Shown here in pieces: positions 1-56,126 of a stretch of 56,126 bases of DNA (positions are counted from its first letter, which is position 1; each line of letters begins with the position of its first letter). The DNA is from an uncultured delta proteobacterium (lineage in GTDB: Bacteria > Desulfobacterota > Syntrophia > Syntrophales > Smithellaceae): assembly GCA_903907985.1 (NCBI GenBank), contig CAIVQG010000006.1, positions 1 to 56,126 of the forward strand. Direction: 5' to 3'. The notes below the pieces were generated by a model. It was not told the origin of the DNA. It saw only the letters and a program-made list of their open reading frames with translations, and searched no databases. Position numbers and translations under genes: made by a program.

Positions 1-146
1 GAGCACCCACCCGCTCATAACTGCTATTGATAAGAACTTACTTTTTCAGAAAGGGATTATATCAATTTATGTAATAATTTGCTTTTTAAGGAAGGGAGTA
101 TAGGAAAATTGTAATTTTATGTCAATGAAAACTAATCGGGCGATAA

Positions 147-180
147 AAAAGGTTGTCCTCCCCAGAGAAGACAACCTTTT
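147..180 (-). terminator. Hairpin terminator after the PCC/MmdA-type carboxyltransferase gene
   Basis: The arms AAAAGGTTGTC and GACAACCTTTT form an 11-bp stem around a 12-base loop, with an A-tract on the plus strand that reads as a T-tract on the minus strand. It lies 24 bases beyond the stop of the minus-strand carboxyltransferase gene. The first 146 bases of the window hold no gene I can support. Confidence 0.75.
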
Positions 181-203
181 AAATTTTGATGAATAGCTGG
201 TAT

Positions 204-1775
204 TTAAAGTGGGATGTTGTTGTGCTTTTTGGGCAGACGGACCTGCGTCTTGTCCTTAAAAGCATCGAGAATGGCTACGACGCGTTTTCTTGTCTCCCAT
301 GGGGAGATAATCTCCTCAATAATCCCCATGGATGCGGCAAAGTAGGGATTATTAAACTGCTCTTCATAGGCGGCAACCAACTCGCTTCTTTTTGCTCCTG
401 GATCCTCAGCATTCGCAATCTCCTGGCGATAAACAATGTTGCAGGCCCCCTCTGCGCCCATAACGGCGATTTCCGCAGATGGCCAAGCCATGACATAGTC
501 TGCCCCGAGTTGCTTACTGCACATGCCGATATAAGCGCCACCGTAATCTTTACGGGTCACAACGGTGATTTTGGGCACTGTGGCCTCGGAATAGGCATGA
601 AGAAGCTTAGCGCCATGACTGATGATCCCTGACCATTCCTGGACTGTTCCGGGCATATAACCGGGAACGTCGGAAAACGTCAGAAGGGGGATGTTGAAGG
701 CATCACAGAAACGGATGAAACGGGAAGCCTTGTCAGATGCGTTGACATCGAGGACTCCGGCTCCGAATTTAGGATTGTTGGCGATGACGCCAACCGTTTG
801 CCCCATTATCCGGATAAAGGCAACAAAGATATTTTTTGCCCATAACTCGTGTGGTTCGAATATTTCATTGTTGTCCGCCACGGCCATTACAACCTGCTTC
901 ATATCATAGCCCCTTGACGCCCGGTCAGGGATAATCTTATCCAGTTCCGGGCATTCCCGGTCGGGGCTATCCGTACAGGGGGCGACGGGAATGGGGCTGT
1001 GGCAACTGTCCGGAAGGTAGGAAAGAAGTATTTTTAACTTGTTGATGCAGTCCTCATCATTTTCCGTGGCGAAATGACAGACACCGCTCTTCGTGGCATG
1101 GGCCATCGCACCGCCGAGATCATCATGGGTCACTTCTTCGCCGATGACGGCCTTGATGACATCAGGACCGGTAATATACATGTAGGAACTTTTCTTAACC
1201 ATGAAGACCCAGTCCGTCAGCGCAGGGGAATACACGGCGCCGCCTGCAGTGGGTCCCATAATTGCAGTTATCTGGGGGATATAACCTGAACCGATGGTGT
1301 TGCGATAAAAAATCCCGCCGTAACCTTCCAGGGCCGGGACTCCTTCCTGAATCCGTGCGCCACCGGAGTCGTTCATCGACACAAATGGTTTCTTTGCATC
1401 AAGGGCCATATCCATGATCTTCCATATTTTCTTGGAATGCATCTCTCCAAGGCTTCCTCCGGCGCTGGTAAAATCCTGGGCTGCCGCATATACGGTCCGG
1501 CCGTTGACTTTGCCGAAACCAACGATGACTCCGTCGGCATTGATTTCCTTCTTATCCAGACCAAATAGTGTGGATCGATGTTTTACAAATAACTGGACTT
1601 CCTGAAAGGTTCCTTCATCATAAAACATCGCCAAACGCTCCCTGGCCGTCATCTTGCCCAGTTCATGTTGTTTCTTGATCATCTTTTCGCCGCCCATAGC
1701 CTTCAGGGCTTCTCTGCGGGCCTCGAATATACTGATCTTTTCTTCCGTTATTCCTTTAGTATTATCTTTTGCCAT
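204..1775 (-). CDS. Acyl-CoA carboxyltransferase subunit (propionyl-CoA carboxylase beta / methylmalonyl-CoA decarboxylase alpha type)
   Basis: A 523-aa biotin-dependent carboxyltransferase with two crotonase-fold halves. It moves CO2 between carboxybiotin and an acyl-CoA. The N-half carries the SGGARIQEG and GPTAGGAVYSPAL acyl-CoA and oxyanion motifs; the C-half has DYGGAYIGMCSK and EIAVMGAEGA, typical of PCC-beta and MmdA. Length matches the family (510-530 aa). The start is an ATG with AAGGAGAT about 9 bases upstream. It is last in the minus-strand acyl-CoA cluster but separated from it by 460 bp and a strong hairpin, so it probably has its own promoter. Substrate (propionyl/methylmalonyl against glutaconyl) cannot be decided from sequence. 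No biotin carboxylase or membrane decarboxylase subunit is encoded nearby. Confidence 0.9.
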   Translation of the reverse strand: MAKDNTKGITEEKISIFEARREALKAMGGEKMIKKQHELGKMTARERLAMFYDEGTFQEVQLFVKHRSTLFGLDKKEINADGVIVGFGKVNGRTVYAAAQDFTSAGGSLGEMHSKKIWKIMDMALDAKKPFVSMNDSGGARIQEGVPALEGYGGIFYRNTIGSGYIPQITAIMGPTAGGAVYSPALTDWVFMVKKSSYMYITGPDVIKAVIGEEVTHDDLGGAMAHATKSGVCHFATENDEDCINKLKILLSYLPDSCHSPIPVAPCTDSPDRECPELDKIIPDRASRGYDMKQVVMAVADNNEIFEPHELWAKNIFVAFIRIMGQTVGVIANNPKFGAGVLDVNASDKASRFIRFCDAFNIPLLTFSDVPGYMPGTVQEWSGIISHGAKLLHAYSEATVPKITVVTRKDYGGAYIGMCSKQLGADYVMAWPSAEIAVMGAEGACNIVYRQEIANAEDPGAKRSELVAAYEEQFNNPYFAASMGIIEEIISPWETRKRVVAILDAFKDKTQVRLPKKHNNIPL

Positions 1776-2179
1776 AAACCTAAAATCTCCTTATCTCCTA
1801 TTTATTCCTGTATACAAGGCAAATCGAATTCACCTAATTATTTTACCGATCAGTCAGATTCCCCGTAATAGTAAAGTTCGTATTGCGATTGAAATGGCTG
1901 TGTATTATAAACACCCTGCTGGAAATTATTACTAATAATACGCCCCCTGGCAAGTGCTGCGGCAAACTACCTGCAGTGATATACTGAGATGGCTGCAATG
2001 CAACATTATGTGTAGAATGCCGTACATTTGACCTTGGGGGTAGGGTTGCGGCCATGTTGACACTAAGGCATTCTGCCACAGATGTTTCCGTAATTCTGTC
2101 TTCAATACCTACAGTGGTTTCTAGAACACATAGTCATTTGAATCATTCATCTTCGTTAAAGGTTACAGAACATCATGAG
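1776..2179. other. Intergenic stretch without a recognisable gene
   Basis: About 400 bases between the carboxyltransferase gene and the hairpin that ends the upstream CoA-transferase gene. Short open frames occur on both strands but have no ribosome-binding site or family likeness. It presumably holds the promoter of the minus-strand carboxyltransferase gene; I could not pick out a convincing -35/-10 pair. Confidence 0.5.
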
Positions 2180-2215
2180 AAACAGTCCCTGGAGATACAT
2201 CTCCAGGGACTGTTT
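2180..2215 (-). terminator. Strong hairpin terminator after the CoA-transferase gene
   Basis: A perfect 15-bp inverted repeat (AAACAGTCCCTGGAG, 6-base loop, CTCCAGGGACTGTTT) 20 bases beyond the stop of the minus-strand CoA-transferase gene. The run of T after the stem is short. Confidence 0.75.
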
Positions 2216-2235
2216 AGACTAGCGATTACTCGCCG

Positions 2236-3570
2236 TTACCATTTCTTTCGCCAGATGTTCATTTTTTCCGCTTCTTTGATCAGGCCATCACGCAGATCCG
2301 GTGGGGCGATGTTGATCAGAGCCTCTGCTCTCTGCCAGGTGGATTTACCGGCCAGATCCGCTACGCCGTATTCCGTCACGATCAGGTGCGCCTGGGTGCG
2401 CGGCACGGTTACAATGGAACCCTGCGGCAACATAGGTACGATGCGGGATTTTTTTGCGCCTGTCTTTTTGTCTGTGTAGGCGGCGTTGCAGCAGATGAAG
2501 GATACGCCTCCATTAGACATGTAGGCGCCGGTGGCGTAATCCAACTGTCCGCCGGTGCCGCTGATGTGGCGCGGTCCCGAGGACTCGGAGGAAACCTGAC
2601 CGAACAGATCTACTTCGACACAGGCGTTGATGGAAACCATGTTGTCATTCTGGGCCATTATATGTGGTGCATTGGTGTAGGAGACAGGATAGGATGCCAG
2701 AGAGGGGTTCTCGTTAAGCCAGTCATACAGGAACTGGCTGCCGGCTGCAAAGGCATAAGCACTCTTGTTCTTGTCTATGCCCTTCTTCTTGTTAGTCAGT
2801 TTGCCGGCCTCGTACATGTGGAAGTAGGCATCCACCAGCATCTCTGTGTGGCAACCCAGGTCTTTAAGATCTGAGTGAGCAAGCTGGCTGCCGATATAAT
2901 TGGGCAAACCGCCGATGCCGAGCTGAATGCAGGCGCCATTGGGGATTAGGGGGACGATGTGTGCAGCGATCTGCTTGTCGATTTCAGTCGGTGCAGCCGG
3001 TGGGATGACCTCTATCTTGGAATCAAACTCGACCACGTAATCGACTTCCGAAATGTGTATGGTCTCTTCGGCGCCACCCATAGCCCAGGGAAGCAACGGA
3101 TTAACTTCAAGGATGATCTTCTTGGCAACATCCGCGACTGCGCGTACTGCAGCGTTTCCCATGTGAGTACTGAAGAAGCCGTCCTTGTCCATCTTGCTTA
3201 CCCGGAGCATAGCAACATCGAGACTCTTTATGCTCTTTCTGTAGAACAGGGGCTGGTTGCGGAAGATCATGGGGTGGTAATAGCAGCGGCCAAGATCGTG
3301 TTTCTTGCGATCGTAACCAGAAAAATGCCAGTTGTTTAATGTGAAGACTTTCCCCTCGGGGTCTGCTTCGAGACAGGCGTGGGCGCTCAGGCTCAAACAG
3401 TGGCGAATATTGATGTCCTTGAGTTCGTCCTTACGGGCCGCAAGGGCGCTGTCCAGACCAACCGGCTTGGTATGACCGAATCCGTAATCAATCCAGTCTC
3501 CACTTTTGACCACACTAACCGCTTTTTCGGGGCTAACAAGTTTACTTTTGTACTGTTCCGCATACGACAT
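2236..3570 (-). CDS. Acetyl-CoA hydrolase/transferase family CoA-transferase (butyryl-CoA:acetate or 4-hydroxybutyrate type)
   Basis: A 444-aa class I CoA-transferase of the Cat1/But/4-hydroxybutyrate CoA-transferase family. Such enzymes exchange CoA between an acyl-CoA and a carboxylate such as acetate through a glutamyl-CoA thioester. The C-terminal half has the glycine-rich loop GIGGLPNYIG (about 218-227) followed by HTEM, where E243 is the expected catalytic glutamate, and a late SGTGGQLDY motif. Length fits the family. The gene lies between two hairpins (about 3759-3792 upstream, 2180-2215 downstream), so it is likely a separate transcription unit. In this cluster it could activate the starting acid or release the acyl product from CoA; the substrate is not determinable here. 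Confidence 0.88.
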   Translation of the reverse strand: MSYAEQYKSKLVSPEKAVSVVKSGDWIDYGFGHTKPVGLDSALAARKDELKDINIRHCLSLSAHACLEADPEGKVFTLNNWHFSGYDRKKHDLGRCYYHPMIFRNQPLFYRKSIKSLDVAMLRVSKMDKDGFFSTHMGNAAVRAVADVAKKIILEVNPLLPWAMGGAEETIHISEVDYVVEFDSKIEVIPPAAPTEIDKQIAAHIVPLIPNGACIQLGIGGLPNYIGSQLAHSDLKDLGCHTEMLVDAYFHMYEAGKLTNKKKGIDKNKSAYAFAAGSQFLYDWLNENPSLASYPVSYTNAPHIMAQNDNMVSINACVEVDLFGQVSSESSGPRHISGTGGQLDYATGAYMSNGGVSFICCNAAYTDKKTGAKKSRIVPMLPQGSIVTVPRTQAHLIVTEYGVADLAGKSTWQRAEALINIAPPDLRDGLIKEAEKMNIWRKKW

Positions 3571-3758
3571 AGAACTACCTCCCTTTTTTTTTTGGTCTTC
3601 AAATCTAGTTTACTGGGTTGACTAAAGCGATACCGTTCACTGATAAAACTCACACAAAGAAACGTTTCTTATCAACTCATCGATACCACCAACAACTCGG
3701 GTAATACTCTCCCAAACCCTGTCTTTTAATTATAGCGACTGTTTAGCTTTTTATTACA

Positions 3759-3792
3759 AAAGGCCGGACCTTCTTGTGAAGCTCCGGCCTTT
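3759..3792 (-). terminator. Hairpin terminator after the biotin carrier gene
   Basis: AAAGGCCGGA pairs with TCCGGCCTTT; the intervening bases pair further (CTTC/GAAG), giving a GC-rich stem with A/T tails on both sides. It follows the stop of the minus-strand biotin carrier gene by 20 bases and separates it from the CoA-transferase gene. Confidence 0.75.
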
Positions 3793-3811
3793 CTTCTGTT
3801 ACCTCAATTTA

Positions 3812-4027
3812 CTATTCAAGAATGACCAGCACTTGATTTGTATCAACCTTGTCTTTTTCTTTTACCTTGATTTCTTTGACTGTACCTGCAGCCGCTGAGC
3901 AAATGGGATTCTCCATTTTCATGGCTTCCAGAATAATCAGCTCGTCATCGACTTGGACCTTATCACCAACGTTAACCAGAATCTCGGCAATTGTCCCCGG
4001 CATATGTGCTACAACTTCTACTGCCAT
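3812..4027 (-). CDS. Biotin carboxyl carrier protein, minimal biotinyl domain
   Basis: A 71-aa protein that is only a biotinyl/lipoyl-attachment domain. The biotinylation motif EAMKMEN has its acceptor lysine at residue 37, and glycines flank it at the expected hairpin turns (VGDKV, AAGTV). Start is an ATG with a clear AGGAGG upstream. It lacks the Pro/Ala-rich linker and N-terminal segment of AccB or GcdC, so it resembles the small carriers of carboxyltransferase systems (PycB/MmdC ends, 1.3S type). As the only carrier in the window it is the likely partner of the two carboxyltransferases encoded on either side of it. Confidence 0.92.
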   Translation of the reverse strand: MAVEVVAHMPGTIAEILVNVGDKVQVDDELIILEAMKMENPICSAAAGTVKEIKVKEKDKVDTNQVLVILE

Positions 4028-4140
4028 TGTTTTACCTCCTTAATATTTTAAAACATCATGCATACATAACTATGCACTTGTTAGACAGATTTAAAACTGC
4101 CGGGGGATTTTACCCCCCGCAGAACAGGCTTCCAGGCCTT

Positions 4141-5331
4141 TTATTTTTTCCAGATCGGATCTGCCGGACCCCAATTTTTGGGCAGTATCGCCTTTGCCGG
4201 CCATTCCGCCGGGGCATTCTGCCCGGGTTTTTCACCGGCTTTCTCGATCAGCTTTTTCAAACCGGGACGGGCAAATTTCATATGACCAGCCTTGACGGTC
4301 CGGCCATTGTAAATGACTTCCGAGCGCAGATGGCCTCCCATGGTCTTCTCCATCTTTTTGCCCAGCCACAAAACGCGGTCTACATCAAAGCCATGCTCGA
4401 TGCCAAGTTCATCAATCTGGACAAGCAGATCTTCCAGGCAGATGAGACCGACAAAGCGGGGATCTTCGTAATAGTAATCGCCGGTGCCCCGGATCGGGCT
4501 GTCGTCAAGGAAGTTTGCCGGCTGGCCACCCAGTCCGCCCAAAGTTCCCTCGAACCGCGTGAAACCGGCCATCAGAGCTGCCAGGATCGATGACGAGGCA
4601 ACACGTTTCGTCTCATGGAGATGGAGCAGATGCGCCTCGGGATTAGGCATTGCATCCATAACCATGGAACAATAGCGGTAAACATCAGCCGCGTTGGCGG
4701 AGCCGTCGTGGTCGGCATGCTCGATGTCATGAGCGCCGATGGAAAACCACCGTTTGGTAAACTCCACGGCATCTTCCATTTTGGTAGCGCCACTGATGGG
4801 GCTACCCCAAATTGTGCTCACGGTACCGCACATCTTGAGGCCGGCATCCCTGGCTTTGGCTATGCACTTCTCAGCTTCTCTCCAGTACTGAGAAAGGGTC
4901 GTTCCGGAATTGGCAAAGTGATGCTCCGGATCTGTGGACACCATCATGAGAATGCGGTCGGGACCGATCCCTTGCTTCTTCAATTCAATGGCCCTGTCTA
5001 CGGCGGATTCCCGGATCGTAACGGCCGTCATCACAATCTCGCCATAATTGATCCCCGCCTTTCCACAGCGCTTTTTGAACTCGTCGCTGCGTAATGCCGT
5101 CAATATCATTTCCGCATCGGCAAACTGCGGCGTGGTAACTGCGCTACCCAGATTAGTTACTTCGATTTCTTTAGCCCCGGCCAGAATCATTTCCTGACCG
5201 TAGAAAATCTTGGCTTGCGTCGAAATGAATTTTTCACAATGCTGGAAACCATCTCTGATGGTAATATCACCAATGGTCACCTTTTTGGGCATCCTTGGAA
5301 AAATTTTCCAAAGGTCATACTCTGTTGCCAT
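4141..5331 (-). CDS. HMG-CoA-lyase-like DRE-TIM metallolyase lacking the catalytic cysteine
   Basis: A 396-aa TIM-barrel protein of the HMG-CoA lyase / pyruvate carboxyltransferase superfamily. The metal- and carbonyl-binding motif at the end of the first strand is IRDGFQ (R26, D27) and the HxH metal pair is HLHETK (H237, H239). In HMG-CoA lyases the loop GLGGCPY supplies the general-acid cysteine; here the corresponding loop reads GLGGQPAN, with Gln at residue 270, and is followed by an insertion before the EDL segment. The protein is about 80-100 aa longer than ordinary HMG-CoA lyases. Fold and metal site are well supported; classical HMG-CoA cleavage is not. It lies 34 bases after the crotonase gene, so the two are probably cotranscribed and act in sequence. 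Confidence 0.8.
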   Translation of the reverse strand: MATEYDLWKIFPRMPKKVTIGDITIRDGFQHCEKFISTQAKIFYGQEMILAGAKEIEVTNLGSAVTTPQFADAEMILTALRSDEFKKRCGKAGINYGEIVMTAVTIRESAVDRAIELKKQGIGPDRILMMVSTDPEHHFANSGTTLSQYWREAEKCIAKARDAGLKMCGTVSTIWGSPISGATKMEDAVEFTKRWFSIGAHDIEHADHDGSANAADVYRYCSMVMDAMPNPEAHLLHLHETKRVASSSILAALMAGFTRFEGTLGGLGGQPANFLDDSPIRGTGDYYYEDPRFVGLICLEDLLVQIDELGIEHGFDVDRVLWLGKKMEKTMGGHLRSEVIYNGRTVKAGHMKFARPGLKKLIEKAGEKPGQNAPAEWPAKAILPKNWGPADPIWKK

Positions 5332-5365
5332 AAATTTACTCCTCCAAAATATTAAGAGTTATTTT

Positions 5366-6166
5366 TTATTCGCCTTTAAATACCGGTTTGCGCTTCTCCG
5401 CAAAAGCAGCCAGGGCTTCCAGGCGATCCTTCGTGGGAATAGTCACTTCATAGGCTTTGGATTCCAGCGGCAGAGCCACTCCAAGACTTGCTTCCGATCC
5501 GTAATTAAGGGCAAATTTGGCCTGTGCAACCCCGATGGGACCGTTCTTGGCAATCTCGCGTGCCAGCTCGAGCGCCGCATTCATCAACTCATCCGGTTCT
5601 ACAACCTTACTTACCAAGCCGATGTCCAGTGCTGTCTGGGCGTTAATCCTTCGCGCCGTATAGATCAATTCCTTTGCCTTGGCAACGCCGACGATTCTAG
5701 GAAGTCTCTGCGTTCCACCTGCACCAGGAATAATCGCCAAGCTCGTTTCTGTAAGACCCATAATCACGTTGGACGATGCAATGCGGAGATCACAAGCCAA
5801 CGCTATTTCTGTTCCACCGCCGAAGGCAAAGCCGTTGATTGCGGCTATCACCGGCACACGAACCTGCTCCACAGCGGTAAAAGTGCTACGTATGGTGAAA
5901 ATAAAACGGCGAACCTGATCTTGTGTTAAGGTCCTTCTTTCTTTCAGATCTGCACCCGTTGAGAAAGACCACTTTTTCGGATCATCACCCGATTTAGCGC
6001 CGGTGATGATGATGCACCGCAGATCGAGATCAAAGTTGGCCTCCCGGATCACGTCAGCCAAGACGGACAATAGATCGAAATTAAAACAGTTCATGGCTTC
6101 AGGCCGATTCAGCGTCAGAATCAGGATGCCGTCATCGGTTCTTTCTTGTAACAACATATCTGCCAT
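5366..6166 (-). CDS. Enoyl-CoA hydratase/isomerase family protein, methylglutaconyl-CoA hydratase-like
   Basis: A 266-aa crotonase. It shows the oxyanion-hole motifs STGADLKER (about 70-78) and NGFAFGGGTEIALACD (about 111-126) and the ETSLAIIPGAGGTQRLPR segment carrying the second catalytic acid. The GADLKER and AKELIYTARRINAQ stretches resemble AUH/LiuC methylglutaconyl-CoA hydratases more than generic crotonases. Start is an ATG preceded by AAGGAGAAAT. It lies 35 bases downstream of the MCC-beta-like carboxyltransferase gene and 34 upstream of the HMG-CoA-lyase-like gene, an arrangement recalling leucine/isovalerate (liu) clusters. Hydration of a branched or dicarboxylic enoyl-CoA is inferred from this context. 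Confidence 0.88.
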   Translation of the reverse strand: MADMLLQERTDDGILILTLNRPEAMNCFNFDLLSVLADVIREANFDLDLRCIIITGAKSGDDPKKWSFSTGADLKERRTLTQDQVRRFIFTIRSTFTAVEQVRVPVIAAINGFAFGGGTEIALACDLRIASSNVIMGLTETSLAIIPGAGGTQRLPRIVGVAKAKELIYTARRINAQTALDIGLVSKVVEPDELMNAALELAREIAKNGPIGVAQAKFALNYGSEASLGVALPLESKAYEVTIPTKDRLEALAAFAEKRKPVFKGE

Positions 6167-6201
6167 AATGATTTCTCCTTTCTTCGTACTGCTCTGTATC
6201 G

Positions 6202-7881
6202 TTAGACCTTAAGATCTCCCCAAATGGATTCTTTAATGGGCACACGAAGTGCAAGCTCGAAGCCTCTGGCTATCTTGTTGCGTGCTTCATTGAAGGCCAC
6301 AACGCCATCATGGAACAGCAGTGAGCCAGTAAAGAAAGGATGACCCTCTGAGTCGTAGCGATCGCGCATCATCTGGCGAAATTGTGCCATTTCTTCCTCA
6401 TTCACCACGCCGCCCTTGTCGATAATGTTCTTCCGGCGAACCGTTTCCACGATGAAGCCCGCCGTCTCACCGGACATAACAGTCGTGCGACCTCTCATGT
6501 TGGTAAAGGCAAATCTCGGCTTAAAGGCCCTTCCGCACATCCCGTAGTTAGCCGCCCCATGATCGGGACCGATAACATAGGTGATCTTTGGTGTATCCAA
6601 ACAAGTACAAGCACGCACCATATCGGAACCATATTTACCAATACCACCCCATTCCTCAGCCTTGCCGACCATGTATCCTGGTGATCCCTGGAGGAAGAGC
6701 ACAGGCAGTTTTGAGTTGCCGCATCGGATCATCCATTCGGTCGCCTTTCTTGCCGCGTCGATATAGATAACACCGCTTGCATTAGAGGCGATGACTCCAA
6801 CAGGAATCCCCTTCATCCACATTTTACCGGCGATGACGGAATCACCGCGCCCGGGACCATAGGTGGGTTTATACTCATGGAAGTAGCTGTCGTCAGCCAG
6901 ACACTTGATGGTGTCCTTAATATTGATGTACTGATAGGTGTCAACGGGTGTACTGCGCATCATCTCGCTGAAATCGAACTTAGGTTCTCTTGATTCCCGA
7001 CGTTCGATGCAAAGCTTATTTGACGGTTCAAATTCCATCATGGCGCGCAGCTTTGCAATACCTTCCTCCTGGCTCCTGACAAAATGATCGCAACCGCCGG
7101 AGTGCTGCGTATGAACATAGGCGCCACCCAGATCTTCCGGAGAAACAGTTTCACCGATGGCTGATTTAACCATAGGAGGACCGGCCAGGAATGCGTAAGC
7201 CATCTTCTCGATCATGATCGATTCGGATGCCAGATAAACGATATAGGCGCCACCTGCGGTGTTGCCGCCGGTAGACAGTGTATACTGACGGATTCCCTTG
7301 GCGGACATACGGCACATATTGTAAAACATGGTTCCAAAATGTCCGTCATCGGCAAAACAGCCAAGTTGCAGGGGAAGGTTTATGCCGCCGGAGTCGGCCA
7401 TATAGATGCAAGGAAGTTCACATTGTTCGGCAATCGCCTGGGCGCGCATATGTTTTTTCAGGGTTATGGGGAAATAGGTGCCCGCGGCATAACGATTTTC
7501 ATTGGCAAAGATCATGCAATCTCTACCCATGACGGTGCCAACACCGGTAACCACACCGCCGCCGGGAATATGGCCTCGCTTCTCCGATTCATAAATTTCG
7601 CCGCCGTAAAGTTTCTTCTTTCCAATGTCGTAACCTGCATCAAGACCAAGTTCATACAACTCCGTTCCCGGATCGATAAGCATATTTATCAGTTCACGCA
7701 TCGTTTTTTTGCCCTGTTTGGCCAAGCGGGCCACCTGCTCGTTACCGCCAATATTGTATGCCTCAGCACGATGTTTTAACAGAATCTCGTCTTGAGCCTG
7801 CCAGAAAGCCAGGTTTTTTTCTCGCTCCGCTGCAAGACGCTCGGTTCTCGATAATCTTGGTTTTTTCTCTTCTTCCGACAT
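6202..7881 (-). CDS. Biotin-dependent carboxyltransferase, methylcrotonyl-CoA carboxylase beta / glutaconyl-CoA decarboxylase alpha-like
   Basis: A 559-aa two-domain crotonase-fold carboxyltransferase. The N-half contains YMADSGGINLP, DDGHFGTMFYN, RMSAKGI and GGNTAGGAYIVYLASES, an order and wording close to MCC-beta (LiuB). The C-half has GSPGYMVG and GAANYGMCGRAF. It is longer than PCC-beta and near the size of GcdA and MCC-beta. An AGGAGG lies just upstream of the ATG. It is flanked by glutaconate CoA-transferase genes upstream and a hydratase gene downstream. It could carboxylate an enoyl-CoA or, with a Na+-pumping subunit encoded elsewhere, decarboxylate a glutaconyl-CoA type compound. 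Direction and substrate remain open. Confidence 0.85.
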   Translation of the reverse strand: MSEEEKKPRLSRTERLAAEREKNLAFWQAQDEILLKHRAEAYNIGGNEQVARLAKQGKKTMRELINMLIDPGTELYELGLDAGYDIGKKKLYGGEIYESEKRGHIPGGGVVTGVGTVMGRDCMIFANENRYAAGTYFPITLKKHMRAQAIAEQCELPCIYMADSGGINLPLQLGCFADDGHFGTMFYNMCRMSAKGIRQYTLSTGGNTAGGAYIVYLASESIMIEKMAYAFLAGPPMVKSAIGETVSPEDLGGAYVHTQHSGGCDHFVRSQEEGIAKLRAMMEFEPSNKLCIERRESREPKFDFSEMMRSTPVDTYQYINIKDTIKCLADDSYFHEYKPTYGPGRGDSVIAGKMWMKGIPVGVIASNASGVIYIDAARKATEWMIRCGNSKLPVLFLQGSPGYMVGKAEEWGGIGKYGSDMVRACTCLDTPKITYVIGPDHGAANYGMCGRAFKPRFAFTNMRGRTTVMSGETAGFIVETVRRKNIIDKGGVVNEEEMAQFRQMMRDRYDSEGHPFFTGSLLFHDGVVAFNEARNKIARGFELALRVPIKESIWGDLKV

Positions 7882-7951
7882 GTAACCCTCCTATGAGATT
7901 TTTGATAATGACTTTATTTATTTGTTAACGAATTCAGCAATAGCCCATCGC

Positions 7952-7987
7952 AAACAAACATGTCTGACTATACGGACATGTTTGTTT
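7952..7987. repeat. 13-bp inverted repeat between gctB and the carboxyltransferase gene
   Basis: AAACAAACATGTC and GACATGTTTGTTT form a perfect 13-bp hairpin with a 10-base loop in the 125-bp gap between gctB and the next gene. It could be a partial terminator or processing hairpin that sets different levels of the CoA-transferase and carboxyltransferase, or a protein-binding palindrome. Confidence 0.6.
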
Positions 7988-8006
7988 ACGATTTGTTGAT
8001 AAAAAA

Positions 8007-8777
8007 CTACCTGCCGATGACGTATCGATACGGGTCTATCTCCTCCCGCAGGATAGTTAATTCATGTTTTGTCGGAGGTTTGTTCTCTACGATCTTTTTA
8101 GCCTTCAAAAGTTCAAAACCACAATTATTCTGAACATCTTTTTCGGAATAACCGGGGTTGACCGCAATAAGCCGCATCCTCTTCGATTCCTCTTCAAAAT
8201 CCATCACTGCCATATTGGTAATGATCTTGTAAGGACCTGCTCCTAATGGAAGACCTGATTTTGCCCTCGAGTCACCACCCGTCAGCCAGCCCGGCGTCGT
8301 TATATATTGACATTTTTCGGTAAATCGTTTGGAATCCTGTGGCGTCATGACCATCATGCGCCAACAGAAGGATGCAAAATCATTAGCTCCGCCGCTACCG
8401 GGGAATCGTACCTTCGGTTTCTGATGGTCGGGACCGATCCTCGTGGAATTCAAATTCCCGTACATATCAATCTGGGCCCCGCCTAGGAAGGTATAATCCA
8501 GCATTCCCCGGCAGGCTGTCTCCATAACTTCGCACATGCCGCTCGCCATGACGGCCTTATATGTCGTTCTGGAATCACCGACAGATATGGGCATTTCAGG
8601 GATCAAGGGAGCAGCCCCGCCTGCCTCAAAAAATATTACCAGACTTGGTGAATGAGCCTTTTGTGCAAGCATCGCCGCCGCACAAGGCGCACCCGTTCCT
8701 ACTCCGACAGAGGAACCGTCTTCCAATTCCCTTGCCGCACTGCATATCATTAGTTCCATGGTATTATAATCAGCCAT
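8007..8777 (-). CDS. gctB: Glutaconate CoA-transferase family protein, subunit B
   Basis: A 256-aa beta subunit of a class I CoA-transferase (GctB family). The glycine loop VGVGTGAP lies at about 24-31 and the segment VIFFEAGGAAP puts Glu at residue 51, where GctB enzymes carry the glutamate that forms the acyl-CoA intermediate. Retention of this Glu favours a working CoA-transferase over the related AibA/AibB-type decarboxylases. AGGAGG precedes the ATG by about 9 bases. The gene starts 17 bases after gctA, so the subunits are cotranscribed. The acid activated (glutaconate, methylglutaconate or another dicarboxylate) is not decided by sequence. Confidence 0.85.
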   Translation of the reverse strand: MADYNTMELMICSAARELEDGSSVGVGTGAPCAAAMLAQKAHSPSLVIFFEAGGAAPLIPEMPISVGDSRTTYKAVMASGMCEVMETACRGMLDYTFLGGAQIDMYGNLNSTRIGPDHQKPKVRFPGSGGANDFASFCWRMMVMTPQDSKRFTEKCQYITTPGWLTGGDSRAKSGLPLGAGPYKIITNMAVMDFEEESKRMRLIAVNPGYSEKDVQNNCGFELLKAKKIVENKPPTKHELTILREEIDPYRYVIGR

Positions 8778-8794
8778 ATAGCATATCCTCCTCG

Positions 8795-9787
8795 CTAGTC
8801 TCTCGCTTTGAGAAACAAAAATTCTTTTTCCCTGAGTTTCAACATCTTGTGCATTCCACCGTTTTTCTCAATATACTCAAAGTGATCTTTGCTGCTGTAA
8901 ATATTCTTATCGAGAAAAGCCTTGAATGCTTCCGGATTCTCTTCAACCTTCATCCATTCTCGCAGGTGCTCCTCATCGGAAAAATATTCTCCATACATAT
9001 TTCCAGGATAACTGCCGTAAGGAACAGGACATACGGCATCAACTAGCCAGTAGGGAATTACGGTGAAACTTGGGTCTCTGCGAATCTCCTCTTCAGTAAC
9101 CAGTCGTTCGCATGTTATGATCAAATGCTTAGAGGCTCTTGCCACATCAAAATCGGAAACGGTGATGCCCCGTACGCGACAATTACCATAAATATCCGCC
9201 TCATGAACATGAATGGCCGAAACATCAGGATAAAGGGCTGGATTTGCGAAATATTTCGTCCCCGTAAATGGACATTCGACGATCTTTCCGCCACTGTATT
9301 TGAAAGTATCTGTTCCCATGATGTTTCTTGACGGGTAGTAAGAAACGCCTGCTGCTGCTGCCTTGAAGCGAACGGACAGTGAGTAGTTGGTCCATTCACT
9401 TACTTCTACCTTTCCGCTTTCCATATAACGTCTTGCATTGGGAGACAAACCGCGAGCCTCCAGACCGACGATATAGGCTGCATCACATCTGTTAAAAACT
9501 TCTCCCGCACAGAGAATTTGGAAATCATGGGTGGACGTATGGCCTGCAAAACCCATATTTTTCCTTCCCTGTCTTAGTATTTCATGCGCGACAGCAGCGG
9601 GTATCCTGTTTGCCCCAAAACCTCCGAGAACCAGATAATCGCCGTCATGAACATACTTCGCCACAGCTTCCTTTACAGACATCAGCTTAGATTCCAGCTT
9701 GCGGTTCTTCTTGCGGAAGAATTCACGCGCCTTATCCGCATCCGGGTCTGTAAAGATTTTTCCTATTCCTTGATCAATCACTTGCAC
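8795..9787 (-). CDS. gctA: Glutaconate CoA-transferase family protein, subunit A
   Basis: A 330-aa alpha subunit of the GctAB-type CoA-transferase. The characteristic LVLGGFGANRIP motif is at about 52-63, followed by GFAGHTSTHD and GLEARGLSPN-type segments typical of GctA. The start codon is GTG with AAGGAGGT about 8 bases upstream; no ATG in the first 35 codons has a comparable site. It is the first gene of the minus-strand acyl-CoA cluster. About 1.1 kb upstream on the same strand is a decayed sigma-54 activator that may once have controlled it. Confidence 0.85.
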   Translation of the reverse strand: MQVIDQGIGKIFTDPDADKAREFFRKKNRKLESKLMSVKEAVAKYVHDGDYLVLGGFGANRIPAAVAHEILRQGRKNMGFAGHTSTHDFQILCAGEVFNRCDAAYIVGLEARGLSPNARRYMESGKVEVSEWTNYSLSVRFKAAAAGVSYYPSRNIMGTDTFKYSGGKIVECPFTGTKYFANPALYPDVSAIHVHEADIYGNCRVRGITVSDFDVARASKHLIITCERLVTEEEIRRDPSFTVIPYWLVDAVCPVPYGSYPGNMYGEYFSDEEHLREWMKVEENPEAFKAFLDKNIYSSKDHFEYIEKNGGMHKMLKLREKEFLFLKARD

Positions 9788-9829
9788 TGGATGTTACCTC
9801 CTTATTTTTTCTTAATCAATCATCCCTAA

Positions 9830-10464
9830 TATATAGTTGCCAGCAAGGGTTCCTTCTTAATTCAATTCGGTAAACCAATATTGGTGCAGTCCAGCTTTCC
9901 TGAACGAATGTATATGAGTTGACCGCAAATACCATTTCTTCAAGGCTATCACGAAACCTTCCTTGGTAGCTTCTTCGTCGATCTACTTGAAGTTCTCACA
10001 AATGACAGGCCCTAACGGTTCTCAAGTTGAATCAGTGCATAGCTTCTATGTCTTTCAAAGACTTACGAAGGGCTTACATTAGGTTCTACCGGTTCTTCAG
10101 AAAAATGTATTAATAACCCGTAAGAGACGCTATGAACTATCCTCAACCTTCGCGCACATCATCTAAGTACCTGCCGAAGGTGATCGCTGCATTTGGCATT
10201 TTTCCTCTACTCCTTTGACAGAATTAGGTCAATGTTAAATAATATTTATATAATATAACAAATATTGTATATATGCGAAGTATGCAAAATATTCATAACG
10301 CAATGATATTTAAGGTTCTACGCAATATACATCTAGAGATATTAGCAAGAATTTCAGCGGCAACATGAAAATGCATGGTTAAGCTTTTAGTGTGTTCGTG
10401 TATGGGTGATGTATCATATCTTGTGTCAGAGGTAGAAGAAGGGATTGTGAATCAGTCATACTAG
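9830..10464. other. Non-coding, decayed intergenic region
   Basis: About 630 bases upstream of gctA with stops in all frames at short intervals and an AT-rich core at about 10230-10330. A short minus-strand stretch near 9880-9950 encodes residues vaguely like an ISL3-type transposase (ALKKWY, then TH) but is too short to call. I see no intact gene; the gctA promoter must lie here or close to 9790-9850. Confidence 0.45.
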
Positions 10465-10728
10465 GGGATTCATCTATCTAAAAGTATTGCGCTTAGCCCC
10501 CCCCGTGATGAAAACGTCTTAGGATCTCTAGGCCTGATATATCTGAAAAGGGGAAATGCTGCTCAGGCCAAAGTTTATCTTCTACGCGTAAACGCCATCG
10601 ACGCTGATAATAATGAAGTCACTCTGGCTTTGGGAAAAGCCTATGAAGCTCTTGGTAAATACGAAAAGGCAATCAGTCCATCAATGCTCTTAAATATTAA
10701 TGACATGTCGAAGGAAAAACCAGATTGA
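10465..10728 (+). pseudogene. Fragment of a TPR-repeat protein
   Basis: An open frame without a start codon that encodes about 87 residues with two tetratricopeptide-like helical hairpins (LGSLGLIYLKRGNAAQAK, then LALGKAYEALGKYEKAIS). It contains a run of eight C near its 5' end (10497-10504) and stops at TGA 10726-10728. The rest of the parent gene is missing on both sides, so this is a remnant. It runs opposite to the flanking minus-strand genes. Confidence 0.6.
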
Positions 10729-10819
10729 ATTCTAACTCTACAGATATCAACGGTTTTCAGAAAAACGTTCAACAGGTTCTTTCTTCACTAGTTGATCATC
10801 GGCATAATGAAATAAAAAA

Positions 10820-11700
10820 ATCTCTTTTATTTGTTTGAACTTAATTTTCTAATTCCTTTAGCTTCCTCCAGAGAGTTGTGTAGCCAATGCCTAATTTTTT
10901 GCATTAGCCCTCCTTCTAAAATGATCTTGCGCAAGGAGGAAATCCTCCGCGTTTAGAACAATATTGTTGGTCAGCGCTACGGCCCTTTCAATACTATTTT
11001 TCAATTCACGCACATTCCCCGGCCAATCATACGCACTGAGTATTTTCTTTGCTTCTCCGGATATTCCGGTTACATTTTTTCCCATCTGGCGAACAGAGTC
11101 TTTTAGAAAATATTCAAGCAGCAGAGGAATATCCTCTTTCCGGTCCCTTAGCGGCGTTATTTTTATATCAATGACGCTTAACCGATAAAATAAATCTGAA
11201 CGAAAATTCCCATCTAATGCCATTTTGGCAATATCTTTATTAGTCGCAGCGATAATTCGGACATCAACCTGTTTGGCCGACGTATCAGCTACTCGCCGGA
11301 TTTCTTTTGACTCGATAACGCGCAATAACTTGGATTGAAATTGCGCAGTATCATCTCCAATTTCATCCATAAAAAGGGTTCCTTTATCGGCAGCTTCGAA
11401 CAAACCATTTTTATCACGAACTGCACTAGTAAAAACCCCTTTAACGTAGCCAAACGATTCACTTTCCAGAATGCTGTCCGGTATCGCTGCGCAATTAATG
11501 GCTATGTAAGGATTGCCTCTGCGCTTTTTGCTGCTGTTGTGGATCGCTTCCGCAACAAGTTCTTTACCAGTTCCACTTTCACCGGTAAGAAGAACATTGC
11601 TTTCAATTTCAGACACTTTGAGAGCAATTTCAATTGTCTTCTTTATGCTATCCGAAACGCCAACTATATCTTCGAATCCGCAGGGTTTTTTACATCTTTA
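10820..11700 (-). pseudogene. Broken sigma-54-dependent transcription activator (AAA+ domain remnant)
   Basis: The readable part (GTG at 11616, or upstream residues from about 11695) is an NtrC-type AAA+ domain: Walker A GESGTGKE, Walker B GTLFMDEIG, the R-finger segment DLFYRLSV and YDWPGNVREL. It lacks any sensor domain: a TAA lies just upstream of the FEDIVGVS residues that begin AAA+ domains. The GAFTGA loop that contacts sigma-54 reads GVFTSA. At the C-terminus the frame ends at TAG in an A6 run; in the -1 frame it continues as KLGIGYTTLWRKLKELEN, the recognition helix of a FIS-type HTH, but the first HTH helices are absent. Truncation, altered motif, internal deletion and frameshift together indicate a pseudogene. 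Confidence 0.75.
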
Positions 11701-11889
11701 AGATATATTTACATGCCGTTTTGATGATTTGTGCATTTCTACTTTTGCTATTCGGAATAATCTCCGAACAACTGCTGAATATTTCAATGATTATTTTATA
11801 AACAAACAATGCCTGTTTCTTACAGATGGATAAATGGTGACAAATAATTTAAATATTACAGCAACCTGTTTTAAGAACAGTTTTTTACC

Positions 11890-11918
11890 TTGACATTAAG
11901 AGTGTTTCCGCCTATTTC
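11890..11918 (+). promoter_or_regulatory. Possible sigma-70 promoter for the zinc-ribbon gene
   Basis: A perfect -35 TTGACA (11890-11895) is followed after 17 bases by a weak -10 TATTTC (11913-11918), about 33 bases upstream of the ATG at 11951. Confidence 0.4.
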
Positions 11919-11950
11919 TCCACATTAAGACTATCTTCAGGATAAATAAA

Positions 11951-12142
11951 ATGCCGATTTTTGAATTTCAATGCAAAAAATGTAAAAACATCTTTGAAGA
12001 ACTGATTTTTTCCGCAGCGGACGAGAAAAAGACGGTTTGCCCGAAATGCGGATCGAAAAAAAGCGACAAATTAATGTCTGTTTTTGCCGGGAGCAAGTCC
12101 GGTTGTTCCTCCTGCTCATCCACATCCTGTTCAACTTCCTGA
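11951..12142 (+). CDS. FmdB-type zinc-ribbon regulatory-like small protein
   Basis: A 63-aa protein with two CxxC knuckles, CKKC (about 8-11) and CPKCG (about 31-35), followed by a Ser/Cys-rich tail (SGCSSCSSTSCSTS). This is the layout of the FmdB/CxxC_CxxC_SSSS family of small zinc-ribbon proteins, whose function is largely unknown. The start MPIFEFQC is the usual one for the family. It stands alone upstream of adk, with 215 bases between. Confidence 0.85.
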   Translation: MPIFEFQCKKCKNIFEELIFSAADEKKTVCPKCGSKKSDKLMSVFAGSKSGCSSCSSTSCSTS

Positions 12143-12357
12143 GGCCACTAAACAAGCGGCAGGCTGCCGCTGACGGACAGATAATGTGATTCTTTTTTAT
12201 CATTGCGAAAATTCCCACAATGCATTATAAGACGCCTGCATAAATCAATTTATGTCTAAACATTATAAAGATTGACGCATCGGCAATATGCTTCTGTGCA
12301 ATGATCTGATGCAACGACTTAATATAAATAATATTTTTTAGAAAAGGAGCAAAACAC

Positions 12358-13032
12358 ATGAATATTCTTATTTTTGGGCCTAATGGCAGCGGCAAAGGAA
12401 CTCAGGGAGCAGTCGTGCAGAAGAAATATAGCATGCCCCATATTGAAACAGGTGTTATTTTCCGGCAAAATATTTCCAAAAAAACTCCGTTGGGAGAAAA
12501 AGCTAAAGCATTTATCGATCGCGGCGAACTTGTCCCCGATGATATCACCATTCCCATGATCCTTGACCGTCTAAAAGAAGACGACGCCAAAAAAGGTTGG
12601 TTACTCGACGGATTCCCCCGCAACCTGGCGCAGGCAGAAGCACTCTGGATGGCACTGGAAAAAGAAAAAATTAAATTGGATTACGTGATTGAAATTGATC
12701 TGGATCGTGATTCCGCAAAGAAAAGAATCATGGGTCGCCGGCTCTGCAAAACGGATAATAACCATCCCAACAATATCTACATCGATGCAATTAAACCGGC
12801 GGAGAAAAACGGCAAGGTTGTTTGCCGTGTTTGCGGTTGTGAAGAACTAACCACCCGCGCTGATGATCAGGATGCAGCAGCGATTGATAAACGTCATGGC
12901 ATTTACTATGACACTAAAACAGGAACGCTGGCCGCCGTAAACTATTTCAAAGCAAGAACTAAAATTGTTTCCGTTGATGGCCGTGTGGGCGTAAAAGAAG
13001 TATCGGAAGCTCTTTTAAAGCAGCTTTCTTAA
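12358..13032 (+). CDS. adk: Adenylate kinase
   Basis: A 224-aa nucleoside monophosphate kinase that interconverts ATP + AMP and 2 ADP. The P-loop is GPNGSGKGTQ (about 7-16), the AMP-binding and LID-hinge motif is GFPRNLAQAEAL, and the LID segment contains RRLC and CRVCG cysteines, suggesting a Zn-type lid with an unusual extended spacing and little of the usual YH(V/L) core. AAAAGGAG precedes the ATG. The family assignment is firm; the atypical lid means other nucleoside monophosphates as substrate cannot be excluded. A hairpin follows the gene. Confidence 0.85.
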   Translation: MNILIFGPNGSGKGTQGAVVQKKYSMPHIETGVIFRQNISKKTPLGEKAKAFIDRGELVPDDITIPMILDRLKEDDAKKGWLLDGFPRNLAQAEALWMALEKEKIKLDYVIEIDLDRDSAKKRIMGRRLCKTDNNHPNNIYIDAIKPAEKNGKVVCRVCGCEELTTRADDQDAAAIDKRHGIYYDTKTGTLAAVNYFKARTKIVSVDGRVGVKEVSEALLKQLS

Positions 13033-13055
13033 TTTTTAAGGAAAATTTTATGATA

Positions 13056-13085
13056 AAAGCCCCCCGGATGTGATGGAGGGCTTTT
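13056..13085 (+). terminator. Hairpin terminator after adk
   Basis: AAAGCCCCCC pairs with GGAGGGCTTTTT around a short loop and ends in a T-run, 23 bases after the adk stop. Confidence 0.75.
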
Positions 13086-13107
13086 TCATCTTTAGCATCA
13101 GAGAACT

Positions 13108-14904
13108 ATGGATAATATAAGAAACTTCAGCATTATCGCTCATATTGACCACGGCAAGTCCACGCTTGCCGACCGGTTGATTCAATTTACCGGCGTCTGC
13201 AATGATCGAAATTTTCAGGATCAAATGCTGGACAGTATGGACATAGAGCGGGAACGCGGCATCACCATCAAAAGCAATGCCATTTCCCTGCCCTATCGCG
13301 CCAAGGATGGAAAAGAATATATCCTTAATCTGATCGATACACCGGGGCATGTTGATTTTTCCTACGAAGTCTCCCGGTCTCTGGCCTCCTGCGAAGGTGT
13401 TCTACTGCTGATCGATGCCGCCCAGGGTGTTCAGGCTCAGACACTGGCCAATCTTTACCTGGCCATGGAACACAACCTCGCGATCATACCGATCATCAAT
13501 AAAATTGATCTGCCGTCCGCTGATGTGGATCGTGTGCTGGAAGAAATTGATTCAGAACTGGGGCTTGATCCGTTCACTCATATTAAATGCTCCGCCAAGG
13601 AAGGCATCGGCATTGAGGAAATTCTGGAAGCCATTGTCGAGCGTATTCCACCGCCCACGGGCGACAGTTCCAATCCCCTGGCCGCTTTGATTTTTGACGC
13701 CAAGTATGACTCTTTTCGCGGCACAATTATTCACTGCCGCGTTTTTGAAGGGATCGTAAAAAGCGGCGATATTATCAGATTCATGTACAACGACACAACG
13801 TACAAGGTAGAAGAAGTAGGCCATTTTCTAATGACCCGTACCAAACGTGAAAAACTGGGCGCCGGAGAAGTGGGCTACATTATTGCCGGCGTGAAGACCG
13901 TGGCTGATGTGCGCACGGGCGACACCGTGACGCTTCAGAATAACCCATGCTCTCAACCGCTGCCGGGCTTCAAGGAAGTCAAACCGGTCGTCTTCGCTTC
14001 GATCTATCCGATCGCTTCCGACGATTATCAGGATCTGGCTGATTCGCTGGAAAAGTACAAACTCAACGACGCCTCATTTATTTACGAAAAAGATTCTTCC
14101 GCCGCACTGGGACAGGGTTTCCGCTGCGGTTTTTTAGGGCTGCTCCATCTGGATATCGTTCAGGAACGATTGGAAAGAGAATACGATCTTTCTATTATTC
14201 TATCTGTGCCCAGTGTTCGTTATCGTTTTACACTTAAAGACAACAAGGTAATTTACGTCGACAATCCCGCACATTATCCTGATCCCGCAGATATTACCCA
14301 GGGCGAAGAACCCTATATCCGCGCGGCCATGATGCTTCCCGAACGCTACTTAGGCACAGTCATGAAGCTGTGCATGGAAAAGCGCGGCCTGAATTCCACT
14401 ATGAATTACACCGGACCGGGGAGAGTGGAGTTATCCTACGAAATGCCGCTGGCCGAAGTCATCTTTGATTTTTATGACCGTTTCAAATCAGTGACACAAG
14501 GTTATGGCTCATTTGACTACAACATTATTGATTACCGCGAAAGCAATCTGGTTCTGATGGACATCCTTGTCAACGGTGAAAAGGTGGACGCGTTGTCGCA
14601 AATTGTTCACCGCGACCGGGCGCGCTCCCGCGGGTTAAACGCCTGCGAACGGCTCAAAGAAGAGATACCGCGCCAGATGTTTAAAATAGCCATCCAGGGT
14701 GCCATCGGCGGAGAAATCATCGCCCGCAGCACCATCAGCGCTTATCGTAAAGACGTTACCGCCAAATGCTATGGCGGTGATATCAGCCGCAAAAGAAAAT
14801 TACTCGAAAAGCAAAAAGCGGGAAAGAAGCGCATGAAGATGATCGGTTCCGTGAGCATTCCGCAAAGCGCGTTTTTGGCGGTGTTGAAATCGGACACGGA
14901 CTAG
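13108..14904 (+). CDS. lepA: Elongation factor 4 (LepA), back-translocating ribosomal GTPase
   Basis: A 598-aa translational GTPase. G motifs are AHIDHGKST (P-loop, residues 11-19), DTPGH, NKIDLP and SAKEG, followed by domain II, the EF-G-like domains III/V and the LepA-specific C-terminal domain ending in AGKKRMKMIGSVSIPQSAF. Length matches the family (about 600). It follows the adk terminator directly, and its stop codon abuts a run of CTGAAGG repeats. Confidence 0.97.
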   Translation: MDNIRNFSIIAHIDHGKSTLADRLIQFTGVCNDRNFQDQMLDSMDIERERGITIKSNAISLPYRAKDGKEYILNLIDTPGHVDFSYEVSRSLASCEGVLLLIDAAQGVQAQTLANLYLAMEHNLAIIPIINKIDLPSADVDRVLEEIDSELGLDPFTHIKCSAKEGIGIEEILEAIVERIPPPTGDSSNPLAALIFDAKYDSFRGTIIHCRVFEGIVKSGDIIRFMYNDTTYKVEEVGHFLMTRTKREKLGAGEVGYIIAGVKTVADVRTGDTVTLQNNPCSQPLPGFKEVKPVVFASIYPIASDDYQDLADSLEKYKLNDASFIYEKDSSAALGQGFRCGFLGLLHLDIVQERLEREYDLSIILSVPSVRYRFTLKDNKVIYVDNPAHYPDPADITQGEEPYIRAAMMLPERYLGTVMKLCMEKRGLNSTMNYTGPGRVELSYEMPLAEVIFDFYDRFKSVTQGYGSFDYNIIDYRESNLVLMDILVNGEKVDALSQIVHRDRARSRGLNACERLKEEIPRQMFKIAIQGAIGGEIIARSTISAYRKDVTAKCYGGDISRKRKLLEKQKAGKKRMKMIGSVSIPQSAFLAVLKSDTD

Positions 14905-15001
14905 ACTGAAGGCTGAAGGCTGAAGGCTGAAGGCTATTTGGTGGCCTTCGGCACTTATTTTTTAGTTCCTTTTTTCCCCCTCAGTCTTCAGCCTTCAGCC
15001 T
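14903..15001. repeat. Tandem CTGAAGG heptamers plus distal inverted copy (large hairpin)
   Basis: Four perfect tandem copies of CTGAAGG start at 14906, immediately after the lepA stop. The arm AGACTGAAGGCTGAAGGCT (14903-14921) is complementary to the segment at 14983-15001, giving a 19-bp stem with a loop of about 60 bases that itself contains T-tracts. It can act as a terminator between lepA and hemW, or be a dispersed intergenic repeat. Confidence 0.75.
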
Positions 15002-15027
15002 AGATACCTATTAAGTAAGGCAACAAA

Positions 15028-16155
15028 ATGAAGGTCATTCCAGCCGGACTTTACATTCATATTCCCTTTTGCCTGAGCAAATGCGCTTATTGCAGTTTCT
15101 ACTCGATCAAATCCACCAACCTTATTCCTGATTATCTAGGGGCACTCCGAAAAGAAATAAAATTTTACAGCAAAGATTTCCATTCCTTTGACACTATCTA
15201 TTTAGGCGGCGGCACCCCTTCCCTGCTGAGCCCTGAACAGTTGACAAGTATTTTCTCCGTTATCCATGAAACATATAAAATCGCTGCAAACGCTGAGATC
15301 ACACTGGAAGCTAATCCCGGAGATATTTCCCCGGAATATTTAAAAGCATTGCGCAACCTGGGCATTAATCGCTTGAACATCGGCATTCAATCTTTCGATG
15401 ACAAACTTCTACAATTTCTGGGACGCCGGCATTCCGCCAGAGAAGGGATTGAGGCAATCGACGCTGCGAGACAGGCTGGATTTGACAATCTGGGGATAGA
15501 TTTGATTTATGGAGTTCAGGGTAAAGGCATCAAATCATGGAAAAACACTTTGCTCAAAGCCGTTTCTTTTTCTCCGGAACATATTTCCTGTTATCAGTTA
15601 TCACTGGACAAAAAAACGCCCCTTTATAAAACATATTCTCAGGAGGGCTGGCAACTTCCTGCTGAGGAAACAGGGCTCATTTTTTTTTCCACTACAGCCG
15701 AAGAGCTGGAAAATGCCGGTTACATCCATTATGAAGTTTCCAACTTTGCCCGCACCGATCATCTTAAATCCAGCCACAATCTGAAATACTGGCGGCATGT
15801 CCCTTACCTGGGCATCGGTCCGGGAGCTCATTCTTTTCTGGATAAGAAACGCTGGTGGAATAAGTCTTCCGTCAGAAACTATCTGGCAGAACTTGCTCAA
15901 AACAAAATGCCGGTGGAAGATTCGGAAATACTCACAGGAGAGCAACTGCAACTCGAAGCGTTATTTCTGGGCTTGCGTACCAAAGAGGGAATTGAAATTA
16001 AGCTTTATCAGCAAAAACACGGAACCGATCTACTTGTGGAAAAGAAAGCGATTATTGAAAAGCTGCTGGAAGATAAACTGGTAAGGATAGATGATGGATT
16101 CCTCAGCCCCACACGGGCAGGCTTGGCGGTGGCGGACAGTCTGGCACTAATTTAA
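15028..16155 (+). CDS. hemW: HemW-type radical SAM heme chaperone (coproporphyrinogen III oxidase-like)
   Basis: A 375-aa radical SAM protein. The 4Fe-4S motif CLSKCAYC (C15, C19, C22) is preceded by YIHIPF, the signature of the HemN/HemW group, and followed by YLGGGTPSLL and LEANPGD. The cluster motif ends in C-S-F rather than the CxxxCxxCxC of true HemN, and the protein is about 80 aa shorter than HemN, so HemW (heme chaperone) is preferred. The C-terminal HemN domain is present (about 300-370). Confidence 0.87.
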   Translation: MKVIPAGLYIHIPFCLSKCAYCSFYSIKSTNLIPDYLGALRKEIKFYSKDFHSFDTIYLGGGTPSLLSPEQLTSIFSVIHETYKIAANAEITLEANPGDISPEYLKALRNLGINRLNIGIQSFDDKLLQFLGRRHSAREGIEAIDAARQAGFDNLGIDLIYGVQGKGIKSWKNTLLKAVSFSPEHISCYQLSLDKKTPLYKTYSQEGWQLPAEETGLIFFSTTAEELENAGYIHYEVSNFARTDHLKSSHNLKYWRHVPYLGIGPGAHSFLDKKRWWNKSSVRNYLAELAQNKMPVEDSEILTGEQLQLEALFLGLRTKEGIEIKLYQQKHGTDLLVEKKAIIEKLLEDKLVRIDDGFLSPTRAGLAVADSLALI

Positions 16156-16158
16156 AAA

Positions 16159-16546
16159 TCATTTATTGTCGGGCACTACTTTGCAGTCCCGGTACTTCAA
16201 CTGCCAATTTCCTTCCTGGTCACGATTCTCAACTATCGCTGCATCCCCTTTGATCCACAAGACCAATTCTCTGTCATCCGTATAACGCGCCCCCGATGCC
16301 GAAAGTGCCTGCGGCAGCGTCTGCTCTATACCTTCGGGCAGTATCACCTTGATGAAATTAAGGCTGCCATCCGAGAGAGAAATATTTTACTGTAACCTTA
16401 TCGCCATTCTCGCATTGATAGGTCACCTTCTCTCCGCCACGGATAGTCAGAGAATATTTTTTCAGGATGCAACAGCCGGAAACACAAATCAGCGTAAAAA
16501 TGATACTCAGCAGCATTTTGTTTTTTGTTATTTTGATCATTGGCAT
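16159..16546 (-). pseudogene. MliC/PliC-like lysozyme-inhibitor lipoprotein, frameshifted
   Basis: Two minus-strand frames together make one protein. The first (from ATG 16546) has a lipoprotein signal (hydrophobic stretch then LICVSGCC) and the start of an MliC domain (YQCENGDKVTVKYFS). The second continues with SDGSLNFIKVILPEG, LPQALSASGARYTDDREL, VLWIKG and a final C, the diagnostic SGARY and W-x-K-G motifs. Joining needs two extra bases, and the break falls in a TC dinucleotide run, so loss of one TC explains it. The intact protein would be about 125 aa, anchored in the outer membrane or periplasm, and bind C-type lysozyme. A sequencing error is possible. Confidence 0.7.
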
Positions 16547-16605
16547 GGTTCCTAATTATCCAGCATGTAGCATATCTTATCATTGTTTGTTGTCTTACTT
16601 ATGTA

Positions 16606-16806
16606 TTAAAACAAGTTTGGGAAACGGAGAAAGAAACTGGGGCATATTTGAAAAATCAACAAAATAGTTTGAATGATAGCAAGCACAAAAAGACTAATGG
16701 TAAGACCAATCATGATATTTGATTGGCGATTGGTAGCGTTAGTTTGGGACCGGATTGTCTCATGCAAACGATTTATTGTATTTCCCATACCTTCATCGAA
16801 TGCCAT
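16606..16806 (-). CDS. Small single-pass membrane protein of unknown function
   Basis: A 66-aa protein, start chosen at the ATG (16806) with GGGAGG 7 bases upstream. The N-terminal 35 residues are polar and Asn/Thr-rich, possibly helical; residues about 36-56 (IMIGLTISLFVLAIIQTILL) form one membrane segment; the tail is short and Phe-rich. I recognise no family. It is isolated between the MliC-like pseudogene and a MITE-like repeat. Confidence 0.5.
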   Translation of the reverse strand: MAFDEGMGNTINRLHETIRSQTNATNRQSNIMIGLTISLFVLAIIQTILLIFQICPSFFLRFPNLF

Positions 16807-16869
16807 TTTATATCCTCCCAACAATGTTTATATGTATCCTAATTTAATAACCAAAACACCGAAATATTT

Positions 16870-17065
16870 ACGACTTCGTAAAATGTTCATAGGCAAGGCG
16901 CGCGAATCCTTCGGAGTGAGGCGTATATTTACATACGCCGCAATCACCCGCTGTCATTCCCTTGCGAATGACAATGAGACAAGGGAATCCAGAAAAAAAC
17001 AATACTGGATTGCCCAATCTAGTTGGGCAATGACAAATATATATTGTGGCATTTTACAAAGTCGT
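16870..17065. mobile_element. MITE-like repeat, copy 1
   Basis: A 196-bp non-coding element bounded by terminal inverted repeats ACGACTTCGTAAAATG and its complement (15 of 16 matching). The left half has a conserved core at about 16891-16945 (AGGCAAGGCGCGCGAA, CCTTCGGAGTG, then the ATACGCC palindrome), shared with copy 2 at 19512-19634. The right half contains a GTCATTCCC...GGGAATCCAG inverted stretch that copy 2 lacks, perhaps a nested repeat. Its right end overlaps the stop and last codons of the HD-GYP gene. Confidence 0.65.
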
Positions 17066-18691
17066 AACATAATCTTCATAAACTTTTTCTTTAACAAACA
17101 AATCAAACAAATCAGCATCTATGTGATTTTCCTTAGCCATACGATCCATTATTTTCAGGGCCTCCGCCAAACTTTTTTCTTTCTTATACGGACGGTCTTT
17201 GGCCGTAAGAGCTTCAAAGACATCGGCAATGGCAATAATTCGTGATTGCAGAGAAAGTTGATCGCCTTTGAGCCCCAGAGGATAACCAGTGCCGTCGATT
17301 TTTTCATGGTGAGCGGCGGCATAATCGGCGATATGACGCAATTTCTTCGGAAACGGAAGCTGGGAGAGCATTTTATGGGTAACGAGAGCATGATTATTAA
17401 TTATATTTCGTTCTTCATCCGTAAGCGTACCGCGCCGGATACTTAAATTGTAAACTTCTTCATCCGAGAGAAGCGGGTAGGTCCGGCTGTCTGCACTCCA
17501 TTTACGTTTAGCAATTTCTTTAATCCGAGCAATCATTTCATCATTCAGGAATTCGTTGCCTTGATTAACTTCCAGCAGGAACTGATATTCTTCGTCTAAT
17601 GCTTTGATTTCCGCAGCGTCCTTGGCAGTTGGTTTATCAGCCTGTTCATTTTTATTGATTAATCCGGTTTGTGTTGCCGGCAAATAATCCTTTTTGAGTA
17701 ATTCCACGCGTGTTTTAACATCATGGATGCGGTCATGTACTGTTTGCAGTTTTGTTGCTTTATCTACCACATACTCAGGGGTGGTAATTTTACCGACATC
17801 GTGAAGCCATGCCGCAATGCGTAATTCCTGTAATTGATTGCCGGAGAACTCAATGCCGGCAAACTTTCCATAATTTACGCTGTTAATTTTACGTGCCATA
17901 GTCATGGTCAATTCGGCAACACGCTTCACGTGGCCACCGGTATAAGGAGATTTTTCATCAATGGCTGTGGCAATTGTTTTGATAAAAGATTCCAACAGAT
18001 TTTCCAGATCAAGAATCAGTTGATTATTAGAAAGAGCCACCGCCGCCTGTGAAGCTAAAGACAGAATCATTTCCTCGTATTCGGATGAGAATTCTATTAT
18101 TTTTCCGGTTGCCGGGTCCAGAGCATCGAGCAATTGTAAAACGCCGATAATGTCATTTTCGTGATTACGTAAAGGCACAACCAGCATGGACTGAGAGTGG
18201 TAACCGGTATTCTGATCGAATTTTTTTGTTCCTTCAAAGTTAAAGCCGGCGGCAGAATAAACATCTGGAATATTTACGGCCTGACCGGATATTGCCACGT
18301 ATGCGGAAACATTGGCGTTATTGAAACTGCCGTCAGCGTTCTTTAAATTGACAGGCGGCCAGGTAATTTTCCCACCGGTACCGCCCATGCGTACACCCAA
18401 CGAATTATTCTGTATTATCGCAAAATTAAGCTCGGTCTCATCGTCCGACATTGTATAAAGCGTACCGGCATCGGCATTGGTAAATTTGCGGGCCTCATCC
18501 ACAATCATTTCCAGAAGGCGGTCCAGATTTTTCTCTGCCGATAAGGCAGTACCAATCTCGGTGAGCCTTTTGATCTGTGCTTTATGGCTTTCCGCAATTT
18601 GTTGAACTTCAGTAATCAGGCTGATTATAAATCGATTGATAGAATAATTTTCATTGATGCCGCCATATAATTTATCATCATCTGGACTCAT
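17054..18691 (-). CDS. GAF-domain HD-GYP protein (putative cyclic-di-GMP phosphodiesterase)
   Basis: A 545-aa cytoplasmic signalling protein. An N-terminal helix (about 20-50) leads into a GAF sensor domain (about 50-225), then a C-terminal HD-GYP domain (about 240-540). Catalytic residues are visible: HDVGK with H297-D298 and HHEKIDGTGYP carrying the GYP motif near residue 480. An insert of about 100 residues separates the two parts of the HD core. No membrane segment is predicted by eye. The last residues (VTTL) are encoded inside the terminal repeat of a MITE-like element, so the native C-terminus may have been altered. Confidence 0.9.
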   Translation of the reverse strand: MSPDDDKLYGGINENYSINRFIISLITEVQQIAESHKAQIKRLTEIGTALSAEKNLDRLLEMIVDEARKFTNADAGTLYTMSDDETELNFAIIQNNSLGVRMGGTGGKITWPPVNLKNADGSFNNANVSAYVAISGQAVNIPDVYSAAGFNFEGTKKFDQNTGYHSQSMLVVPLRNHENDIIGVLQLLDALDPATGKIIEFSSEYEEMILSLASQAAVALSNNQLILDLENLLESFIKTIATAIDEKSPYTGGHVKRVAELTMTMARKINSVNYGKFAGIEFSGNQLQELRIAAWLHDVGKITTPEYVVDKATKLQTVHDRIHDVKTRVELLKKDYLPATQTGLINKNEQADKPTAKDAAEIKALDEEYQFLLEVNQGNEFLNDEMIARIKEIAKRKWSADSRTYPLLSDEEVYNLSIRRGTLTDEERNIINNHALVTHKMLSQLPFPKKLRHIADYAAAHHEKIDGTGYPLGLKGDQLSLQSRIIAIADVFEALTAKDRPYKKEKSLAEALKIMDRMAKENHIDADLFDLFVKEKVYEDYVTTL

Positions 18692-18716
18692 GGACAGCCT
18701 TTTATAAAAAGGGAAG

Positions 18717-19406
18717 TTATCTAACTATAACAGAGGTATTTTCTTTTTCAAGGCGTTTTTTGATTTTATCTAATTCGCCATCCGGATAGTTTTTCTCCTT
18801 AAGGAATTTTTTATTCAGAGTTTTTACCCCAACAAATTTTTGCAAAGCATATTTGCTTGTGCCCGCAATAAGTTTGGCGATTTTCATAATATCATTCGGA
18901 GTAAGCTGTGATTGAACAATCGTCGTGCGGAATTCATGCGGAATCTTAGCTTGCAAAATAATTTTCACGCTTTCCCCTATTTTTTCAACATCGACCGGCA
19001 CACCGGTAACATTCGCATATTTCTCCCACGGCGCCTTTATATCCATGGCAATAAAATCCAGCAACTTTTCAGCAAGCAGAGCTTTTATGACTTGCGGCTG
19101 CGATCCGTTGGTGTCCAGCTTGACGGCAAATCCCATTTTATTAATTTTTTTAATGAAGGGCACTAAATCATCCTGGAGAGTCGGCTCGCCACCGGTAATG
19201 GTCACGGCATCGAGCTTCCCGCGGCGCGTATCGAGAAAAGCCAGCACATCGCGCTCGCAGATGCAGGGCGCAAACAAACGTGGGTTCACCAATTCGGGAT
19301 TATGACAATATGAACATTTGAAATTGCACCCCTGTAAAAAGACAATGGCACTAATTAATCCCGGATAATCAATAAGTGATACTTTTTGCAAACCGCCAAT
19401 TTTCAT
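18717..19406 (-). CDS. nrdG: Anaerobic ribonucleoside-triphosphate reductase activating protein
   Basis: A 229-aa radical SAM activase that installs the glycyl radical on NrdD. The cluster motif is CNFKCSYC (C27, C31, C34) followed by TGGEPTLQ. Length fits the longer NrdG form. It lies downstream of nrdD on the same strand, but a 123-bp repeat element now separates them. Confidence 0.92.
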   Translation of the reverse strand: MKIGGLQKVSLIDYPGLISAIVFLQGCNFKCSYCHNPELVNPRLFAPCICERDVLAFLDTRRGKLDAVTITGGEPTLQDDLVPFIKKINKMGFAVKLDTNGSQPQVIKALLAEKLLDFIAMDIKAPWEKYANVTGVPVDVEKIGESVKIILQAKIPHEFRTTIVQSQLTPNDIMKIAKLIAGTSKYALQKFVGVKTLNKKFLKEKNYPDGELDKIKKRLEKENTSVIVR

Positions 19407-19511
19407 TTTGCTATTCCTCTATTTTCTAGACGCAAATATATACTCAGAAGAAAAATATTTATAGTTTCTAATCTTGATTAATCTGCAAAGTATAAAAATT
19501 GCTAATTTATG

Positions 19512-19634
19512 ACGACCCTGTAAAAAATCCGCAGGCAAGGCACGCGAAGCCTTCGGAGTGCGGCGTATAATTGATACGCCGCAGCGATGGAAGGTTGCAG
19601 CGCAACGCCGCATCCGGCTTTATTACGGGGTCGT
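19512..19634. mobile_element. MITE-like repeat, copy 2, between nrdD and nrdG
   Basis: A 123-bp element with terminal inverted repeats of about 19 bp (ACGACCCTGTAAAAAATCC; 16 of 19 match the complement of the right end). Its core, about 19532-19585, is about 85% identical by eye to copy 1 (AGGCAAGGCACGCGAA, CCTTCGGAGTG, ATACGCCGCA). A second palindromic stretch (GCGATGGAAGGTTGCAGCGCAACGCCGC) follows. It ends 4 bases before the nrdD stop. Confidence 0.65.
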
Positions 19635-19637
19635 TAC

Positions 19638-21725
19638 TTATTGGAAGCTGAATTCCTGCCTCAAGCCGAACTCTTCCTGCTTGCCCTTATTCCACTGTTT
19701 AACCGGCCGCAGATAACCAACCACGCGGGAATAAACCTCGCAATCATCGGCACAGGTGGGGCACTTTTCCTGTTCACCTTTTATATAACCGTGTGACGGG
19801 CAGACGCTAAAGGTGGGTGTAAAGGTAATATATGGCAAATGATAATTGTAGCACATCTTTTTAACTAATCTCTTTACCGATTGGGGATCATCAATTCTCT
19901 CCCCGGCAAAGGTATGAAAAACCGTACCTCCCGTGTATTTTACCTGAATTTCATCCTGTAAATCGAGTGCTTCAAAGACATCGTCGGTATAGTTTACCGG
20001 CAGTTGCGTTGAATTTGTATAAAATGGCTCTGTGTGTTTCGCCTTGCCGTCGCTGGCGCAAATAATATCATTGTATTTTTCTTTATCAATTTTCGCCAAA
20101 CGATAAGAAGTGCCTTCCGCCGGTGTCGATTCCAGATTATAATTATTTCCGGTTTCCTTCTGGAAGTCGATGAGCTTCTTTCTCATAAAATCGAGAACCT
20201 GTTTCGTAAAGGCCTGGCCTTCTTTCGAAGCAATGTTACTACCCAGCAAATTTAAACAGGCTTCATTCATCCCGATCAGACCGATAGTGGAAAAATGATT
20301 CTTCCAGTATTCCTTGAATCTCTCATTTACATTGCGCAAGTAATACTTCGTGTATGGATAAAGATTGCCATGGGTAAATTTTTCCAGAACTTTTCTTTTT
20401 GTCTCCAGGCTTTCTTTCGCCACTTCCATCAGTTTTTCCAACCGTTGCAAGAAGTCTTTCTTGGATTTGGCCAGGTAGGCAATGCGCGGCATGTTAATGG
20501 TGATAACACCAATAGATCCGGTCAGAGGATTCGAACCAAACAGCCCGCCGCCCCTCATTTCGAGTTCACGATTATCGATACGCAAGCGGCAGCACATGCT
20601 CCGGGCGTCTTCCGGATTCATATCGGAATTGATGAAGTTGGAAAAATATGGAACACCGTACTTTGCCGTCATTTCCCACAAATCAAGCATATTGGGATCA
20701 TCCCAGTTAAAATCTTTTGTGATGTTGTATGTGGGAATCGGGAACGTAAAGACTCTTCCCTTGGCGTCGCCTTCCGCCATAACCTGCAGGAAGGCTTTAT
20801 TAAATATATTCATTTCTTCCTGAAAATCTTTGTAAATCTCTTTTTGCGGCTTACCGCCGATAATCACATGCTGATCAGAGTAATATTTGGGCACCGTAAG
20901 ATCCAACGTGACATTAGTAAAAGGCGTCTGGAAACCGACTCGAGTCGGAACGTTAATATTAAAAATAAACTCCTGCAGGGCCTGTTTTACTTCGACAAAT
21001 TGCAACTTATCATAACGAATAAAAGGAGCTAAAAGGGTATCAAAATTGGAGAAAGCCTGCGCCCCGGCTGCTTCACCCTGCAAGGTGTAAAAGAAGTTCA
21101 CCACCTGGCCTAAAGCACTGCGCAAATGCTTGGCTGCTTTGCTTTCCACCTTGCCGGAAACACCCTGGAAACCCTGCAAAAGCAGATCGTATAAATCCCA
21201 CCCGACACAATATACAGAAAGCAAACTCAAGTCATGAATATGGAAATCTCCTTCATTATGTGCTTTTTTAATTTCCGGAGTATAAATTTCATTGAGCCAG
21301 TATACCTTGCTTACTTCCGAGGAAATGTAGTTGTTCAAGCCCTGCAGTGAATAATCCATATTGCTGTTTTCATTTATTTTCCAGTCGGCTTTTTTCAGAT
21401 ATTGATCAACAAGATCAACTTCCATTTTATTGGTGATATCACGCAAACGGGCATGTTGATCGCGATAAATAATGTAGGATTTGGTCGTCTTGCGGTATGA
21501 GGATTGTAAAAGAACCTCTTCCACGATATCTTGAATTTCTTCTACATTAAGAACCCGGCTGTCAAATAATTTTTCGGCAAGATTTAGAACCTTGATGGTT
21601 AGCTTACGGGCTTCTTGCAGATCAAATTCACCTGTGGCTGCACCGGCCTTGGCAATGGCGTTGGTGATTTTTTCCACGTTGAATTTGACTAAACGACCAT
21701 CTCTCTTTTTAATTTTTGTATTCAT
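19638..21725 (-). CDS. nrdD: Anaerobic ribonucleoside-triphosphate reductase
   Basis: A 695-aa class III ribonucleotide reductase that makes dNTPs without oxygen. An N-terminal ATP-cone (about 1-90) is followed by the ten-stranded barrel. The C-terminal zinc site (CPSHG then CPTCADDC) precedes the glycyl-radical loop RVVGYLRP, with the radical glycine at residue 670. It is activated by the nrdG product encoded downstream. Two NrdR-like boxes lie in the upstream region. Its presence indicates anaerobic growth. Confidence 0.96.
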   Translation of the reverse strand: MNTKIKKRDGRLVKFNVEKITNAIAKAGAATGEFDLQEARKLTIKVLNLAEKLFDSRVLNVEEIQDIVEEVLLQSSYRKTTKSYIIYRDQHARLRDITNKMEVDLVDQYLKKADWKINENSNMDYSLQGLNNYISSEVSKVYWLNEIYTPEIKKAHNEGDFHIHDLSLLSVYCVGWDLYDLLLQGFQGVSGKVESKAAKHLRSALGQVVNFFYTLQGEAAGAQAFSNFDTLLAPFIRYDKLQFVEVKQALQEFIFNINVPTRVGFQTPFTNVTLDLTVPKYYSDQHVIIGGKPQKEIYKDFQEEMNIFNKAFLQVMAEGDAKGRVFTFPIPTYNITKDFNWDDPNMLDLWEMTAKYGVPYFSNFINSDMNPEDARSMCCRLRIDNRELEMRGGGLFGSNPLTGSIGVITINMPRIAYLAKSKKDFLQRLEKLMEVAKESLETKRKVLEKFTHGNLYPYTKYYLRNVNERFKEYWKNHFSTIGLIGMNEACLNLLGSNIASKEGQAFTKQVLDFMRKKLIDFQKETGNNYNLESTPAEGTSYRLAKIDKEKYNDIICASDGKAKHTEPFYTNSTQLPVNYTDDVFEALDLQDEIQVKYTGGTVFHTFAGERIDDPQSVKRLVKKMCYNYHLPYITFTPTFSVCPSHGYIKGEQEKCPTCADDCEVYSRVVGYLRPVKQWNKGKQEEFGLRQEFSFQ

Positions 21726-21776
21726 CTTGCCCCCATAAAGATAGATAAAAAAGAAAATAACTACCCCCTCGGTGAC

Positions 21777-21821
21777 GCTACATATTGGGGGTTGAATTGC
21801 ACAATACCACTACATATAGTT
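21777..21821. promoter_or_regulatory. Pair of NrdR-like boxes upstream of nrdD
   Basis: Two similar sites, GCTACATATTGG (21777-21788) and ACTACATATAGT (21809-21820), share CTACATAT and are spaced 32 bp apart, three helical turns, on the promoter side of the minus-strand nrdD. NrdR, the ATP/dATP-sensing repressor of ribonucleotide reductase genes, binds such paired AT-centred palindromes. The remainder of the 370-bp gap (21822-22098) shows no gene. Confidence 0.5.
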
Positions 21822-22107
21822 ATTATCAAGAAAATAAATATTTTTATTTCTGACGGATGCGGAAAAATAGAACGTGCCTCTTCCGTCGGGAAGAAATGAA
21901 AATCAGAAATATTCTAACACATGGGAAAAATTAATATGTTCACCCGCACTCCTTCCCTCTCCCGTTACAACTTAATCACCTGAAAGCACCGTAAGGGAGA
22001 GGTATTTTCCGGGTTTTTATGAATTCATCATTCATGAAATATTATCAAAATCCCGACTTGCTTTTTGGGTATATGAAGTTTATGAAAGAAACACGACTTT
22101 GAGGAGG

Positions 22108-22734
22108 ATGAGCAATTTGCAGATCAATAAATCAAAAGTAGCAGAAATAAAAGGTTTTTTGAATGACCGAGAAGCCGATCACCTTTATAAGCTGGCGCTC
22201 GCCTCCAGTAAAAATGGCCCTTGCCTGGAAGTTGGCAGCTATTGCGGAAAGTCAGCCATTTATATTGGCAGTGCCTGCAAAGTAAATCGGGCGATTTTGT
22301 TTTCTATCGACCATCATTGCGGTTCGGAAGAGCAACAACCCGGCGAAGCTTATTTTGATCCGGATTTACTGGATAGAGAAACTGGAAAAATCGACACTTT
22401 AAGGCTTTTCCGCAAGACAATCACAGATTTTAAGCTGGAAGATGCAGTAATTCCGGTTATCGGCCACTCGGAAATAATCGGACGGTACTGGCAAACAGCT
22501 TTGAGCTTTGTCTTTATCGATGGCAGTCATGCCTATGATTCCGTTCTTACCGATTATCAGATTTGGTCAAAACATGTAATTGCCGGCGGCTATCTGGTTT
22601 TTCATGACATTTTTTCCGACCCGGCAAAAGGCGGCCAGGCACCATATCGGGTTTATCAAATAGCTCTGGCTTCCGGGTTGTATGAGGAGATGCCGATGGT
22701 GGAATCAATGGGAATATTGAAACAAAAAAAATAA
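22108..22734 (+). CDS. Class I SAM-dependent methyltransferase
   Basis: A protein of about 208 aa with a Rossmann methyltransferase core: CLEVGSYCGKS is motif I (SAM binding), LFSIDHHCG the acidic post-I loop, and FVFIDGSHAYDSV a downstream motif with a likely metal-binding Asp, as in the Methyltransf_24 group. An AGGAGG lies directly before the ATG at 22108, so translation may instead begin at the TTG at 22117. Substrate unknown. It is a single gene facing away from nrdD. Confidence 0.8.
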   Translation: MSNLQINKSKVAEIKGFLNDREADHLYKLALASSKNGPCLEVGSYCGKSAIYIGSACKVNRAILFSIDHHCGSEEQQPGEAYFDPDLLDRETGKIDTLRLFRKTITDFKLEDAVIPVIGHSEIIGRYWQTALSFVFIDGSHAYDSVLTDYQIWSKHVIAGGYLVFHDIFSDPAKGGQAPYRVYQIALASGLYEEMPMVESMGILKQKK

Positions 22735-22799
22735 GGCTCATTCGGTTCTTGCGTACTTTCCGATTTTAAAAGATAAAAGCTTCGATTGATGCATTTGTT

Positions 22800-22891
22800 A
22801 ATAGAGTAGAGAGCTGGCGTAGTAGCCCAGTGGTTCTATTTCCAGCTTCCCCTAATCAAACCGGACGTTCGATTTTCCCGAATACGGCTTC
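22800..22891 (-). ncRNA. Orphan group II intron 3' end (domains V and VI)
   Basis: The minus strand of 22858-22891 reads as a 34-nt group II intron domain V: AAGCCG pairs with CGGUUU including the conserved G-U, the AGC catalytic triad is present, a two-base bulge follows, and the upper stem UUCGG/UCGAA is capped by a GAAA-type loop. Downstream, AGCTGG and CCAGCT form a domain VI-like stem and the segment ends in CTACTCTAT, as class C introns do. No intron-encoded reverse transcriptase or domains I-IV are found nearby, so this is a remnant. Confidence 0.65.
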
Positions 22892-22964
22892 CCAATCATC
22901 TTATTCCAGAGGCATTCACTTTCGTTTGGCATTTCGACTAGCTTCCACAGAAGTTCCCGAAACA

Positions 22965-23282
22965 TCATTTAGGACGCAAAGGCGAGGGCTGCTTGTTTCC
23001 CTGTTGTTCGTCTTTTGCAGCAGCCTCTTTCGCAAGCAGTCGCAAAGCCTGACGATCACCTTTGCCGGCTTCTTGGGCAGTTTGAGCGGAAGTCTCTTGA
23101 ATTTCCTGCATCAATGCCTTGGCAGAATTGCTTATTTGAACTGTGTCCGTTGTCGCGGTCTGCGCTTTTGCTGGGGCTGGGGCTGGGGTTGCAGATTGAG
23201 TTTGATCTGCATTTGCAGCAGCCGCTCGGGCATCAATTTTAGCTGCATCGGTTTGTGCTACTGGATTAATAGGCATTTTCAT
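22965..23282 (-). CDS. Small Ala/Gln-rich protein of unknown function
   Basis: A 105-aa hydrophilic protein rich in Ala, Gln, Thr and Pro, with an AAAANADQ and PAPAPAKAQ low-complexity half and then DTVQISNSAKALMQEI, a stretch reminiscent of small flagellar or anti-sigma-like proteins but not enough to assign. AGAAGGAGA precedes the ATG. No signal peptide or membrane segment. Its 3' end leads straight into the group II intron remnant, so the C-terminus may not be native. Confidence 0.55.
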   Translation of the reverse strand: MKMPINPVAQTDAAKIDARAAAANADQTQSATPAPAPAKAQTATTDTVQISNSAKALMQEIQETSAQTAQEAGKGDRQALRLLAKEAAAKDEQQGNKQPSPLRPK

Positions 23283-23362
23283 TTCTCCTTCTGTTTATTT
23301 TGTATAGTATATCGGCAAGGAGGTTAACCGGAAGATTACGGCAAGATTACCAAAAGATAATC

Positions 23363-24790
23363 TTAATGTAAGTGTGATCGGGAAATTGTATTCACCGGAA
23401 GGGACACTGTAAATGTACTTCCAGTACCGGGGGAACTGCTGGCCTTGATCTCTCCCCCGTGACTTCGGACAATGGCCTGAACCAGGCTGAGGCCAAGACC
23501 AGCTCCAGGTACAGACCGGCTTTTGTCGGCACGATAAAATCGTTCAAAGATGCGAGAGGCTTCTTCGCGGGATATTCCTATCCCCGTATCACGTACGGAG
23601 AGCATGACTTTTTTGTCAACTTCTTCAGCTGAAACAATAATCGTCCCCCCTGACGGGGTGTATTTAATAGCATTGTCCAGGAGATTGGAAAGTACGCGTT
23701 GAAGTTTACCTTTATCGCCGGAGATATGGTATGTTATCGGGATATTTACCTCAATGTGGATGCCTCTATCTTCGGCCAACGGCTGGTAAAGATCGCAGGC
23801 TTCTTCGATAAGCGCAGATATGTCCACTTCACTTCGATTCAACGTCGATACCCCTGCTTCTGTTTCCGAGATTTCCAACATCATATTGATCATCCGCAAG
23901 AGACGGTCACATTCTTCCACTGTGCTTTCAGCCATGGTCTGATACTCTTCCATGTCTTTTCCAGAAATCAGAGTTACTTCCGCAAGGCCTCTAATCCGGG
24001 TGATCGGACTTCTAAGGTCATGGGCTATGTTGTCGGTGACCTCTTTCATTTCAGTAATCAGAGATTGGATACGCTCCAGCATATTGTTAAAGATCCCTGA
24101 GAGTCGATCAATTTCATCACCCCTTCCTGTCAGAGGAACACGCTTTTCCATTGCCCCATCGGCTATGGCCATTGCTGTCTGGGTTACTCTCTCTACGCTG
24201 GATAGACTTCTATTAGCCATAAACCATCCGCCAAACGATGCTAGAACGATAAAAACGGGTATTAAAATCCTGAAGAGTACCTGCAAATCAGAAAAAATAC
24301 GTTCATCATCCTCCAAAGAATGACCGATCTGCAGCACCTTTCCTGGCGCTACAATCCCATGGATCACTCTCACCTTATGCTTAAGATTCTGCAGTTTTAT
24401 CGTGTGAAATACAGGGACATTTTCAGTCAAACTTGTAAGGAGATTCCTGTTGATATCCAATTTTTTCCATTGATCGCCGAGATCGGAGGATAAGATTTCC
24501 TCTCCTGCCGTTGTTAACAATCGAAAATAGCTGTCATTAATCCCCATGGATTTTACTTCATTATCCATATGGTCCTTAAATCCATCGATCCCTTTGGAAG
24601 CAAGGATTAAAGAACATTCCTTCATCTCTACTTCCATATCATTATCGGTTCGGGCATTAATCCTGGAAATCATCGCCTGATAAAAAACATAGAAAGCCGC
24701 AAAGATTAAGATCGTGAAAATTCCCATATATAGAACAGTCAGGCGAAAAGCGAGAGAACGCCTGAATCTATTAATCTTCTCGAAGAACAT
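23363..24790 (-). CDS. Sensor histidine kinase
   Basis: A 475-aa membrane sensor. Two membrane segments (about 18-38 and 171-192) flank a periplasmic domain of about 130 residues; a HAMP linker (about 193-245), a HisKA domain with the phospho-accepting H257 in HDLRSP, and an HATPase domain follow (N box NLLDNAIKYTP, G1 DTGIGIS, G2 GAGLGLS). Its first codons overlap the end of the response-regulator gene by 20 bases, so the two are translationally coupled. The organisation resembles heavy-metal or envelope-stress sensors (CusS-like), but the signal is unknown. Confidence 0.92.
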   Translation of the reverse strand: MFFEKINRFRRSLAFRLTVLYMGIFTILIFAAFYVFYQAMISRINARTDNDMEVEMKECSLILASKGIDGFKDHMDNEVKSMGINDSYFRLLTTAGEEILSSDLGDQWKKLDINRNLLTSLTENVPVFHTIKLQNLKHKVRVIHGIVAPGKVLQIGHSLEDDERIFSDLQVLFRILIPVFIVLASFGGWFMANRSLSSVERVTQTAMAIADGAMEKRVPLTGRGDEIDRLSGIFNNMLERIQSLITEMKEVTDNIAHDLRSPITRIRGLAEVTLISGKDMEEYQTMAESTVEECDRLLRMINMMLEISETEAGVSTLNRSEVDISALIEEACDLYQPLAEDRGIHIEVNIPITYHISGDKGKLQRVLSNLLDNAIKYTPSGGTIIVSAEEVDKKVMLSVRDTGIGISREEASRIFERFYRADKSRSVPGAGLGLSLVQAIVRSHGGEIKASSSPGTGSTFTVSLPVNTISRSHLH

Positions 24791-25445
24791 ATCCGACGCC
24801 CTTTATTGTATGGATGAGTTTCCTGTCGAAGCCTCCTTCTATCTTTTCCCGTAACTTACAGATACGTGCTTCTACTACGTTCGTTTCCGGATCAAAATTA
24901 TAGTCCCATACATGTTCCATGATCATGGTTTTTGAAACGGGGCGCCCTGCGCTACGCATCAGGTATTCAAGGAGAGCATATTCGCGTGGTTGAAGATCAA
25001 TCCTTTTTCCTCTCCGGTTGACATTCCGTGTCAGGAGATCCATTGTGAGATCGCCCATCTCTAACCGTGTTGGTTCAGCTGCTCCGGAGGTACGACGTAT
25101 TAATGCATGGATTCTTGCCACTAACTCGGAAAAAGCAAAAGGCTTGGTGAGATAATCATCACCCCCACTCTGAAGTCCTTTGACACGGTCATCCACAGTG
25201 CGTTTAGCACTTAGAATGAGCACCGGCGTACTGACTTTCTTCAACCGCATCTTCTCAATCAATGTCAGACCATCTAATTTAGGCAGCATAATATCGACAA
25301 CGGCTACATCATATGGTTTATGAAGACCTAAATGAAGCCCATCCTCGCCGTCAGTTGCGTGATCAACCACAAAACCTTCTTGCTTAAGACCCTTAATAAT
25401 AAAAGAAGCTATCTTTTTATCGTCTTCTACAAGCAATACTCGCAA
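24771..25445 (-). CDS. OmpR/PhoB-family response regulator
   Basis: A 224-aa regulator: receiver domain (1-115) with acidic pocket EDD (7-9), phospho-acceptor D51 in VVDIMLP and K101 in TKPF, then a winged-helix DNA-binding domain (about 130-222) with LQPREYALLEYLMR and VWDYNFDPETNVVEARI. It precedes and overlaps the histidine kinase gene and is its likely partner. Confidence 0.94.
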   Translation of the reverse strand: MRVLLVEDDKKIASFIIKGLKQEGFVVDHATDGEDGLHLGLHKPYDVAVVDIMLPKLDGLTLIEKMRLKKVSTPVLILSAKRTVDDRVKGLQSGGDDYLTKPFAFSELVARIHALIRRTSGAAEPTRLEMGDLTMDLLTRNVNRRGKRIDLQPREYALLEYLMRSAGRPVSKTMIMEHVWDYNFDPETNVVEARICKLREKIEGGFDRKLIHTIKGVGYVLRED

Positions 25446-25755
25446 AGTTTAATTCCTTTCTGGGCTGCCGCTACGACCCGTTTGAGTCGAGTAAGCTGGT
25501 TTCACCGGATTTCATATGTTGATGTTTGTTTTTCCGTTTGCTGCTTATCACATATCAGCATCACTGTATTTTAATCGTTAATGTTTGAAATCTTGCATAT
25601 TTTTAAAAATAACTCAATCAGGCATTACCGAAAAAGCGACCTCTGAGACAAGTATGATTAAGCAATTTGAACTAAAAATAATAATACTTTATAAAGACAA
25701 TTTTGATACTATGAACAGAAGATCGGCCATAACTTCATAATATTTTTTTTTAGAA
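25446..25755. other. Divergent intergenic region
   Basis: About 310 AT-rich bases between the response-regulator gene (minus) and the GspE-like gene (plus). No gene is supported. Apart from the plus-strand promoter at its right end I see no defined regulatory site. Confidence 0.5.
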
Positions 25756-25784
25756 TTGACCTTTAGTGTCCGTTCTCTTATACT
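25756..25784 (+). promoter_or_regulatory. Sigma-70 promoter of the GspE-like gene
   Basis: TTGACC (25756-25761) and TATACT (25779-25784) with a 17-bp spacer. It overlaps the only upstream in-frame start (GTG 25766), which argues that translation begins at ATG 25826. Confidence 0.55.
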
Positions 25785-25825
25785 TTAAACCTAAAACTTA
25801 TCGATGCTTTATTGGAATTCATGTT

Positions 25826-27463
25826 ATGAACTACAAAACTGAGACGCACCCTGAAGAAAAAACCAGTCCGAAAAATATTTCCCACAAGCATGGCGTTAAA
25901 GCAAAGTCATATTCATCCGCCACCGTTAATACCATTGCCTTCAACAGGGAATATCCTGTCCCGGAAAACCTTTTGAAAAATCTGCGTTATGAATATTTGC
26001 GACGCGAATTATGGGTTCCTCTGGAATTAAGGGGAGAAAAGATAGTAGTAATCGTTGACAATCCCCAAAACATCATCAAACGGGATATGATCGAAAATAT
26101 CCTGAAAACAAAATCGGTCGAATATGTTTGCGCTACCAACCAGGATATATTGAAATTTATTGAATATTTTTATGACGTCGGCGAACCGGAAGATGAGCGT
26201 ATCTCTTCTGCCGGCATCAATGGTGAAACTAAAAAAGAGGGGCTTAATGGTTTTTCAGAAGCGGATGTTAGTATTGTTAAACTTGTCAACGATGCAATTA
26301 ATGAGGCTTACGATAAGCGTGCCTCCGATATTCATATTGAGCCTGATACGAAAGATAAGCTTGTCAATATCCGCTTTCGCATCGACGGCGAATGTATTCA
26401 TTACAAAACATTTCCTTATGAATACAAGGCGGCAATTGTTTCGCGCATCAAAATCATGGCTGACCTTGACATCACCGAAAAACGTCTGCCGCAGGATGGA
26501 AAGCTCAAATACAAGGTACCCGGCGCTGATGAGATCGAACTCCGGGTAGCCACCTTGCCGACTCACGGTTATGTGGAAGATGTAGTATTGCGCCTTCTCA
26601 CCAGAGGGGAAATAATGACCCTCGATGAACTCCGCATGCCTGATAATTCATACAAACTTTTCAAAGCCCAGCTTACTAAACCATATGGTCTTATTCTTCT
26701 TGTCGGTCCTACCGGCTCCGGAAAGACGACTACCGCCCATGCTGCGCTTCAGGTAACAAACAAGCCCAATGTAAAAATCTGGACAGCAGAAGATCCGGTA
26801 GAAATTACTCAGCAGGGAATACGGCAGTTGCAGATACATCATAAAATTGGTCTGGATTTCGCGGCGGCAATGAGATCCCTTCTGCGCGCCGATCCCGACG
26901 TAATAATGGTCGGGGAAATGCGGGATTACGAAACGGCGAAAATGGGCGTTGAAGCATCGACAACCGGCCATCTGGTGATGAGCACGCTTCACACCAATAA
27001 TGCCCCGGAAACAATAGTGCGCCTGCTTGATATGGGCATCGATCCCTTCGCTTTCGCCGATTCCCTGCTCTGTGTACTTGCCCAAAGGCTTGTGCGCTGC
27101 CTGTGCAGCAAATGCAAAGAAGCCTACCATCCTTCACCTGTGGAATATGCTGAATTTGCCCATCACTACGGCGAAAAAGAATTTGCCGCGCTGAATATCG
27201 CCTATAAGGACGACTTTAAACTTTACCGGGCAAAAGGATGTGATGAATGCAATAACATGGGCTACCGCGGCAGAATGGGAATCTTTGAATTGCTGATTGC
27301 CTCCGACAATATCAAGCATATGATTACCAACCGCAAATCTATCGCCGCTCTACGTAAAACGGCAATTAATGAAGGTATGGAGACACTACTTCAATGCGGT
27401 GTAGTTAAGGTCATCGCCGGGGAAACAGACTTGATGGAAGTGCTGAGTGTTTGCATCAGATAA
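25826..27463 (+). CDS. GspE/PilB-family secretion ATPase
   Basis: A 545-aa type II secretion / type IV pilus assembly ATPase. An N-terminal MshEN-like domain (about 30-130) is followed by the ATPase core: Walker A GPTGSGKTTT, Asp box DIHIEP, Walker B RADPDVIMVGEMRD, His box TLHTNNAPET, and the tetracysteine zinc site (CSKC and CDEC) typical of GspE/PilB. Start chosen at ATG 25826 because a promoter overlaps the upstream GTG; no strong ribosome-binding site is visible. No pilin, GspF or secretin genes lie nearby, so it is an orphan, perhaps working with machinery encoded elsewhere. Confidence 0.88.
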   Translation: MNYKTETHPEEKTSPKNISHKHGVKAKSYSSATVNTIAFNREYPVPENLLKNLRYEYLRRELWVPLELRGEKIVVIVDNPQNIIKRDMIENILKTKSVEYVCATNQDILKFIEYFYDVGEPEDERISSAGINGETKKEGLNGFSEADVSIVKLVNDAINEAYDKRASDIHIEPDTKDKLVNIRFRIDGECIHYKTFPYEYKAAIVSRIKIMADLDITEKRLPQDGKLKYKVPGADEIELRVATLPTHGYVEDVVLRLLTRGEIMTLDELRMPDNSYKLFKAQLTKPYGLILLVGPTGSGKTTTAHAALQVTNKPNVKIWTAEDPVEITQQGIRQLQIHHKIGLDFAAAMRSLLRADPDVIMVGEMRDYETAKMGVEASTTGHLVMSTLHTNNAPETIVRLLDMGIDPFAFADSLLCVLAQRLVRCLCSKCKEAYHPSPVEYAEFAHHYGEKEFAALNIAYKDDFKLYRAKGCDECNNMGYRGRMGIFELLIASDNIKHMITNRKSIAALRKTAINEGMETLLQCGVVKVIAGETDLMEVLSVCIR

Positions 27464-27488
27464 GACTATGACATTTTCATCATGTCTT

Positions 27489-27552
27489 GCATAACATGCT
27501 CATCAGCAGGTGACTGCTTTATTGGCGATGAACCGGATGGGTATTGTTATAA
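27489..27552 (-). other. attC-like recombination site after the SDR cassette
   Basis: Read on the minus strand, it begins TTATAAC and ends GTTATGC, an imperfect RYYYAAC/GTTRRRY pair. Inside, GATGA/TCATC and AGCAG/CTGCT nest as a hairpin, the extruded cruciform expected of attC. It starts 3 bases after the SDR stop codon and is 26 bases from the GspE-like gene, marking the distal end of the cassette array. Confidence 0.6.
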
Positions 27553-27555
27553 GAA

Positions 27556-28275
27556 TCATAGTCTTTCATAGACGAATCCGGGCAATAACTTTATTAGCCA
27601 TGCTACCAACCTCCAGCGTCGCGTAATGTAGGCACTGGACTTTCTTCGTTTGATGGCATTGAAAATTTTTTTTGCCGCTTTGTCCGCATCAGCGGCCCAG
27701 AAGATGCCATCTCCTTGGGCCATTGCAGTTTTGACAAATCCTGGTTTTATGTCCGTGATTGTAATTGGTAATCCCAATTTTACAACCTTCTGTCTGAGAC
27801 CTTCCAGATAATTGGATTCGAAAGCCTTCGAGGCGTTATAGGCGGGAGACTCCCTGCCACCACGTAATGCTGCAATCGACGAAATTCCGACAAGATGCCC
27901 GGAACCATTTTTTATAAAATGCTTGACGGCAACATTCGCTATAGCTGCAAATCCCGTAACATTTGTTATAATTGTTTCATTTTCGAGCGTCCAATCCAGT
28001 TCCTCATTTAAGTGCCCAGTTCCGGCACAAATCACCAACAGATCCACTCCATCCATCTTTTTTATAAAGTTTGTGAGTATCTCCTTCGCCGAATCGGTCT
28101 CTGACACGTCTATCTTTTCAGCAAGCACATCATTGCTCATTTCATTGCGAAGCTCCAGGAGCAAATCGATGCGCCTCGCCATGATACCAACAGCATATTG
28201 GTTCCTGAACAGTATTTTGCTCAGTTCACGCCCTATTCCAGAACTGGCACCGATCACAATAGCTTTTTTCATCAT
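27556..28275 (-). CDS. Short-chain dehydrogenase/reductase, terminal integron-like cassette
   Basis: About 239 aa if started at ATG 28275 (238 aa at ATG 28272); upstream in-frame codons run through an attC-like site and are rejected. The NAD(P)-binding motif is IGASSGIGRELS, the NNAG-equivalent is CAGTGHL, the catalytic Ser lies in GISSIAALRG and the YNASK motif gives Tyr and Lys. The C-terminus has a hydrophobic segment. The substrate is unknown. It sits at the far end of the cassette array and is flanked by attC-like sites on both sides. Confidence 0.85.
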   Translation of the reverse strand: MMKKAIVIGASSGIGRELSKILFRNQYAVGIMARRIDLLLELRNEMSNDVLAEKIDVSETDSAKEILTNFIKKMDGVDLLVICAGTGHLNEELDWTLENETIITNVTGFAAIANVAVKHFIKNGSGHLVGISSIAALRGGRESPAYNASKAFESNYLEGLRQKVVKLGLPITITDIKPGFVKTAMAQGDGIFWAADADKAAKKIFNAIKRRKSSAYITRRWRLVAWLIKLLPGFVYERL

Positions 28276-28285
28276 CCCTCTTAGA

Positions 28286-28336
28286 GCATAGAAATCAGCC
28301 GGAGCGTTAGCGAACGGCCAAATTAACTGGTTATGA
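28286..28336 (-). other. attC-like site, degenerate, after the 161-aa gene
   Basis: On the minus strand it runs from TCATAAC to TCTATGC and contains GCTCCGGCTGATTT, shared with the sites at 28854 and 31135. The right core has lost the GTT, so the site may no longer recombine. Confidence 0.5.
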
Positions 28337-28346
28337 GTTTCAATAC

Positions 28347-28832
28347 CTATATTACCTTTATCCTGTTTACAAGTGTTTGCCATTCTTTCAGCTTCTCAGG
28401 ATAATTTGTCGGCAAATAGTTGGAAATCAAATGCTCACAAAATTGTTTGGAACGTTCTAAAATCGGCAACATGACTTGATCATGAGGCCATGGTGTATCC
28501 TTGGACAAGCGCAAAGATCTAGAGTAGGTCAGATGGGCCAAGTCTTTGTTAAGCCTATCCTGGTATACACGGGGAATACTTACCCGTTGTGGGGCAAAAC
28601 CGTAATCCAAAGAGAGGACATCATCCATTTCCTTTTCGTTTATTACGCTTCTAAACGACTTCTGAAAAAAATCCAGCAATGCCCTGACATGAATAAGTCT
28701 CGACTCAAGTAATGCATTGTTCAACGCGATGTTATTGGTCCCTGCCTGAGTCTCAGTTACTTGGGCAATTTCATAATAGATATGCTCCAAAGCACCTTTC
28801 AACTGTTCAGCGGAAGGTTTGAAATTGGTCAT
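28347..28832 (-). CDS. Unknown 161-aa cassette protein
   Basis: A soluble, mainly helical 161-aa protein. I recognise no family. Notable features are a helical N-half with many Leu/Ala (residues about 8-75), a central RVSIPRVYQDRLNKDLAHLTYSR stretch shown here only by its ends RVSIP and LTYSR, and a PWPHDQV motif (about 114-120). No signal peptide or membrane segment. AGGAGGAAGT precedes the ATG. It begins about 22 bases after one attC-like site and ends 10 bases before another, so it is one complete gene cassette. Confidence 0.75.
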   Translation of the reverse strand: MTNFKPSAEQLKGALEHIYYEIAQVTETQAGTNNIALNNALLESRLIHVRALLDFFQKSFRSVINEKEMDDVLSLDYGFAPQRVSIPRVYQDRLNKDLAHLTYSRSLRLSKDTPWPHDQVMLPILERSKQFCEHLISNYLPTNYPEKLKEWQTLVNRIKVI

Positions 28833-28853
28833 ACTTCCTCCTTGGACTTAAAT

Positions 28854-28909
28854 ACATGGCGAAAAAATCAGCCGGAGCGTAATGATCGGCTGTATTGATC
28901 TTGATAGCT
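28854..28909 (-). other. attC-like site after the EthD-like gene
   Basis: Minus strand: AGCTATC at the left, then AATACAGCCGATC, TACGCTCCGGCTGATTTTTTCG and GCCATGT at the right. The interior is almost identical to the site at 31135-31189, but the right core GTT has become GCC. AGCCG/CGGCT form the central stem. Confidence 0.6.
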
Positions 28910-28911
28910 CC

Positions 28912-29214
28912 TTATATTTCAGTAACCTCACTTATCTGGATTATTATCTCTATGTCTGTGAATTTGAGTTTATCTTCGTTCAACTCTTGAGCGGCAGAAC
29001 CATAACTAGCCGAAAGTTGCTCTCTGGATTCGAATAGTAAATGGCTGACAGCAATATAGGACGAAGGACGACCTTGGCTGGGAATTCCGAGATCTATCTC
29101 TATCTTCACCGGATTTAATCTTCTTTTTACCAAAGGTATGTGGTGGTTTTTATAATATTCAAGATCGAATTTCTTTCCTGCGGTTCTTGGATATAAAACT
29201 AATACGCGGATCAT
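28912..29214 (-). CDS. EthD-like ferredoxin-fold protein
   Basis: A 100-aa protein of the EthD / dimeric alpha-beta barrel type. It opens with VLVLYPRTAGKKFDLEYYKNHHIPLV, here recognised by Y-x-x-x-H-x-P-L, the usual first strand and helix of the family, and later has YIAVSHLLFES. EthD-like proteins often act in degradation of small organics, but the role is generally unknown. GGAGAT lies just before the ATG. It is a complete cassette between attC-like sites. Confidence 0.75.
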   Translation of the reverse strand: MIRVLVLYPRTAGKKFDLEYYKNHHIPLVKRRLNPVKIEIDLGIPSQGRPSSYIAVSHLLFESREQLSASYGSAAQELNEDKLKFTDIEIIIQISEVTEI

Positions 29215-29237
29215 TTTTTATCTCCATGATTTCTTAG

Positions 29238-29292
29238 TGCTAACGTTTGAATTCTACCGGGCCTGCGCTCTTTATGCGCTGGTCCGTTGAAT
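29238..29292 (-). other. attC-like site after the SnoaL-like gene
   Basis: Minus strand: ATTCAAC (a perfect RYYYAAC) to GTTAGCA, 55 bp. The central hairpin is CC-A-GCGC/GCGC-A-GG. Same length as two other sites in the array but a different interior sequence, as is normal for attC sites. Confidence 0.65.
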
Positions 29293-29321
29293 TGGCTGGT
29301 GGGGCTTTGACACATTAGCAT

Positions 29322-29672
29322 TTAGCCCATAAGTTTACGAAGTTCGGTTGCATCAAAAACAAGCCGAATAGATGTGATCTTGCCATCTGTAACCGTAAAG
29401 AACTCGGCTGTTCTGAGCACACCTGCAGGACTCATGGTATCGCAATCATATAGCAAGGCCGCACCACTTTCAGAAAAAAAGCTTTGAATTAAATTGACTC
29501 GGCCAAGCATTTTTTGGAATACAGTAAGCGCAATGATAAAGCCATCAGCCTTACGGAAGGTATCAATGCTCCCTTGAAAATCTAAATCATCGGTCAAGTA
29601 AAGACGTGCTGCTTGCATATTACCGCTTGTCCAAGCATTATGATATTTTGTGACAATATGCTCTGTATCCAT
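29322..29672 (-). CDS. SnoaL-like / nuclear transport factor 2 fold protein
   Basis: A 116-aa cone-shaped alpha+beta barrel protein. It begins HIVTKYHNAWTSGNMQAARLYLTDDLDFQG, recognisable by YHNAW and YLTDDLDF, the standard opening of SnoaL_2/NTF2-like domains, and ends with a strand pair FFTVTDGKITSIRLVFD. Members range from isomerases and hydrolases to ligand-binding proteins, so no reaction is assigned. AAGGAGGGAT precedes the ATG. It is one gene cassette. Confidence 0.75.
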   Translation of the reverse strand: MDTEHIVTKYHNAWTSGNMQAARLYLTDDLDFQGSIDTFRKADGFIIALTVFQKMLGRVNLIQSFFSESGAALLYDCDTMSPAGVLRTAEFFTVTDGKITSIRLVFDATELRKLMG

Positions 29673-29711
29673 AATCCCTCCTTTGATAATCTGTTTTTAA
29701 AATGCTTTGAT

Positions 29712-29766
29712 GCATAGTAATATTTGCCGAACGGCGGAGCTGATCGGTTTGAACGCGACGTTATCC
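29712..29766 (-). other. attC-like site after brnA
   Basis: Minus strand: GGATAAC to ACTATGC, 55 bp. The brnA stop codon TAA lies inside the left core, exactly as in the HNH cassette. CCGA/TCGG pair in the centre. The right core is mutated from the expected GTTATGC. Confidence 0.55.
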
Positions 29767-30033
29767 GGTCTTTATTTTTATATCACCTTCTATGTAACGG
29801 TGAATGATGCCGGAAATAAGCGTTTGGTATGGCAAACCCATCTCCATAGCTTTTTTTTGAATGCCAAGAAAGTCATGTTCATACAGACGAATCGTTATAC
29901 GCTTGTCTTTTTTAAGTGTGCTATTTGCCGCTGCCTTAATCGATTCTATTTCTTTTTTTGATGGCGTAGCAAGTTTCATCTTGCCCTTTTCTAACGCATC
30001 AAGAATATCTCTTTCTTCTTTATCGTATTTCAT
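29761..30033 (-). CDS. brnA: BrnA-type antitoxin with CopG/ribbon-helix-helix domain
   Basis: A 90-aa protein with an N-terminal toxin-binding part (ERDILDALEKG) and a C-terminal ribbon-helix-helix segment: ITIRLYEHDFLGIQKKAMEMGLPYQTLISGIIHRY, recognised by R-L-Y-x-x-D and GLPYQTLI. Its start overlaps the end of brnT by 14 bases, the usual brnT-brnA order. It should neutralise BrnT and repress the operon through the TGTACAT palindrome upstream of brnT. Family assignment from motif and order; symbol by family. Confidence 0.8.
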   Translation of the reverse strand: MKYDKEERDILDALEKGKMKLATPSKKEIESIKAAANSTLKKDKRITIRLYEHDFLGIQKKAMEMGLPYQTLISGIIHRYIEGDIKIKTG

Positions 30034-30313
30034 TTTGATTCTCCTGTTCTTCCTTATACAACTTAGTTGCTCTCCTGCTGGGTATTATTGTTTTCAAATA
30101 AATGTAATCTTTTTCAACTATATACGGAACGACATAAATATAACTTTCGACAACAACAAAATACAGCTTTTGTCCGGGATAGTTTGACTGGTCGGGATGA
30201 TCAGTTACTTTCCAGACATCGCCCCGAGAAAGATGAATGATTATTTGCTCGAAAGATATATGCCTTTCTTTTTTTAAGCATTCATTTTTTGTAGGATCCC
30301 ACTCGTATTTCAT
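30020..30313 (-). CDS. brnT: BrnT-type ribonuclease toxin
   Basis: A 97-aa protein of the BrnT family of RelE-like ribonuclease toxins. It opens EWDPTKNECLKKERHISFEQ, recognisable as the family's W-D-x-x-K-x-x-x-N-x-x-K-H-x-x-x-F signature (here with KKERHISFE), and has YFVVVESYIYVVPYIVEKDYIYLKTIIPSRRAT, where I-P-S-R-R-A-T gives the basic catalytic end. Overlaps brnA. The pair has its own promoter, unlike most cassette genes here. Such cassette-borne toxin-antitoxin pairs stabilise large integron arrays. Confidence 0.8.
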   Translation of the reverse strand: MKYEWDPTKNECLKKERHISFEQIIIHLSRGDVWKVTDHPDQSNYPGQKLYFVVVESYIYVVPYIVEKDYIYLKTIIPSRRATKLYKEEQENQNEIR

Positions 30314-30319
30314 GGTTCA

Positions 30320-30348
30320 ATTGTACATCATTTGTATGTACACATCAA
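30320..30348 (-). promoter_or_regulatory. brnTA promoter with embedded operator palindrome
   Basis: On the minus strand TTGATG (30343-30348) and TACAAT (30320-30325) are 17 bp apart, about 7 bases upstream of the brnT start. The spacer holds a perfect inverted repeat TGTACAT / ATGTACA (30322-30342, 7-base centre) overlapping the -10, a natural site for autorepression by BrnA. The very short leader suggests transcription starts at or next to the ATG. Confidence 0.6.
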
Positions 30349-30367
30349 GGCATATTATCATTTTCAC

Positions 30368-30654
30368 GGATAACAATAAAGTAAGCGGCGCAAATCCCGG
30401 TAGGGTTTGCGTCCACAAACGACCAATTGAGGATTGGGGGAAACTCCTTGGCGACAATGTGGTGGCTTCGGCGATTCTTGACCGGCTCTTGCACCGCGTT
30501 CATCTGCTGATATTTGAAGGAAAGAGCTACCGGCTAAAGGCTTCTAAAAGACTTGCATTAGAAAAGAAAAAAACTAAATTAACCCTCGTTCTGCCGACCC
30601 TGAGGTGGGGGATTTTCAAGTGGCCATCCGGGGTAGCTTAGCTCCGGGTTATGT
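30368..30654 (+). mobile_element. IS21-family istB remnant inside a split attC-like site
   Basis: From about 30411 the plus strand encodes the C-terminal 40-50 residues of an IstB ATPase: RPIEDWGKLLGDN, ASAILDRLLHRVHLL and GKSYRLK match the family's end. The N-terminal ATPase part is absent. The flanks GGATAAC (30368-30374) and GTTATGT (30648-30654) look like the two cores of the trmO-cassette attC, pushed apart by the insertion. The stretch 30552-30640 (GTGGGGGATTTTCAAGTGGCC) resembles the usual sequence beyond istB. Confidence 0.65.
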
Positions 30655-30662
30655 AACAATAT

Positions 30663-31127
30663 TTAAAAATACTTTTCCATTAATTTGTTTACCCACTCAG
30701 GTACTTTGGGCAAATCAATTTTATCATAGTGAGGGTAATAAGGTTTTATATCAAGAACAGGGGTCTTGTTTATTGCATCTAGCCCCTGTACTTCAAGACA
30801 ACCATCTTCTACATTTAATATTTTTACAGCAGTAACGCCAATGGGATTAGGCCGATCCTTTGCCCTTTGGGAAAATATTCCTACCTTAGGCATACTTTCC
30901 AGTCCGCGTGGCCGCCGCTGAAGATGTTTTTCTTTTTCGTATTTTGCTTGATGGAGATAGGTAATAATAATTGCATGTGAAAAATTTTCAAGACCGGATA
31001 GCGCACCTATATATTCGGGTTGCAATAAAATACGTGAAGTTATTTGGCCCCAATTTTCGTCAGTTTGTTCAGTCACTGACGATGATACTAATCCTATAGG
31101 TTTTAATTTTATGTCTTTCATATTCAT
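30663..31127 (-). CDS. TrmO/TsaA-family tRNA t6A37 methyltransferase-like protein
   Basis: A 154-aa protein of the TrmO (UPF0066, TsaA) family, which N6-methylates t6A37 in tRNA. Family motifs are LKPIGLVSSSV, FSQRAKDRPNPIGVTAV (RxxxRPNPIGL type) and LDIKPYYPHYD. It lacks the C-terminal extension of E. coli TrmO. It starts about 8-14 bases after an attC right core with no clear ribosome-binding site, as cassette genes often do. Homologues in other contexts have uncertain function, so the reaction is by family only. Confidence 0.85.
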   Translation of the reverse strand: MNMKDIKLKPIGLVSSSVTEQTDENWGQITSRILLQPEYIGALSGLENFSHAIIITYLHQAKYEKEKHLQRRPRGLESMPKVGIFSQRAKDRPNPIGVTAVKILNVEDGCLEVQGLDAINKTPVLDIKPYYPHYDKIDLPKVPEWVNKLMEKYF

Positions 31128-31134
31128 TTATATC

Positions 31135-31189
31135 ACATAACGAAAAAATCAGCCGGAGCGTAGCGATCGGCTGTATTGCCTGGTTAAGC
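31135..31189 (-). other. attC-like site after the HNH gene
   Basis: Minus strand: GCTTAAC (a perfect RYYYAAC containing the HNH stop codon) through AATACAGCCGATCGC, TACGCTCCGGCTGATTTTTTC, to GTTATGT. 55 bp; AGCCG/CGGCT form the stem. Its interior matches the site at 28854-28909 over about 37 bases with two differences. Confidence 0.7.
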
Positions 31190-31621
31190 AAACCATTTTT
31201 CAAGAACAGCTTTTCCTTTATCAGTGATGGCAAATCTAGCTGTTGCATCTTCTTGATCACCATATCCCATCTGGTTTTCTTCTTTTGTCATGTAACCCAA
31301 ATCCACCAAGTGATAAAGTAGGAACGGCATAGCGATAACACCAAAACCATTCCTTTTTGCAATCTTCAACGCGTTTAATCCATAAGTAGTCATGGTTTTA
31401 TGAATAAGGTGCCTTTTCCTATCGTTTATAATATCTTTGGGCAAATTCTTGTCATTAGTCACTTTGTGATGACAATTGTGGCACAGGACGATTAAATTAT
31501 CATAATCATTGTTGGCACGATTGCTATCAATATGATGTTCCGAAAGGATGCCAATGCCTTTTGCGCCACATATGGCGCACGAGTCGTCTGTCTCAAAATA
31601 AATAAGATCGGATGTTTTCAT
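31184..31621 (-). CDS. HNH-endonuclease-domain protein, first cassette
   Basis: A 145-aa protein. An N-terminal zinc-HNH motif: CAICGAKG, then HHIDSNRANNDYDNLIVLCHNCHHK, seen as E-H-H-I-D (catalytic His), N-L-x-x-L-C-H-N-C-H. The C-half (about 80-145) has winged-helix-like helices (YHLVDLGYMTKEEN, FAITDKGKAVLEKW). HNH proteins include nucleases of defence and mobile elements; the C-terminal DNA-binding-like half suggests DNA recognition. It is the cassette closest to the attI-like end. Confidence 0.8.
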   Translation of the reverse strand: MKTSDLIYFETDDSCAICGAKGIGILSEHHIDSNRANNDYDNLIVLCHNCHHKVTNDKNLPKDIINDRKRHLIHKTMTTYGLNALKIAKRNGFGVIAMPFLLYHLVDLGYMTKEENQMGYGDQEDATARFAITDKGKAVLEKWFA

Positions 31622-31631
31622 TTCATCTCAT

Positions 31632-31638
31632 GCTTAAC
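31632..31638 (-). other. Right core of the attI (or preceding attC) site
   Basis: The minus strand reads GTTAAGC, a perfect GTTRRRY, 11 bases upstream of the HNH start. It marks the leading boundary of the first cassette. The next 160 bases upstream (31639-31799) hold no gene and would be the attI/promoter zone. Confidence 0.55.
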
Positions 31639-31799
31639 GAATTAATATGCCTTGGTTGGCTTTTTCCAAAATTTTGCTTGCAATCCTAAACTATCTGGGG
31701 CAAAAAGAAAAGCAATAAATCCTTTAAAAACAACATTGTTGAAAAAACAGCATTTGGCATTTCACGATAATAAGGACCAAAAGCCAAATTGGGTTTTTT

Positions 31800-31925
31800 A
31801 TGGGAAATTTGTCCACTGTAAAGAAATCAGACGTTCTTCCGGAGTTTCAAGCATTTCTTCTAGACATGAATTTGGTGCCGGGAAATATTTCAACTATGCC
31901 CGTAAAAAGCAATTATCTTCAGATG
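31800..31925 (+). pseudogene. Possible remnant of an integron integrase N-terminus (intI fragment)
   Basis: The plus strand, divergent from the cassettes, encodes VLPEFQAFLLDMNLVP and then, after a one-base frame change near 31880, GKYFNYARKKQL. Joined, this resembles the LPxFQxFLxxxxLVPxKxxxYYxxWxxxFL opening of integron-type tyrosine recombinases. Only about 40 of some 320 residues survive; the catalytic RHRY part is gone, the sequence running into the 3' end of the radical SAM gene. Similarity is short, so this rests largely on position and orientation. Confidence 0.45.
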
Positions 31926-31929
31926 ACCA

Positions 31930-33507
31930 TCAGGGAGCCCAGGAATAAGTGCAGGCTCCGTCGGAAACCGCTGCCTGGAGATAACCCCGATTAACGAAAT
32001 CACTGATTGTTTTATTAACTACCGAAGCATCAGCCTTGGTGTGTGACTCTATTCTCCGGCAGAGTTCGGTGAGTGCCCTGTCCGGCGAACCTTGAAACAA
32101 AGCATTATCAATCATCCCATATTTTTCAATCAGATCTTCTTTGAGAACCTGAAAGCTCAGCTGCATCCGCCAGTGGCCTTCCACTTGCAAATTTTCCAGT
32201 GGTGTATTAGTGCCGTTTTCATAACCGCGCAGCTGCCTTTGCCAATCCTTTTCTATTTCTGCATCAAAGCTTGCCACAAATTCTCTTTGCTCTTCGGGCG
32301 ATACGGACGCTGTCCGGACTATGGCATCGTTGGCGTCATACTTTGCCCAATCATCCGTTATTAATATCTGCAAATCGTATTTATCAACTTTTTCCCTTAC
32401 TGTTGTTCCCGGAAAAGGCGCCAGAAAATGATAGCCGTAAACAATATCCAACTCTTTAGCCAGTGCTGACGTTTGCGCCAGAGTTTCCCTGGTTTCTCCC
32501 GGTAGCCCCACCATGAACGAGGCATGAGCAAGCATGCCAACCTGCTTACACATCTTTACGGCATTATGAACCTGTTCGAGTTTTATGCCTTTTTTAATTT
32601 TCTTGAGCATTTCCGGATTGCCTGTCTCCACTCCGAAACTGACGCTGTCACAACCGGCGGTAACCATTTCTTCGAGCATCTCCCGATCTACTGTATCCAC
32701 GCGGGCAAAAGCGCTCCAGGTAAATTTTAAATTCCGCTTACGAATTCCTGTGCAAATTTCCTTCACCCGCTCTTTATCGGCAGCGAAAAGGTCATCGGCG
32801 ATGTTGATGCGTTCAAATCCCAGGGCAATAATTTGCTCCATTTCGTCCAAGACATTATTTGCCTGGCGTCGGCGTATCTTCGACCCCACCATCTTGCGTC
32901 CTAGACAAAATATACAGGAATTAGGACAGCCCCGACCGGTAATCATACTGACGGGAAATCCCAGGGCACGATAACGTGAGACCGGCAACAAATGACGTGC
33001 CGGCAAATATAGAGAATCAACATCAGCAATAAAATTTCGTTTACCGGTAACAACAACTTCTTCATTCTGGCGATAAGCAATTCCACAGACATTTTGCCAT
33101 TTGCTCATATTTTTCAGGTGAGGCGTAATCTCCCTGATGGTCTCTTCCGTCTCGCCCAGCAAAATCAAATCAATTTCCGGATATTTATTTAAAGTTTCTT
33201 GTGCCGTGAAAGATACATGGGGACCGCCCATCATGGTGATTATTTCCGGATTAATGCTTTTGACATCACGCAGGATTTTCTGCGCTTCATAGAAGTTCAT
33301 TGTGACCGAACCGGCGCCGACAGCATCCGGCTGAAAATCACTTAACTGTTTATTGAGCTTTTCTCTGGAGTAACCACTGACAATATAATCGAATATTCTA
33401 ACTTCGGCGCCGGCGGCAATAAAGGCGGCAGCTACATAAGTTATGCCCAGGGGTGGAGAGGGAATTTCGGTAAGCGGATAAGGTGCAGCAATGATGGCAA
33501 TACGCAA
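31930..33507 (-). CDS. B12-binding-domain radical SAM protein
   Basis: A 525-aa protein. The N-terminal cobalamin-binding-like domain (about 1-140) is followed by a radical SAM core with GCPNSCIFC (C194, C198, C201), then FGVETGNPEMLKKI and HASFMVGLPGET. The last 120 residues are helical, with a winged-helix-like end. The B12 domain lacks an obvious DxHxxG, usual for the P-methylase/BchE-like subset. Such enzymes methylate or rearrange unactivated carbons. It ends the six-gene run and starts 3 bases after the acyltransferase stop. Confidence 0.88.
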   Translation of the reverse strand: MRIAIIAAPYPLTEIPSPPLGITYVAAAFIAAGAEVRIFDYIVSGYSREKLNKQLSDFQPDAVGAGSVTMNFYEAQKILRDVKSINPEIITMMGGPHVSFTAQETLNKYPEIDLILLGETEETIREITPHLKNMSKWQNVCGIAYRQNEEVVVTGKRNFIADVDSLYLPARHLLPVSRYRALGFPVSMITGRGCPNSCIFCLGRKMVGSKIRRRQANNVLDEMEQIIALGFERINIADDLFAADKERVKEICTGIRKRNLKFTWSAFARVDTVDREMLEEMVTAGCDSVSFGVETGNPEMLKKIKKGIKLEQVHNAVKMCKQVGMLAHASFMVGLPGETRETLAQTSALAKELDIVYGYHFLAPFPGTTVREKVDKYDLQILITDDWAKYDANDAIVRTASVSPEEQREFVASFDAEIEKDWQRQLRGYENGTNTPLENLQVEGHWRMQLSFQVLKEDLIEKYGMIDNALFQGSPDRALTELCRRIESHTKADASVVNKTISDFVNRGYLQAAVSDGACTYSWAP

Positions 33508-33510
33508 TGT

Positions 33511-34233
33511 TCAGTCTCCTTTACGCGGGAAAAGCATGGATCTGAACCAGCCGATAAGCGTGTTTCCCGCCATATTTTCCCGATCAATTATTTCAAAATC
33601 AGCGGCCAGCTTCGCCGGATCGGCCAACCACTGAATCCGGGACCTCAAAGGTTTTTCAGGATCAAGGTATTTCAGCACTGCTGCCGGATTGCCCGCAGCA
33701 ATGGCATTAGCCGGTATATCTTTGAGCACTATTGATCCGGCGCCGATAATCGCATTATTCCCGATTGTAACTCCCTTATTGACACTGGCGTTTTCACCAA
33801 TCCAAACATTGTCGCCTATCTTTACGGCTGCAGTGTTGCCGATGGGAAGACTGCGGTCATATATATCATGCCAATCGGAATCGGTTATGGAGGCGTTCTG
33901 GGCCATCATGCAGCCATCGCCGATCGTTATGGCCGTTGCCGACAAAATGCGCGTGCCCGGACATACCAGACAACATTTACCGATTTCAATTTTTCCGGAA
34001 TTTTTATCTTTCGGCCATACGGTAAGCCTGACTTTCTTATCCGGTGTGGCAATAACCGTTGTATAATTCCCAATGGAAATAGGGCCGCCGAATATTTCCA
34101 CCTGCCACGGTTTCATAAAATGCAGACCCCGGCCGAAATACTCGCATTGCGGGGCTAAATAATAATAGGCATACCACTTTTGAAATTTATTATACCAATG
34201 TTTGAGATAATAGGGGCGGTGATCTCTTCTCAT
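33511..34233 (-). CDS. Left-handed beta-helix (hexapeptide) acyltransferase
   Basis: A 240-aa transferase with hexapeptide repeats from about residue 65 to 185 (IEIGKCCLVCPGTRI, ITIGDGCMMAQNASI, VKIGDNVWIGENASV, VTIGNNAIIGAGSIV), the parallel beta-helix of CoA-dependent acyl/acetyltransferases; NPAAVLKYL closes the domain. A likely catalytic His is in DSDWHDIYD. The N-terminus is aromatic-rich (WYAYYYL) and may touch the membrane. It likely acylates a sugar or lipid made by the operon. Confidence 0.87.
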   Translation of the reverse strand: MRRDHRPYYLKHWYNKFQKWYAYYYLAPQCEYFGRGLHFMKPWQVEIFGGPISIGNYTTVIATPDKKVRLTVWPKDKNSGKIEIGKCCLVCPGTRILSATAITIGDGCMMAQNASITDSDWHDIYDRSLPIGNTAAVKIGDNVWIGENASVNKGVTIGNNAIIGAGSIVLKDIPANAIAAGNPAAVLKYLDPEKPLRSRIQWLADPAKLAADFEIIDRENMAGNTLIGWFRSMLFPRKGD

Positions 34234-34333
34234 ATTTTTTGATCAACATTTCACTTTATTATTATGAATATCTCCATATTAAATACGGAGCAGGCTGGTT
34301 CGATGGAATGACGATGGAGAGGTGCCATGGAGA

Positions 34334-35368
34334 TCAATCAGTCTTTGTCGTCCAGAATTGATGATTAAACAAACCGGCTGCCGGAGTTGTTTCATTTAAA
34401 GCATCCCAGGCCATAAGAACTGCTGCTGCGGTCCATCCTGTTTTTTCTTCCGGCCAGATAACACTATCCGGAAAGGTAACTCCCATCCAGAACGAACCAT
34501 CTTCATAACGATTATCAGCAATCCAGCTGAATATCAACCTTGCCCTTGATATATCCCCGATTGCTACCAGTGATAAAACCAACTCTGACGATTCCGCCAT
34601 TGTCACCCAGGGGCGATCGGAAACACAGCGCACACCCCACTCGGGCACGACAAATTTTTCCCATAATTTATCTATTCGCTTTTTCGCTTCTTCACCGGTT
34701 ACGGCACCGCAGAGAATCGGATAATACCAATCCATGGAAAAGCGGGATTTAATCATGTTAAACAGATTTGGTTTATCTTTAATTGCCAGGCCGAGAAGGT
34801 TCAGCGCTTTATGCCACCGCGGACATTCTTTTCCGATAATATCAGCAATAGCCAGAGCACACTTGATGCTCATATAAATTGAGCTGTTCCCGGTAAGCAA
34901 GGCCATTTTATCAATCACGCCATTTTTGTTGCGCGCCCAGTAAATCGCGCCTTCCGGAGCCTGTAAATTAATCGCATATTGAATACCCTTGAACACAGAG
35001 GGCCACATGTATTCCAGAAAATCCCTGTCGCGGGTAATGAGGTAATGGTGGTATACTCCAACTGCCAAGTAGGTTGACAAATTTGTGTCTCTGGTGGAAT
35101 CGATGATCTCGCCGTCCTGAATTGCCGACCACCAGCTGCCATCGGAGAGCTGTGTATCGACCAGCCATTTATAAGCCAGCACTGCTTCCTCATAATATCC
35201 GCAAATGCTCAGTCCCATAGCGCTTTCTACATGATCCCACGGATCAGTCTTTCCGCCTTTCGACCACGGTATTTCACCGTTCTCCTTCTGCAGAGACACG
35301 ATAAATGCACCCAACTCTTCTGTGGAAATAATACTTTTTTTATCACTAATGGATAAATTTAATTCCAT
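34334..35368 (-). CDS. Alpha/alpha-toroid protein (terpene cyclase/prenyltransferase or glycosidase-like fold), function unknown
   Basis: A 344-aa protein, start chosen at ATG 35368, adjacent to the methyltransferase stop with GGAAAGG upstream. It has QW-like repeats (LSDGSWWSA, YEDGSFWMG) and paired helices throughout, the pattern of alpha/alpha toroids. VTMAESSELVLSLVAIG and WTAAAVLMAWDAL are typical toroid helices. No DxDD cyclase motif is present, so cyclisation is unlikely; it may bind or cleave a polyprenyl- or glycan-type substrate. It sits fourth in the six-gene run. Confidence 0.75.
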   Translation of the reverse strand: MELNLSISDKKSIISTEELGAFIVSLQKENGEIPWSKGGKTDPWDHVESAMGLSICGYYEEAVLAYKWLVDTQLSDGSWWSAIQDGEIIDSTRDTNLSTYLAVGVYHHYLITRDRDFLEYMWPSVFKGIQYAINLQAPEGAIYWARNKNGVIDKMALLTGNSSIYMSIKCALAIADIIGKECPRWHKALNLLGLAIKDKPNLFNMIKSRFSMDWYYPILCGAVTGEEAKKRIDKLWEKFVVPEWGVRCVSDRPWVTMAESSELVLSLVAIGDISRARLIFSWIADNRYEDGSFWMGVTFPDSVIWPEEKTGWTAAAVLMAWDALNETTPAAGLFNHQFWTTKTD

Positions 35369-35370
35369 GG

Positions 35371-36081
35371 TCAGCCTTTCCGTAGATAAAAAACTATGCT
35401 TTTGCCCAGGAGCGGATTCAAAAGCCCTTCCAACATTCTCGTCAGAAAAGGTTTTTGCATAATATCCCATTCCAGAAATCTTTTATAACATTTAACAAGC
35501 CAATGGGCCTCGTTCTTCAGTCCCACCATGCATTTCAGCCACCAGTAAGGTGCATGTAATGCATGCTTATAATTAATCTTCCAGCATTCAATTCCGTGGC
35601 CTGCCAGCATTCTCCGCAGATGCTTTTTCTTATAAATGCGGATATGTCCGCCCTCTTCATTATGATACGCCGGTGAAATTAGCCAGCAAATTCTTTCGGG
35701 GAAATAGCGGGGAACACTGATGATTAAATCGCCCTGCGGCTTTAATACACGCAACAGTTCCTGCAGGGCGTCATGATGTTGCGGAATATGCTCCAGCACT
35801 TCCGAACAAATAACGCAGTCAAATGCTTCGTCGGCAAAAGGCAGTTTATTGATGTCCGCTTTCATCACGTAGCAGTTATTATTGGGGTAGCCAAATATTT
35901 CCCTCACATCCTTCAAAGACTGGCCGGCATCAAACAAATCTTTTTCATTTTTATCAATGCCGACTATTTTCCAATCGGGATTTTTCGCCAGTTCGCGCAG
36001 ATGCCTGCCTGTTCCACAGCCGGCATCAAGAACAACGCTTTGCGCTTTCAATTTTAATCCGGAAATATCAACGGTAACCAT
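35371..36081 (-). CDS. Class I SAM-dependent methyltransferase
   Basis: A 236-aa methyltransferase, start chosen at ATG 36081 because GGGAGG lies 6 bases upstream. Motif I is VLDAGCGTGRHL, the acidic loop is VGIDKNE, and FDCVICSEVLEHIPQH is motif IV with the usual E-H pair. A C-terminal part with aromatic residues could contact a lipid or glycan. Its start overlaps the glycosyltransferase gene by 14 bases, so the two are coupled. Confidence 0.85.
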   Translation of the reverse strand: MVTVDISGLKLKAQSVVLDAGCGTGRHLRELAKNPDWKIVGIDKNEKDLFDAGQSLKDVREIFGYPNNNCYVMKADINKLPFADEAFDCVICSEVLEHIPQHHDALQELLRVLKPQGDLIISVPRYFPERICWLISPAYHNEEGGHIRIYKKKHLRRMLAGHGIECWKINYKHALHAPYWWLKCMVGLKNEAHWLVKCYKRFLEWDIMQKPFLTRMLEGLLNPLLGKSIVFYLRKG

Positions 36082-37327
36082 CAATTGCCTCCCGGTAAAC
36101 ACTCACAACATCGCGGGCCGCCTTCTCCCAGCTGAAAACGGAATTAACCCGTTCCAGGCCGGCACAAGCCAATCTGCTGCGCTCACCTGCATCATCGAGC
36201 AGATAGTTAATTGCTTTGGCCAGAGCTGCGGAATCGGCAGGAGGAACGACAATTCCGGCATTGCCCACAACTTCCGGCAATGCTCCGCCGCTGGTGCTGA
36301 TAAGCGGCACTCCGCAGGCCATCGCCTCCGCCGCAGGAATACCGAAACCCTCATACAAAGACGGCACTACCGCTATTGTAGTCTCAGCATAATACCGGGC
36401 GAATTCTTCATTCTTAATCCGTCCCGTAAAATGAACTATATCACCAATACCTAAGCTCCCGACAAGCTTCCGGATAATGCTGTCTTTTTTCGGCTCACCG
36501 ATGACAGTTAAAGTCAGTGGACGTTTTTTTCTGACTTCCGACACTGCCTCCAGTAAATACCGCAATCCCTTCAGCGGTGTATCCGCGCTGTTCGTAACTA
36601 TAAGAGAATTATCCGGCCTCCGGGGGTTGTCAATAGGATAAAAGAACTCCATATTAACTCCATTGTAGACAACTCGAAATTTGGACTCATCAATGGAAAA
36701 TTCCTGTGCAATGTCCCGGCGGGAGCATTCGGAAACGGTGATTATATGAGATAACTTTCTGGCAACTTTCTTTTGCATTCGGATGAATGAATACCAGTGC
36801 CTTATTTTCATTTTCTTGTATATTGATCGGGCCGCATTCAGTTCTTCCTGTTTGTCTACAGTAATCGGGTGATGAATCGTGGCAACAGTGGGAGTGCCAC
36901 TCTCCGCGATCATGCCGATACCGTATGCCAGGCATTGGTTATCATGAATAATATCATATTGGGACTTGTGCCTTTGCAGATATTTATGCGCGCGGACGCC
37001 AAATGTGTAAGGCTCCGGAAAACCGCCGGTGCACATGCTCAAGAATTCATACATATTCAAGGGGTAAGCGAGGTCGCGGTATTTTTTGACTTTAAATAAA
37101 TGTTCGGCGTTGTAGAGATCAAGACTGGGCAGCTTGTGCAATTTTATCTGGTCATCGAGATGCGGATAAGGCTGCCCGGACAAGACTTCCACATGATGCC
37201 CCAGATCAACAAGGGCCTTGCTTAAATGTTTAACGTAAACACCCTGGCCACCGGAAGAGGGATTGCCCCGATAAGTCAGCATGCATATTTTCAATGCTTG
37301 TTTGCCGGCATTTCTCGTCACGCACAC
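36068..37327 (-). CDS. GT4-family glycosyltransferase (GT-B fold)
   Basis: A 419-aa glycosyltransferase. The N-domain opens MLTYRGNPSSGGQGVYVKHL (glycine loop); the C-domain has SADTPLKGLRYLLEA, the nucleotide-sugar motif PSLYEGFGIPAAEAMACGVP with EX7E, and TSGGALPEV. GT4 enzymes transfer a sugar from NDP-sugar with retention. Its start overlaps the end of the PHP gene by 10 bases, so all genes from here are probably one operon. Confidence 0.93.
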   Translation of the reverse strand: MCVTRNAGKQALKICMLTYRGNPSSGGQGVYVKHLSKALVDLGHHVEVLSGQPYPHLDDQIKLHKLPSLDLYNAEHLFKVKKYRDLAYPLNMYEFLSMCTGGFPEPYTFGVRAHKYLQRHKSQYDIIHDNQCLAYGIGMIAESGTPTVATIHHPITVDKQEELNAARSIYKKMKIRHWYSFIRMQKKVARKLSHIITVSECSRRDIAQEFSIDESKFRVVYNGVNMEFFYPIDNPRRPDNSLIVTNSADTPLKGLRYLLEAVSEVRKKRPLTLTVIGEPKKDSIIRKLVGSLGIGDIVHFTGRIKNEEFARYYAETTIAVVPSLYEGFGIPAAEAMACGVPLISTSGGALPEVVGNAGIVVPPADSAALAKAINYLLDDAGERSRLACAGLERVNSVFSWEKAARDVVSVYREAIDGYR

Positions 37328-37968
37328 ACCTTCCTTAAAAGGTTTTGCGAATTGGCAAACATGACGGCTATTTCATCCGCAGCTAAACCTGCGCCTCGCG
37401 CAATTTTCATTGCCATTTCCGGGCCTGCAAAATCGGCAGCAGAATGAGCATCGTTATCCAGGACCAGTTGTGCTTTATATTTGCGGGCAAGCCCGGCAAC
37501 ATGGCCATTGCTCAAGCTGTGACCTTTGCGGGTAGTAATCTCCAGATAAATGCCCCGGGCCGCCGCCATTTGTACTTCTTCGTCGGTTATCAAACCCGGA
37601 TGCGCCAGAATATCGATATCCGCCTGCAGTGCTGCTTTATTTGTTCCGGCAGGCACCGGCTCTACCAGCGTTTCGCCGTGGACAACAATGATCTTGGCTC
37701 CCAGTTTGCGTGCCTCGGATGCCAGTGCGGCAATATCGCGTGGATCAACATGCGTGAGTTCAATTCCCGGCAAAGCTTTAATATTGCCCTTCTCCGTAAT
37801 TTTTAAACAGCCCTTGATCAGTCGGGGAATAATAAAATCGTAATTAGAATGATCGGCATGATCGGTTATTGCTATTGCTTTGTAACCGGCGTGATATGCG
37901 CGCTGGGCCAGTTCCGCCGGTATTAAATCGCCATCGCTGAAGATGGAATGAGTGTGCAGGTCGATCAA
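37318..37968 (-). CDS. PHP-domain phosphoesterase
   Basis: A 216-aa polymerase-and-histidinol-phosphatase domain protein. Metal-binding motifs are DLHTHSIFSDG (3-13), ITDHADH, VVHGE, AHPG and a final DNDAHSA. It contains only the PHP core, as do histidinol-phosphatase-like or sugar-phosphate/nucleotide phosphatases. It leads the six-gene run; a phosphatase acting on the glycosyltransferase pathway is one possibility. Confidence 0.88.
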   Translation of the reverse strand: MIDLHTHSIFSDGDLIPAELAQRAYHAGYKAIAITDHADHSNYDFIIPRLIKGCLKITEKGNIKALPGIELTHVDPRDIAALASEARKLGAKIIVVHGETLVEPVPAGTNKAALQADIDILAHPGLITDEEVQMAAARGIYLEITTRKGHSLSNGHVAGLARKYKAQLVLDNDAHSAADFAGPEMAMKIARGAGLAADEIAVMFANSQNLLRKVCA

Positions 37969-38153
37969 GTTTAATCTCCTTATCGGAATACCAATACACT
38001 TTTGCTTACTGTACTTTTTACATGTGTTAACTTACAGCAGAAATTGTATAATTTGTGCGCAGTTAATTAACAAATTTAAGACCGCTGGTCAATAAATTAG
38101 TTGTCAATTTATTGTTCGGGAGGTTCGAGCAAGTTATTCTTACAAACTCTTTT

Positions 38154-38528
38154 TTACGTGACCTTCTTATCCTTCTTCATTAGCAGGAGAAATGTCGCCG
38201 AAACGCGGCAGATATTTCTGCCTTTATCGTCCGTTACCAGGCAATCGCCGATAATCAGACTGTCCCCTTTCTTAAAGACAGTTGCCGTTGCGATGAGTTC
38301 GCCGGAAGTTACCCCTGCCAGAAAATTGCTTTTGAGTTCAATTGTGGTTAATCCTTCCTCGGGAGTTAATTGACTAACCATGGCATGGGCAATGGCCTCA
38401 TCCGCCAACGCAACAATCAGGCCGCCCTGCATTTTGCCGGCAGCCTGTAAATGTTCGGGACGCACAGGCATTCGAAACTGCGCATAACCTTCTTTGAATT
38501 CGACAGGCTTTATGCCGATGAAATCCAT
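38154..38528 (-). CDS. PaaI-family hotdog thioesterase
   Basis: A hotdog-fold acyl-CoA thioesterase, 124 aa from ATG 38528. The PaaI motif is KMQGGLIVALADEAIAHA (catalytic Asp/Glu; the usual HGG is QGG) with TTIELKSNFLAG following. The reading frame continues upstream without stop as DYTKYLERIIAGQKGLNPF, which fits the normal N-terminus of the family, but it contains no ATG, GTG or TTG; GGAGG lies just before ATT/ATA codons. Either a rare start is used or the N-terminus is shortened. Confidence 0.82.
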   Translation of the reverse strand: MDFIGIKPVEFKEGYAQFRMPVRPEHLQAAGKMQGGLIVALADEAIAHAMVSQLTPEEGLTTIELKSNFLAGVTSGELIATATVFKKGDSLIIGDCLVTDDKGRNICRVSATFLLLMKKDKKVT

Positions 38529-38618
38529 AAAAGGATTCAGCCCCTTTTGCCCGGCAATTATCCTTTCCAGATATTTAGTGTAATCAGTTATAATCTGCCT
38601 CCGTTCAACAATTCCGCT

Positions 38619-39155
38619 TTAAGCAACTACATTATAAGCTAAGGGATTAAGCGGAGAACCGGCCGGAAATACGCGTGTTGCCAGTTCCCGATCCAGCATC
38701 AAGATGCCTTCCTTGGAAGATCCCACCATAGCCAGTTCGCGAGATACCTTCTCCGTATTTTTTTCTTCCTCGATCTGTTCATTTAAAAACCAGGAGAGAA
38801 GCGGCTCCGATGTGTAATCATTTACCTCGCGCGAAATTTTGATGAGATTATTAATCTTGGCGGTAATAAACTTTTCGTGTTCATAGGCATCTTGCATTGC
38901 TTCCAGAGGTGTTTTCCAGGTTGTCTTAATCTGTTTCAAATCCTGCAGCGTAACTTTTCCGCCCCGATCAATGATATGATCAAAAAACTTCATGGCGTGA
39001 ATCATTTCTTCATGAGCCTGGCAGCGCATCCAGTGCGCCATACCGTCCAGATTCTGGGAGTGAAAATAGGCAACCATGGACATATAAATATAAAAAGATT
39101 CGAGTTCATGCTTAATTTGTTCGTTCATTGCATCTCTTACTTTTTTCTCAATCAT
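38619..39155 (-). CDS. ftn: Bacterial non-heme ferritin
   Basis: A 178-aa ferritin that oxidises and stores iron. Ferroxidase ligands are visible: HELESFYIYMSM (first Glu), HEEMIHAMKFF (Glu and His), and FLNEQIEEE (late Glu/Gln). The start at ATG 39155 has AAAGGATGG upstream and gives the canonical opening MIEKKVRDAMNEQ. Length fits FtnA (165-180). In an anaerobe it protects against iron and peroxide stress. Confidence 0.93.
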   Translation of the reverse strand: MIEKKVRDAMNEQIKHELESFYIYMSMVAYFHSQNLDGMAHWMRCQAHEEMIHAMKFFDHIIDRGGKVTLQDLKQIKTTWKTPLEAMQDAYEHEKFITAKINNLIKISREVNDYTSEPLLSWFLNEQIEEEKNTEKVSRELAMVGSSKEGILMLDRELATRVFPAGSPLNPLAYNVVA

Positions 39156-39799
39156 TTTAATTACCATCCTTTCTCGTTTATTTTTGATTCGTAATGTTGC
39201 GCATCCTAACAAATTCTTCCGGTATTTGCCAGCTAACTTCCGAAATAGCTTTTTCTGGTTATTATTTACCCAGGTGGATATATATTATCCAGCCGATTTC
39301 AGTCATTTTTTTAATCTGAGCCTCGGAATCATCTATTATTATCAGTACTGCAAAAAAGTCCAAACATACCTTCACCCTCAACCAATTTGCCCTGTGTTTA
39401 GTGTGCCTCAATATCTTTGAAGTAAGCACAGGGGTTACAGTAATTTAATAAGCATCTGAATATATTAAGATTACCATTTTGTCTGAGAGGCTTCTTATAG
39501 TAAACAATAAAGATTGCGATTAAGAACATAGGAAAAGGAAAAAACTAGTTTTATCGAGATCATCATTATTCTTCATCATAACTCTTAATAATTGATTCGT
39601 CGTCTGGCACAAGCCTTGCTGTTTGACAGCTGCACGAAATGGAAATGAAGACTTGGTTTTTTAGACAATAATTAAATAAACAAAGGATTATTTTAATTAT
39701 ATTCTACCATTTGAATGCAAAAACTATATATTTCTTTTTTATAAAATTACTGTTATCTATAATAAAAGTAAAGCTTTGGGTGATCATCAAAAGGAATAG
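39156..39799. other. Intergenic region upstream of the efflux operon
   Basis: About 640 AT-rich bases between the ferritin gene (minus) and the efflux operon (plus). Holds the ferritin promoter and, near 39690-39780, the likely operon promoter (TATAATAAAAG at about 39755 as a candidate -10). No gene, operator or hairpin stands out. Confidence 0.45.
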
Positions 39800-41095
39800 G
39801 TGAAATTGGGCATGAATCAACCACCGGAGTTGGAAACGCAGAATGGACCACCTTTAACAAGGATTCAAAGATTATCTCACTTTATCCGCCGCCACTGGGT
39901 AATATTTATTATATTTAGCGTCATTATTATTGCAGGCATAATATTCATCAAGCCAATTATGACGATGTTTGGTATCGGCACAAAACTTCCCGCTTCTAGT
40001 CAACGTCCACAACCGGTAACTGCAGTAATGACCAATAAGGCCGATTTTGATGTCAATCTGAAAGGGTTGGGCACCGTTATACCTACTAACACTGTTACCA
40101 TCAAATCTCAGGTCAGTGGACAGCTAATGAGGGTACACTTTAAGGAAGGGCAGTATGTTAATAAAGGTAACTTGATCGCTGAAATTGATCCGCGACCCTT
40201 CCAGATTCAACTTATGCAAGCCCAGGGGCAACTTGCCCGTGACGAAGCATTTCTGAAAAACGCCGAAGCTGATCTGGCACTTTACAAGCAGTTGCTTACC
40301 CAGGATTCTATTGCCGCGCAGCAGGTATCGACACAGCAATCACTGGTAAAACAATATAGGGGAGTGATTGAAACAGACAAGAGTCAAATCGCCAATGCTA
40401 AACTCCAGCTTACTTATGCCCGTGTTGTCGCTCCTATTACAGGACGCGTCGGTTTACGGCAGGTTGATCCGGGCAATATGGTTCAGGTTAATGATCCCAA
40501 CGGCATAGTGGTGATCACACAGCTACAACCTATCACAGTAGTATTTTCGCTGCCGCAGGACAATTTGACGGTTCTAATGAAACGCTGGAATGCCGAGGCG
40601 ACTTTACCTGTCCAGGCCTATGATCAGGAAGGAAAGGTATTACTGGCAAACGGCAAACTGCTTGCAGTTGATAATCAGATCGATACTACAACAGGGACAA
40701 TTAAACTGAAGGCAATATTTGACAACAAGGATAATAAGCTCTTTCCTAATCAGTTTGTTAATATTCGGCTGAAAGTGGATATCCTTCGTGATGCGGTTGT
40801 AATGTCCACTGCTGCAGTGCAACGCGGCAGTATCGGCACTTTTGTTTATGTGGTCAAAGATGACAAAAGCGTAACAGTCAAAATGTTAAAGTTGGGGCCA
40901 ACGGAAGGCGATAATGTTGTCGTGATGGAAGGCCTGTTACCTGGAGAATCGGTGGTTACTGTCGGAGGCGACAAGTTGCGTGAAGGTACCAAAGTAGAGA
41001 TTATTACACCGGGCAGTAGCGCGGCTGGGATTCGTGATGGAAAACCGGGCATCGCTGCCGGTAAAAAGAAACGACAGTCTTCGTCACCAGAATAA
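39800..41095 (+). CDS. RND efflux periplasmic adaptor (MdtA-like membrane-fusion protein)
   Basis: A 431-aa adaptor linking inner-membrane RND pumps to an outer-membrane channel. The N-terminus has one membrane anchor (HWVIFIIFSVIIIAGIIFI, about 34-52), then the lipoyl half VTIKSQVSGQLMRVHFKEGQYVNKG (here named by V-S-G-Q-L and GQYV), a coiled coil (about 135-200), the second lipoyl half and beta-barrel/MP domains, ending in a Lys/Ser-rich tail. Start is the GTG with AAGGA 5 bases upstream; ATG 39812 is the alternative. First gene of a four-gene operon. Confidence 0.9.
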   Translation: MKLGMNQPPELETQNGPPLTRIQRLSHFIRRHWVIFIIFSVIIIAGIIFIKPIMTMFGIGTKLPASSQRPQPVTAVMTNKADFDVNLKGLGTVIPTNTVTIKSQVSGQLMRVHFKEGQYVNKGNLIAEIDPRPFQIQLMQAQGQLARDEAFLKNAEADLALYKQLLTQDSIAAQQVSTQQSLVKQYRGVIETDKSQIANAKLQLTYARVVAPITGRVGLRQVDPGNMVQVNDPNGIVVITQLQPITVVFSLPQDNLTVLMKRWNAEATLPVQAYDQEGKVLLANGKLLAVDNQIDTTTGTIKLKAIFDNKDNKLFPNQFVNIRLKVDILRDAVVMSTAAVQRGSIGTFVYVVKDDKSVTVKMLKLGPTEGDNVVVMEGLLPGESVVTVGGDKLREGTKVEIITPGSSAAGIRDGKPGIAAGKKKRQSSSPE

Positions 41096-41143
41096 ACTAT
41101 CTCCACCCTGGATCTCATTAACATAACTCCTAATAGGCAATAT

Positions 41144-44100
41144 ATGAATCCTTCTCGTCCCTTCATCTTGCGTCCCGTAGCCACATCACTGTTCATGGCA
41201 GCAATTCTAATTGCGGGTCTCATCGCTTATCGGGTGCTCCCCATTTCCGCACTGCCGCAGGTTGATTACCCGACCATTCAGGTTATAACCCTTTACACGG
41301 GAGCAAGTCCGGACGTTGTTACTTCCTCCATTACAGCCCCACTGGAGCGACAATTCGGTCAGATGCCGGGGCTGAATCAGATGTCTTCGACAAGCTCAGG
41401 CGGCGCGTCGGTTATCACGTTGCAATTCAGTCTTAGTCTGAACTTGGATATTGCGGAACAGGAAGTACAGGCGGCGATCAATGCTGGCTCTAATTTTCTT
41501 CCTACAGACCTGCCGATGCCGCCGATCTATAGCAAAGTCAACCCGGCGGATGCACCAATAATGACCTTGGCCATCACGTCTAAAACACTGCCGTTACCAA
41601 AAGTTCAGGATCTCATCGACACGCGCGTCGCCCAGAAAATATCGCAACTGCCGGGTGTTGGAATGGTCAGTATCAGCGGCGGACAAAGACCGGCGGTACG
41701 CATTCAGGCCAATCCCAAAGCATTGGCAGCCCATAAACTTACGCTGGAGGATTTACGGACGACCATCAGTACGGCCAATGTCAATCAGGCCAAAGGCAGT
41801 TTTGACGGTCCGGAGCGCGCTTCCACCATCGACGCCAATGATCAGATTAAGATCGCCTCGGAATATGAAAAAGTCATTGTTGCCTACCGGAATGGCGCGC
41901 CGGTGCGTCTGACCGATGTGGCGGATGTCGTCGATGGTGCCGAGAATGTCAATCTGGCCGCCTGGCGCGATCAAACGCCGGCCGTCATCGTGAATATTCA
42001 GCGCCAGCCAGGCGCCAATGTTATCGAAGTTGTCAATCGCATCAAAACCATCATTCCGCAATTGCGGTCATCTCTGCCCGGTTCTGTTGACGTTGTCCTG
42101 TTGACCGACCGTACTACAACTATCCGGGAATCAGTTAACGACGTGCAGTTTGAACTTATCCTGGCCGTTGCGCTCGTCGTCATGGTCATTTTCCTTTTTC
42201 TGCGCAATCTATCCGCAACCATTATTCCGAGTATCGCCGTGCCGCTATCGCTGATCGGAACATTTGGTCTTATGTACCTCTTCGGTTTCAGCATCAACAA
42301 TCTGACTTTGATGGCCTTGACGATCTCGACTGGTTTTGTCGTGGATGACGCCATTGTTGTCATCGAAAATATCGCCCGTTACATCGAACAGGGCCTGTCC
42401 CCGCTGGAGGCTGCCTTCAAAGGGTCCAGGCAGATTGCCTTTACGATCATTTCGCTTACTTTTTCCCTGATCGCCGTTTTGATTCCTCTTCTTTTCATGG
42501 GAGATGTTGTAGGGCGGCTATTCCGGGAATTTGCGATCACGCTGGCTGTCGCCATATTGCTTTCCGCCCTTATTTCACTGACACTGACACCGATGATGTG
42601 CGCCAAACTGTTGAAACATGTACCGGAAGAAAAGCAGGGACGTTTTTATCGCCGCAGCGGCTTGTTTTTTGAAAGGACAATTGCCCGTTACGGAAAGATG
42701 CTCACCTGGGTCCTTGATCATCAGAAAGCCACGCTCACGGTGGCCATTGGTACGCTTGTGCTGACGATTATTTTGTATATCATCATCCCCAAAGGTTTCT
42801 TTCCCATACAGGATACGGGCATGATTCTCGGCATATCAGAAGCTCCGCAATCCATTTCGTTTTCCGCCATGGCCGAGCGTCAGCAGACATTGGCTAAAGT
42901 TATTCTTCAGGACCCGGCCGTTGAAAGTCTGTCGTCCTTCATTGGCGTCGATGGAACCAATGTAACGTTGAACAGCGGACGTATGATGATCAATCTGATC
43001 CCGAAGAATAAACGTAACCTTGATGCTTCTGGTGTTATCCGTCGTTTACAGGCAAGACTTGCTGCGGCGGATAGTAAAGGAATAACCCTTTACATGCAGC
43101 CGGTGCAGGATCTGACAATTGAAGACCGGGTCAGCCGCACACAATATCAATTTACGCTGGAGTCCGCTGATCCTGACGAACTCAGCCTTTGGACCCGTCG
43201 CCTTGTTGATCATATTTCGCGCTCACCCTATCTGACAGATGTAGCCAGTGATTTACAGGATCAGGGATTACAGGCCTATGTGGACATCGACCGAGATGCG
43301 GCCGGACGGCTCGGAATCACGACTGCTGCGATTGATAATATCATCTATGATGCTTTCGGCCAGCGTCTTGTTTCCACCATATTCACCCAATCTAACCAAT
43401 ACCGTGTTGTTATGGAGGTCAAGCCTGATTATAAAAAAGGTCCGGCGGCCCTGAATGATTTGTATATAACTTCACAATCCGGAACACAAGTTCCTCTGGG
43501 AGCCATCGCTCGGATATCGGAAAAACCGGCGTCACTTGTAGTCAATCACCAGGGGCAATTCCCCTGTGCCACCATTTCTTTTAATCTGGCGAACGGAGAA
43601 TCACTGGGAAATGCGGTCTCGGACATCGAAAAAGCCGAGCGCGAAATCGGCATGCCCATCAGCGTCAAGACCAGTTTTCAGGGATCGGCCCTGGCTTTTC
43701 GGGCGTCGCTCACCGGCACGCTTTTATTAATCCTGGCGGCCATTATTACGGTGTATATCGTCCTGGGCATCCTTTATGAAAGTTATATCCATCCGATTAC
43801 GATTCTATCCACGCTGCCTTCCGCCGGAGTCGGCGCTTTGCTGGCACTCATGATTTCCGGAAATGATCTGGGGATTATAGGAATTATCGGCATCATCCTG
43901 CTCATCGGCATCGTCAAGAAGAATGCCATTATGATGATTGACTTTGCTCTGGATGCAGAGCGCAAAGAGGGCAAGCCGCCGCGGGAAGCGATTTATCAGG
44001 CATGCCTGCTGCGCTTCCGGCCGATTATGATGACGACCATGGCGGCCCTGCTGGGTGCACTGCCACTGATGCTCGGTACCGGAGTAGGTTCGGAGTTACG

Positions 44101-44269
44101 CCATCCTCTGGGCATTACCATGGTGGGAGGGCTTATTTTGAGTCAGATACTGACACTATTTACGACTCCGGTCATTTATCTGGCTTTTGACAACCTGAGC
44201 CGTAGAGTCAGGTTAAAAACAGGTCATCATCTTGTAACCGTTGATCAAGGCAATGGGGAAACATTATGA
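41144..44269 (+). CDS. RND efflux pump inner-membrane subunit (MdtB-like, HAE1 family)
   Basis: A 1041-aa resistance-nodulation-division transporter, proton-driven. Twelve membrane segments in two repeats, with two large periplasmic loops. TM4 carries [21 protein letters not shown], with the two Asp needed for proton translocation. TM10-12 contain [16 protein letters not shown] and the family's [17 protein letters not shown]. It overlaps the next pump gene by 4 bases (ATGA), so the two are translationally coupled and probably assemble as a heterotrimer, as MdtB and MdtC do. Confidence 0.95.
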
Positions 44270-47200
44270 GCATCTCCACTCCTTTCATTCATCGCCCTGT
44301 CGCGACGACCCTGATCACGCTCGGTATTGCTCTGGCCGGTCTGGTTGCGTTTAGCCTGTTGCCGGTATCGTCACTGCCGCAGGTTGACTTTCCCACCATA
44401 TCCATTTCAGCCTCGCTTCCCGGAGCCAGTCCGGAGACCATGGCCGCCACGGTGGCCACGCCTCTGGAGCGGTCACTGGGGCGCATTGCGGGCGTGACGG
44501 AGATGACCTCGTCGAGCTCGCTGGGATCAACCCGGATCACGCTACAATTTGATCTTGACCGGGATATCGATGGAGCAGCGCGTGATGTCCAGGCGGCCAT
44601 CAATGCGGCGCGCAGCCTGCTGCCTTCGGGTATGCCCAGCAACCCGAGCTATCGCAAAGTAAACCCGGCCGACGCTCCCATCCTTATTCTGGTTCTGACC
44701 TCGGATACCATGACCCGCGGCCAGCTCTACGATGCAGCTTCTACAATTCTCGCGCAAAAGCTTTCTCAGGTTAAAGGAATCGGCCAGGTGAATGTCGGCG
44801 GAAGTTCGCTCCCTGCCGTGCGAGTGGAATTGAATCCGGCCTTGCTCAACCGTTATGGGATAAGTCCGGAGCAGGTGCGCTTCTCTATCGCCGCTTCCAA
44901 TGCCAACCGACCCAAAGGTTCCGTGGAGGCAGGCGACAAACACTGGCAGATCTATGCCAATGATCAGGCAAAAAAAGCGTCCGATTATATTCCGCTGATT
45001 GTGTCTTATCGCAATGGCGCGGCCGTGCGTCTTGCGGATTTGGGCGAGGTGGTCGATTCAGTACAGGATTTGCGAAATGCCGGGTTATACAACGGCAAGC
45101 CGTCCGTTTTGTTGATCATATCCAAACAGCCCGGCGCCAATGTCATCGAAACGGTTGAACGCGTCAAGGAAATCTTACCGCAATTGCAAGCCTCCATACC
45201 GGCGGCAATCAATTTAAAGATTGCCTCAGATCGTACCCCGACCATCCGTGCATCATTGAACGAAGTCGAACGCACCCTGTTGATCTCCATTGCTCTGGTA
45301 ATTCTTGTTGTATTTTTGTTTTTGCGCAACGTTTATGCGACATTGATTCCCAGTATCGCCGTGCCTGTTTCACTGATCGGCACCTTTGGCGTTATGTATC
45401 TGGCCGGTTATACTTTGGATAACCTTTCCCTGATGGCACTAACGGTCGCCACCGGCTTTGTTGTTGATGATGCCATTGTTGTTCTGGAAAATATCTCTCG
45501 TCATATCGAGGCAGGTATGACGCCTTTTAATGCTGCATTGCTCGGCGCAAAAGAAGTGGGGTTTACAGTGCTTTCGATGAGCCTCTCCCTGATTGCCGTG
45601 TTTATTCCTATTTTATTGATGGGAGGTGTTATCGGCAGGCTTTTCCGCGAATTTGCCGTTGTACTTTCTGCGGCTGTCATCGTTTCGTTGTTTGTATCTC
45701 TAACTGTAACACCCATGATGTGTGCCCGCCTGTTACGATCGAAAGAAGAACGCGGTTCGGGCTGGTTCTACCGGAAAAGTGAGGAGATATTTGAGGCGGT
45801 GCTGAACTTTTACCGGAGATCACTCAGCTTTGCCCTGCGCCATGGCCGCCTCATGATGGCGATGTTATTTATTGTAATCTGCCTGAATTTTTTTCTTTAC
45901 ATCATTATTCCCAAAGGTTTCTTTCCTCAGCAGGATTCCGGAGCGCTTGTCGGTACAATCCAGGCTGATCAGAGTATTTCTTTCCAGTCCATGCAACGCA
46001 AACTTATTACCATCATGAACATCATTCGTTCCGATCCGGCTGTGGACAGCCTCTCCGGTTTTACCGGAGGAGGACGAAGCAATTCCGGTTTCATGTACAT
46101 TTCGCTGAAACCTATTAGTGAGCGCAAGGTTTCCGCCGATCAAGTCATGGCCAGACTGCGCCCGAAGCTTGCCCGCGAAGCTGGCGCAAGGCTTTTTCTA
46201 CAGTCGGTCCAGGACATCCGCGTTGGCGGTAGGTCCGCCGGAGCCGCCTATCAATACACACTGCAGGCTGAAGATCTAACCGAATTAAGGTTGTGGGAAA
46301 AACGCATTAAGGATGCATTCAACGAACTTCCCGAATTAACGGATGTCAATACGGATGAGCAGGATAGAGGATTGCAGACTTCCATTACTTTTGACCGCGA
46401 CACGGCCTCGCGTATGGGAATCACCCCGGCACTTCTTGATGCGACATTAAATGATTACTTCGGCCAGCGCCAGGTTTCCACAATTTATAATCCTCTTAAC
46501 CAATACCGCGTAGTCATGGAGGCTTCGGCTCCTAATTTACAAAGTCCGGATTCTCTTAAAGATGTCTACCTGATTATCCCCCCCAATACGCAACTTCCCA
46601 ATGGAGCACAAGTGCCTCTTTTGTCCTTTGCCAGCTATGGTTTGACTAATACACCGCTTGCCGTCAACCATCAGGGACAATTTGCTGCATCCACAATTTC
46701 TTTTAATCTTCCCCTGGGCGTATCGCTTTCTCAGGCAACAGTAGCGATTCAAAAAACAATGGATCGTCTCGGTGTTCCCGGTTCCATTCGGGGAAGCTTT
46801 CAGGGAACAGCCCGAACATTTCAGGATTCATTAAACAGCCAGCCCTGGTTGATTCTGGCGGCATTGATTGCTATCTACATTGTGCTGGGCATTCTCTATG
46901 AGAGCTATGTCCATCCGGTCACCATTTTATCCACTCTGCCCTCCGCCGGAGTGGGAGCATTGCTGGCCTTAATGTTATTCAAGACGGAATTCAGTATCAT
47001 TGCTTTGATCGGCGTTATTCTGCTCATCGGCATCGTCAAGAAGAATGCTATTCTGATGATTGACTTTGCTCTGGACAAAGAACGAAAAGAAGGAAAAAAA
47101 CCGGAAGAAGCCATATTAGAAGCCTGCCTGATGCGTTTCCGACCGATCATGATGACTACCATGGCAGCGCTTTTCGGGGCCCTGCCTTTGATATTGCTCA

Positions 47201-47400
47201 CCGGAGCAGGTTCCGAATTACGCAGGCCTTTGGGAATTTCTATTGTGGGCGGCTTGATCGTCAGTCAGATGCTGACTCTCTATACGACGCCTGTCGTTTA
47301 TTTATATCTTGATCGTTTCCGGTTGTTTTGCTTAAAGGCATTAGAAAGGAAAAGTGCCCCAACCCCTCAGCGGGCACTGGAGGATACTTCTAAAGGATGA
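44266..47400 (+). CDS. RND efflux pump inner-membrane subunit (MdtC-like, HAE1 family)
   Basis: A 1044-aa RND transporter, the paralogue of the preceding gene, about half identical by eye along its length. The proton-relay segment is [21 protein letters not shown] (D-D retained) and the conserved [22 protein letters not shown] and [17 protein letters not shown] follow. It overlaps its upstream and downstream neighbours by 4 bases each. Two different pump subunits in one operon is the hallmark of MdtABC/MuxABC-type exporters, which handle bile salts, novobiocin or aromatic compounds in known systems. Confidence 0.95.
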
Positions 47401-48821
47401 TTATGAAAAATATATTAACAACTCAAATGTTGCTTTTTGTTTTATTGGTAATTTACGGTTGCGCCGTCGGCCCGGATTATGAACGTCCCGATGCACCGAC
47501 ATCATCATCTTACAAAGAATTAAAAGGATGGCGAGAAGCTCTGCCCCGCGATCAGGAAATCAAAACAAAGTGGTGGGAAGCCTTCGGAGATCCTACCCTT
47601 AACACTCTTGCCGAGCAGGTAAATGTATCGAACCAGTCGATTGCGCTCGCGGAGTCTCAATATCGTCAAGCACTGGCACTGGTACAAACGGCCCGTTCGA
47701 ATTACTTTCCGTCTATCGGTGCAGCGGCAGCTTTCACCCGCTCGGGACAGGCCGGTGATAACTCTGGCACAGTAAACCAGCATCAGGTTTCTCTCAATGC
47801 CGCCTGGGAAGTGGATTTATGGGGTCGTGTGCGACGGCAGGTGGAATCCAGTAGCGCATCTGCCGAAGCATCTTTTGCCGATTTACAGGCAATGCGTTTA
47901 TCTATGCAGACGGAACTGGCCCTGAATTATTTTCAGCTGCGGACTTTGGATGCCCAAAAGAAAAATCTTGAAGAAGCGGTTGAGGCTTACAAAAAGGCTC
48001 TGGAGCTTACTTCAAACCGCTATAAAGCCGGTGTTGCAGCCAAGACTGATGTTGCGGCAGCCCAAACTCAACTTAAATCAACTCAAGCCCAGGCAATTGA
48101 TGTCGGTGTGCAGCGGGCACAGCTGGAACATGCCCTGGCCATTTTAATCGGCAAGCCGCCGGCCGTTTTTTCGCTGCCATCTGTGACATTTGTTCAACCG
48201 CAAATAAACATACCCGTTGGTATCCCCTCCGAACTTCTGGAACGCAGGCCGGACATTGGCTCGGCGGAGCGCAAGATGGCCGCAGCCAATGCCCAGATCG
48301 GTGTTGCCAAAGCGGCCTATTATCCATCCCTTACTCTTTCCGGATCAGTGGGATATCAAAGCGCTGCACTGGCCAGCCTATTTACGACACCCAGTTTTTT
48401 CTGGGCTTTAGGCCCGATGGCTCTGGCGACAACTTTATTTGACGGTGGCGCACGTAAAGCACAGACCGAGCGGGCAATGGCCGCATACGATGGAACTGTA
48501 GCCTTTTATCGGCAAACAGTTCTTGCGGCATTCCAGGATGTTGAAGACAATCTGGCTGCTTTGCGCATACTTGATGAGGAAGCGCAGATGCAGGAGCAGG
48601 CGGTAAATTACGCTCGTGAATCTTTGACACTGTCAACAAATCAGTATCGAGCTGGTATTGTCAATTATCTGAATGTAGTTACCGCCCAATCAATTGCTCT
48701 TTCCAATGAAAGAGCAGCAATCAGCATCAGCGGCCAGCGCCTAAAATCAGCCGCCCTGCTGATCAAAGCTCTAGGTGGCGGGTGGAGTGCGCCAGAAACG
48801 CCGAGTGTCGATCAAAAGTAA
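47397..48821 (+). CDS. NodT-family outer-membrane efflux lipoprotein (TolC-like)
   Basis: A 474-aa outer-membrane factor. Lipobox VIYGC puts the lipidated Cys at residue 22, followed by [10 protein letters not shown], the standard NodT opening. Two repeats of a beta-strand and long helices follow (e.g. [30 protein letters not shown]), with [29 protein letters not shown], recognised by L-L-E-R-R-P-D-I, the family signature. It completes the tripartite pump with the adaptor and two RND proteins. Confidence 0.94.
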
Positions 48822-48858
48822 AATATTTATAAACCGAATTATTGAGTATTAACTATTT

Positions 48859-50115
48859 ATGTTCACCAAAATAAAGGAAACTGTTTTCGACGGTATCAAC
48901 AATTTCAAACTGACCTTTCGCGCGTTACAATCCCGCAATTACCGGCTTTTTTTCTCCGGCCAATTTATATCCCTGATTGGTATGTGGATGCAGCAAATTG
49001 CTGTAAGCTGGCTCGTCTATCGAATGACCAATTCCTTATTTTTGCTGGGACTGGTCAGTTTTATCAGTCAATTTCCGACATTCGTCATCTCCCCTTTTGC
49101 CGGAGTCTGGTCTGACCGGATTAACAAACACCGAATCTTAATCTGGACGCAGTGTTTGTCCATGATACAGGCTTTAACTATGGCGGCATTAGTCTTGACG
49201 AATATGATAACTGTCTGGCAGATAATCGGACTTAGTTTATTAATCGGATGCATAAATGCCTTCGACGTACCGGCAAGACAATCTTTTATCATAGATATGA
49301 TTGAAGACCGGAAAGACCTGGGCAATGCTATCGCTTTAAATTCCGCCATGTTCAATGGAACACGGTTTTTAGGACCTTTTGTTGCAGGTATTTTGATTGC
49401 CGCTGTCGGCGAAGGAATTTGTTTTCTGATTAACGGTCTGAGTTTTCTTGCTGTTATTAGAGCACTGCTTGTCATGCAGATAGTTTACATAAAAAAAGAA
49501 ACTAAAAAAAACAGTATGCTGGAAGAATTAAAAGAAGGGTTTTTCTATGTTTTTCGTGACCCCAAAATGAAGTCAATACTCTTACTGATGGCTTTAACCA
49601 GCATTACGGGCGTACCTTTCATTGTCCTTATGCCTGCCTTTGCCAAAGATATTCTGCAAGGTGGCCCTCAGACTTTGGGATTTTTAATGTCCTCACTCGG
49701 AGCAGGAGCACTGCTTGGCGCTTTTTATCTTGCTTCACGAATCAACGTCAAAGGTCTGCGTAAAAATATCCCTAGGGCCGTTTTCGTCTTCGGCCTCGGA
49801 CTTATCGGTATGTCACTATCGCGTTTCCTGTGGATTGCTTTATTATTGATCTTCCTTACGGGATTCGGAATTATGATCCAGGTTGCTTCCAGCAATACCT
49901 GGCTGCAAACTAACGTGGACGATGACAAACGCGGACGGATGGTCAGTTTTTTTGCCGTTTCCTTTTTAGGCATGGCGCCTTTTGGCAGTCTGCTGGCCGG
50001 AAGTGTGGCCGGCAACCTGGGCGTTCCACTAACCTTATTCACCGGTGGAATATGCTGCATTCTAGGGGCATTATACTTTCGCTACAGAAATTATCCCCCA
50101 AGAGCCTCTCTTTAA
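48859..50115 (+). CDS. MFS exporter, MFS_3/EntS-like
   Basis: A 418-aa major-facilitator protein with 10-12 membrane helices. N-terminus: LQSRNYRLFFSGQFISLIGMWMQQIAVSWLVY, recognised as the MFS_3 (enterobactin exporter-like) opening by N-Y-R-x-F-F and GxWMQ. SDRINKHRILIW is the A-motif loop between TM2 and TM3; PARQSFIIDMI follows TM4. It lies 37 bases after the outer-membrane factor gene and is probably cotranscribed, giving the operon a second exporter. Confidence 0.88.
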   Translation: MFTKIKETVFDGINNFKLTFRALQSRNYRLFFSGQFISLIGMWMQQIAVSWLVYRMTNSLFLLGLVSFISQFPTFVISPFAGVWSDRINKHRILIWTQCLSMIQALTMAALVLTNMITVWQIIGLSLLIGCINAFDVPARQSFIIDMIEDRKDLGNAIALNSAMFNGTRFLGPFVAGILIAAVGEGICFLINGLSFLAVIRALLVMQIVYIKKETKKNSMLEELKEGFFYVFRDPKMKSILLLMALTSITGVPFIVLMPAFAKDILQGGPQTLGFLMSSLGAGALLGAFYLASRINVKGLRKNIPRAVFVFGLGLIGMSLSRFLWIALLLIFLTGFGIMIQVASSNTWLQTNVDDDKRGRMVSFFAVSFLGMAPFGSLLAGSVAGNLGVPLTLFTGGICCILGALYFRYRNYPPRASL

Positions 50116-50295
50116 TTTTTTATACTCACAATAATCGCCAATATGTGTAGATTACAGTTATTAAATTCTTGCAAAATGATTAACCATGCTTTAAAAGCTC
50201 ATACCAAGTCTCATTCTTTAGCTAACTTTTTTAACTGCGTCGCGTTATCTTTTGAATGCAACTTGGTATCACTATCTTAACTTGGCGAATAAAAC

Positions 50296-51231
50296 ATGAC
50301 TAATAAATTTCCCTTAATAAAGTTCTTATCTTTATCATTGCTGTTTGTCGTTATATTTACCGGTCAGGCTTTTGCAATCGAACCTTCCCAGAAGGAATTA
50401 AAAGATTTTCTGACGATTATGGAGCGGCAATGTAAGGACTACGGATGGAAAGACATAAAATTAGAGGGAATCCCTTGGGAATATTACCGGACAACCGGCC
50501 AAAAAAAGCCACTGATCTTTGCTGTCTTCGGCGGTTATAAAAGCAACTGCATTTTATTTCTGGGCGGTGTTCACGGCGATGAGTTGCCCACTGTTTATGT
50601 CCTGCTGAAATTTGCCAACTATATTAAAGATAACCCGGATTTTTTCAAGGATAAATGCATCATTATTGCTCCCTTGATTAATCCAGATGGTTTTTTTGCC
50701 AATCCTCCGACACGCGTTAATGCCAGTGGCATTGATGTAAACAGAAATTTCCCCACGCGTGACTGGCAGGCAATGGCCTGGAAACAATGGGAACGCAAAG
50801 GCCATAAAAATAAGCGCTATTATCCGGGCAGAAAACCCGGATCGGAACAAGAGACATTGTTCCAGATAGCCTTAATCAACAGATTCAAACCGCAAAAGAT
50901 ACTGACTATCCATTCGCCATTAGGTTTTTATGACTTTGACGGTCCGTCGTCCGATCTTGATTCCTTTGAACGCTGGATAGAAACCGTAAGTAAAGAGACA
51001 AAACATCCTATGAAGAAATTTGGCTATTTCCCGGGCTCTCTGGGAAATTATGCCGGGCATGAACGCAACATATTTACCTTGACTCTGGAATTACCCTCTT
51101 CCGCGCCCAATAAAGGAATGGAATATTTTAATAAATTTCAACCGGCTATTGTAAAGTTTTTCGATCTCCAGGTATTCGGGAAAGAACCATTCTTGAAGTT
51201 GACTGATGAAGCAATAAAAAAGCATAAATAA
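50296..51231 (+). CDS. Secreted M14-family zinc carboxypeptidase, MpaA-like
   Basis: A 311-aa exported metallopeptidase. An N-terminal signal (Lys, then LIKFLSLSLLFVVIFTGQAFA, cleaved after AFA about residue 27) leads into an M14 domain: zinc ligands H and E in GGVHGDELPT, arginine in DVNRNFPTRD, third zinc ligand in TIHSPLG, and the general base in TLELPS. The close HGDE motif and short length place it with murein-tripeptide amidases (MpaA/DL-endopeptidases) that trim peptidoglycan peptides. Alone, with 180 bases of non-coding sequence upstream. Confidence 0.87.
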   Translation: MTNKFPLIKFLSLSLLFVVIFTGQAFAIEPSQKELKDFLTIMERQCKDYGWKDIKLEGIPWEYYRTTGQKKPLIFAVFGGYKSNCILFLGGVHGDELPTVYVLLKFANYIKDNPDFFKDKCIIIAPLINPDGFFANPPTRVNASGIDVNRNFPTRDWQAMAWKQWERKGHKNKRYYPGRKPGSEQETLFQIALINRFKPQKILTIHSPLGFYDFDGPSSDLDSFERWIETVSKETKHPMKKFGYFPGSLGNYAGHERNIFTLTLELPSSAPNKGMEYFNKFQPAIVKFFDLQVFGKEPFLKLTDEAIKKHK

Positions 51232-51257
51232 CCAATCTATATCGGCTATGTATTATA

Positions 51258-51725
51258 TTAATGTCCTTCGTTGTTGATCATTTTTATTGCATGCCCCATA
51301 ATTGGCAAAAGAATCTTTGTGCAAAGGGTTACAGCTTTTACAGAACCCGGGAAGTTAACAACTACAGTCTTACCTTTAATTCCGGCATATCCCCGGGAAA
51401 GCATGGCATGGGGAGTTTCTTTATATGATTCGCTCCTTAATATCTCGGAAATTCCCGGCAAACTGTTGTCACAATATTCCTCACAAATTTCAGGAGTGAT
51501 GTCTCTCTGGGCTAAACCAGTTCCCCCGGTTGTCAATATAAAATCGGCTGAGTCGGCCTCGTGCAATGCTTTTAAGATTTCATCCTTTTCATCAGGAACA
51601 ATGATTCTGGAAATTTCAGCATCTGTAATGCTTTCTTTGATAATTTTCTCAATTGTCGGCCCGGAAAGATCTTCGTAAATTCCCTTTGCTGCCCGGTCAG
51701 ATATTGTAATAACAGTTACTTTCAT
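51258..51725 (-). CDS. Molybdopterin adenylyltransferase-like (MogA/MoaB family)
   Basis: A 155-aa MogA/MoaB protein, adenylating molybdopterin for metal insertion. Motifs: TVITISDRAAKG at the start, DFILTTGGTGLAQRDITPE and VNFPGSVKAV. It overlaps the end of the MOSC gene by 29 bases. Last gene of the molybdenum-cofactor run. Confidence 0.9.
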   Translation of the reverse strand: MKVTVITISDRAAKGIYEDLSGPTIEKIIKESITDAEISRIIVPDEKDEILKALHEADSADFILTTGGTGLAQRDITPEICEEYCDNSLPGISEILRSESYKETPHAMLSRGYAGIKGKTVVVNFPGSVKAVTLCTKILLPIMGHAIKMINNEGH

Positions 51726-52134
51726 TATTTATTTTCCCACCTTTTATTACTCGAGTAAAAATTCCCTTGCGCGGCATTACACAATCTCCGATCTGCCGAA
51801 ATATGGCGCAATGCTCATGACATTCTTTACCGATCTGGGTAACTTCCAGGACAGCGTCACCGAGATTCAACATAGTGCCTATTGGCAAATTGGCGAGATC
51901 GATACCTTCTGTTGTAATATTTTCGGCAAAGTCCCCGCATTTCACCTTGGCGCCTTTTTTAATCATTTCTTCAACGTCCTCGGAAGCCAGCATGGAGACC
52001 TGCCTGTGCCAATCTCCGGCATGAACGTCCCCTTCTATTCCATAATTTTCTTTTAAAAAAGCTTCCGGTATCGGAATCTTCTTTTCGCCCTTATTATCCG
52101 AAATGTTAATGGATATTATCTTAAAGGTTTTCAT
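51697..52134 (-). CDS. MOSC-domain protein
   Basis: A 145-aa stand-alone MOSC domain, as found at the end of Moco sulfurases. It has GIEGDVHAGDWHRQVSML, the family's G-x-x-G-D-x-H-x-G loop, and the Cys-bearing IGKECHEHCAIFRQIGDCVMPRKGIFTRV, seen as GKECHxHC and M-x-x-x-G-I-F. Such proteins may carry or transfer sulfur for metal-sulfur clusters or Moco. It lies 18 bases after moaC. Confidence 0.87.
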   Translation of the reverse strand: MKTFKIISINISDNKGEKKIPIPEAFLKENYGIEGDVHAGDWHRQVSMLASEDVEEMIKKGAKVKCGDFAENITTEGIDLANLPIGTMLNLGDAVLEVTQIGKECHEHCAIFRQIGDCVMPRKGIFTRVIKGGKINNESNCYYNI

Positions 52135-52151
52135 TTTGATAAATCCCAGTA

Positions 52152-52610
52152 TTATTCTATTTCTTGCTTCTTTTTTTCTACAAGATAAATATTTTCAATT
52201 TTCATTGTCTTATCAACGGCTTTGCACATATCGTAAACAGTCAGAGCCGCAACCGATACGGCAGCTAGTGCCTCCATCTCCACTCCTGTTTTTCCGGAAG
52301 TTATTACCTGGCTGGTTATTTCTATACCGTCATCAACTATATTAAAATTAATGTCGACGTGTTCGAGATTTAAGCAATGACATAAAGGGATCAGTTCTTC
52401 TGTTTTTTTTGCCGCCATAATGCCGGCAATTTTAGCTACAGCTAAAACATCGCCTTTTTTCATCAAGTTGGTTTTAACCAGGTCGATAGTTGCATTTTGC
52501 AGAATAATTTTTCCGAAAGCAGATGCCGTTCTTCTTACTATTTTTTTTGAGGACACATCAACCATGAAGGCATTTCCCGCTGAGTTTATATGAGTTAATT
52601 CCATTATCAA
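52152..52610 (-). CDS. moaC: Cyclic pyranopterin monophosphate synthase
   Basis: A 152-aa MoaC that converts 3',8-cyclo-7,8-dihydro-GTP to cPMP. Active-site motifs: MVDVSSK, LIPLCHCLNLEHV, KTGVEMEALAAVSVAALTVYDMCKAVDK. The start overlaps the moaA stop by 4 bases (ATGA), so they are coupled. Length matches the family. Confidence 0.96.
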   Translation of the reverse strand: MIMELTHINSAGNAFMVDVSSKKIVRRTASAFGKIILQNATIDLVKTNLMKKGDVLAVAKIAGIMAAKKTEELIPLCHCLNLEHVDINFNIVDDGIEITSQVITSGKTGVEMEALAAVSVAALTVYDMCKAVDKTMKIENIYLVEKKKQEIE

Positions 52611-53404
52611 CCTCCTATTTCAAACATTTTTCTAGAATTACAGGATGATCCTTTTTCCGGTTTTGATAGAATGGCTTTTTCCAGACTTTCCCTTATATTA
52701 TCATAATTTACTTTATATTCAGTTTCCGAATGAAGGCAAGGTTTTAAAACACCGTCAGACAACAGTCTAATGCGGTTGCATTGTTTGCATTTTGGCGGTC
52801 GATCAAAGAAATATTCATCATTTTTATTGTTAGTCAGATTGAAATGATTTATCAGCTGCAATTTGATATTTTTATTTTGGCAAAAGTTTCTCATATCATC
52901 GATTTCATCTTCATTTTTATCCTTGAGAACTACCATGTTTAATTTAATTTTAAAACCTTCGTTAATAGCCTGATCTATACCTTTTAAAACATCAGCCAGA
53001 TCTCCGCCTCTGGTTATTTCTCTATATTTTTCGGGCTGAAGCGTGTCCAGAGAAATGTTTATACTGGTTAATCCAGCCTGCTTTAATATTTTTGCTTTTT
53101 CGGCAAGCAACACGCCGTTTGTTGTCAAACAAAGTTCTTTAATTTCTTTAATAGCCGCTAATTTTTCTATTAAAAACTCGATATCCTTTTTTATCAGGGG
53201 CTCCCCGCCGGTTAATCTTATTTTATTGATACCCAGCCGGGCTGCTTCTTTAACTATCAGCACTATCTGTTCATATCGCATTATATCTTTGTGCTGTTTT
53301 AGCGGCAAACCTTCTTCCGGCATACAGTAAATACAGCGCAGATTGCATTTGTCTGTTAAAGAAATCCTTAAATAATTAATTTCCCGGTTAAATTTATCCA
53401 GCAT
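52607..53404 (-). CDS. moaA: GTP 3',8-cyclase MoaA, compact form
   Basis: A 265-aa radical SAM enzyme starting molybdopterin synthesis. The SAM cluster motif is CNLRCIYCMPEEG (residues 17-29); the second cluster is CKQC with CLH 13 residues later (CNRIRLLSDGVLKPC); the protein ends in GG, the tail that enters the active site. It is about 60 aa shorter than typical MoaA (325-340 aa), the loss falling between the SAM barrel and the second cluster, where the usual E-x-M-P-x-G region is replaced by a short INHFNLTNNKN stretch. All cluster cysteines remain, so activity is plausible. Confidence 0.88.
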   Translation of the reverse strand: MLDKFNREINYLRISLTDKCNLRCIYCMPEEGLPLKQHKDIMRYEQIVLIVKEAARLGINKIRLTGGEPLIKKDIEFLIEKLAAIKEIKELCLTTNGVLLAEKAKILKQAGLTSINISLDTLQPEKYREITRGGDLADVLKGIDQAINEGFKIKLNMVVLKDKNEDEIDDMRNFCQNKNIKLQLINHFNLTNNKNDEYFFDRPPKCKQCNRIRLLSDGVLKPCLHSETEYKVNYDNIRESLEKAILSKPEKGSSCNSRKMFEIGG

Positions 53405-53430
53405 AGACTGCTACACCTTTTTATCTTTGT

Positions 53431-53877
53431 TTAATTGTAAATATATTTATACTGATCCCAGAGAACATCATCCAGGAGCTTCATTCCAGTTTTTTCGTTA
53501 ATAATTTTTACAGCAGTATTACAGTCAAAATTTTCGTCAATTATTATATCCGCTTTTGATTTTGCGAGCACTGCCGAATCTTTTTCCGTCTTTCCTTTAC
53601 TTTGCAGAAAAATGCCTAAATCCGGCTCCAGATAATTAAATATTGAATTGCTTTCTATTAAGAGAAAATCGGTGCTTCCTGATTTTCGCAGAGATTCTAT
53701 ATATTCCAGGCCTTCCGGCATATTGCTGAAGAATTTTTCCGGCTTTTCCGAATTAAAGGAACGATGACCCAATTTTATCGCTATTGTTGATGATGGTTGG
53801 AGCTTAACTTGAATATTTCTGAGCAGGGTTGTTTTCCCAATGTTGCTGTGAGATCCTGATATAACTATGATTTTCAA
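53431..53877 (-). CDS. MobB-like P-loop protein
   Basis: A 148-aa NTPase with Walker A GSHSNIGKTTLLRNI (about 7-21), then LGHRSFNSE and LLIESNSI, similar in plan to MobB, which binds GTP and helps load the molybdopterin guanine dinucleotide. It lacks some MobB features and could be another SIMIBI-type protein; assignment leans on its place just upstream of moaA. Confidence 0.6.
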   Translation of the reverse strand: MKIIVISGSHSNIGKTTLLRNIQVKLQPSSTIAIKLGHRSFNSEKPEKFFSNMPEGLEYIESLRKSGSTDFLLIESNSIFNYLEPDLGIFLQSKGKTEKDSAVLAKSKADIIIDENFDCNTAVKIINEKTGMKLLDDVLWDQYKYIYN

Positions 53878-53977
53878 TTTTTTTTAATACTCCCCTAAAC
53901 ATTTACCAAAACTCCCTTTTCCCGGGCTGCGAGTATAGGAAAATAGCTATTATATGTCAATGTAAAACCGGCCTGTT

Positions 53978-54835
53978 TTATTCACTCATTAAACTTTTGA
54001 TATATTTCGCTATTACAGTTCCTGCTTTTTCGCTGTGAGTTTCCATATTGCTTGCAAGTTCGATATATTTTGCATCAGGTATTTTATTTACAAGATGCTT
54101 TATATTTCCGGTATCATGGAGCGTGTCAGTGGTAGCGCCGAGAATGAGACAGGGAACCGTTATCTTTTTAGCACGATCCGCTAGGGCATAGTTTTTTAAA
54201 GCAAGCGCGTTGGCTTTCAGTTTATATGGATCTGCACAATCCAGTGTGTTTTCATATTTTTCAATCTGCTCTTTACTGTTTTTTTTATCCAGCCTGAAGT
54301 TTCTAATATACCATTTTATTAGAGGTTTTATGGAAAAGTAGAGCAAAGGATGCGCAATGGACACTATTAATACCAGAATTTTGGGAAATCTAAACTCGGT
54401 ATTGGGACCGATCAGCACTGCGGACAAAGGTTTGCGTTTATCTGATCCGCAGTATTCCAGAATCGCTGTCGCACCGAGTGAACTTCCAGCAAGTATAAAT
54501 TCTCCGGATGGCTCAATGACTTGTTCTATTATTTCGCTTAAATCGAGTGTAAGGCGCTGCATCGAAAAACTTGTTTTCTTAACATCAGGAACTATTGAAG
54601 ATTGTTTTTCCCTCGACTCCAGGTAGAGTATTCTATATTCGGCAAGCAGAACTTTCAGAACCTCTTTCCAGCCGGAGAGAAGGGAAATCCATCCGGCAAC
54701 AAAAAGGATTACCGGTTTCTGTGGTGAAACATTTTGTGGTGTGAAATCAATTATCCTAAGAGATACTCCATCTGATACAACCAGCATATATTCTTTTACG
54801 GTTGTTGAATTTTCCGTGTATTGAGAATAATCCAT
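53978..54835 (-). CDS. Alpha/beta-hydrolase
   Basis: A 285-aa alpha/beta-hydrolase. Oxyanion region ILFVAGWISLLSGW, nucleophile elbow LAGSSLGATAI (Ser in G-S-S-L-G), acid near LGATTDTLHDTG and a C-terminal His in METHSEKAG. No signal peptide. Substrate unknown. Monocistronic by spacing, with a 140-base gap to the porin terminator. Confidence 0.85.
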   Translation of the reverse strand: MDYSQYTENSTTVKEYMLVVSDGVSLRIIDFTPQNVSPQKPVILFVAGWISLLSGWKEVLKVLLAEYRILYLESREKQSSIVPDVKKTSFSMQRLTLDLSEIIEQVIEPSGEFILAGSSLGATAILEYCGSDKRKPLSAVLIGPNTEFRFPKILVLIVSIAHPLLYFSIKPLIKWYIRNFRLDKKNSKEQIEKYENTLDCADPYKLKANALALKNYALADRAKKITVPCLILGATTDTLHDTGNIKHLVNKIPDAKYIELASNMETHSEKAGTVIAKYIKSLMSE

Positions 54836-54937
54836 ATTGTTTGTCCCGGAATTTGAATTTAAATAAGATTAAGAAATAAATCATCGGACGTCAATCAGAT
54901 AATTAAACTCTCTAAAAATGATAATTGAAATAGAAGA

Positions 54938-54969
54938 AACACCCCGGAGAGATACTACCCCGGGGTGTT
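54938..54969 (-). terminator. Hairpin terminator after the porin gene
   Basis: AACACCCCGG pairs with CCGGGGTGTT around a 12-base loop, and the minus strand continues with TTCTTCTATTTC, 20 bases past the porin stop. Confidence 0.75.
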
Positions 54970-54989
54970 GAGTTGGAAGTTTGGCTGTT

Positions 54990-56126
54990 TTAGAATGTCA
55001 GCGTTAACTTATTGATGACCAGATAATCATTTTGCACTTGATTGGCAGAATCGGTTCCTTTGAAATAATCACCAGTCCATAGATAACCGGCACCCAGCAT
55101 ATAAGTCAGGTTACTGGTGAGTTTGTAAGTTGCCGTTACATCAAATTCATAACCGTAATCTTTGGAAACCCAGTTCGCAACGGGGGCTTTATCCGCAGTG
55201 GCATAGGTAAAAGAAGCCATAATGTCCAGCTTGTCCGTGGGCGTTACACCAACACGGCCCTGATACAATAAAGCATTGGTCATACCTGTAGTACCGAAGG
55301 CATTACCAGCAACGGCGGTGGCGGTGGTGCCTATAGCAGTAGTGGTCGCAGAGCTGTTCAGACTTCCTATCCACATGCTACGGTCATAATTCCACATAAT
55401 TAAATTGGGGCTCCAATCGCGACCGCCTGTAAGAGTACCACCTTCTCTTTTCTCTGTAGTAGCAGGATCATCACCGGAAACATAAGCGATTGTGCCGCCG
55501 AAATAAACAGCACCGAAAGTTGCTTTAGCATCAATCCAACCGCTGATGTTTTCCATTTTTACGTCACCGGTACTGGTCTCAGTTTCAGTATATTTGCCTG
55601 TTGCCCAGTTTAATTCCGCCTGCACATCCACAGGACCGAACTTGGCAATGGTATAGGGTGTGAAAGCGTAATAGGTTCTTTTAGTGTTGGGTGTAGTTGT
55701 AGATGTTGCCGGTCTATACTCGGCATAACGGTAGTAATTGACGTTGATACCGGCCAGGCCGTCTTTCCATTTATAAACTCCTTCAATGCCATATTTGTCA
55801 TTGTCGGCATCACTGTAGGTAGCGGCGGTATTGGCCGTGTAACTTTGCTCCTTTACTTTGGTGATAGCCAGATTGAGCGTTGCCGGGCCAGCAGTATAGG
55901 AATATTTAATCCGGGCGGCCGGCGCCACGGTGTTACCGAAAACTGTTCCCGTTGCTCCATCATCCATTATACCGACACTGAAAAGGCCGATTGGCGACTG
56001 GTAAATAATATAAGCCCAGTCAAAAGCTATGTTTTCGTTTTCCGCCGTAGTTCCTGCGGAATCCACAGCAAGTGTCGTGCTGGTTCCACTTCTGCTTCCT
56101 CCTAAAACTCTTTCCATGACATCTGC
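54990..56126 (-). CDS. Outer-membrane porin-like beta-barrel protein, 5' end beyond the window
   Basis: The reading frame is open to the window edge; 378 codons of the C-terminal part are seen. The sequence alternates aromatic and polar residues in amphipathic strands (IYQSPIGLFSVGIMD, ATLNLAITKVKE, YYAFTPYTIAKFG), is rich in Gly/Thr/Tyr/Asn, and ends in LTLTF, with the C-terminal Phe that directs outer-membrane insertion. Similar anaerobe porins are 450-520 aa. The signal peptide would lie outside the window. Confidence 0.8.
   Translation of the reverse strand, partial: ADVMERVLGGSRSGTSTTLAVDSAGTTAENENIAFDWAYIIYQSPIGLFSVGIMDDGATGTVFGNTVAPAARIKYSYTAGPATLNLAITKVKEQSYTANTAATYSDADNDKYGIEGVYKWKDGLAGINVNYYRYAEYRPATSTTTPNTKRTYYAFTPYTIAKFGPVDVQAELNWATGKYTETETSTGDVKMENISGWIDAKATFGAVYFGGTIAYVSGDDPATTEKREGGTLTGGRDWSPNLIMWNYDRSMWIGSLNSSATTTAIGTTATAVAGNAFGTTGMTNALLYQGRVGVTPTDKLDIMASFTYATADKAPVANWVSKDYGYEFDVTATYKLTSNLTYMLGAGYLWTGDYFKGTDSANQVQNDYLVINKLTLTF

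Follow-up and report, generated by a model that had tools for sequence, protein, structure and literature searches.

A glutamine-type family of HMG-CoA-lyase-like proteins in Desulfobacterota, probably acting in anaerobic isovalerate breakdown without the catalytic cysteine

The 56,126-nucleotide stretch of DNA analysed here (the window), from an uncultured member of the Smithellaceae, encodes an HMG-CoA-lyase-like protein with glutamine in place of the catalytic cysteine. We consider it probable, at roughly 0.7, that this protein serves the anaerobic degradation of isovalerate (leucine) as a metal-dependent TIM-barrel lyase, splitting HMG-CoA into acetyl-CoA and acetoacetate without a catalytic Cys. 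As judged from aligned sequences, the residue change is genuine, ancient, and linked to a rebuilt active-site loop.

Family assignment and predicted fold

The open reading frame at 4141..5331 on the minus strand is genuine, begins with ATG, and encodes 396 amino acids, with Q270, an insert at 274-290, and L296 as its distinguishing features. Its match to Pfam HMGL-like (PF00682) reaches 78.9 bits against a gathering cut-off of 29, and this score, together with the TIM-barrel fold, makes it a member of the HMGL-like superfamily (PF00682, DRE-TIM). Among NCBIfam models, hydroxymethylglutaryl-CoA lyase (NF004283) fits best, at about 104-109 bits (108.6 in one scan), far under the curated cut-off of 246 bits, so that by score the protein does not count as a classical lyase. 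The Gln-containing relatives tested score between 104 and 200 bits with the same model, all below 246. Solved structures matched by sequence are exclusively HMG-CoA lyases, with 6nds at the top.

An AlphaFold2 model calculated from 96 aligned sequences has a mean pLDDT of 93.5, with the insert as its least certain region (65-86 per ten-residue block). The closest solved folds are those of HMG-CoA lyases, with Z 38-42 and rmsd 1.6-2.4, followed by homocitrate, citramalate, and isopropylmalate synthases at Z of at most 30. An HMG-CoA-lyase fold is thus predicted by the model. Classical HMG-CoA lyases (human HMGCL, 2cw6/3mp3; Bacillus, 1ydo; Acinetobacter, 6nds; LiuE type) share the TIM barrel at Z of about 41 and are 24-26% identical to the window protein. 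Since two defining features of these Cys lyases are lacking, the Gln proteins are placed in the wider HMGL-like superfamily only, as a separate Gln-type clade. Their context suggests that they work like HMG-CoA lyases.

A rebuilt active site

Human HMGCL relies on Arg41, Glu72, Tyr167, and Cys266 for catalysis and on Asp42, His233, His235, and Asn275 as metal ligands; Cys266 and Asn275 are counted as essential in HMG-CoA lyases (PMC6941031). In the window protein, the GGLGGCP motif of the Cys lyases reads GGLGGQPAN, and the position of the catalytic Cys is taken by Q270 (codon CAG, window 4524-4522). Gln occupies this position in all 99 distinct relatives, which span 43-95% identity and lack the classical Cys, while the 33 Cys lyases of the same organisms all retain it. 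The replacement of the Cys, which an earlier note on this DNA had read from the window protein, is therefore a property of the family, and a sequencing error or lone mutant at this position is ruled out. The classical Asn metal ligand has changed in the same strict manner, with Leu296 in 99/99 Gln proteins and Asn in 33/33 Cys lyases.

Much of the remaining site is kept. The counterparts of human Arg41 and Glu72 (R26 and E57) are present in every one of the 99 Gln proteins, as are H237 and H239, and D27 in 97; Asp207 is also kept in all or nearly all. The R-D (R26-D27) and H-x-H (H237-x-H239) motifs are thus conserved, as the note had stated, and the counterparts of Arg41, Asp42, Glu72, His233, and His235, as well as a position in isovaleryl-CoA operons, are common to the Gln type and the classical enzymes. 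Because Asp, H-x-H, Arg, and Glu are retained while Cys and Asn are replaced throughout the 99 relatives, the site appears rebuilt rather than decayed. This pattern would agree well with the earlier idea that the protein is a metallolyase whose chemistry is altered or whose acid is another residue.

New conserved features surround the changed loop. The insertion noted after GLGGQPAN is real and comprises 17 residues (274-290) relative to the Cys lyases, including a GTGxYYY motif. This insert is among the features that are invariant in the Gln family and not so in the Cys lyases, along with E204, H208, D209, H234, Y149-W150, W175, and Y220. Compared with classical HMG-CoA lyases, the Gln type differs by Cys266 to Gln270, Asn275 to Leu296, the GTGxYYY insert, DHDG for DTxG, its own clade, and scores under the curated cut-off. 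A longer C-terminus had also been claimed; the extension is genuine in the window protein, but it occurs in only part of the family and is missing from members of 336-345 aa.

A search of the alignment of the 99 Gln proteins for an invariant Cys column found none, the best being C168 (86/99) and C156 (81/99), which at the level of this alignment rules out a substitute Cys elsewhere. Human Tyr167 was considered as an additional lost residue and dropped, as this position varies among Cys lyases too.

Genomic context in the window and in relatives

The lyase gene lies in a minus-strand cluster with the order GctA-type, GctB-type, carboxyltransferase, hydratase, Gln lyase, biotin carrier, butyryl-CoA:acetate CoA-transferase-like, and PCC-beta-like. 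Directly upstream of the lyase, across a 34-nt gap, a 266-aa crotonase (5366..6166, minus) resembles 3-methylglutaconyl-CoA hydratases, as the note had proposed. It is AUH/YngF-like; human 3-methylglutaconyl-CoA hydratase (AUH, 1hzd) is among its nearest solved relatives, and the two have GADLKER and MGL-ET-LAIIPG-GGTQRLPR in common. The preceding 559-aa carboxyltransferase subunit (6202..7881, minus) is methylcrotonyl-CoA-carboxylase-beta-like, matching MCC beta chains at E of about 1e-110; it matches glutaconyl-CoA decarboxylase at just 8e-21, and that identity was rejected in favour of the much stronger match to MCC beta. Further upstream lie a glutaconate-CoA-transferase subunit B type protein (8007..8777, minus) and a 330-aa subunit A type protein (8795..9787, minus). 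Comparison with 1poi_B shows that its Glu (iivEsg) is retained in the subunit B type protein as iffEag, unlike in the 5mzw group, which makes an AibAB-type decarboxylase unlikely for this pair. A sigma-54-type activator, identified by sequence motifs only, is encoded upstream of the cluster (10891..11616, minus, ORF as listed).

Directly downstream of the lyase is a 71-aa biotin carrier protein (3812..4027, minus), followed by a 444-aa butyryl-CoA:acetate CoA-transferase-like protein (2236..3570, minus; 546 bits, under the cut-off of 675), and a 523-aa carboxyltransferase of propionyl-CoA-carboxylase-beta/methylmalonyl-CoA-decarboxylase-alpha type (204..1775, minus). The cluster thus holds two biotin-type carboxyltransferase subunits (PCC-beta-like at 204-1775, MCC-beta-like at 6202-7881) and a biotin carrier (3812-4027), and a biotin carboxylase gene is absent from it. 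This set would suit an ATP-free transcarboxylation from methylmalonyl-CoA to methylcrotonyl-CoA. Of a liu-type operon, only the carboxyltransferase, the hydratase, and the lyase are found in the cluster; the isovaleryl-CoA dehydrogenase (IVD)-type gene of this genome lies on another contig, C65 (WEIGAGTSEIRRM). Elsewhere in the window, ORF sequences indicate an anaerobic ribonucleotide reductase with its activating enzyme (18717-21725), expected in a strict anaerobe, and an RND efflux operon consisting of an adaptor, two inner-membrane pumps, and an outer-membrane factor (39800-48821).

Relatives were gathered from a genome collection, 99 related genomes, and 395 Desulfobacterota genomes; their loci are mostly metagenome-assembled. 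A Gln-type member is encoded in 96 of the 395 Desulfobacterota genomes, and outside the phylum in the Negativicutes (one genome) and the Ignavibacteriales/Chlorobi (two genomes). The genus of the window includes Smithella sp. PtaU1.Bin162 (contigs of G002, L059/L060). The Gln proteins group as a single, fully supported clade in a 77-row tree, and IVD-type operons appear within this clade at three separate places. A literature search for a Gln-type lyase, or for a Smithella with such an enzyme, found nothing, and a paper on a limonene enrichment contains no relevant lyase.

Homologues share both the Gln and the gene neighbourhood, the two points that the note had proposed to check. Among 64 clustered loci, a hydratase-like gene is present in 40, and a carboxyltransferase-type gene and an acyl-CoA dehydrogenase in 31 each. 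At eight loci (L086, L102, L106, L109, L110, L111, L114, L120), the dehydrogenase carries the IVD signature YEIG(A/G)GT(S/N)E, and at these eight a Cys lyase is not nearby. The lyase of L086 is 78% identical to that of the window, and its dehydrogenase matches isovaleryl-CoA dehydrogenases best (6e-123). The full liu-type set of IVD, MCC beta-like subunit, methylglutaconyl-CoA hydratase, and lyase is present at L086, L106, L109-L111, L114, and L120, and L042 combines the window's own arrangement (GctAB-CT-ECH-lyase) with an IVD-type gene close by. Elsewhere among the Desulfobacterota, classical liu operons with IVD, MCC beta, hydratase, and biotin carboxylase have a Cys lyase at the corresponding position (L176, L180, L181, L183). 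Gln-type operons would encode the same reaction set as the liu/yng leucine-isovalerate operons (IVD, MCC, methylglutaconyl-CoA hydratase, HMG-CoA lyase), differing from them by the Gln lyase, a carboxyltransferase of a separate clade (about 40-45% identical to classical MCC beta), and the lack of a biotin carboxylase gene.

The carboxyltransferase and the Gln lyase also travel together. An orthologue of the former (at least 54% identity) is found in 47 of the 395 genomes, 45 of which also encode a Gln lyase, with p of about 1e-29 in a test that treats the genomes as independent, though they are related. Classical MCC beta occurs in 21 of the 395 genomes, and the Gln lyase in none of these 21. 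Of 20 genomes that encode a Gln lyase, 17 encode a Cys lyase too, mostly away from such operons; in the other three (G405, G420, and G302, 93-99% complete), no Cys lyase match was found.

Other arrangements were observed as well. Several Syntrophales and others (L042, L048, L104, L105) encode a Cys lyase right beside the Gln lyase in the same operon. At many loci, that of Desulfococcus multivorans included, the dehydrogenase beside the Gln lyase belongs to the short-chain type, whose loop carries Glu (IGEGTSE). In one Negativicutes genome (L055:4764-8389), the Gln lyase is flanked by a CaiB-type CoA-transferase, whose top models are succinate-glutarate and succinyl-CoA:mesaconate, and by a CitMHS symporter; hydratase and carboxylase are absent from this locus, which looks as if it allowed a hydroxydicarboxylate to be taken up, activated, and cleaved. 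At L123, L124, and L125, the gene of a divergent Gln lyase (46-47%) comes after that of a glutaconyl-CoA-decarboxylase-like subunit; only L123 and L125 also encode a divergent crotonase of 405-412 aa, along with a mutase whose nearest relative is 2-hydroxyisobutyryl-CoA mutase.

For D. multivorans DSM 2059, an isovalerate degradation cluster is described at 3.20 Mbp, with AcsA6, EchA2, Mcc, and HmgL reported to form only in cells adapted to 3-methylbutanoate (PMC5109826). The genome in our set that is probably this strain (G255) encodes a Gln lyase at 3,210,183-3,211,337, 70% identical to the window protein and surrounded by an acyl-CoA synthetase, an XRE-type regulator, a carboxyltransferase, a hydratase, and an acyl-CoA dehydrogenase. 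Its two Cys lyases lie at 0.12 and 1.31 Mb. We infer, partly from map position, that the HmgL of the isovalerate cluster is this Gln lyase. Like the window protein, HmgL would then be a Gln-family member in an operon which, from the published description, is of the same kind; the D. multivorans operon has an acyl-CoA synthetase and that of the window CoA-transferases instead. In the portion of the publication that describes the cluster, HmgL is called a lyase by annotation only, and its lack of the Cys goes unmentioned there (PMC5109826).

Discussion

The neighbourhood and the D. multivorans cluster, reported to form only on isovalerate, make ordinary HMG-CoA cleavage the most likely step. The Gln lyase would act at the end of the pathway from isovaleryl-CoA through 3-methylcrotonyl-CoA, 3-methylglutaconyl-CoA, and HMG-CoA to acetyl-CoA and acetoacetate. 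The suggestion of a new step in acyl-CoA breakdown is accordingly left unsupported, as the gene context and what is reported of the D. multivorans proteome (PMC5109826) point to HMG-CoA cleavage in isovalerate breakdown.

The adjoining of Cys and Gln lyases in several operons is the feature that this reading does not explain, as the two would be redundant if both cleave HMG-CoA. In these shared operons, the Gln lyase possibly has a different substrate. Extended to the family, this would make it a lyase of the same kind for another hydroxyacyl-CoA, such as 3-hydroxyglutaryl-CoA, citramalyl-CoA, or another branched hydroxydiacyl-CoA, with HMG-CoA left to the adjacent Cys lyase. The short-chain-type dehydrogenases at many loci, the CaiB-type CoA-transferase and CitMHS symporter of L055 in the absence of hydratase and carboxylase, and the glutaconyl-CoA-decarboxylase-like subunit and mutase paired with the lyase across L123-L125 are in line with such a role. 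Yet we regard it as unlikely for the family, given the eight IVD-type loci where no Cys lyase is near, one with a lyase 78% identical to that of the window, the three Gln-lyase genomes without any Cys lyase match, and a D. multivorans cluster that, in the published account, was formed on isovalerate only (PMC5109826).

The pairing in some operons, together with the loss of the catalytic Cys and one metal ligand, might also be taken to indicate a weak or inactive paralogue that regulates the adjacent Cys lyase or joins it in a mixed oligomer. This is improbable, since Arg26, Glu57, Asp207, His237, His239, and Asp27 (97/99) are kept across 43-95% identity, new invariant residues surround the changed loop, and the Gln lyase stands alone in many operons and in the three genomes without a Cys lyase. 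Least probable of all is a role in carboxyl transfer as a member of the pyruvate carboxylase/transcarboxylase-5S branch, partnered by the adjacent biotin carrier. That branch belongs to the same superfamily, and the carrier gene lies directly downstream in the window and at about eight other loci, but it is absent at most loci. Moreover, the operon already has carboxyltransferase subunits of another family, the 5S and OadA models lie far under the HMG-CoA lyase model and are not listed for the window protein, and the predicted structure is nearer to HMG-CoA lyases (Z 41) than to 5S (Z 24).

If the Gln protein cleaves HMG-CoA, Arg26, Asp27, Glu57, His237, and His239 would serve metal and substrate as usual. 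The metal would be held by D27, H237, and H239, possibly with N273, two residues past P271, standing in for the lost Asn ligand, and R26 and E57 would act as in known lyases. With HMG-CoA as the probable substrate, the acetyl-CoA enolate would presumably be protonated by a non-Cys group. Candidate acids or donors are H208-D209, Tyr286/287 of the inserted GTGxYYY loop, and a water held by Q270; H208-D209 and the tyrosines are proposed on conservation alone, as they are invariant in the Gln family and absent from the Cys lyases. Whether these changes amount to a mechanistically separate class of HMG-CoA lyase, with a rebuilt metal site (Asn replaced, perhaps by N273) and non-thiol enolate protonation (H208-D209 or the Tyr loop), common to many strictly anaerobic Desulfobacterota and a few other phyla, is in our view evenly balanced.

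If a large family carries out HMG-CoA cleavage without Cys266 or Asn275, the thiol would be dispensable for the reaction. The Gln family would then offer a natural comparison for the way in which metallolyases protonate the enolate. GGQPxN would also serve as an annotation marker for the isovalerate pathway of anaerobes, whose lyase falls under the curated HMG-CoA lyase cut-off.
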